Below are positions 1 to 27,641 of a DNA stretch of 27,641 nt, in pieces. This DNA is from a virus. The stretch spans positions 1-27,641 of IMG/VR virus record IMGVR_UViG_3300033153_006512. The stretch is one strand, 5' to 3'. A model generated the notes under the pieces. The model worked only from the letters and a program-made list of their open reading frames with translations. It was not told the DNA's origin and searched no databases. Numbering within the stretch: position 1 is the first letter of the stretch; each line of letters opens with the position of its first letter. Made by a program: the position numbers and the translations under genes.

Positions 1-31
1 CCCCAGGTATGCCCATTTCACAGGAGAAACC

Positions 32-811
32 ATGTCCAAACCATCGAGTTTACAGGCAACCGAGGTCGACCAGCCATCACAGTGGCAAGAACTAGCTCAG
101 GATCTCCTGGCAAGCATTGTCACCGGCCAACACTTCCGGAAGAAACGGCGCACCATCCTCGCCCTGGCCGATGCTGCTTACATGAATGTAAGCCAGGCGA
201 CGGTGTACCGTCTCCAGGGGTGCGCCTCCAAGGTCGCTCACTACAAATGGCGTGACGTAGATCCACAGTATGAAGCAGCCTACCAGTTCCTGGTAGGTGA
301 CCCTGCCACACCAGGTGTAGCACGTGTCCAACGCGAACAGGAAATCGACGAGCAAGAACACCTTGCCATCTCAGCATTAGCAGAAGCTAAGAACGTACTA
401 CGCATGGCTGCGGCCGACGCTGCATACACGCTTACCGATGCCCTCCATGCCGAGACATCCCACGGACCTAAGTGGCATGAACGCATATCTGCGGCCAATA
501 GTATCCTCGACCGTTCAGACCAGGAGACAGCTACAAAAGTAGCACCTGCGATCAGCATTATAGATGCCGCCATCATGAAGGTGTATTCGGATGACCCCAT
601 AGATGCCACCCCGCAAGCTGGCTTGCCCGTTGACAGCCCGCCTTCCCAGGAGGTTTCCGAATCACAATCCGAAATTGGCAAAGGGGATACGCCCAACCAT
701 AGCAATGATGAGGACATCATTAGCCACGGTTCCCCCGACAGAGACAGCCAAGCCGCCCTGCTTGCATTGCGCTCATACACATCTCAGGATACCGACGAAG
801 ATGAGGAATGA
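32..811 (+). CDS. Putative terminase small subunit (TerS-like DNA-binding protein)
   Basis: 259 residues, with an AGGAG ribosome-binding site just before the ATG. Residues about 38-62 read as a helix-turn-helix (ALADAAYMNVSQATVYRL). They are followed by a segment around KWRDVDPQYEAAYQFL and, near residues 150-160, AANSILDRSDQ; both patterns are common in small terminase and terminase-associated HTH proteins. The C-terminal third (about residue 190 on) is acidic, Ser/Asp/Glu-rich and probably disordered. A TerS recognises the packaging site and loads TerL onto phage DNA. The place ahead of terL fits, although about 800 nt separate the two genes, more than usual. It could instead be a phage transcription regulator. 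The HTH is fairly clear; the TerS role is inferred from position. Confidence 0.6.
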   Translation: MSKPSSLQATEVDQPSQWQELAQDLLASIVTGQHFRKKRRTILALADAAYMNVSQATVYRLQGCASKVAHYKWRDVDPQYEAAYQFLVGDPATPGVARVQREQEIDEQEHLAISALAEAKNVLRMAAADAAYTLTDALHAETSHGPKWHERISAANSILDRSDQETATKVAPAISIIDAAIMKVYSDDPIDATPQAGLPVDSPPSQEVSESQSEIGKGDTPNHSNDEDIISHGSPDRDSQAALLALRSYTSQDTDEDEE

Positions 812-871
812 ACTAGGCAATAGCCGTTCGCCATGCTCTCAGGATTGCCTAACAAATAGCATCAATCACAA

Positions 872-889
872 GGGTGACAAATGTCACCC
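872..889. promoter_or_regulatory. Perfect 18-bp dyad, operator-like
   Basis: GGGTGACA, spacer AA, TGTCACCC: an 8-bp perfect inverted repeat about 60 bp after the TerS-like stop. The short 2-nt spacer suits a dimeric DNA-binding protein better than an RNA hairpin. It could be an operator or a packaging-recognition site. Confidence 0.45.
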
Positions 890-907
890 CAACAGTGAAC
901 AAGACAT

Positions 908-921
908 GAGTGCTTGCACTC
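908..921. promoter_or_regulatory. 14-bp dyad
   Basis: GAGTGC, spacer TT, GCACTC: a 6-bp perfect inverted repeat, the second of three dyads with a 2-nt spacer in this intergenic region. A similar TGCTTGCA core recurs at 923-930. Confidence 0.35.
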
Positions 922-948
922 CTGCTTGCAAAGAAGGTCAACAACCTT

Positions 949-966
949 AATAGTTAATTAACTATT
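949..966. promoter_or_regulatory. 18-bp perfect AT-rich palindrome
   Basis: AATAGTTAATTAACTATT reads identically on both strands and has no spacer. It contains TTAATTAA. It lies in the most AT-rich stretch of the window and may be a protein-binding site or part of an easily melted region. Confidence 0.4.
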
Positions 967-977
967 CTTATCTCATC

Positions 978-1017
978 ATTACTTTACCTTATATTATTCT
1001 AATATATGTAAAGTAGT
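978..1017 (+). repeat. Two-tier AT-rich hairpin
   Basis: The outer arms TACTTTAC (980-987) and GTAAAGTA (1008-1015) are perfectly complementary. Inside them TATATTA (990-996) pairs with TAATATA (1000-1006) around a TTC loop. Together they give a long, nearly continuous stem. No T-run follows, so it is not a typical intrinsic terminator. Confidence 0.4.
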
Positions 1018-1019
1018 TA

Positions 1020-1081
1020 CTAGTAGGTAGTTGACCGGGTTACTTTGCAAGCAAAGTAATACACGGCAACGGACCTACTAG
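1020..1081 (+). repeat. Nested inverted repeats enclosing an internal hairpin
   Basis: The outer arms CTAGTAGGT (1020-1028) and ACCTACTAG (1073-1081) are perfect 9-bp complements. They enclose a second perfect 9-bp dyad, TTACTTTGC (1040-1048) and GCAAAGTAA (1051-1059). GGTAGTTGACC at 1026-1036 is also complementary at 10 of 11 positions to GGTCAACAACC at 936-946, so two mutually exclusive pairings are possible. Confidence 0.4.
1031..1060 (+). promoter_or_regulatory. Possible sigma70-type promoter overlapping a dyad
   Basis: TTGACC (1031-1036) resembles a -35 box. AGTAAT (1055-1060), 18 bp further on, is a weak -10 box. The perfect dyad 1040-1059 fills the spacer, which is where a repressor operator often sits. 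It would drive the small ORF at 1096 and perhaps terL. The -10 match is poor, so this is tentative. Confidence 0.25.
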
Positions 1082-1095
1082 GGGTCTGGAGGAAT

Positions 1096-1287
1096 ATGAC
1101 CTTGGCCGAAAACACGACAATTCCAACTGAGCTGGTTGATAAAATTCTTGACTTTCTGAAAGGCGAGGCTGAACACTGGAAACAAGAATGGGAATCCGCT
1201 GGAAGGCATCCGGCATCGCGCTTTCGGAGAGAGTATTGGTATTTTTCGGAGCTTGTGACCGAGCTTGAGACAGCTATTAAATTATGA
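1096..1287 (+). CDS. Small hypothetical protein between terS and terL
   Basis: 63 residues, preceded by GGAGG at 1088-1092. Spacing to the ATG is only 3 nt; an in-frame TTG at 1102 would give a more usual 9 nt. The peptide is charged and probably helical (LVDKILDFLKGEAEHWKQEW, later YWYFSELVTELETAIK). It shows no membrane segment, signal peptide or recognisable domain. It lies between the palindrome cluster and an intrinsic terminator, so it may be a separate short transcription unit. The good Shine-Dalgarno sequence supports it as a real gene. Function unknown. Confidence 0.55.
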   Translation: MTLAENTTIPTELVDKILDFLKGEAEHWKQEWESAGRHPASRFRREYWYFSELVTELETAIKL

Positions 1288-1327
1288 GTTACTCACTATT
1301 TATTCTCTATGAAGGCCAACCTAGTAT

Positions 1328-1360
1328 CACGGTCTTTTGCGAAGCAAAAGCCGTGTTTTT
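1328..1360 (+). terminator. Rho-independent terminator
   Basis: CACGG (1328-1332) pairs with CCGTG (1351-1355), and CTTTTGC (1334-1340) pairs with GCAAAAG (1344-1350). The result is a 12-bp stem with one bulged T and a GAA loop, followed directly by TTTTT (1356-1360). It lies 40 nt after the small ORF ending at 1287 and would separate that unit from terL. Confidence 0.7.
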
Positions 1361-1402
1361 CCTGGTTGGACACACCCCTTGATGTCTATGCGAAGTAACA
1401 CC

Positions 1403-1563
1403 GTGCTCTTTTTTATGAACGTGGGTTTTTGCTGTTTTACATGGGGTAGGGGTAGTTTGACCAGGTTCTTTTCTATGAACACGGCCAGGTTCTTTTCTAT
1501 GAACACGGTGACGGTCAATTACCAGGGGTCAGGGTGGGTCACCAGGTTCATAGAAAAGAGCAC
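1403..1563. repeat. Repeat array ahead of terL (24-bp direct repeats plus inverted copies)
   Basis: Two perfect, directly abutting 24-bp copies lie at 1461-1484 and 1485-1508; each begins CCAGGTTCTTTT and ends TATGAACACGG. A diverged copy, GTGCTCTTTTTTATGAAC, lies at 1403-1420. An inverted copy, GTTCATAGAAAAGAGCAC, lies at 1546-1563 and matches the 1403 copy over 18 bp with one mismatch. Any of the three forward copies could pair with the inverted one. The rest of 1288-1607 holds only the terminator and this array, with no confident gene. Candidate roles are TerS/pac recognition, an origin-like iteron set, or a leader structure controlling terL. Confidence 0.7.
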
Positions 1564-1607
1564 TATAAAGACTAAGAAAGATATAGAAACACATATGGGA
1601 AATTTTG

Positions 1608-3074
1608 ATGCTTAATCAATCTGTTAGTAACTTACAGGAAGCGCGGAAATTAAGGACGAGCGACGAATACAAGAACGCGATTACCAAATTGGTAGCAGCC
1701 GCCAACCGAGCTGGATCGCCGCCCGAACAGATTCGTAATTTCGCGCTAGGCGGCTACACGCCAACAGAAGAACAATGGATATTTCATTCGGCTGCTCGTC
1801 TAGCAGATCGGCCGGATGGACCAAGCCACATTGCAATGGGAGGTCCACGAGGAGGAGCCAAGTCGCATGCCATTATGTGCCAGGCTGCATTAGATGATTG
1901 CCAGCGTTTTCCAGGCTTAGAGGTTTTGTACCTGCGTCTTATTCAGAAGGCCGGTCGAAAGGCGCTGGACCAGCTTCGCGCAAAGACTCTTATGGGTTTG
2001 CCCCATAAATACAACCGAAATGAGGGACTGATCTCCTTCCCGAACAGTTCATCTATCGTCGTCGGCCATTTTAAGAACGAGGGTGACATCGACAAATACA
2101 TCGGAATTGAGTTTGATGTAATGATAGTTGAAGAAAGAACTCAGCTATCAAGAATGAAAATAGACCAGCTTTTTGGCTCATTGAGAACTAGCAAGGAATT
2201 ATGGAGGACAAGATCGTACAACGCCGCTAATCCAGGCGGGATAGGCCATCAGGAATTCAGATCGGATTTCGTTCTTCCGGCGAGGGAGCACCGGCAGCAT
2301 TTGACCAAGACGTTCTATATGAATGCCGACTGGCGCAATAATCCCTTTATTCAGGATGAGTACAAGGAGTATTTGCTAGGATTGACTGGAATACTCGGAG
2401 AGATGTGGCGTGATGGTAATTGGGACATTGGATCAGGAACCTATTTTATAAACTGGCAACCGAAGGTCCATGTAATTGAGCCAATGAAAAGAATTCCGCT
2501 TGAGTGGAAAGTGTGGGTTAGTCTCGATTGGGGATGGACCCATCCACTTAGCATACAATGGCATACGCTTAGACCAGATGGCGCGATCGTTACCGTAGAT
2601 GAGTACAAGACTCAACGAACACTTGTCGCTGATGTGGTGGAAGAAATAGAAAGGCGAACCCGTAAATGGGATCGGAAAATGTCAGACATAGTTGGTTGGG
2701 TGGCCGGACACGACATATACGCTAATCGTGGAAGTCATCCGGACGGACTAACCATTGCAGATCAATTCTCGAAATTGGGGATACGCTGGACTAGGGCGAA
2801 TGTTGATCGGATCAATGGCGCAGCAGAAATAACAAGACGGTTAGGAAGTCCAAGAGAAAACAAACCAACATCCTGGTTCGTTACTAAAAATTGCCAAGAA
2901 TTGATATATACTATGCCAAATATGATCATTGATGATCGGAGGCCGGAAGATGTCCTCAAAGTGGATGCAAACGAATTTGGAGAAGGGGGGGATGACAGCT
3001 ATGATTGTGCAAGATATGGCATTATGGTTAGGCCTCTCTTTATTCAAAAACAGGGCTTTGCGTGGAAATTCTAA
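1608..3074 (+). CDS. terL: Terminase large subunit (packaging ATPase and nuclease)
   Basis: 488 residues. I chose the ATG at 1608; a TTG codon directly precedes it. The N-terminal ATPase has a Walker A motif GGPRGGAKS at residues 78-86 and a Walker B-like strand DVMIVEE at 170-176, with Glu as the acidic pair. The C-terminal RNase H-like nuclease has its first acid in VSLDWGW (Asp307), another candidate in AGHDIYA (Asp369) and the last in GGDDSYDCA (Asp462, Asp463 or Asp466). The order and spacing are classic for TerL, which pumps DNA into the prohead and cuts concatemers. The length is typical of SPP1/T4-like large terminases. The start is weakly supported (a poor GGGAAA only), suggesting control through the leader repeats. 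Confidence 0.93.
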   Translation: MLNQSVSNLQEARKLRTSDEYKNAITKLVAAANRAGSPPEQIRNFALGGYTPTEEQWIFHSAARLADRPDGPSHIAMGGPRGGAKSHAIMCQAALDDCQRFPGLEVLYLRLIQKAGRKALDQLRAKTLMGLPHKYNRNEGLISFPNSSSIVVGHFKNEGDIDKYIGIEFDVMIVEERTQLSRMKIDQLFGSLRTSKELWRTRSYNAANPGGIGHQEFRSDFVLPAREHRQHLTKTFYMNADWRNNPFIQDEYKEYLLGLTGILGEMWRDGNWDIGSGTYFINWQPKVHVIEPMKRIPLEWKVWVSLDWGWTHPLSIQWHTLRPDGAIVTVDEYKTQRTLVADVVEEIERRTRKWDRKMSDIVGWVAGHDIYANRGSHPDGLTIADQFSKLGIRWTRANVDRINGAAEITRRLGSPRENKPTSWFVTKNCQELIYTMPNMIIDDRRPEDVLKVDANEFGEGGDDSYDCARYGIMVRPLFIQKQGFAWKF

Positions 3075-3517
3075 ACAAACCAACCGTGTCTAACAAAGAG
3101 CTTCAAACATTTCTCCAGGCTGCTAGTTGTGCGGCCTACATGGAAAAACACCTTGGCGAGATATGGGCGCACACGAAACTCGCGATCAAACTTCCCCCAA
3201 ACACTTCTTTCGTACACCTAAAACAAGACAAAAGCAATCTCGTAGGCATGAACTTTATGGAGGAACGCCTTCTTCCAGTCAAATACAATATCTACATTGA
3301 TATTAAGAAAAAAGACAACCTCTACAAAGGAGGTTGGCTGATGCTCTACACTTTCGATCCTCCAACAAGACAGTTTTTCTACTGGATTACCGAAATGGTA
3401 ACAGTATACGAAAAGGGAACAGACTATGATTTTACCCAGGCAAGTAAATTTGGCAGAATTGGCTTTTCTCATGCATCAGGCAGAGGAGGAGTTGGAGTTA
3501 CAAGCACGAATAATTAA
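3062..3517 (+). CDS. Hypothetical protein between terminase and portal
   Basis: 151 residues from a GTG that overlaps the terL stop by 13 nt; another in-frame GTG at 3086 is possible. The protein is mixed alpha/beta and rich in aromatics in its second half (YNIYIDIKKKDNLYKGGWLM, FFYWITEMVTVYEKG). It has no signal peptide or membrane helix and I recognise no family. Its last 31 codons overlap the start of the portal gene in another frame, and its tail (SGRGGVGVTSTNN) looks low-complexity. The tight coupling to terL supports translation. Function unknown. Confidence 0.55.
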   Translation: MEILNKPTVSNKELQTFLQAASCAAYMEKHLGEIWAHTKLAIKLPPNTSFVHLKQDKSNLVGMNFMEERLLPVKYNIYIDIKKKDNLYKGGWLMLYTFDPPTRQFFYWITEMVTVYEKGTDYDFTQASKFGRIGFSHASGRGGVGVTSTNN

Positions 3518-5108
3518 AGGTCGTGAGTTATACGCCGGATACATGAGTTCGGAGTTGTCCGAACAAGCAGCAGACATCTACCTCGGAGCCGAGGCCGACG
3601 ATATTGAAGGCATAAACTTAATGGCCATCGCCATTAACACTACGGTTAGGCGAATCACACTAAACGGATTCGAGGTAGTGGCGCCCATCGCCGAGGGGGA
3701 AGAAGGAGAAGCCGTTTCACCAGACGAAGAAGGTAGTTCGTCCGTCCAAGCAATCGAAGCCTGGATCAAAAAGTTTTACGAGGTGAACAGGATAGAGGCG
3801 ATTAGCCGTGACCTTCACAGAATGACAGAAAGAGACGGAGAAGCCTTTCTCTTAATCGACTATGACCTAGAATATATCTATCCAAGAGATGTCGCCCAGG
3901 TCGGGATCGCAAGACTGTACATTAGCGAAAGATACACTGATGCAGGGACATCGTGGGGAGAATTTCAAGGTTCTAATGAAGGATGCAAAGCTCATTACCG
4001 TCATGGAGATCCCAACCAGCCGCTTGACATGGTTTCTAAGCGATGGATTGAGCAGTATTGGGAAGAAGAAGAAATAAAAGCTCGTCAGCGAATGACCCTT
4101 TACATAGCGGAGGTCGGCTCGGAACTTGTTGGGGACATCGTACCGGCAAGAATTGAAAAGTACGCAATGAACGAGGCCGGAGAGTGGGAGGAGTATCGTG
4201 ACGAAGGAGATGAAGAATGGCCGCTTTGGTGGACAGAGAACGGAACCGATGCTGGAGAGAGTTTGCCGATACCAGTTATCCATTTCCGGAACGAGGAGTT
4301 GGAGCCAGGACAAAAGAAAATTTGGGGGCTACAGGCGTCAATGGACGAGCTGTGGATCTCCTTTATGAATGCACAGCTTGTGGCGGGTCACCAGCTACTG
4401 GTAGCCTTTGGTTTTTTCCCAACGACTGACGGACTCCCTCCGGAAGAAGATGGAAGTAACTTATTGACGGTTTCGCCGAGGCAGATTATCGGCTCGGGAG
4501 CTACAAGCTCCAAAGAAGCCTCACTAACAGCTATTCAACCACCCTCTGCCGAGCCACTTCTACAGGGGCTGGACAAAACCGCGATCTACGCCAGTTTCGT
4601 AGGCAGTTTGCCGGTCAGCAACTTCATTTTCTCGAAAGCAGTTGCTTCTTCCGAAACATTGAAACAGGGTGACGCTGAATTAGTCGCTAGAATCAATGAA
4701 CTAATTGGGCTATGGACTTTTTCTTGGTCTGCGGCCATGGACATCGCAAGAAAAATGGAGATTCTGTATGGTGGAAACACCATGGACGAAGCACCGGCCA
4801 TCTTACCTCAATGGGCGTCACCAGAAAGACGCGATATGAACCATCTGACCAAGGAAGCGAACGCCAAACGAGCGGCAGGAGTGCCAGAAATAATCATCCT
4901 GCAAGAAGTATGGGGCTATACGCCGGAACAGGCTGCAACCTACCTCGCAGAAAACCTCTCAGAACACAAACAAGGGATCGGACCAGAAGCGATTACGATC
5001 TTGCAAGCTCAGATTGCTGGCGCGGGAGAAGAACCAGGCGCACCGGCCACGGACGAGGAACACGGCAATGCCGCAAGTGAACAATTAACCACTAACGCCA
5101 GTCCATGA
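3426..5108 (+). CDS. Portal protein (SPP1 gp6-like)
   Basis: 560 residues. The ATG at 3426 is preceded by AAGGGA with 7-nt spacing; a later in-frame ATG at 3471 lacks a Shine-Dalgarno. The start produces a helical N-terminus (LAELAFLMHQAEEELELQAR) followed by LYAGYMSSELSEQA and NLMAIAINTTVRRITLNGF, a pattern typical of SPP1-type portals, where an N-terminal helix leads into the wing. The middle is acidic (WEEEEIKARQRM) and the C-terminus is Ala/Glu/Gly-rich. Portals form the dodecameric ring at the capsid vertex that conducts DNA and docks the terminase. Length and position directly after terL support the call. Confidence 0.85.
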   Translation: MILPRQVNLAELAFLMHQAEEELELQARIIKGRELYAGYMSSELSEQAADIYLGAEADDIEGINLMAIAINTTVRRITLNGFEVVAPIAEGEEGEAVSPDEEGSSSVQAIEAWIKKFYEVNRIEAISRDLHRMTERDGEAFLLIDYDLEYIYPRDVAQVGIARLYISERYTDAGTSWGEFQGSNEGCKAHYRHGDPNQPLDMVSKRWIEQYWEEEEIKARQRMTLYIAEVGSELVGDIVPARIEKYAMNEAGEWEEYRDEGDEEWPLWWTENGTDAGESLPIPVIHFRNEELEPGQKKIWGLQASMDELWISFMNAQLVAGHQLLVAFGFFPTTDGLPPEEDGSNLLTVSPRQIIGSGATSSKEASLTAIQPPSAEPLLQGLDKTAIYASFVGSLPVSNFIFSKAVASSETLKQGDAELVARINELIGLWTFSWSAAMDIARKMEILYGGNTMDEAPAILPQWASPERRDMNHLTKEANAKRAAGVPEIIILQEVWGYTPEQAATYLAENLSEHKQGIGPEAITILQAQIAGAGEEPGAPATDEEHGNAASEQLTTNASP

Positions 5109-5135
5109 TAGACTGTAACTAAAGGAGGGTACATA

Positions 5136-5420
5136 ATGACAAGGCATAATCACAGACGGAAATCGAAGAAAAAACCACCAACCGCCAATGCGAACATAGG
5201 AACAGCGATAATTCAAGCATTGGTCTCTAATTCGGAAACGAGAGAAGAAGATAGAATGGCCATAAATGCGATGAAAGATAGCGTTTGGCATTACATGAAC
5301 TCATTGCATACGCAAAATGACAAAGTTCATTGGGCAGCAGCAGGTATGTTAGCCGCCTACAATTTAGGTAGATTCGGAACGAAAATACCCACAGGTGATC
5401 GAAGGGTAGAGACACCTTAA
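5136..5420 (+). CDS. Small basic hypothetical protein
   Basis: 94 residues with one of the strongest ribosome-binding sites in the window (AAAGGAGGG at 5121-5129). The first 15 residues are very basic (MTRHNHRRKSKKKPP), which suggests nucleic acid or capsid binding. The rest is probably helical (REEDRMAINAMKDSVWHYMN). It lies between portal and scaffold, where some phages place a minor head protein, but this one is much shorter than usual. I recognise no family. Confidence 0.6.
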   Translation: MTRHNHRRKSKKKPPTANANIGTAIIQALVSNSETREEDRMAINAMKDSVWHYMNSLHTQNDKVHWAAAGMLAAYNLGRFGTKIPTGDRRVETP

Positions 5421-5437
5421 ATTTATTCGTGTACAAT
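5409..5437 (+). promoter_or_regulatory. Possible promoter ahead of the scaffold/capsid genes
   Basis: GAGACA (5409-5414) and TACAAT (5432-5437) are separated by 17 bp and match sigma70 -35 and -10 consensus at 4/6 and 5/6. The site also holds a small dyad, GTGTA-CAA-TACAC (5429-5441). It precedes the genes whose products are needed in the most copies. No experimental support. Confidence 0.3.
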
Positions 5438-5488
5438 ACACACACTTAATTACGTTACATCTTACGGAAAAAGATGGAGGAACGAGCA

Positions 5489-6127
5489 ATGCCAGGTTTA
5501 GAAGAAACTACGACCAGAACAGCAGAAAACACAGGCGCAGAAGATACGGGTTCGCCTACCGGAAATGCAGATGGTCAAGATGCGACAAAAGAAAAGGCCA
5601 AGGCCGAAAAGCCAGAAGGCCAAACCCAGGCGAAGACTTTCTCACAGGCAGATGTAGACGCCTTATTGGGAAAGACCCGCCAGGAAGGACGCGATAGAGC
5701 TACATCCGCATTATTGCAAGAAACAGGCATGAAAGATGTCGAGTCTCTCAAGACCGTCATTTTGGACGCCGAGAAAAAGAGAAAAGAACAGTTGTCGGAC
5801 CTCGACAAGATAACAGAGGAAAACAACCGCCTGGTCCCTTTTGAGCAATTAGCTACGGAGCAAAAAGAATCACTTACGAAATATGAAAAGGCCGTTGGGA
5901 AGTATGTAGAGTCTCTAATGGAGGCTATGGAAGTTCCCGACCACATAAAGCCGCTTCTAACTCAAATGGATTCGCTTGCGAAACTCGCGTATTTAACGGA
6001 ACATGGCGCTGCTTTCTCTAAACAGGCCGCTTCTACACCACCGTCCACCAATGTGTCAAACAAAGGTGGCGGCAAAAACGGCGCAGATAGTATAAAGAAA
6101 GCTCGTCAGAAATATGGTATTCGATAA
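5489..6127 (+). CDS. Capsid scaffolding protein
   Basis: 212 residues. The ATG at 5489 was chosen because GGAGG (5476-5480) sits 8 nt before it; the upstream ATG at 5474 overlaps that site. The N-terminal 50 residues are Thr/Gly/Glu/Lys-rich and look disordered. Next comes FSQADVDALLGKTRQEGR, a motif common in phage scaffold proteins (DUF4355/GP20-like), and a long charged coiled coil (about residues 75-140, KTVILDAEKKRKEQLSDLDK). The C-terminus is basic (NGADSIKKARQKYGIR), as is usual for the capsid-binding end. It would guide procapsid assembly and then leave. The position directly before the decoration and capsid genes agrees. Confidence 0.85.
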   Translation: MPGLEETTTRTAENTGAEDTGSPTGNADGQDATKEKAKAEKPEGQTQAKTFSQADVDALLGKTRQEGRDRATSALLQETGMKDVESLKTVILDAEKKRKEQLSDLDKITEENNRLVPFEQLATEQKESLTKYEKAVGKYVESLMEAMEVPDHIKPLLTQMDSLAKLAYLTEHGAAFSKQAASTPPSTNVSNKGGGKNGADSIKKARQKYGIR

Positions 6128-6150
6128 ATACCATTTAGGAGACTCATATA

Positions 6151-6579
6151 ATGGCAGCTATAACTATAGTTCCCCTCGATGTTGGTGCATTGCGGGAATC
6201 GTTCGTCAGGCCGTATCCTTGCGGCGAAGTAGTCGAAGTCGGAGAGGCGGTTTACCTCGCTTCTGATGGCACGATTATGCTGGCCGACGCCGCAGCCGCC
6301 GATACAGCGCAAGCGATTGGTATCGTTGTCGCCGTTGGGGGATACGGAAAGCTCGTGTCAGTTATTGGAGATGTGTGCGACGTTGTTTTACATGGCGTTT
6401 GCACCGGCTTCAGTGGCCTAACTCCTGGCCTAGAGGTTTTCGCAAGTGCCACCGCTGGCGCAATGGACGAAACCAAACCGGCCGGATCGTCCGGCGACTT
6501 CATCTGGATAGTCGGCAAGGTATTGGCCGCAGGTATCATCTACGTACAACCGAACACCTTTGATATTGCGGCTCAGTAA
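6151..6579 (+). CDS. Head decoration protein-like (DUF2190-like)
   Basis: 142 residues with AGGAG at 6137-6141. It is rich in Gly, Ala and Val with a beta-strand pattern (EVVEVGEAVYLASDGTIMLA, then DTAQAIGIVVAVGGYGKLVS) resembling small head-decoration/DUF2190-type proteins, which cap the capsid lattice. It has no signal peptide or membrane span despite its hydrophobicity. Its place between scaffold and major capsid is typical for a capsid-stabilising protein. The family call is from pattern and position. Confidence 0.65.
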   Translation: MAAITIVPLDVGALRESFVRPYPCGEVVEVGEAVYLASDGTIMLADAAAADTAQAIGIVVAVGGYGKLVSVIGDVCDVVLHGVCTGFSGLTPGLEVFASATAGAMDETKPAGSSGDFIWIVGKVLAAGIIYVQPNTFDIAAQ

Positions 6580-6637
6580 GCCCGATTAGTCTTAGGTTTA
6601 TAGAATACAGTAACACTACGTTATTGGAGGCATTAAA

Positions 6638-7741
6638 ATGGCACGAATAGGCTTTGGCGATCTCAAAGATCAGGGACTTCACCCTCTTTGGGACTTGGCC
6701 GAATTAAAGAAAATGGAACTGGAAGACGGAACCTCTATTGAGCAGATGCTCCGAGAGGTTCAAGATGTAGCGTCTGCCGTTTCCGGTGAAATCACTCGAT
6801 TACCGCATTATTCCACACTTTTCAACGTCCAAGACGCTCCGGAAATGGAATACGGCACTTTCACTGGTGGTGGCATTCAGGAAATGACCGAATACAGCGT
6901 TCCCGATCCGTACAAGGGCAAAACGACCGGACACATGTTGCCGATCAAGATGTTCACCCGTGCAATCGGCTGGACATTCCTCGCCCTCGAAAGACGCCGA
7001 CGCAATCAGTTGGAAGCGGATCTCAATGTCGTAGTAGACGACATTCGCAACCATTATCAGCAAAAAGTTTTGACCCGTTTCTTCAAAATGGAAGCGGACG
7101 CAGTTGGTGATACGGCTGGCGCATCTGTTCCTTTCGCAGATGGTGGGACAGGCGACGCGAACTGGATTCCTCTAAGATCGCCCGATGGCGTAGAGTTTGA
7201 CGCCGCGCACGATCATTATCTTCGAGTAGCGACTCTCGACACGACAGCTATCGTAGCTGCGGTCAAGCACCTCAAAGAACACGGACATCAACCTCCGTAT
7301 GACTTGATTGGCGCAGAGTTGGACGCCGCGACATATATAGCCCTAGACGAGTGGAGAGCACCCGTTTGGCCTGGGATTATCTATCGCGACACCAGCGCGG
7401 GAATGGATCGAGCCTCCCTCAACGGAATTGAGGAATACGATGGCTTCATGGAAACAGTCGCCGGGATAGTCAAGGTTTGGTTTACGCCAAGATTGCCGAC
7501 TGGCTACTTCGGTATCTACAAGGACTACGGCGCTGGCGCAGATGGCGCACCATGCGCGATGAGAATCAATCCGAAGCTAGGCTTTGGCTGGCAAATGGTT
7601 CCTGGTAACTACGTGAACAGTCCGCTTAATCTCGGAGTCCTTCGTTCTGAGTTCGACCTCGGTGTCGGCAAAGACCGAACGAACGGTGTGTTCACCAAGG
7701 TGTTCGCTGACGGTGACTACGTAACTCCAGATATCGGCTAA
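6638..7741 (+). CDS. Major capsid protein (HK97-fold, probable)
   Basis: 367 residues with GGAGG at 6626-6630. It starts with a helical arm (LAELKKMELEDGTSIEQMLR) and then has beta-rich and mixed segments typical of HK97-fold capsid proteins (TGHMLPIKMFTRAIGWTFLA, a long helix RRRRNQLEADLNVVVDDIRN, and a late MRINPKLGFGWQMVPGNYVN). Size, strong initiation and order scaffold-decoration-capsid support the call. No protease or long N-terminal delta domain is seen, so maturation is probably scaffold-assisted rather than HK97-like. About 450 copies per head would be expected for a T=7 shell, but the triangulation number cannot be read from sequence. Confidence 0.82.
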   Translation: MARIGFGDLKDQGLHPLWDLAELKKMELEDGTSIEQMLREVQDVASAVSGEITRLPHYSTLFNVQDAPEMEYGTFTGGGIQEMTEYSVPDPYKGKTTGHMLPIKMFTRAIGWTFLALERRRRNQLEADLNVVVDDIRNHYQQKVLTRFFKMEADAVGDTAGASVPFADGGTGDANWIPLRSPDGVEFDAAHDHYLRVATLDTTAIVAAVKHLKEHGHQPPYDLIGAELDAATYIALDEWRAPVWPGIIYRDTSAGMDRASLNGIEEYDGFMETVAGIVKVWFTPRLPTGYFGIYKDYGAGADGAPCAMRINPKLGFGWQMVPGNYVNSPLNLGVLRSEFDLGVGKDRTNGVFTKVFADGDYVTPDIG

Positions 7742-7755
7742 ATTCGAGGTCTACA

Positions 7756-7965
7756 ATGACTGAATTACTGCTAACGAGTACTGGTATCCCCAATACTTGC
7801 TCAGTTTGTGGAGATATGCAGGAAACCGAATGGTATGCGGAAAATGAAAACATGGCCCGTTCCGGACAGGGGAAATGCCCTACCTGCGCTGGACTAAAGC
7901 CAAAGAAAACTGTTCGCAAAAAACGTACCGCACGGAAAAAGCCTGCACTACAGGTCGAGAAATAA
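7756..7965 (+). CDS. Zinc-ribbon miniprotein with basic tail
   Basis: 69 residues, starting 14 nt after the capsid stop with GAGGT at 7746-7750. Two CxxC knuckles are present: CSVCG near residues 15-19 and CPTCAG near 41-46, separated by about 22 residues. This is the four-cysteine arrangement of a zinc ribbon. The C-terminus is strongly basic (KPKKTVRKKRTARKKP), which suggests nucleic-acid binding. It is the last gene before the terminator at 7975 and so is probably co-expressed with the capsid gene. It may be a DNA- or RNA-binding head protein or a host-directed factor; role unknown. Confidence 0.65.
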   Translation: MTELLLTSTGIPNTCSVCGDMQETEWYAENENMARSGQGKCPTCAGLKPKKTVRKKRTARKKPALQVEK

Positions 7966-7973
7966 AGTATTGC

Positions 7974-8008
7974 AGGGGGAGGTCTAATCAGCCTCCCCCT
8001 TGATTTTT
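7974..8008 (+). terminator. Strong rho-independent terminator after the capsid unit
   Basis: GGGGGAGG (7975-7982) and CCTCCCCC (7992-7999) are perfect complements, extended to 9 bp by A7974-T8000. The loop is 9 nt and a T-rich tail (TTGATTTTT) follows. It ends just before the ribosome-binding site (8009-8014) of the next gene, so it separates the head-shell genes from the connector genes. Confidence 0.85.
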
Positions 8009-8019
8009 AAGGAGAGACA

Positions 8020-8436
8020 ATGGACACCCTGCTAGAAGTATTAACCGAAGCTCTAATCAAAGCAGCCATCATCATAATCCCCATCTTACTTGCCGTTCTC
8101 ACCACCTACCTCGTCAAATTCCTACAGGCGCAAATGGTAAAGCTGGAACGCGAGGGCAGGGATCTTGAACTTCTACTGCTACAAGAGTTTACGCAAATAG
8201 CCGTACTCGCCGCCGAGCAGCTATTAGCGCATGACGAAGAAGATAACGAACGATTCGAGTTCGCTTCTGAATCACTGAAGAAACTGGCCTCCGAAGCGGG
8301 TATTCCGATAACCGAGGACCAAATTCTCTTGCTGATAGAAGGAACTGTACACGCATTACAAAACGAGCTTCCTCGCCCCACTGAGCATTATTACATCGAA
8401 GGCACTTCAGAGGAAGATGGAAGCGATGCCACCTAA
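8020..8436 (+). CDS. Holin-like membrane protein (LL-H family-like)
   Basis: 138 residues with AAGGAG at 8009-8014. One strong N-terminal transmembrane segment (residues about 12-32, LIKAAIIIIPILLAVLTTYL) is followed by a charged, probably amphipathic helix and then a cytoplasmic-type domain with AVLAAEQLLAHDEEDNERFE and GIPITEDQILLLIEGTVHAL. This arrangement and the xAAEQ motif resemble phage LL-H-type holins, which permeabilise the membrane at lysis. It has no signal-peptide cleavage site. No endolysin gene is seen beside it, and the location between capsid and connector genes is unusual, so a different membrane role is possible. Confidence 0.65.
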   Translation: MDTLLEVLTEALIKAAIIIIPILLAVLTTYLVKFLQAQMVKLEREGRDLELLLLQEFTQIAVLAAEQLLAHDEEDNERFEFASESLKKLASEAGIPITEDQILLLIEGTVHALQNELPRPTEHYYIEGTSEEDGSDAT

Positions 8437-8896
8437 TGAACACGAAAACAACAAGGCGATCCGAGAACTGTCAAAAGAGTTAAGGGAAAGCCGACTACTA
8501 ACCGAACGAATCGACGGAAAGATAGACCGTATCAGAGATAGTCAGAAAATCTCAGATAAAAGAGTAGAGGCCTTGCTAGACGTAGTTACAGGCTCAGAGT
8601 CAGGCGCGAAGACAGGCTTAATCGTGCGGGTTCATGACCTGGAACAGAAACAGGCCATGACCGACAAGCGGATTGACGACATTCTGGCTATGGGCGATAG
8701 AATAGAGAACATGGAAAAGATGCTTACCGCTACAATAAAGATGCAAACAGATCATCCAAGTATTCTGTATTCCCTGCGTTTTGAAACAAAGAAAACGATT
8801 GCATGGTTGTTCTTCGCCTTGCTGATCGTAAGCATTTGGTTCGTGTCCGGCCTAAGACAACCCGTACTTGAATTCTTTGGGCTACCGATTTTCTAA
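8426..8896 (+). CDS. Coiled-coil protein with C-terminal membrane anchor
   Basis: 156 residues from the ATG at 8426; an ATG at 8417 is possible but lies very close to the AGAGGAAG site. The first 110 residues are heptad-like and charged (AIRELSKELRESRLLTERID, VHDLEQKQAMTDKRIDDILA). A transmembrane helix near the C-terminus (about residues 126-145, TIAWLFFALLIVSIWFVSGL) is followed by a short tail. The topology is like XhlA-type holin partners, which pair a coiled coil with a C-terminal helix, but it is longer. It overlaps the holin-like gene by 11 nt, so the two probably act together. Possible roles are holin regulator, spanin-like factor or membrane tether. Confidence 0.65.
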   Translation: MPPNEHENNKAIRELSKELRESRLLTERIDGKIDRIRDSQKISDKRVEALLDVVTGSESGAKTGLIVRVHDLEQKQAMTDKRIDDILAMGDRIENMEKMLTATIKMQTDHPSILYSLRFETKKTIAWLFFALLIVSIWFVSGLRQPVLEFFGLPIF

Positions 8897-8905
8897 GAGG
8901 AAATG

Positions 8906-9277
8906 ATGGCAGAGATAAACGAATTCACCTACAAACTAAATAGTGACGATTTAGACATTGCCAACATAGCAAAAATCAGGCTCGAGGTTGGAGATACCGA
9001 TCCCGAGCGTGGAATAAAGCCAGGAGGCGACAATTACACCGACGACGAGATACTATACGCTCTCAACGAGGAAGAAAGGATCGTTGGCAGAGCAGCCGCC
9101 AAGATATGTGAGATGAGCGCAGCCGCCTGGACCTCCGTGCCGAGGACGATGTTTGGAGCGTTATTCGATCCAAGAGCGGTCGCCTCTAATTTTATGAAAA
9201 TGGGGAAGGAACTACGTAAAAGGTACGGATTCTCCAACGTCACGAGTCAAACCTTTAGTGTCCCGGTGAAGCGATAA
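8906..9277 (+). CDS. Head-tail connector/adaptor protein (probable)
   Basis: 123 residues from the second of two adjacent ATGs (8903 and 8906); AGAGG at 8896-8900 spaces better to 8906. The protein starts an acidic region with KIRLEVGDTDPERG, then DDEILYALNEEERIVGRAAA and helices to the end. The pattern of an N-terminal VGDT-type segment, a short 'YTDDEI..AL' helix and an Ala-rich helix is typical of gp6/gp15-type connector proteins that ring the portal. Its position as first gene of the connector set agrees. Confidence 0.72.
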   Translation: MAEINEFTYKLNSDDLDIANIAKIRLEVGDTDPERGIKPGGDNYTDDEILYALNEEERIVGRAAAKICEMSAAAWTSVPRTMFGALFDPRAVASNFMKMGKELRKRYGFSNVTSQTFSVPVKR

Positions 9278-9279
9278 CC

Positions 9280-9636
9280 ATGGTTACAAAGAAACGCTGG
9301 AAATTCCATAACTCTGCATTGAAGTTTAGCTGCACCGAAGCGGCCGTGCTCAACCGACTCAAGGCCAGTCCAGTGGACGATACAGATTTTACCGTAGTCG
9401 ACAATGATTTTAAGATCACGCCGCCGATTGAAATGCTCAACGACGAGAAGGAACGACATAGATACGGAACAGTATCTTCAATACTTATCGCATGGTGTGA
9501 GAAACCAGCAGGATCCCCAAAAGAAAAGGATAGATTAGTCTCGGGAGGGATTGATTACAGAATCAGAAAGGTCAAGGCCTGGCCTAACGTAGTAGAACCA
9601 GCATTTTATGAGCTGCATCTAGAGGACGAATCATAA
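9280..9636 (+). CDS. Head closure/stopper-like protein
   Basis: 118 residues, starting 2 nt after the previous stop without a clear Shine-Dalgarno, so probably translated by coupling. The C-terminal half is beta-rich (LVSGGIDYRIRKVKAWPNVV, FYELHLEDES), as in head-closure or head-tail joining proteins that follow the connector. The N-terminus is basic (MVTKKRWKFH). Identification rests on order (between connector and tail-completion genes) and size. Confidence 0.5.
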   Translation: MVTKKRWKFHNSALKFSCTEAAVLNRLKASPVDDTDFTVVDNDFKITPPIEMLNDEKERHRYGTVSSILIAWCEKPAGSPKEKDRLVSGGIDYRIRKVKAWPNVVEPAFYELHLEDES

Positions 9637-10145
9637 TGCCCGTAATTACCTTCACAGGTTCGGAAGTAAGGGCAATGCAAAACTCACCAGGCTACGGCGT
9701 AGGTAAAACCTGGTGGGAAATTCAAGCAATGGGCTTTAAGCAGCTTGAAAGAGATCTCGGCAACCTCATACGCAAATGGGACAAGGAATCCGAGAAGATA
9801 TTAGGCGAAACGGCTACAAAAGTAAGAAAGGCCGCACAGCCACGAAGCCCTTATTTATACGGTGTTTTGCGTAGTGCTCATTTCGACACACTGTTACGAG
9901 ACTCCACGTTTTGGGGAGGTCGCGCAGGTTTGGTCGCGATAGATCCGCAAGCAGAGCATCATATTTTAGGCGGCAGACCTAACATATACGGCGCGGAAAT
10001 ACACGCTGGACTAAGAGGTGCGCGGCGTCCTTGGTTCGCTGACACAATCGCACAAGATGTACCAAGTATTTTAGAAGAAACCGGAAACGAACTAAAGGGC
10101 GTTTACGCAGAATACCTGAACCAGACACTGTCCGGAGCAATATAA
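9636..10145 (+). CDS. HK97 gp10-like tail completion protein
   Basis: 169 residues; the ATG overlaps the previous stop by one base (TAATG) and AGAGG lies at 9621-9625. After a variable N-terminus come MGFKQLERDLGNLIRKWDKE and a long helix (ESEKILGETATKVRKAAQPR) leading to SPYLYGVLRSAH. This is the typical HK97-gp10 pattern: helix, 'aP..tG.Lr.Si', then beta strands with 'YA..vE.G....rP.f' (here IYGAEIHAG and RRPWFADTI). It probably sits at the head-tail joint. Confident by motif and place. Confidence 0.75.
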   Translation: MPVITFTGSEVRAMQNSPGYGVGKTWWEIQAMGFKQLERDLGNLIRKWDKESEKILGETATKVRKAAQPRSPYLYGVLRSAHFDTLLRDSTFWGGRAGLVAIDPQAEHHILGGRPNIYGAEIHAGLRGARRPWFADTIAQDVPSILEETGNELKGVYAEYLNQTLSGAI

Positions 10146-10559
10146 ATGGCGACAATAAACGAGCAATTAGACGAGCTAAAAGTCGAAGTAAGAACTATAC
10201 TACCAGCAAAATGGACCACCATTTATGGGTATAGAACAGCACCAGAAAAACACGTTCGTTATGCGATGATCACGCACATGGGAACAGAAGATGGAACCGC
10301 CGTTACTGGCGGGCAAAATAAAGTTACTGACTTTCTTATCGTGCTATTTGCACAGCACGACAAGGAAGAAGCAACACTGGAGGCAGCAGAAAGAGACTTG
10401 AACGACGCAGAATCATTGATTCTCGATCAGCTTACTCAAGTGCGAAGAAACGGTAAATGGCAGAAGGTCGTAATTCCATTTCCAACGATTCGACCAAGAC
10501 AGCCAAGGGCATTACCAGAAACTCGATTAGCAGAAATTCCAGTTCGCCTATATTCATAA
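10146..10559 (+). CDS. Tail terminator-like protein
   Basis: 137 residues, starting immediately after the previous stop, with CGGAG 8 nt upstream. It is an alpha/beta protein: a helix (NEQLDELKVEVRTILP), a central strand region (VTDFLIVLFAQHDKEEATLE) with a helix (AERDLNDAESLILDQL), and a closing strand (AEIPVRLYS). Tail terminators (lambda gpU-like) have this size and gene position, and cap the tube after polymerisation. The call is from position and fold impression. Confidence 0.6.
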   Translation: MATINEQLDELKVEVRTILPAKWTTIYGYRTAPEKHVRYAMITHMGTEDGTAVTGGQNKVTDFLIVLFAQHDKEEATLEAAERDLNDAESLILDQLTQVRRNGKWQKVVIPFPTIRPRQPRALPETRLAEIPVRLYS

Positions 10560-10578
10560 TCATAAAAAGGAAATAACA

Positions 10579-10788
10579 ATGCCAGCACCAAACGCCAAGC
10601 CAGATCAAAAACTTTATGTAGTCAAGAAAAACATCCGGTACAGAAATCCGGATAAGAAGCTCGGGTTATACCGCGCTCTTATTACCCCGGACTCAGATCT
10701 TGGCAAAAAGGGATTGCCGTTTCCGCATCTGAAGCCAGAAGAAATCAAGTTGCTAGAACGACGCGGGTTCATCGCTCCAAAGAAGTAA
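10579..10788 (+). CDS. Small basic hypothetical protein before tail tube genes
   Basis: 69 residues with AAGG at 10567-10570. It is rich in Lys, Pro and Arg (KLYVVKKNIRYRNPDKKLG, HLKPEEIKLLERRGFI) with no membrane helix. A final LKPEEIKLLERRGFIAPKK resembles short helix-turn segments of small phage proteins found before the major tail gene. Role unknown. Confidence 0.6.
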   Translation: MPAPNAKPDQKLYVVKKNIRYRNPDKKLGLYRALITPDSDLGKKGLPFPHLKPEEIKLLERRGFIAPKK

Positions 10789-10835
10789 GCCCGCCACAGT
10801 CCCGTTCTACTAATAGAGTAATGAGGTAATAACCA

Positions 10836-11354
10836 ATGACAAAAACAGCCAATAGTTATATCTCCGATCAAGGAGAACTTGTCTTAACCGTAGACTCCGT
10901 ACTAACGGACATAGCGTACTTCACCACCGCAGAACCAGTTATTTTTGACGGTGTGCTGAGAAAGCTCGAGGAAACGTCTCCCAAAACCAGGGAATATTCA
11001 GAGGTCTTTGTAACCGGAAGTACATCGCCTATCAAGACGATGAGTTCCAAGCAGACCGCAACAGAATGGACCTTGACCATACTTGACGACTACAGTGCCG
11101 GAAACACTGGCGAATGGGGAACCGACGAACTCACCGCAGTTGAAACATTCCAGCAGATCATGGACAACGCCTTAGTAATAGCGGACCTGGCTTGTACACC
11201 GGCCGGAGGCGCGACAGGCGACATCGAAACCACGCTGGTCAACGTCGACGTAAAATCCGTAACCCACCCACCGATTGACTCTGACGCGACGAACCCGCAA
11301 GAAGTAGTAATCATGCTCGTGGTCGAAAGCTACACCAAGGCCGCACATAGTTAA
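10836..11354 (+). CDS. Tail tube protein, copy 1
   Basis: 172 residues with GAGGT at 10823-10827. It shares with the next gene long identical blocks: TANSYISDQGELV at the N-terminus, EETSPKTREYSEVFV and SPIKTMSSKQTATEWTLTIL in the middle, and GDIETTLVNVDVKS plus PPIDSDATNPQEV near the C-terminus. It is beta-rich and of the size of siphophage major tail proteins, and sits between tail terminator and chaperone genes, where the tube gene is expected. Differences concentrate at residues about 17-42 and 88-122, which may be exposed loops. Confidence 0.7.
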   Translation: MTKTANSYISDQGELVLTVDSVLTDIAYFTTAEPVIFDGVLRKLEETSPKTREYSEVFVTGSTSPIKTMSSKQTATEWTLTILDDYSAGNTGEWGTDELTAVETFQQIMDNALVIADLACTPAGGATGDIETTLVNVDVKSVTHPPIDSDATNPQEVVIMLVVESYTKAAHS

Positions 11355-11367
11355 ATAGGAAAACAAT

Positions 11368-11895
11368 ATGCCAGATAAAACAGCCAATAGTTATATATCT
11401 GATCAAGGCGAATTAGTATTCGTCATCAGCGCAGCAGCCGTGACCGCAATCGCCGCCATAACCACAGAAGAAGATATGATCCTTGATCTCGTTCTGCGGA
11501 AGTTTGAAGAAACGTCCCCTAAGACCAGGGAATATTCCGAGGTGTTTGTTGCAGGAGACGTCAGTCCCATAAAGACTATGAGTTCCAAGCAAACCGCAAC
11601 GGAATGGACCTTGACCATACTCGACGACTATTCAAGCGGCGGGACACCGGAACTCGGTGGTACTCCTTGGACCACAGCCGTAGAGCTTTTCCAAGAATAT
11701 ATGGATGCAGCGTATACTCTTGAGGAATTGTCACTCACTCCCGCAGGTGGAGTGGCCGGAGACATCGAAACCACATTGGTGAACGTAGATGTGAAGTCGA
11801 TTACCCACCCGCCGATTGACTCTGACGCAACCAACCCGCAAGAAGTGACAATTATGCTGGTCGTGGAAAGCTACACAAAGGCCGCACATGGTTAA
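11368..11895 (+). CDS. Tail tube protein, copy 2 (tandem paralogue)
   Basis: 175 residues with AGGA at 11357-11360, only 13 nt after copy 1. It is aligned end to end with copy 1, with identical blocks such as KTMSSKQTATEWTLTILDDY and HPPIDSDATNPQEV and variable blocks between them. Nucleotide matches through the conserved blocks are also high, with mostly synonymous changes, so the pair arose by tandem duplication. One copy may be the tube subunit and the other a minor or capping tube protein, or both may co-assemble. The last 8 nt overlap the chaperone start. Confidence 0.7.
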   Translation: MPDKTANSYISDQGELVFVISAAAVTAIAAITTEEDMILDLVLRKFEETSPKTREYSEVFVAGDVSPIKTMSSKQTATEWTLTILDDYSSGGTPELGGTPWTTAVELFQEYMDAAYTLEELSLTPAGGVAGDIETTLVNVDVKSITHPPIDSDATNPQEVTIMLVVESYTKAAHG

Positions 11896-12313
11896 AAGCG
11901 AATCCATAGAGCTGCCAGAGTTCCTAATGGCATTGCCCGAAGATTTGCGCCCCACTCGTCCTAAAGTAAACCGGCTGGTCTTCCCATCACCGTTGAAGGA
12001 ATGGCCTGGAACAGTCACTACCGCATGTTATCTGAGCGCAGAAGAATATCATGTGTGGTGGACTAATTCAGGGGACGGCCAGCCAGAGGACGACAAACGG
12101 CATTGGGCGTACTTCGATTGGGAGACGCGGTTCCACTTCGCGAAAGCCTGGGCTATCGAGGGTCTTGACAACGATCAACTAAAAACGGATCCAAAAGATA
12201 TTCCAGACACGCGCCTGATAATATGGTACGTCACAGTAACCAATACCATTATTCAGGAGGCTACGTTACTCCCAAACTCGCGAAGGCCGTCGAGCGAAAC
12301 TTTGATCACGTAA
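11888..12313 (+). CDS. Tail assembly chaperone, G-type product
   Basis: 141 residues; the ATG overlaps the stop of the second tail gene by 8 nt. It is the upstream frame of a lambda G/GT-like pair directly ahead of the tape measure gene. The protein is Trp/Asp-rich (YHVWWTNSGDGQPEDDKRHW) with mostly helical C-terminal half. Ribosomes that do not shift read to the stop at 12313. Those that shift at CCCAAAC (12271-12277) continue in the -1 frame to 12609, giving a fusion of about 240 residues. Chaperones of this sort coat the tape measure and recruit tube subunits. The call rests on frame structure and position, not on a recognised domain. Confidence 0.75.
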   Translation: MVKSESIELPEFLMALPEDLRPTRPKVNRLVFPSPLKEWPGTVTTACYLSAEEYHVWWTNSGDGQPEDDKRHWAYFDWETRFHFAKAWAIEGLDNDQLKTDPKDIPDTRLIIWYVTVTNTIIQEATLLPNSRRPSSETLIT

Positions 12314-12609
12314 AAGAATCGCAAGATGGCCAGCGTCACAAGGACAATGTGGATCCGCTACCGTGGCCGCACGAACTTGGTTTGAGTATCATAGATCAGG
12401 CAACAAACAGTCCGAGATTTTGGCCCTGGCCGACGAGAGATTGGCTATTCAACAAACCAGCCCTTGATGCCATAAACATTGTCTCCTTCATGCAAAGATT
12501 ACTTAAAAAATCAGGCGAGCTTTGGACAGATAATGATAACAGCTTCTATCGAGCGATTCACGCAAAGCCAGAGGTAGTGCAACATGGGCGCAATAACGTC
12601 ACATTATAA
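12223..12609 (+). CDS. -1 frame extension (T-type part of GT chaperone)
   Basis: This frame is open from 12169 to the stop at 12607-12609. The listed start is its first ATG, which has no Shine-Dalgarno, so expression as a fusion from 11888 is more likely. After the slip the reading continues with LAKAVERNFDHVKESQDGQ and adds about 110 residues. These are Trp/Pro-rich at first (PRFWPWPTRDWLF) and then helical (NIVSFMQRLLKKSGELW). The segment ends 26 nt into the tape measure gene. In the known system this domain binds tail tube subunits. Confidence 0.7.
   Translation: MVRHSNQYHYSGGYVTPKLAKAVERNFDHVKESQDGQRHKDNVDPLPWPHELGLSIIDQATNSPRFWPWPTRDWLFNKPALDAINIVSFMQRLLKKSGELWTDNDNSFYRAIHAKPEVVQHGRNNVTL
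12255..12277 (+). promoter_or_regulatory. Programmed -1 ribosomal frameshift signal
   Basis: The slippery heptamer C CCA AAC (12271-12277) is exactly in the X_XXY_YYZ phase of the upstream frame. In the slip the P-site codon CCA re-pairs as CCC and the A-site AAC as AAA. AGGAGG at 12255-12260 lies 10 nt before it and has no start codon at a suitable distance, so it fits an internal Shine-Dalgarno stimulator as known from E. coli dnaX. Only a weak 4-bp stem (CTCG 12277-12280 with CGAG 12291-12294) is visible downstream. Confidence 0.82.
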
Positions 12610-15600
12610 TCTTGCAATAATAATCCAAGAGCAACGGCGCGGAAACGCAGTTCGGGATCTTAAACAAGATCTAACGCTAGTCAACCAACGTCTTGACAAA
12701 CACGGAGTTGCGGCCGGACAAGCTGCGTCTAAGACAGAACAGTTTGTCACAAAGACGAAACGGCTAGGCCAAGCTCTCAGAAAAGTTCTAGTACCAGCAT
12801 TGCTTCTGGCCGCAACCGCAGTTGCAAAGCTCGGCACGGATGGAGTCAAAGCCTTTGCTCAGTTCGACAAAGGGATGCAGGAGGTTTTTACACTCATACC
12901 GGATAGATCAAAGGAGATGGAGGACGAATTAACCAAGGGCATTCAAAATGTGGGCAAGCAATTCGGATACCTAACCGAAGAAACAATACCTGCTTTGTAC
13001 CAAGCCCTATCAGCGGGTATACCAGAAGAAAATGCCATAACAGCAGTAGAATTAGCGGCCAAGGCCGCAAAAGCGGGAGCCTCGGATCTAGAGAGTACAA
13101 TGCGTATTGGCATGGCCGTTGTGAATGCCTACGGTGGAGAAGTCTATACGCTTGGCGAAGCCTACGATCTAATATTTCAATTAGTCGATAAAGGAGTTCC
13201 ACGACTGTCTGATTGGGGGAACACCCTGCAAGACGTTATCAGCATCGCGTCAGAAGCCAGAACCCCATTTGAGGACATCGTGGCCGCACTCGCCGTTATG
13301 ACTCGCCAGGGCGACACCGCGGCAGAGTCAGCCGAATTACTTGGCTTTATCCTCATGCAGATGCAGATTGAGGGAACGACCGCAGCCGGAGTCTTTATGG
13401 AGGCAACCGGACAAAGCTATCGCGAATGGATCGCCACAGGACACGGCCTCGTAGAAGGGCTTCAAATGATAGACCAATACGCGATCGATACAGGCCAACA
13501 TCTTGACAGCATGATTGGTGGTAGCTCTAACTTCTATCGAGATCAACAAGCAGCTCGTGGAACAATGGAGCTGACCGGAATACACATGCAGGAGCTAATA
13601 GATCTCGCTAAGCTTGTAGGCGAAGAACAAGAAGGCTCGATGGAGAAGGCATACGGAACGGCCTCCGACAACGCACAGCAGAGCCTGGATGAAATGGCCG
13701 CGAAATGGGAAATCATAAAAATAAAGATAGGCGAAGCGATTTGGGAGCAGGAAATATTCTTTGGTTTTACCGGAGAGGAACTATTTGATAGCGCAGGAAC
13801 TGTCTTGGACTACGCCACAGACGATCTAGGGGACCAGTTAATAGGCAACCTGGAATCAGCCATAGGCGAAATAAAAGACAGGAATATGCTCGAGGAGATA
13901 GCAGAAGCCTGGGTGTCAGAAGATAGAACGATAGAAATACCGTTCTTTCCAGACTGGGAACTATTTGAGGAAACAACGGCAGAAGGAAAAGAAATACTAG
14001 CGCGAGAACTAGCCCAATACTATGGTCAATACGAGGATTATTCTCGAGCCATACGGAAATTGGGATTAGTAGAACAATACCGACTCGATCCTGGCCTTCT
14101 TCAGCAAACAACAGGTGATCCACTAGGCGAATGGGCAAAGAAAAGACACAAAGAAAATGCAGAACTGACGTCCCAAATACAAGAGTATTACAACGCTGTC
14201 TTTATACTCCAAAGTGAAGAAGAATTGAACATGCTTAATCTCAAGCAGGTCAATCAAGAAATACAGCAAGAGAATTTAGAAAAGGAAGCGAGTTTACAAA
14301 GACAGGCAGAGTACAACGAAGAAAATCTGTTCTTTTTTGACTCATTTTATGCAACACAACAATCTACCGTGGATTTGCTAGGAATGTATAACGATGGCCT
14401 AATAACCCAAACGGAATATTGGGAACAATTAGGAGTTTACGGGAAGGAGTTCGGGGAGGTTGTTCATTGGATCGCCGTTGACACTCGCGCCATGACTTCT
14501 GAAATGAGCAGCTTTATTTCCATTGTGGGCACACAAGGAGCGAAATTATACGATGGCTATGACGCACTCGCCGAGGCTTCCGGAGAATGGACTCAGATTC
14601 TCACAAACAACGCTGGCGAAATCGACGCCGTAATGGAACAGTTGGGAACTGATCTAAGCGACGACGAGCAAGGTGTCATGCGCGGAATATTGGATACCGC
14701 CGAAGAAGGTGGAACCGCATGGTTGGCCGCATGGAGAGCCTTGCAAACAGACTTGACCCAAACTCAACGAAACGAACTCATAGCGCGAATGGCCGATCTG
14801 CAAGCAGCAGACGGAGTTTACAAAGGCGTTTGGACCGGCAACAAAAAGGCCGCAGAGGACGCAGAGGCTGATATACTGGCAGCTCTCGAAGCAATAGAGA
14901 CTGGTTGGAACAACATGGTAATCGAAGTATTTGCGGCCAATCTCGCCCTGGATTCAAGACTGGCCGGAACGATAGAAGCGCAAATTGCAGAAATTAGACT
15001 TCAAGAAGCAATGGGCGAAATAAAACCAGAAGTGGCCGAATCACAAATAACTTATTTGGAAAAAGCGAGTCAGTTAAAAGAGATACATGACGAAATGTAC
15101 ACCGCTTACATGGCAGACGGAGTGCTTGCGCAAGAAGAAGCCGCAAAAATGGCAGTCGCAGAAGACACAGTGTTCTTGTCAGCCGAAATGACAACCAAAG
15201 AATTAAAGAAACAAATAGACGCAGCGACAGCTTACGAAGGCGGCTACCCGTATGTAGTAGGGCTTATCAGAGATGATCTTAATCCAGCATTAGATGATAC
15301 GGCAAATAAGGCTAAGAAACTTACAGAAAAGCCAATCGTGCCGGAGGTCGGCATGGACAAAGTGGCATTTGACACAAAATACAAATTCTTGATGGAACAA
15401 ATAGACGAAGCAGAGGGACCGCATGAGGTCGAATTCTACATGAGCCAAATGCCGACGCCACCGGCAACTCCCGATGCCAGGGAAGCAGGTGGAACCGGAG
15501 GCACTTACAGGACTGTTCCAGGCGGCTATCCGAACGACTCCTACCTCCTCGGCCTAACAAGTCGCGAGGAATACTCGGTTTTAACGCCAGGCCAAGCTAG

Positions 15601-15748
15601 AGGGCAGGGCGGGGGAGGTCGGCAGTACATTGACCAAAGCCACCACACAACCATTATTAACAATCACACTCGCGCAGCAGCCGCCGTGTCCAGAGCCTAT
15701 CTAGACACTTTGTACGATCAAAGATTAAGACGATTTGTAGGAGAATAA
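12584..15748 (+). CDS. Tail tape measure protein (TP901 type)
   Basis: 1054 residues with AGAGGT at 12570-12575; overlaps the chaperone by 26 nt. N-terminal helical region, a hydrophobic helix near residues 69-80 (VLVPALLLAATAVAKL), then a block FDKGMQEVFTLIPD, FGYLTEETIPALYQALSAGI and AAKAGASDLESTMRIGMAVV, which is characteristic of TP901-type tape measures. Long charged helices follow (residues about 330-900). A Gly-rich linker and a short C-terminal helix (AAAAVSRAYLDTLYDQRLRR) close it. It sets tail length and is threaded in the tube lumen. No lysozyme, peptidase or other enzymatic domain is evident. About 1054 residues suggests a tail of very roughly 150 nm at the usual 0.15 nm per residue. 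Confidence 0.92.
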   Translation: MGAITSHYNLAIIIQEQRRGNAVRDLKQDLTLVNQRLDKHGVAAGQAASKTEQFVTKTKRLGQALRKVLVPALLLAATAVAKLGTDGVKAFAQFDKGMQEVFTLIPDRSKEMEDELTKGIQNVGKQFGYLTEETIPALYQALSAGIPEENAITAVELAAKAAKAGASDLESTMRIGMAVVNAYGGEVYTLGEAYDLIFQLVDKGVPRLSDWGNTLQDVISIASEARTPFEDIVAALAVMTRQGDTAAESAELLGFILMQMQIEGTTAAGVFMEATGQSYREWIATGHGLVEGLQMIDQYAIDTGQHLDSMIGGSSNFYRDQQAARGTMELTGIHMQELIDLAKLVGEEQEGSMEKAYGTASDNAQQSLDEMAAKWEIIKIKIGEAIWEQEIFFGFTGEELFDSAGTVLDYATDDLGDQLIGNLESAIGEIKDRNMLEEIAEAWVSEDRTIEIPFFPDWELFEETTAEGKEILARELAQYYGQYEDYSRAIRKLGLVEQYRLDPGLLQQTTGDPLGEWAKKRHKENAELTSQIQEYYNAVFILQSEEELNMLNLKQVNQEIQQENLEKEASLQRQAEYNEENLFFFDSFYATQQSTVDLLGMYNDGLITQTEYWEQLGVYGKEFGEVVHWIAVDTRAMTSEMSSFISIVGTQGAKLYDGYDALAEASGEWTQILTNNAGEIDAVMEQLGTDLSDDEQGVMRGILDTAEEGGTAWLAAWRALQTDLTQTQRNELIARMADLQAADGVYKGVWTGNKKAAEDAEADILAALEAIETGWNNMVIEVFAANLALDSRLAGTIEAQIAEIRLQEAMGEIKPEVAESQITYLEKASQLKEIHDEMYTAYMADGVLAQEEAAKMAVAEDTVFLSAEMTTKELKKQIDAATAYEGGYPYVVGLIRDDLNPALDDTANKAKKLTEKPIVPEVGMDKVAFDTKYKFLMEQIDEAEGPHEVEFYMSQMPTPPATPDAREAGGTGGTYRTVPGGYPNDSYLLGLTSREEYSVLTPGQARGQGGGGRQYIDQSHHTTIINNHTRAAAAVSRAYLDTLYDQRLRRFVGE

Positions 15749-15751
15749 TTC

Positions 15752-17245
15752 ATGGCCGCATATTTAGCCGTAGCTAATTTTGACGAAACAGAAAAATACG
15801 ACTTCACACACGCAGCAAGCAAGGTTCGGCTAATAACCGGAACCCTCAGTGATACGACAAGCGAGCTTGGCGAACCAGTCGAATTGCGTTTCCAGACAGT
15901 CACCAAAGGAACTGCGGCTGAAATACGACTCGCGCTCACTCAAGTCGAGACTATTTTTGGGCGAACCGCCAAGTTCTTCCTTGATTTGACATCACAGAAC
16001 AGTATTTGGATGTACGCCAACAGTGATGGAGAAAGAGTTAGGCGAGCTCTTGTTCTTTCGTGGCAGCGCGTAGACACTGTTCAAGGACCGTCAGATCCCT
16101 TGCTCGATAAATCACTTATGGTCATAAGCGATTGGATAATTCAACGCAAGGGATATTGGGAAGCAACGCTAAGTCACATATATGATCCGGCACTAACATG
16201 GTGGCCCGACTTTAATTCAGGTGCTTGTATGGCAGGGACATTCACCGGAGATGGACACGGTACAGAAGAAAGCGACATGATAGACAAGGGAACCGTACCT
16301 GGAAGAATAAGGGAATGGCGCTTTACGTGGCCCACCGTCTACTCAACTAAATACTTTGACAAAATGTGGTTCGGGATGAAAACGACTACGGCGCTGGAAG
16401 GTGGAGGCAATCTCTTTAAGCCATTCGCTAATTTTGACAGCACATGGGGAAATCCGGACGTTTACGACTCGTACATCACCCAAAATTACACGGTCGGGCA
16501 AAGTGGAATTGCCCTAAATGGCATTTGCGCCGACATCGAGTTCGATGGTGTAGGACGCGCACCAGAATGGAAAAACAGAATCAGTGTTCCAGTTCCCTTC
16601 CACAACACACAGCCAAGAAACCAGAAAGGGACATACCAAATTCTATTTAGGATGAGAGCTAAAGCAGCAGGTGGCCGCTATCGAGTGGCAATGTTTCAAG
16701 CCTGGGACAAAATAGACCAGGTTTACTCAGTCGCCGAAACCTACCAGGATGTATTTGTGGAATCGACCGAATACCACTTATATGAAATGGGAGTCATACA
16801 AGTGCCGCCAGAAAACTATAGGTCGGCAAGACGAACAACGCCCGAAGATTTTTACCAGCTCAACATCGGCCTGGCGGCAGAAAGGCTTTCTGCGGACCAG
16901 ACCGGGACGCTCCAATTGGATATTCTTATCTGGATACCGCAGGAACATTCGATTACACTTTCGAACATGAGAGCAAGAAGCCCAGGTGGTATCAGTGTAA
17001 TTACAGATGAAGAAGATATTGCCTTTGGATTTACAACTGTTTCGTCGCCATGGGAAAAATTCGTCCATGAAATATCGGAGAATAACTGGACCTGGCCGTC
17101 AGATCCAGATCGAGATGTGATTGCGGTTATGGCAGCAGATATTCCAGAGGGAGACGGTCATCATCCGTTGACTTCGGATATAACAGTTTCTGATTTTGAA
17201 ATCATTCCTCGTTATCATTCGTATAATAAAGACTCGTACTCATAA
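15752..17245 (+). CDS. Distal tail (Dit-like) protein, enlarged
   Basis: 497 residues with AGGAG at 15739-15743, 3 nt after the tape measure stop. It is beta-rich throughout. The N-terminal 150 residues (SKVRLITGTLSDTTSELGE, TIFGRTAKFFLDLTSQNSIW) would be the tail-ring domain. The rest contains a probable jelly-roll or galectin-like segment (residues about 290-410, TYQILFRMRAKAAGGRYRVA, then TGTLQLDILIWIPQEH). It is about twice the size of classical Dit proteins. Position after the tape measure fits; the fold is inferred. It could instead be a baseplate or tail-tip protein with a carbohydrate-binding insertion. Confidence 0.5.
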   Translation: MAAYLAVANFDETEKYDFTHAASKVRLITGTLSDTTSELGEPVELRFQTVTKGTAAEIRLALTQVETIFGRTAKFFLDLTSQNSIWMYANSDGERVRRALVLSWQRVDTVQGPSDPLLDKSLMVISDWIIQRKGYWEATLSHIYDPALTWWPDFNSGACMAGTFTGDGHGTEESDMIDKGTVPGRIREWRFTWPTVYSTKYFDKMWFGMKTTTALEGGGNLFKPFANFDSTWGNPDVYDSYITQNYTVGQSGIALNGICADIEFDGVGRAPEWKNRISVPVPFHNTQPRNQKGTYQILFRMRAKAAGGRYRVAMFQAWDKIDQVYSVAETYQDVFVESTEYHLYEMGVIQVPPENYRSARRTTPEDFYQLNIGLAAERLSADQTGTLQLDILIWIPQEHSITLSNMRARSPGGISVITDEEDIAFGFTTVSSPWEKFVHEISENNWTWPSDPDRDVIAVMAADIPEGDGHHPLTSDITVSDFEIIPRYHSYNKDSYS

Positions 17246-18390
17246 TGGAACCAGAAGAAAGAACAGGCACGAACCCATATCTTCCACAAGAGCGGCTGAA
17301 ACCCAACATTAGAATCTATCAGCCATTAAAATTGGGTTCTCGCTACATAAGCGACATAACAAAATACGCCACCGGATACAGACAAGCGATTCGCCTTTAC
17401 GGAGGGTATTGGACAGCAACATGGAGTATGGAAAATCTAGGCGTTGCCCAAATGAAAACCTTCTTTTCGCAAAAAATTGGCAATCACATGGCGGCTTATT
17501 CCGGAGGCTCGAAAATATGGGAAGGTTTCATCTGGTCAATGGACTTCTCTAACAATGGTGTTATTAGACGAATCTCGCTTGACAAGGTACGTAATGCCAT
17601 TAAGTGCATTTACACAGACGTTGACGACGACGATGCCAGAGCAGAGACAAGCTGGTATAAAAACGACAACAGCATAGCTCGATATGGAGAGATGCAGGAA
17701 ATCGTCTACCTAGACAAAACCACGGCGATAGCAGCCGAGGCATATGCACAAACGGTCTTGGCCGAAGGTAGTACGCCACTTCCGTTAATTGTCGCAGTTA
17801 AAGAGCCAAAACCAGACGAGATCGCTACATTAAGAGTTTCGGCAGTTGGGTACGCCTACACACTCAATTATAAATACTTGTCGATAGCCGATACTAAAGT
17901 GTCAATCGACACAGCCGTAACGAATGTTGTTTCAACCGATGGAGAGTTTGTTACAGATGGAGTAATCGAGGCCAATGCAGTAGAAGTGCAGCCGCCAGAC
18001 ACGGAAACAAAGGCATGGGACTGGCTAGTCGAACTGGCAGAAATCGGAGACGGTACATCGCCTTATACAATCCAGGTGTTAAATGACCAGAAATTATTCT
18101 ACAAGCAAATGAATCCGGCTCCGACTATTATTTGGAATGGCAAGCGACTAACAACAGCGTCCGGAAGATCGCTTTCACAAGGCAAGTGGTCTGCGAGGCC
18201 AGGGGTTTTAAGAGATTTAACTTGGGACAACATCGCGCTTCCGGCCGAAATGTTTTTGGACAACCAGCGAGACACATTCGTTTCAGAAATAGAGTCCAGT
18301 GTTGAATACAATATTCCACTACTGAAATCTGACGACCAGCCAGATTCAGATATGATCGTAGCATTAACCAGAGCATTAACTACGATATAG
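17245..18390 (+). CDS. Tail hub/tip protein (probable)
   Basis: 381 residues; the ATG shares a base with the previous stop (TAATG), so translation is coupled. It is beta-rich in its first 130 residues (LKPNIRIYQPLKLGSRYISD, YGGYWTATWSMENLGVAQMK) and later contains a segment VAVKEPKPDEIATLRVSAVG and a repeated strand pattern to GRSLSQGKWSARPGVLRDLT. Hub proteins of siphophages (Tal/gp27-like) occupy this position and close the tube end; length is in range. I see no peptidase or lysozyme motif. Identification is from position. Confidence 0.45.
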   Translation: MEPEERTGTNPYLPQERLKPNIRIYQPLKLGSRYISDITKYATGYRQAIRLYGGYWTATWSMENLGVAQMKTFFSQKIGNHMAAYSGGSKIWEGFIWSMDFSNNGVIRRISLDKVRNAIKCIYTDVDDDDARAETSWYKNDNSIARYGEMQEIVYLDKTTAIAAEAYAQTVLAEGSTPLPLIVAVKEPKPDEIATLRVSAVGYAYTLNYKYLSIADTKVSIDTAVTNVVSTDGEFVTDGVIEANAVEVQPPDTETKAWDWLVELAEIGDGTSPYTIQVLNDQKLFYKQMNPAPTIIWNGKRLTTASGRSLSQGKWSARPGVLRDLTWDNIALPAEMFLDNQRDTFVSEIESSVEYNIPLLKSDDQPDSDMIVALTRALTTI

Positions 18391-18398
18391 GTTGAAAC

Positions 18399-21300
18399 AT
18401 GCCAGGACCTAAGACCCATTACGGGAAACGCTCAAAAGATAAAGAGTCAAGAGAAATAAAGCAACGCATGAACATTCCTGCCGTTGCTGGCGGGGGAGGA
18501 GTAACCGACCATGGCGACCTAACCGGCCTGGCCGATGACGATCACGCGAATTACATGCACTTAACCGCCGCCAGGGTGGTGACAGCGCAACATTCTTTCA
18601 GTCCATCTTCAGCCCAGGCGCCCTTCGTATTGGGAGCAAACGCACACGACCAGATAGTTACCGGCCTATATGCAGAGCAAGCCGACCAACTCCACAAAGA
18701 TGTAATCGCCGGAGCAGGAATGACTGGCGGGGGAACGCTTACTTCCGATACTACCCTTAACGTCATCGGTGGTGTTGGAATCGCTGTCAATGCTGATGAC
18801 GTTGCACTTGGCACACCTACCTCACTTTCCGTGTTGACCTCAAATGACGTTAGCGGAACAACGCACGAACACGAAATCATTTCAACAGAGGGCGCAGCTC
18901 CTGGTGGATCTAAAATTCTGTCCACCGACGCTAGCGGCTATTTCCAGGCGACTAGACTAGGGTTAGGTGTGGCTCCTGGGACATGGGCATTAAACATTCA
19001 AAACAGCTCTGTTCCACAAATGAGGCTTGCTTATTCTGGCCTAGCCGCCGATACAGTTTATATAGGAGCGGACAGCGCAGGAAATCTTGAAATAACTCCC
19101 TACGGCGATCTAGAACTAAAAAGCGGCTCCCTTGAGATAACCAGCGGGGGCATTGCCTTGAACGGCTTAACTGCTACGGATGATGACTTCAGATCACAAG
19201 GAGACATTTCTATTCAAGGTGGTCTTTACATCGGCAATTGGAACGAAAACCCTACTACGTATAGCATAGTTGTCGACCAGCAATCTGAAGACGGTATGGC
19301 TTTTTCTCTCCGTTCTGGCGATGTCACCCACGGCATGACCGATCTGGCACATACTGAAGATTACCTGATTATGCGCAAGCTCGTCGGCGGTGGAGGGGGA
19401 CTTCGTTTCGAGGCTTTTGGCGACACCGGAGTAAACATACCTACAACGATGATGTTGCGGGCAACTACATCAGAAGCTCTCGACACTACAAAAGGCACAA
19501 GCACACGTGCGGTATTAGAGCTGGAATCATACGAGAAAGACGGAACCACCCGACAGGCTCCCGCCAATGCCGATGGAGCTATCTTTGCCGTTCGTAGTGG
19601 CTCTACAACCAGATTTATAGTTGATTCAAAAGGAGATGCTTGGCTTGACAATTATCTTGGAATAGGAATCGCGCCAAGTTACCCATTACACATTCTCTCG
19701 ACTACCGAACCACAGATACGGATAGAGCACACAAGCGGTATTGACTATGCCGATCTCAGCGTAGACAGCAACGGTATGCTAACGATTGATCCAACAGGAA
19801 CCCTAGATCTACTAGCCAACACAACCGTAACCTCGACCACAGCGAACCAGCTCAGAGTAGCGTATGACGGTAACGACTACTTCAACATCGATGTTAGCTC
19901 TGGTGGCACAGCCCACCTCTCCACCTATGATGGCCCAATTTACATTACACCTAATGTTAATGGGGGCACTCCATACAGAAGCGAAATATATTTGCGAGGG
20001 TGGGTATCCATTCAAGGCTACACGATTGCACCAGAAGCGGCATTGCATATATCCGATCCCACTCAGCCGCAAGTGACTATTAGATCAGGAGTGGCGTCTA
20101 CCGCAATCAACATTTCCGCTTTTGGAACCTATGCTGTAATCGATACTGCCGCCAATGACAACCTAGAGTTAAAACCAGGCGGAGATCTTAAACTACTGCC
20201 AATCTCTGGCAAGACCGAGATAACCGGAACACTTGAATTCCAAAGTGCCTCTGATGTAACTACGGTGTCAGGAAATTTGACACTTCAACCAGCCGGAGCA
20301 TTGGTTCACAACCCAATAGGGAACCTGATTCATCCGGAAGATAATTATGATGTAAATCTAGGTTCTATAGATAAAAAATACCTGGCACTTCACGCCGCAG
20401 AATTATGGGTGCAGACTCTGGTTGCCGAAAATGTAATGTCAACCATCGGCGGCAGAATCATCGTAACACCAACCACTCAACTAACACTAGATCTGGACAC
20501 AAGCGTTTACACCATTTCCGTTGAGCATAACGAAATGCAAATAGGCGACATCATAATGCTTGAGGCCGATGGAAAGATCGAGTTTATGAGGATCGAAGGA
20601 GCAGCGGGGGGTGGAGGACCGTACACCTACGTTGTCGAACGCGATTTAGACGAAACGGGCGAAAACCAATGGTACGCAGGTGACGCATTGGCAAACACAG
20701 GCGCGGCAGGAGACGGTTTCATTGACATGTACTCCGTTAGCGGGGTGCAAGCAGCGTCTTCTTATGGGCCAACAATCGTGGGAAATGTTCGCAATGCGCA
20801 AACGGCCTCCGAGCTGTTCCTTAATGGCGATTTTGAAGATCGCGATCAGACTAATATGCTCATTGCCCAAAACTACACGCTCGAATCCACCGGCCAAGTT
20901 CACAAAATAGAAAATTATCGTTTTGAGACTCTTGGCGGTGGCGGCGCAGATGTCTTTGCGAGTTGGGCAGAAACCGCAGGTGATGGAGCAATCGCAGCAG
21001 ATGGCACTATCAAATATACTGGCAACTACGCCCTCAAACTAACAGCAGGGGCTTCAGCAAACACCTATATCTCTCAAAGCGAAGTAACTACAACTACAGA
21101 CGGTGCTGAGTTCATGTGGCAGTTCTGGACTCGCGGCGATGGCTCAAATGCCGCACGTATTAGGGTTTATGATAACACGAATACAGCCGACATTGTCCCA
21201 TTGCAAAGCACAGGAATAACCAGCACTACTTGGACTTACGTTGAGCTTTTCTTCAGTATGCCATGGGGGTGCAGTAGTTGGCAAGTGGAAATGCACTGTC

Positions 21301-24300
21301 CCTCTGCCAATGGCGGCATTGGCTGGTTTGACGAAATGCGCGTTTGCGAAATCACGATGGACACGTTTGGCTATTGGGGTGATTCTGCTACTGGTAGCAA
21401 GACAGCGTTCAGAGAGCATCTTGTGTCCTATAGCGGCACAAAATCCGCTCAGTTTACAGCAGGAAATCCCGCAGTTAGACGGCCCGCCCTTCGTGAAACT
21501 TCTAACACCGTTACGCCATATGAACAATACGCATTAGGAGCGATGTACAAATCCTCGACTGGAGGAGAAGCACGTGCTGCCGTTAAAGAAACGGTTACTC
21601 AGACCTATATTACTCCTATAGAGGGCAACTCAGGAATCATTGATGCTGTTCCGACTGACTGGACCCTTCAAGAACGCCATTTCCTAATTCCTCCTACCGG
21701 AAGCAATATGTGGATAATGTGGTACGGCTCTAATGACGACGATGAAGTCATTTGGGTAGACGATGTGTTCTTGTATAAGTCCAATGTTTGGGATGATTGG
21801 ATACAAAGCACTGACACTGGCGATATTCACGAAACTGACCCGACTACTTCCGTCACAGGCAACCATTCCATCAAGCTAACAAAAGGCACAGGCGGCGACG
21901 GCTTAAATCATGTAAGGCAAGAAGTTGCCGTCTCTAGTAGTACTGATTATAAAATAACGTTTTACACCAAAGGCGACGGCACATACGATGGTCAGTGGGG
22001 TGTTTGGGACAATACACATACAGAGTGGCTCCAAGCCAGAATAGATACGGGAATAACAGCGGGTAGTTGGGGGAAAAAGACGTTTTCATTCACGACTGGA
22101 CCGACCACGATTGCGGTCACGCTGTACTTGTTCGCTCCAGCCACAACGGGAGGATCGGCCTGGTTTGATGCCGCTAGTTTTACAGAGCCTGAAATATACA
22201 ACGATTGGTCGGAATATTTCGCACTTGGCAATCTCAAGGGCAACTACGGATACGGAGCAGACACTTACGCATTGGGTCTTGGCCGATATGACGACACCTA
22301 CAATCACATAACTATAGATTCGGACGATGGCATTAGATTCTACGATGGACAAACCCTAGTTATTGGTCAATGGAACGGTCCCGAAATGACTCTCGGAGCC
22401 TACAATGCAGAAAGGTTAATTCTTAATGACACAGAACTAAAACTTGTAGACGAAACAAGTGTTGAGCAAATTAAAATATCGGGCAATCCATCGACTATGG
22501 TCATCGGACCTGCGGCAAAAGAACATCTCGAGATTACAGCCGGAGCAATAGAATTCTATGATTCGGTAGGTAGCGCGATCATAGCCTCTCTTGCCAGTGA
22601 CATATGGACAGTCGGGAAAATAGCCACAGAACACATTTCAATAACCAGCACCGCCATTGAAATAAAAAGTGACGCCTCGACCGTCCTGGGAAAATTTGAA
22701 GGATCCACTATCACGCTTGGCGAAGGTTTTCCTGCAACGCCGCAAACCGTTCTAGGCGTAGACAGCATCACAATGTCAGACGTCAACGGAAACGAATACT
22801 TTGAATTAGCCGATGGCGAAATGTCACTCGGGTTCGCGACCACCGAACATCTCGATTTTACAGGTTCGGAAATGCAATTTTACGTAGGCGTAATTTCGTA
22901 TGGCGAAATGTCGTCTACTCTATGGAGACTCGGACGCGACAATCTTCAAAGGTTGGAAATTACAGCAAGTAGTATCGACATGTACGATAGCGCCAATGAC
23001 AAGAAAATTGCTCTTAGTGTGGCAAGTGGACTTCAATTCTACGACGAGCTAGGAACACAGATTGTCCAATTAGCTTCCGATGGAGACTTCCTAATAGGGA
23101 CGGTCGCCACAAACCAAGGCAACATGTTCTATGACTACGCCGCAAAACAACTACAGTTTCGCGGAGGTACAAATGGTCTTGACGTAGAGGCGTACGTCGA
23201 CACAGATGGCAGAATATACGCAGGTAGCGGTGCGGTCCAACTTGGCAAGGGTGGAATAAAGCTAAACACTGACGCCTCCGGAGGGTCCGGAGAAGCAGCC
23301 ATAAACATTTACGGTGGTGGCTTTAGCACCCTCATAGGACATGTGTCCGGTTCTTACTCAACTGGCGGGGGTGGCGCATACAGCCTCGATCTAGAATTAG
23401 AGGGTTTCGGCAATAGTCTATACCTCAGACTGACCAGCGCGGGATCAACCTTTGACTATCTGCAAGGTTATAGCGACGATTTTATAATCTTCGAAACACT
23501 AAACTATGGAGTCAACATACATGGAAAAGGCCTGTATGTTGGCACAGGAGTTTCAGGTTCGGCAATACCGGAAGGGGAATTGCAGGTAGTAGGCAAAATA
23601 TTCGTCAATGAAACAGTAGACACTTTCACGACTAAGGGTTTGGTCATTAATATTGGGGACCGCAACGATTACGGCCTAACCATCAAACAGGCCGGAGTGT
23701 TTGGCAGCACAGGACATACTTTTACAGCATTAGCAGAAAAGGACACCTTCTTTGGTATAAACGCTTGGGCAGACGATCTTGGTGGAGCAGCCATCAGAGG
23801 CTATTCGCGTGACGCCCAATCTCGCGGTGTATCAATACACGGATATGTAGCAAACCCAAACACTACGTCGCCAGGCACTTCCGTGGTGGGCGTTGTTATA
23901 ATTGATGCAGCAGACAATAGTGGGACTGGCGCGGGAACCGTAGGCACTACCGGAAACATATTCGCCGTACAAAACAACGGATCTACTCGTGCGGTTCTCA
24001 GGGGCAACGGAGATTGGTACACAGATGGAACTAACTCCGGAACCTGGGACGACTATGACGACATTGCGCTAATAAGCGGGCTAAGAGCCAGCCTGTTGCC
24101 GGTCGGCCATGAATTAAGAGAACGATTCGGCATATGGATCGAGAAAAGCAAACACATACTTTCAGAAAGTGGCATTGTTTCCTACAATGACGATGGACAT
24201 CATTTCGTCAACCATCTCGGGCTACAATGGCTCACTATTGACACTCTTAGGCAATTCTATGACAAGCAGGAAATTGTCAACGAAAGCGTCTTTGATGAAT

Positions 24301-24362
24301 TGGCACGTTATAAAAAAGCGTTTAAGATTCTAGGAATAGATCCTGATTTAGTGGAGGCATAA
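18399..24362 (+). CDS. Giant tail fibre with three CBM-like domains
   Basis: 1987 residues. The N-terminus is basic, then comes the fibre motif HGDLTGLADDDHANY (about residues 38-52), common in phage fibres, and a GMTGGGTLTSDTTLNV-type strand motif (about 107-122). Repeating modules follow (about 190-650) with patterns such as LGIGIAPSYPLHI and PQIRIEHTS followed by DSNGMLTIDPTG. Three consecutive carbohydrate-binding-module-like (CBM4/9-type) jelly rolls follow at about 803-986, 988-1128 and 1130-1270, each ending in a W/IWFD-V motif (GWFDEMRV, VIWVDDVFL, AWFDAASF). Residues about 1303-1575 hold about seven beta repeats of about 36 residues. The C-terminus is helical (GLRASLLPVGHELRERFGI, ELARYKKAFKILGI). 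It probably binds the host surface. Confidence 0.8.
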   Translation: MPGPKTHYGKRSKDKESREIKQRMNIPAVAGGGGVTDHGDLTGLADDDHANYMHLTAARVVTAQHSFSPSSAQAPFVLGANAHDQIVTGLYAEQADQLHKDVIAGAGMTGGGTLTSDTTLNVIGGVGIAVNADDVALGTPTSLSVLTSNDVSGTTHEHEIISTEGAAPGGSKILSTDASGYFQATRLGLGVAPGTWALNIQNSSVPQMRLAYSGLAADTVYIGADSAGNLEITPYGDLELKSGSLEITSGGIALNGLTATDDDFRSQGDISIQGGLYIGNWNENPTTYSIVVDQQSEDGMAFSLRSGDVTHGMTDLAHTEDYLIMRKLVGGGGGLRFEAFGDTGVNIPTTMMLRATTSEALDTTKGTSTRAVLELESYEKDGTTRQAPANADGAIFAVRSGSTTRFIVDSKGDAWLDNYLGIGIAPSYPLHILSTTEPQIRIEHTSGIDYADLSVDSNGMLTIDPTGTLDLLANTTVTSTTANQLRVAYDGNDYFNIDVSSGGTAHLSTYDGPIYITPNVNGGTPYRSEIYLRGWVSIQGYTIAPEAALHISDPTQPQVTIRSGVASTAINISAFGTYAVIDTAANDNLELKPGGDLKLLPISGKTEITGTLEFQSASDVTTVSGNLTLQPAGALVHNPIGNLIHPEDNYDVNLGSIDKKYLALHAAELWVQTLVAENVMSTIGGRIIVTPTTQLTLDLDTSVYTISVEHNEMQIGDIIMLEADGKIEFMRIEGAAGGGGPYTYVVERDLDETGENQWYAGDALANTGAAGDGFIDMYSVSGVQAASSYGPTIVGNVRNAQTASELFLNGDFEDRDQTNMLIAQNYTLESTGQVHKIENYRFETLGGGGADVFASWAETAGDGAIAADGTIKYTGNYALKLTAGASANTYISQSEVTTTTDGAEFMWQFWTRGDGSNAARIRVYDNTNTADIVPLQSTGITSTTWTYVELFFSMPWGCSSWQVEMHCPSANGGIGWFDEMRVCEITMDTFGYWGDSATGSKTAFREHLVSYSGTKSAQFTAGNPAVRRPALRETSNTVTPYEQYALGAMYKSSTGGEARAAVKETVTQTYITPIEGNSGIIDAVPTDWTLQERHFLIPPTGSNMWIMWYGSNDDDEVIWVDDVFLYKSNVWDDWIQSTDTGDIHETDPTTSVTGNHSIKLTKGTGGDGLNHVRQEVAVSSSTDYKITFYTKGDGTYDGQWGVWDNTHTEWLQARIDTGITAGSWGKKTFSFTTGPTTIAVTLYLFAPATTGGSAWFDAASFTEPEIYNDWSEYFALGNLKGNYGYGADTYALGLGRYDDTYNHITIDSDDGIRFYDGQTLVIGQWNGPEMTLGAYNAERLILNDTELKLVDETSVEQIKISGNPSTMVIGPAAKEHLEITAGAIEFYDSVGSAIIASLASDIWTVGKIATEHISITSTAIEIKSDASTVLGKFEGSTITLGEGFPATPQTVLGVDSITMSDVNGNEYFELADGEMSLGFATTEHLDFTGSEMQFYVGVISYGEMSSTLWRLGRDNLQRLEITASSIDMYDSANDKKIALSVASGLQFYDELGTQIVQLASDGDFLIGTVATNQGNMFYDYAAKQLQFRGGTNGLDVEAYVDTDGRIYAGSGAVQLGKGGIKLNTDASGGSGEAAINIYGGGFSTLIGHVSGSYSTGGGGAYSLDLELEGFGNSLYLRLTSAGSTFDYLQGYSDDFIIFETLNYGVNIHGKGLYVGTGVSGSAIPEGELQVVGKIFVNETVDTFTTKGLVINIGDRNDYGLTIKQAGVFGSTGHTFTALAEKDTFFGINAWADDLGGAAIRGYSRDAQSRGVSIHGYVANPNTTSPGTSVVGVVIIDAADNSGTGAGTVGTTGNIFAVQNNGSTRAVLRGNGDWYTDGTNSGTWDDYDDIALISGLRASLLPVGHELRERFGIWIEKSKHILSESGIVSYNDDGHHFVNHLGLQWLTIDTLRQFYDKQEIVNESVFDELARYKKAFKILGIDPDLVEA

Positions 24363-24364
24363 AG

Positions 24365-24619
24365 ATGGCATTCGGACAAGCAGAGAGTAAAATTCCAGCG
24401 ACTATAGGGATAGTCAAAATTTCACTAAGCACCTTTCCTCAAAAAATATGGGGAGCAGTTCAGGTGCTTGACCAAGATGGCGAGTTAATGGAAGTAAGGA
24501 GGTTTAGAGATATATCGCCGCATTTAACACCGGCTCAAATCACAGGGCTGCAAGATTTTATGGTGGCCATGAGAGCAAAGGCCGTAGAGGAAATCATACC
24601 CGATACACCAACCCCCTAA
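24365..24619 (+). CDS. Small hypothetical tail-region protein
   Basis: 84 residues; GGAGG at 24353-24357 lies inside the end of the fibre gene. The chain starts with mixed strands (TIGIVKISLSTFPQKIWGAV) and ends in helix (SPHLTPAQITGLQDFMVAMR). No membrane segment or known family. Position after the fibre gene suggests a fibre-assembly or tail-tip role. Confidence 0.55.
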   Translation: MAFGQAESKIPATIGIVKISLSTFPQKIWGAVQVLDQDGELMEVRRFRDISPHLTPAQITGLQDFMVAMRAKAVEEIIPDTPTP

Positions 24620-24631
24620 AGGAGATTTACA

Positions 24632-24988
24632 ATGGAATTAACATTACGAGAGTTCGTAGACGCAGAGATAGCCCTGGATTCACTAACAAAGAATCCAAAT
24701 GTCCCGGCGCTGGCCTCATACAAGATCGCGAAGAACGTCAAACTGATCACGAACGAAACCGAAGCCTATTGGGAAGTTCGCAAAAACCTTCTGAAGCCCT
24801 TCGCAAACGACAAGGGCAAGATCGATTATCCAGATCTAGAAACACAAGAAAAAGTAAGCAGCGAACTTGACGAGGTGCTAAGCCAAAAGGTCAAGGTCGA
24901 CATCAAAGCTATCAATATCAAAATGCTCGAAAAGGTAAACGTCGCACCGACCGTGTTCCATCAAGCATGGTTCTTGTTCAAAGACTAA
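24632..24988 (+). CDS. DUF1617-like phage protein
   Basis: 118 residues with AAAGGAG at 24618-24624. It is helical and charged. The pattern of KIAKNVKLITNETEAYWEVR followed by NLLKPFANDKGKID and ending in VSSELDEVLSQKVKVDI resembles the DUF1617 family: 'kI..N...l..e...y...R..Ll..y....g.......F..e...Ll...V.vdi'. DUF1617 proteins occur in tail regions of siphophages; their role is not known. Similarity is read by eye only. Confidence 0.55.
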   Translation: MELTLREFVDAEIALDSLTKNPNVPALASYKIAKNVKLITNETEAYWEVRKNLLKPFANDKGKIDYPDLETQEKVSSELDEVLSQKVKVDIKAINIKMLEKVNVAPTVFHQAWFLFKD

Positions 24989-24990
24989 TA

Positions 24991-25317
24991 ATGACGCTAG
25001 ACTGGCGTATATATTACGCAGACGGAAGTGTATTCGATAATTTGCAAGGAGAACCTTGGGAGGCTCCGGCCACTAGGGTTCTCCTTATCCTGCAAAAAGA
25101 TATTAACGCCACGAACGGCGCGTATCTAGTCTGGAAAAGAGACTATTACTTATGGAAGTATGACAAATGGGTAGAGGTGGACTATCCAGCATTACTTCTA
25201 TATTGGTTCATGGAGAAATTTCCGTATCCGAAGGCTTCTCTAGCAGGGGAGACAGTAGACAATTACTACTTTGAACACATAACAATGTTAGCCAAAGCCG
25301 ACAAGGACTTCTTCTAA
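24991..25317 (+). CDS. Trp/Tyr-rich small hypothetical protein
   Basis: 108 residues from the ATG at 24991, two bases after the previous stop (an earlier in-frame ATG at 24967 lies inside the neighbouring gene). Few upstream Shine-Dalgarno bases, so coupling is likely. Rich in aromatics (LDWRIYYADGSVFDNLQGEP, YLWKYDKWVEVDYPALLLYW). No signal peptide or clear membrane helix. Unknown function; small aromatic tail-region proteins can be head or tail accessory proteins. Confidence 0.6.
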   Translation: MTLDWRIYYADGSVFDNLQGEPWEAPATRVLLILQKDINATNGAYLVWKRDYYLWKYDKWVEVDYPALLLYWFMEKFPYPKASLAGETVDNYYFEHITMLAKADKDFF

Positions 25318-27321
25318 ATGACCGCTACAACTTATGAACTCGTGGAGTTTCAACTCCAAGAGAACACAAGCGAAACAGGCACATTACTAGGCTCTTTGAA
25401 CTCCGACGAGTCTATTGGCGTAGGCACAGCAAACGCCTTTGCCATACGTCTCCAAATATGGAACGACAATAACCGGACATCAAACCGAACGTGGGGGTGG
25501 GAATACAAACTAAACTCCGGAAGCTGGATAGCCATAACAACGTCCAGCTCCGTTGCCAGAGCCTACGATGTCGCCGGACTAACAGACGGAGGGGATACAA
25601 CAAACAGGCTGACAAGTCGTGGTGGAGACTTCCTTACTGATAACAACGCGGTCTGCGAAAATGGAGTCGGCACAAGCTACACACATTCTAAGGGAGACTA
25701 TACAGAAGCACTCCTGTCCTTCTACATAATAGACGCTGACGTATCTGATACTGATAAAGTTTATTTCCGGCCCGTAGATGGCGTGACCGTGACAATGACC
25801 AACAATCCGGTCATTACGGTTTCTAAAGTTTCAGTAGTCACCTTCGCCGGAACCGCAGCCCTGGTTACAACGACTCCGGACATCGATCTTAATCTCTCCA
25901 TTCCCTTCACCGGAACAGCGGCATTAGTCACAACAACTCCAGGTATCGACCTTAATCTCGCCATTCCCTTCGGAGGCACAGCCGCATTTGTTACGACAAC
26001 ACCTGACACAGTTGTCATTACACTAACAAAGTTCTTCGCAGGAACCGCCGCGCTTGTCACAACAACTCCGGACATAGACCTCGCAGTAGCAAAGACATTC
26101 GGGGGGATCGCCGCACTCGTCACGACCACACCGGCCATAGACATTCTGGTAGACAAAGCGTTTGCCGGATCAACCGCGCTTCTCACGACGACCCCTGACA
26201 TAACACTAGCTGTAGCTAAGACATTTGGCGGGACAGTCTCGCTCGTCACGACAACGCCTGACACTGTTGTCATATCGCTTACAAAACTATTTGCAGGAAC
26301 CGCCGCGCTAGTCACAACGACGCCTGACATCGGCCTGGCTGTGGCTAGGACGTTCGCAGGAACCACAAGCCTTATCACAACAACCCCCGCCATTATTTTA
26401 GCCGTAGAGAAGGTATTTGGCGGTACTGCCAGCCTGGTTACAACAACTCCGGACACCGTTGTTTTAACGGTTGGTGGTCTTATAATATTTGCCGGAACCG
26501 CCGCCCTAATTACGACAACTCCCGCTATCGACCTTGGCCTAAACTTGGCCTTTGGTGGATCGGCCGCGCTCGTCACGACAACGCCAGGCGTTACGCTGGC
26601 CGTGGACAAGGTGTTCCAGGGCGCAACAGCTCTAATCACAACGACTCCGGACATCGATCTTCTGGTAGACAAGACGTTCGGAGGCATAGCCGCGCTCGTC
26701 ACAACGACTCCGGACACCGTTGTTGTCAAACTCGCCAAGCTATTCGCCGGAACAGCAGCGATGGTCACGGTAACTCCGGGCATCGATCTCAACGTAATCA
26801 AGACGTTCGGAGGCATAGCAGCATTAGTCACGACGACTCCGGACACCGTTGTCCTTACTTTGGCCGGTATCGTTTCGTTTGCAGGAACGTCAGCCCTTGT
26901 CACCCTAACGTCAAGCGCGGGCCTGTCAGTAACCAAAGTGTTCGCCGGACAAGCAGCATTAGATACCACAACCCCTTCTGTAGCATTAGATATTGCGAGA
27001 GGCTTTTCGGGTCAAGCCCATTTAATAACCTCTACTCCCTCAATAGACCTGAATTTAGCGAGAGGTTTTGGAGGAACTGCCCATGCACAATTTGTAACAA
27101 GTGACACAGTAACGCTCGGACTGGCAAAGTTATTTGCCGGAACAGCGCACATGCAATTCCTGACTCCAGATGACGTTGAGTTGTTATTGCGCGTGGCCGC
27201 TGGATTAGTTAGTATTAGCATAACGGCACGTATGCCAGGAGCATCAATCTCGGCCAGAAGGCCAGAGGCAACAGTCTCGGCAAGAAAGCCAGAGATAACT
27301 ATCACTGGAAGAAATGAATAA
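25318..27321 (+). CDS. Tandem-repeat tail/adhesin-like protein
   Basis: 667 residues with AAGGA at 25303-25307, starting directly after the previous stop. Residues 1-175 form a beta-rich module (FAIRLQIWNDNNRTSNRTWG, then EYKLNSGSWIAIT) of a type often seen in phage structural proteins. From residue 176 come 21 tandem repeats of 21-22 residues (core FAGTAALVTTTPDIDLxVxK), diverging toward the C-terminal end where the TTTP core becomes QFVTSDTV and QFLTPDDV. A short C-terminal tail (residues 633-667) holds four nonapeptide-like repeats (ASISARRPE, ATVSARKPE). Probably a long beta-structured fibre or spacer at the tail end. No enzyme domain. Confidence 0.7.
   Translation: MTATTYELVEFQLQENTSETGTLLGSLNSDESIGVGTANAFAIRLQIWNDNNRTSNRTWGWEYKLNSGSWIAITTSSSVARAYDVAGLTDGGDTTNRLTSRGGDFLTDNNAVCENGVGTSYTHSKGDYTEALLSFYIIDADVSDTDKVYFRPVDGVTVTMTNNPVITVSKVSVVTFAGTAALVTTTPDIDLNLSIPFTGTAALVTTTPGIDLNLAIPFGGTAAFVTTTPDTVVITLTKFFAGTAALVTTTPDIDLAVAKTFGGIAALVTTTPAIDILVDKAFAGSTALLTTTPDITLAVAKTFGGTVSLVTTTPDTVVISLTKLFAGTAALVTTTPDIGLAVARTFAGTTSLITTTPAIILAVEKVFGGTASLVTTTPDTVVLTVGGLIIFAGTAALITTTPAIDLGLNLAFGGSAALVTTTPGVTLAVDKVFQGATALITTTPDIDLLVDKTFGGIAALVTTTPDTVVVKLAKLFAGTAAMVTVTPGIDLNVIKTFGGIAALVTTTPDTVVLTLAGIVSFAGTSALVTLTSSAGLSVTKVFAGQAALDTTTPSVALDIARGFSGQAHLITSTPSIDLNLARGFGGTAHAQFVTSDTVTLGLAKLFAGTAHMQFLTPDDVELLLRVAAGLVSISITARMPGASISARRPEATVSARKPEITITGRNE
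25843..27195 (+). repeat. 21 tandem copies of a 21-22-codon repeat
   Basis: Protein-level repeat beginning with F(A/G)G(T/I/S)(A/T)AL(V/I)TTTP. Copies start every 63-66 nt, with two slightly longer ones. Nucleotide sequences have diverged but stretches such as GTCACAACGACTCCGGACA recur, so it grew by duplication of DNA. The last three copies are most diverged. Confidence 0.9.
27214..27318 (+). repeat. Four nonapeptide repeats at C-terminus
   Basis: Units of 27 nt encode ISITARMPG, ASISARRPE, ATVSARKPE and ITITGRNE. The consensus is x(S/T)(I/V)(S/T)(A/G)R(R/K)PE. Confidence 0.75.
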
Positions 27322-27342
27322 TGATCAGATGGAGAGAATATT

Positions 27343-27641
27343 ATGGGTAGTATTACAAACAGTTTAGCGCAAGATCTTCTAGACCATGTTTTGAACAAGG
27401 TAGCTTACACGAATCCAGCCGCCATATTCCTGTGCCTTTGCACCGCCGATCCTGGTGACGGAGCCACAGGCGCAAGCATGAGCGAAGTGCCGGACGCCTT
27501 TTCGTATCAACGAACCGCGGTTGTTTTTGGAGCAGCCGCTTCTAGAGTAATCGACCAGTCAGGCTCGGTTGATTTTCCAACAGCCTCGGGTGGAGCTTGG
27601 GGAGATGCGACACACTGGTGTATCGTCGACAACCAGACATA
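27343..27641 (+). CDS. Tail fibre/tail tip protein, 5' part (cut by window end)
   Basis: About 99 codons, with GGAGAG at 27331-27336, 6 nt before the ATG; the frame stays open to the window edge. The product begins MGSITNSLAQDLLDHVLNK and contains VAYTNPAAIFLCLCTADPG, YQRTAVVFGAAASRV and VDFPTASGGAWGDATHW. This order (N-terminal helix, 'AxxYlxLxTadP', 'Y.R..v.f.a', 'v.Fp.at..wG..t..gi') is a widespread phage tail-fibre/tail-tip family. It follows the repeat protein by 21 nt. The C-terminus is outside the window. Confidence 0.75.
   Translation, partial: MGSITNSLAQDLLDHVLNKVAYTNPAAIFLCLCTADPGDGATGASMSEVPDAFSYQRTAVVFGAAASRVIDQSGSVDFPTASGGAWGDATHWCIVDNQT

Follow-up and report, generated by a model that had tools for sequence, protein, structure and literature searches.

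Three candidate carbohydrate-binding modules inserted at one turn of a conserved phage tail-fibre chassis

Carbohydrate-binding modules in phage tails

Phage tails decorated with carbohydrate-binding modules (CBMs) are already known. In lactococcal phages, CBM insertions in the Dit protein are reported to restore adsorption to EPS-bearing lactococci and to make infection of such hosts possible (PMC10688798), and the 936 phages carry CBMs in many combinations (PMC6669499). In phage Douge, domains with a CBM fold attach to mycobacteria (PMC13033339), and the baseplates of Bacillus phages contain CBM16-like folds, one such protein being reported to bind cells (PMC11406892); further papers stand beside these phage-CBM parallels (PMC5651945, PMC10276861, PMC7404976, PMC13357471). 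We analysed a stretch of viral DNA of 27,641 bases (IMG/VR virus record IMGVR_UViG_3300033153_006512, hereafter the window), which is probably a fragment and derives from an uncultured phage. Our main reading, to which we assign a probability of roughly three in four, is that a block within its tail-fibre gene encodes three CBM16/CBM4-type jelly-roll modules, set at one loop site (site IV) of a siphophage tail-fibre chassis and gripping host surface polysaccharide.

The closest known kind is the CBM insertion in siphophage "evolved Dit" proteins. There, as here, CBMs sit in a conserved tail protein and in some relatives only (PMC6669499, PMC10688798), and the carrier in the window has relatives with an empty site (for example L005 and L006; 56 of 82 chassis sequences have no insert longer than 12 residues). 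In contrast to Dit, the carrier is a fibre of 1987 amino acids with four or more insertion loops in its chassis, and three units make up the block. For the CBMs of evolved Dit, host binding and an aid to adsorption have been shown (PMC6669499, PMC10688798).

Other parallels are more distant. The CBM16 of Caldanaerobius (Thermoanaerobacterium) polysaccharolyticus ManA (2zew, 2zex, 2zey, 3oea, 3oeb) shares the fold (Z ~16.5), the stacking Trp and about 20% identity, whereas its second stacking residue and polar contacts are not conserved in the window, and it belongs to an enzyme rather than a phage fibre. The Douge central fibre gp20 (8zdo) is a tail-tip fibre with CBM-like domains and gave a weak profile match (E 0.014), but the window's chassis was not recognisably related to it in the searches made. 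Bacillus phages Vp4 and Deep-Blue have several CBM folds per tail apparatus, although their carriers are myophage baseplate wedge and spike proteins (PMC11406892). Domain mosaicism of receptor-binding proteins follows the same evolutionary principle (PMC10684548), but is not known to involve an invariant chassis whose insertion loops have been mapped. The new part here is the comparison of a fibre chassis with mapped loops. One chassis whose loops most relatives leave empty, while others carry CBM, LamG or other domains there, amounts to a natural experiment on the acquisition of binding modules, and the comparison yields domain borders open to testing with purified proteins.

An occupied site in a conserved fibre chassis

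The gene order of the window is that of a tailed-phage late operon (terminase, portal, scaffold, major head and tape measure, by PHROGs). The tape measure gene (12584-15748) is followed directly by a gene for a 497-residue protein (15752-17245), and the fibre open reading frame (18399-24362; the gene and all features within it are on the plus strand) lies downstream of the tape measure and two tail-tip genes. By this late-operon position its product fits a tail fibre or receptor-binding protein, in agreement with the preliminary description of this DNA. Residues 86-153 gave a weak PHROG tail match (8.8e-07), and Pfam found CBM_4_9, a weak DUF642 and nothing else in the whole fibre. Its C-terminal domain (24006-24359) is common to the fibres L004, L005 and L006 (54, 55 and 39% identity, respectively). 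No tRNA was found.

The C-terminal domain led to three related fibres and, through them, to a chassis scaffold that was used for scans. These returned 21 viral and 10 genome-collection loci, and a second viral scan returned 77 viral loci. The resulting set contained 86 distinct sequences including the window, 82 of which span the region and were scored at four loop sites; near-copies with differing match edges were kept separate (e.g. L078/L079 and L093/L094), and L093, whose chassis alignment is irregular, was tallied among the inserts. When the window was aligned with these relatives, the edges of the block coincided with a break point in the conserved chassis. The left chassis part (residues 607-802; 20217-20804), recognized with the chassis profile, is 58% identical to residues 239-433 of L005, and the right part (YNDWSEYFALGNLKG...; 22197-22388) aligns with residues 501-562 of L006 at 53% identity. 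Between them lies the block of 464 residues (803-1266; 20805-22196), which is absent in most relatives. L005 and L006 are contiguous, at 433|434 and 500|501, where the window carries the block (the equivalents of residues 802 and 1267), and the sequence of L005 across the empty site reads GPTIVGNVRNSSTYNDW. Site IV thus falls between TIVGNVR and YNDW. Judged by these alignments, the block is an insertion at one predicted surface turn of a conserved chassis, with a precise empty site in relatives. Its limits nearly equal the outer limits of residues 803-1270 given earlier for the CBM-like region; the insertion itself is not in the preliminary description.

Most relatives had empty loops. No insert longer than 12 residues was present at any of the four sites in 56 of the 82 sequences, while 8 had 13-19 extra residues and 18 carried an insert of at least 76. 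Site IV was filled only in the window (464 residues, three CBMs) and in L020 (148 residues, one CBM), the latter insert scoring 35.5 bits as CBM_4_9, above the cut-off. The same CBM subfamily occupies site I in seven sequences (L083, L086 and L088-L092), site II in L110 and a position near the N-terminus in L011. At site I, CBM_4_9 exceeded the Pfam cut-off in L086, L088, L089, L090 and L091. Pfam made no CBM call on the inserts of L083 and L092, which were assigned to the family on the strength of their alignment with L086 (42 and 43% identity); the profile that afterwards matched them had been trained on both. Against Pfam, the 17 inserts searched gave six CBM_4_9 matches above the cut-off and two LamG (Concanavalin-like) matches, the rest having no family above the cut-off.

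In a structural model of the chassis (mean pLDDT 73.9), the four sites fall between predicted strands, site IV being the turn between strands 185-191 and 199-207; sites I-III were placed on the model by counting from profile positions. The best solved match to the model was a phage VP1 capsid chain (Z 10.6 over 85 residues), followed by tail-tip proteins of JBD30 and Chi (Z ~9 over 77-81 residues), and Foldseek returned no match to it at E <0.001. We take the chassis to be a small predicted beta-barrel of a kind common in phage proteins and make no further claim. A chassis search of 50,697 phage records gave no match; A0A1P8DJG4 in BFVD is 58% identical to the chassis, which is therefore not unknown to databases. 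Searches that used only the block or only the complete fibre as query gave no match in viral contigs, the 50,697 phage records or solved structures.

Three CBM_4_9 units and their putative cleft

Pfam-A family PF02018 (CBM_4_9) matched three stretches of the fibre, scoring 33.7 bits over the whole protein against a curated cut-off of 25.9 bits, and segment 20808-22210 scored 45.5 bits (E 1.2e-11). The preliminary description had proposed three CBM4/9-type domains here and had named a profile search for the family as the check; the match bears the proposal out, and the observation of three CBMs is more than chance. In isolation, units 1, 2 and 3 scored 21.9, 24.0 and 22.3 bits (E 2.5e-4, 5.3e-5 and 1.9e-4), all below the cut-off. 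Unit 1 (20895-21347), located by Pfam, AlphaFold2 and structure match, is complete and falls in what appears to be a circulating phage CBM subfamily; it scored 201.5 bits against the phage-CBM profile, but belonged to its training set. Unit 2 (21360-21782), the most divergent, and unit 3 (21780-22187) were located by Pfam and hhalign, and both are without a first strand of their own. Matched by hhalign to the family profile, which has ten rows with unit 1 among them, they gave E values of 3.9e-9 and 6.5e-20, and by this profile match units 2 and 3 are members of the CBM_4_9 family. Among solved structures, the phage-CBM profile matched CBM16 chains (E ~4e-5), the CBM4 1gui (6e-4) and the Douge central fibre (0.014).

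The units differ strongly in sequence, as had been remarked: pairwise identity among the three is 22, 27 and 14%, and unit 2 is 14-25% identical to nine of ten other compared units and 26% to L092. The late aromatic strands picked out earlier (TWTYVEL, DWTLQER and SWGKKTF) share alignment columns across the units, as do the WFD, WVD and WFD endings. The coordinates were refined: unit 1 begins at about 20895, and the NGD assigned to its start lies 5' of it in LFLNGDFEDRD (20814-20846), an extra first-strand-like motif recognized with a strand-1 matrix.

An AlphaFold2 model of unit 1 had ten-residue pLDDT means of 83-99. It matched a porphyran-binding CBM (Z 17.6, 2.0 Å over 136 residues), CBM16-1 (Z 16.7), CBM4-2 (Z 16.5) and the phage tailspike domains 5w6h and 8iqe (Z 15.5-15.7), and was also compared with solved structures by Foldseek. 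We are confident that unit 1 is, as modelled, a jelly roll. In the same model, units 2 and 3 were covered by very few alignment rows and had pLDDT mostly below 60, with unfolded or low-confidence chains. The jelly-roll fold foreseen for all three was thus recovered for unit 1 (Z 16-17.6 to CBMs), while units 2 and 3 are tied to the family by homology.

We take the stacking residues of CBM16, a family marked by binding of beta-1,4-glucan or mannan, to be W20 and W125. The W20-equivalent position is Trp in all 49 units aligned, including units 1, 2 and 3 of the window, which retain this residue of the expected sugar-binding face within DVFASW, DTFGYW and NVWDDW, respectively. Y, F, W or H stands at the W125-equivalent position in 24 of the 49, with Arg in 10; the pairs in units 1, 2 and 3 are W+H, W+Y and W+F. 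Ligand binding by CBM16 presumably also involves Gln contacts, the equivalents of which lack conservation in the phage units. Since neither the second stacking residue nor the Gln contacts are conserved, the ligand may differ from that of CBM16, or binding may have been lost in some units. The alignment fits a putative cleft with one conserved wall and a variable opposite wall, and the three units could possibly bind different glycans. CBM16 residue Q121 appears in the titles of structure entries.

Origin and role of the modules

A quick chassis tree of 83 rows, in which many branches are weakly supported and the label "CBM present" was set after the data had been seen, needs eight changes of that label. 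A single clade of the 11 CBM-bearing rows was rejected (AU p 0.0012). The site is empty in L014, the window's nearest chassis relative (63%). L020 shares one weakly resolved fork of the tree with the window, and a single gain at site IV may therefore account for both. A scan with the CBM subfamily yielded 61 viral loci, and 54 of the 71 matched open reading frames were without the chassis (near-copies counted). Unit 1 is 32-42% identical to other phage-fibre CBMs, mostly at other sites, compared with 22% for unit 2 and 27% for unit 3. Because it is closer to the CBMs of other phages, and because most of the matched frames are chassis-free, unit 1 looks like a circulating module rather than a recent local duplication. 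The empty site in most relatives and the single CBM in L020 suggest that these phages may gain and lose host-gripping parts as plug-in modules. The closer kinship of unit 1 to foreign CBMs than to its own neighbours is not in the preliminary description. The first and last strands of a CBM module lie side by side, so a module should fit into loops of nearly any kind, those of other CBMs included; the same chassis takes CBM, LamG and unnamed domains at its other loops.

How the three units came to stand together can be read in two ways. One is a three-level nest, in which the first strand of CBM 2 is followed by the inserted CBM 1, and the first strand of CBM 3 by this pair; strands LFLNGDFE, IAQNYTLE and KIENYRFE would then stand in a row with three bodies after them. 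A first-strand motif is missing ahead of 8 of 65 distinct CBM bodies, two of them units 2 and 3. In L097, L101 and L126, a first-strand motif, a complete CBM and a strand-less body follow one another, an order that, in sequence, clearly matches expectation for a CBM inserted after another CBM's first strand. When the 57 CBMs that have a first strand of their own were ranked for an extra motif upstream, the four directly preceding a strand-less body (L126, L097, L101 and the window) all came within the top five, a ranking with a chance of about 1e-5, or about 3e-4 with L097 and L101 taken as one, in a post hoc comparison. LFLNGDFEDRD has the second-best strand-1 matrix score in the whole fibre, a score reached by 0.0001 of background positions. 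The clearer CBM-inside-CBM pattern in three other proteins thus makes nesting possible in the window, where the order of parts is that of a nest. There, however, the family score gained only 3.7 and 1.5 bits when the extra motif was joined to body 2 or body 3, gains equalled by 17 and 43 of 300 random joins, respectively, so that this join test gave no support for nesting within the window itself. IAQNYTLE scored at background as a first strand, with some 10% of positions as high. No clear extra first strand was found for the orphan bodies L113, L142 and L126_3, and L135 has the extra motif with no orphan body; these cases count against nesting as a rule. We consider the three-level nest doubtful. 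A plain tandem array from an old duplication within the lineage, with units 2 and 3 truncated and LFLNGDFED a chance match or remnant, has considerably better prospects, if still under even odds: the small gains of the joins agree with it, and the identities of unit 1 speak against a duplication that is recent, whereas the units may have an old one as their origin. If nesting were true, binding modules would accept further modules, each new CBM would dock in a loop of an earlier one, and a branched glycan-binding tree could form at one point. A phrase search found no paper on nested CBMs; most subscription journals lay outside its scope.

In our main reading, the modules would protrude from the fibre shaft, and each would grip host surface polysaccharide via a cleft with the conserved Trp on one side and a variable second aromatic residue on the other. 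On a fibre that is probably trimeric, several weak contacts would raise the avidity of adsorption, and protruding glycan-binding modules would make contact with host polysaccharide more probable and longer. We infer this contact-raising mechanism from fold, context and parallels. The putative CBM units likely bind sugar. Given that most relatives are without them, they probably serve as accessory grippers and not as the only receptor-binding part. The jelly rolls might instead be structural, serving as shaft spacers or trimerisation aids with no sugar binding, as a CBM-like domain of the KP34gp57 tailspike serves trimerisation (PMC13082707). The variable second stacking residue and the marked divergence of unit 2 would suit such a role, which we nevertheless judge unlikely: most relatives build the fibre without modules, so chassis assembly does not depend on them; LamG domains occur elsewhere in the same chassis; and the W20 equivalent is invariant. 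A stronger competitor, held tentatively and at rather less than an even chance, is that the modules hold matrix glycans (EPS, biofilm or capsule) loosely and reversibly while host range is decided elsewhere. Their accessory distribution among chassis sequences and the help that evolved Dit gives in adsorption to EPS-bearing cells (PMC10688798) agree with this, but nothing in the data separates it from receptor choice. Three different units within one protein had also prompted the suggestion of a switchable receptor range. This now appears very improbable: a search of positions 12000-27641 of the record, probably a fragment, revealed neither inverted repeats nor a template-like repeat of the fibre, and the only direct repeat flanking the block, none of note, is a 14-nt pair at 86%.

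The composition of the insert showed no anomaly and no sign of recent arrival, GC3 being 0.455 compared with 0.450 for the remaining fibre. The ten chassis-bearing genome contigs were MAG contigs from nine different named groups.

Inserts in the fibre chassis

Two more types of insert were found at sites III and I of the chassis, the conserved fibre scaffold with at least four loops that accept inserted domains: a YWNGSAW-type domain of ~140 aa, and a domain of 216–217 aa that is apparently doubled in locus L026. Neither type was assigned to a Pfam family in a search that covered the inserts of L021, L022, L026 and L077. Inserts of these types occupy site III in L021, L026 and L077, and site I in L022, L026 and L080. 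LamG_3 (Concanavalin-like) domains were detected within or adjoining a chassis of the window fibre type in L087 and L093. In L027 the chassis sits in an open reading frame that spans 4378 aa or more and is still open where the contig ends.

Related loci and neighbouring genes

The terminase and head protein encoded by contig IMGVR_UViG_3300033154_000173 (L003) are identical to those of the window, and a search of this contig with the window fibre as query returned no match. In L004, the position between tape measure and hub is taken by an 820-aa gene (2094–4556), whereas a 497-aa gene (15752–17245) holds it in the window. The 820-aa product gave beta-propeller matches (Rax2, Kelch), and its N-terminus contains, as judged by eye, a stretch resembling a carbohydrate-binding module.

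Repeat genes downstream of the fibre

Downstream of the window fibre lies a 667-aa gene (25318–27321) composed of many repeats of roughly 21 aa (FAGTAALVTTTPDIDL...), with a period of 63 nt in its DNA. A 1040-aa repetitive gene downstream of the L006 fibre (10078–13200) resembles it.

Follow-up and report, generated by a model that had tools for sequence, protein, structure and literature searches.

A 21-unit repeat protein encoded beside a Gp80-family gene in a viral contig: a probable thread for a flexible bead-chain fiber

The repeat gene and its surroundings

The window, by which we mean the whole 27,641-bp stretch of the virus record analyzed here, contains genes for terminase, tape measure and other tail proteins upstream of a gene for a long repeat protein. 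The window is probably a fragment, its last gene running past the contig end. The presence of a tape measure gene indicates that the phage has a long tail. The features with which we are concerned are the following.

25318 to 27321, plus strand: open frame with ATG start for the whole repeat protein (putative thread), 667 aa
25318 to 25842, plus strand: N-terminal region outside the repeats, residues 1-175 (175 aa), without detectable relative
25843 to 27195, plus strand: 21 repeat units with the consensus FAGTAALVTTTPDIDLxVxKx, recognized by lag-21 self-similarity
27196 to 27318, plus strand: C-terminal tail of about four 9-aa repeats (SISITARMP / GASISARRP / EATVSARKP / EITITGRNE), with a 27-bp tandem repeat in the DNA and lag-9 self-similarity in the protein
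27343 to 27641, plus strand: beginning of a bead gene of the Gp80 family (PF23140), truncated where the contig stops, at least 99 aa, Pfam E 5.5e-21

The array extends from residue 176 to about residue 626, with unit 1 starting at 25843 and unit 21 ending at about 27195, and every unit opens with F[AGTQS]G. An earlier note on this DNA had counted 21 repeats of 21-22 residues; the number of units stands, but their length is 21 aa in 14 of the 21 and 22-24 aa in the remainder, which gives a basic unit of 21 aa. The one to three extra residues, found in six units before the last one, are always placed directly ahead of the next F. None of the 21 units departs from F1, G3 or T11, and T9 and P12 are conserved in 19 of them. 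With a lag-21 self-similarity of Z = 16.7 relative to shuffles of the same protein, the repeat is far above chance. The protein is rich in Thr, Ala and Val, with a single Cys in its entire length and no Trp in the repeats.

Two types of unit endings were described in the earlier note as alternating and as a hint of higher-order duplication. The B-type endings (DTVV/DTVT) occur in units 3, 7, 10, 14, 16 and 20, and the actual order is AABAAABAABAAABABAAABA, with B units two to four units apart, rather than an alternation. Neither is a recent duplication of blocks supported, since synonymous codons are about equally identical whether units of one type or of both are compared (A-A 0.37, A-B 0.37, B-B 0.42), no exact DNA repeat longer than 24 bp occurs in the array, and units adjoining B units do not resemble each other more than other units do. 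The comparison between units gave a saturated pS of 0.71 with a pN of 0.33 (pN/pS 0.47), and the combination of saturated synonymous and unsaturated nonsynonymous sites indicates that the frame is translated and that the array is old. An antisense open frame of 402 aa (25761-26969) overlaps the repeat gene and is taken to be a by-product of the repeat codon pattern.

The repeat gene had also been placed next to the fiber gene. Three small open frames in fact separate it from the gene for a 1987-aa fiber-like protein (18399-24362), in which Pfam recognizes three CBM_4_9 (carbohydrate-binding) stretches, and its direct downstream neighbor is the Gp80-family gene, reached after a gap of 21 bp. 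The full Gp80 protein of the window is predicted from its relatives to have two domains and a length of about 256-268 aa. Its closest relatives (47-51% identity) are those of the loci L121, L119, L120 and L118, with 51% for L121, all of which have a repeat gene upstream and a two-domain Gp80.

Several other observations were made in the window. The neighboring genes at 10836-11354 and 11368-11895 have similar products of 172 and 175 aa (...EETSPKTREYSEVFV...SSKQTATEWTLTILDDYS...); the pair is a tandem duplication, and the duplicated gene probably encodes a major tail protein. A perfect 24-bp tandem repeat in two copies (1461-1508) lies ahead of the large terminase gene. The candidate for the major capsid protein, a 367-aa product encoded at 6638-7741, has an identical copy in another contig (L002, IMGVR_UViG_3300033154_000173), which extends about 3.2 kb further on the upstream side than the window and stops short of the repeat gene.

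Linkage between the repeat and Gp80-family genes

No credible family for the repeat protein was found in Pfam, PHROG, NCBIfam or the PDB. Searches with the full-length protein (tblastn against phages and viral contigs) and with a strict DNA pattern gave zero matches, and two scans of bacterial genome contigs returned no relative. A match to SAM_5 (PF21872) covered only about 22 of 55 positions per repeat, short of the 55-residue helical domain, and is taken to be a spurious sum across repeats.

Relatives were recovered with profiles built from the repeats only, the second of which had the units of the first relative added. These profiles identified three independent viral contigs (L008/G001, L015 and L016) whose repeat genes specify long proteins built from the 21-aa units seen in the window, in 10, 13 and 18 copies, respectively, and with extra residues always directly ahead of the next unit. 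A Gp80-family gene is present in all three, either adjoining the repeat gene or one small gene off. The L008 contig is circular by a 101-bp overlap with the closure inside the repeat gene, and once joined the gene is organized regularly in threes (21+21+26 aa per super-unit); in L016, four or five units make up a super-unit. The relatives of the repeat protein bear other N-terminal regions, which in L008, L015 and L016 are without evident similarity to each other. The N-terminal region in the window (residues 1-175) gave no phage match at E<=1 and no Pfam match; homology to that of L016 appeared plausible by eye and was not significant in BLASTP. The 9-aa C-terminal repeats, identified by lag-9 self-similarity, are common to the window, L119, L121 and L122.

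In the opposite direction, Gp80 profiles yielded 160 loci, and an open frame was called repetitive if its self-similarity at 19-24 aa reached Z>=5 relative to shuffles. A repeat frame was located directly downstream of Gp80 at 114 of 142 loci and directly upstream at 6 of 147, as compared to 16 of 925 other frames, and 130 of the 136 repeat frames lie within two genes of Gp80. Because many of the 160 loci are related, we recounted by protein clusters at 40% identity, which left 7 of 13 downstream clusters with a repeat against 7 of 168 in the background (Fisher p 4e-6). The order seen in the window (repeat, then Gp80), together with a period of 21, recurs at six loci (L118, L119, L120, L121, L129 and L144). 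In the phages PVJ1 and Lietuvens, the product encoded after Gp80 begins with such repeats, and that of Lietuvens is annotated DUF2313. About one fifth of the downstream neighbors of Gp80 are without a repeat, many of them being other fiber-like proteins, which speaks against the thread reading developed below.

The repeat period also follows the number of Gp80 domains. Among loci with a scored repeat, the period is 20 in 119 of 119 with a one-domain Gp80 and 21 in 10 of 11 with a two-domain Gp80 (Fisher p 4e-14, uncorrected for kinship). A lag of 20 was likewise found in the GenBank one-domain phages BcepIL02, DC1, POI1126, PBC5, ct2t2046, C72C1, ctjtQ328, PVJ1 and JAMaL; the exceptions are JC1, with a lag of 22, and several phages without a clear repeat. 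A two-domain Gp80 with a period that is not clearly 21 was observed in two GenBank phages, a Desulfofustis phage and cta39025, again a point against the thread reading. The linkage and the covariation could both be due in part to co-inheritance among related phages. Judged by sequence, what appears to be a bead-and-thread gene pair occurs in many unrelated phages.

A small conserved gene (104-111 aa), with an ...NGIVWG... motif near the end of its product, follows Gp80 in the two-domain group (L118:5283-5618, L120:5319-5633, L144:4427-4750 and L018:6795-7115). It is probably a third part of the fiber cassette, and would lie past the end of this contig.

The Gp80 fold and comparable bead-chain systems

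Since the Gp80 gene in the window is cut, we modeled the 266-aa two-domain protein of L121 (pLDDT 91.1, pTM 0.90). The best PDB match in Foldseek was 8JOU_a, from the entry ‘Fiber I and fiber-tail-adaptor of phage GP4’, and VIA-align gave Z 11.2 over 124 residues for the same chain; the L121 protein, 51% identical to the truncated Gp80 of the window, thus has the fold of the GP4 Gp80. Neck chains of Bas63 (Z 9.7) and Sf14 (9C39_K, Z 9.5) were also matched. Weaker values were obtained for A511 gp105 (6HHK, Z 5.9), the phi812 arm (5.8) and the 7-7-1 tail-fiber entry (9RKV, 5.1); unrelated PRMT barrels score just as well. Profile-profile comparison of Gp80 with A511 gp105 and Milano gp125/gp127 detected no sequence homology.

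Fiber I of the Ralstonia podophage GP4 reportedly consists of five Gp80 dimers joined by an elongated rope protein. Its PDB entry (8JOU) contains 10 Gp80 chains, and the likeness to the window lies in the bead gene, which belongs to the same Pfam family (PF23140) and has the same fold as judged through the L121 model. The Bcep22-like phages, related to GP4, have a Gp80 close to that of GP4 (E 2e-48), and the gene adjoining it contains about 11 repeats of 20-23 aa as counted by eye; for the one in BcepIL02, gp56, the lag-20 Z is 8.3, and both gp55 and gp56 of this phage carry an annotation as virion-associated. From these about 11 units and the ten Gp80 chains in GP4, we infer that roughly one unit per Gp80 subunit is plausible. 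A profile of the Bcep22-like repeat proteins found no credible PDB chain that could be the linking protein of GP4. The window differs from the GP4 system in that its units are 21 aa long, have an F.G...TTTP core and occur in 21 copies, in that a fused two-domain bead is predicted for it, and in that its tape measure gene implies a long tail, unlike the podophage GP4.

Comparable arrangements are found in other phages. In the neck whiskers of Sf14 and Bas63 (PDB 9C39, 9MT4), the neck chain has the Gp80 fold (Z 9.5-9.7), and the two whiskers of Sf14 are described as being threaded by a single whisker chain (PMC11821841); these whiskers differ in being short, with few beads, and a long repeat array has not been reported for them. 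For the A511 baseplate, BW3 is reported to form an extended chain that crosses the bead dimers, ‘like beads on a string’ (PMC10811340). The BW3TFN connectors of A511 and phi812 and the garland of Milano and 7-7-1 (6HHK, 9FKO, 9RKV) share with the present proposal a chain of dimeric beads, but the string, where assigned, is a baseplate wedge protein, and profile comparison detected no sequence similarity of the beads to Gp80, with a fold similarity to the Gp80 model that is weak for A511, phi812 and 7-7-1 (Z 5-6, in the PRMT-barrel range). The neck fiber gp82-gp81-gp80 of the Anabaena myophage A-1(L) is another bead-chain fiber with many bead copies; its beads are trimeric and, in the part of the account considered here, no separate thread is described (PMC10966104). 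Apart from its number, the A-1(L) ‘gp80’ has nothing in common with the Gp80 family, being a different protein.

The top match of the L121 model in VIA-align was chain 9H4P_BD, residues 390-951, of the Haloferax tailed virus 1 (HFTV1) tail, with Z 13.6 over 224 residues, and it covers the entire two-domain model. Going by this model, Gp80-type beads may reach archaeal viruses.

The repeat protein as a fiber thread

We consider it probable that the repeat protein serves as backbone thread in a flexible bead-chain fiber, the beads of which are supplied by the adjoining Gp80 gene. Each 21-aa unit would form an extended two-strand segment that lies on and holds a Gp80-family bead, and successive units would string many beads into a flexible fiber, which would be longer the more units there are. 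For the 21 units of the window this would mean about 10 to 21 beads, according to whether each unit is taken up by a single domain or by a whole two-domain bead. At the two ends of the protein, the N-terminal region and the tail of 9-aa repeats would probably anchor the fiber to the virion and/or bear a distal function. The threading of the protein through the Gp80 beads, the physical binding of units to beads, the ratio of one unit per Gp80 domain, the anchored end and the presence in the virion are all inferred from the comparisons above. Among the roles suggested in the earlier note, that of an extended spacer, here within a virion fiber, gains support from the Gp80 gene, whose linkage emerged whichever of the two genes the search started from; the comparisons gave no positive evidence for an adhesin or capsid-decorating role of the repeats themselves.

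An unlikely alternative is that the array folds by itself, as a beta-solenoid or a trimeric beta-spiral, into a stiff fiber shaft, with Gp80 as a mere neighbor in the same module. The strict 21-aa register, the alternating hydrophobic pattern and the strands throughout the single-sequence AlphaFold2 model would all suit such a shaft; however, the model, which is weak evidence in that it was built with no alignment, consists of many short strands with a mean pLDDT of 48.6 and a pTM of 0.40. Furthermore, an independent shaft would not be expected to be linked specifically to Gp80 over other genes at the same locus, nor to have a period that covaries with the number of Gp80 domains. The self-contained, long and regular beta structure envisaged earlier was thus not recovered as a confident fold, and the comparative evidence points instead to an extended thread organized by its partner. 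The low-confidence model is compatible with such a thread and is no proof of one.

Still less probable, in our view, is that the repeats are for the most part without structure and serve as a flexible spacer or adhesin for display of the N-terminal region, with no specific partner. The low confidence of the model and the Thr/Ala/Val-rich composition with one Cys and no Trp in the repeats agree with a loose chain, as does the variation of the N-terminal regions among relatives, but the invariance of F1, G3 and T11 despite saturated synonymous sites and the 21-aa spacing that is fixed across unrelated phages argue for a defined contact rather than a loose tether. That the array decorates the capsid instead of belonging to a tail, neck or vertex fiber is very improbable, for although PHROG 240, which contains the Gp80 family, is labeled ‘head protein’ and the gene pair lies among head genes in several relatives, the solved member of the family (8JOU) is a fiber beside a fiber-tail adaptor, and in the window the pair follows the tail fiber gene and closes the set of structural genes.

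The thread reading can be extended to a general bead-and-thread kit of phages, an idea to which we give slightly less than an even chance. In such a kit, a Gp80 bead would be combined with a thread of 20- or 21-aa units, the unit length matching the bead type (single-domain dimer or fused two-domain protein) and the number of units setting the number of beads and the length of the fiber. If so, fiber architecture could be read from sequence. The thread reading itself offers a testable function for many phage repeat proteins that so far lack annotation, the repeat being absent from Pfam, NCBIfam and PHROGs. It makes a thread gene predictable wherever a Gp80 bead gene occurs, and bead number and fiber length could be deduced from the genome. 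The relation between period and bead domain number, if it holds, would amount to a rule, readable in the sequence, by which a virion component is assembled.

The tails of the putative threads are of two kinds. Those with a period of 20, encoded by the frames downstream of Gp80 (L034-L113), end in a short tandem motif, ...NTWTPVSxDxNTWTxVS..., and those of the period-21 group in 9-aa ESLTxERT-like repeats that are unlike it. These two kinds may represent different anchoring parts.
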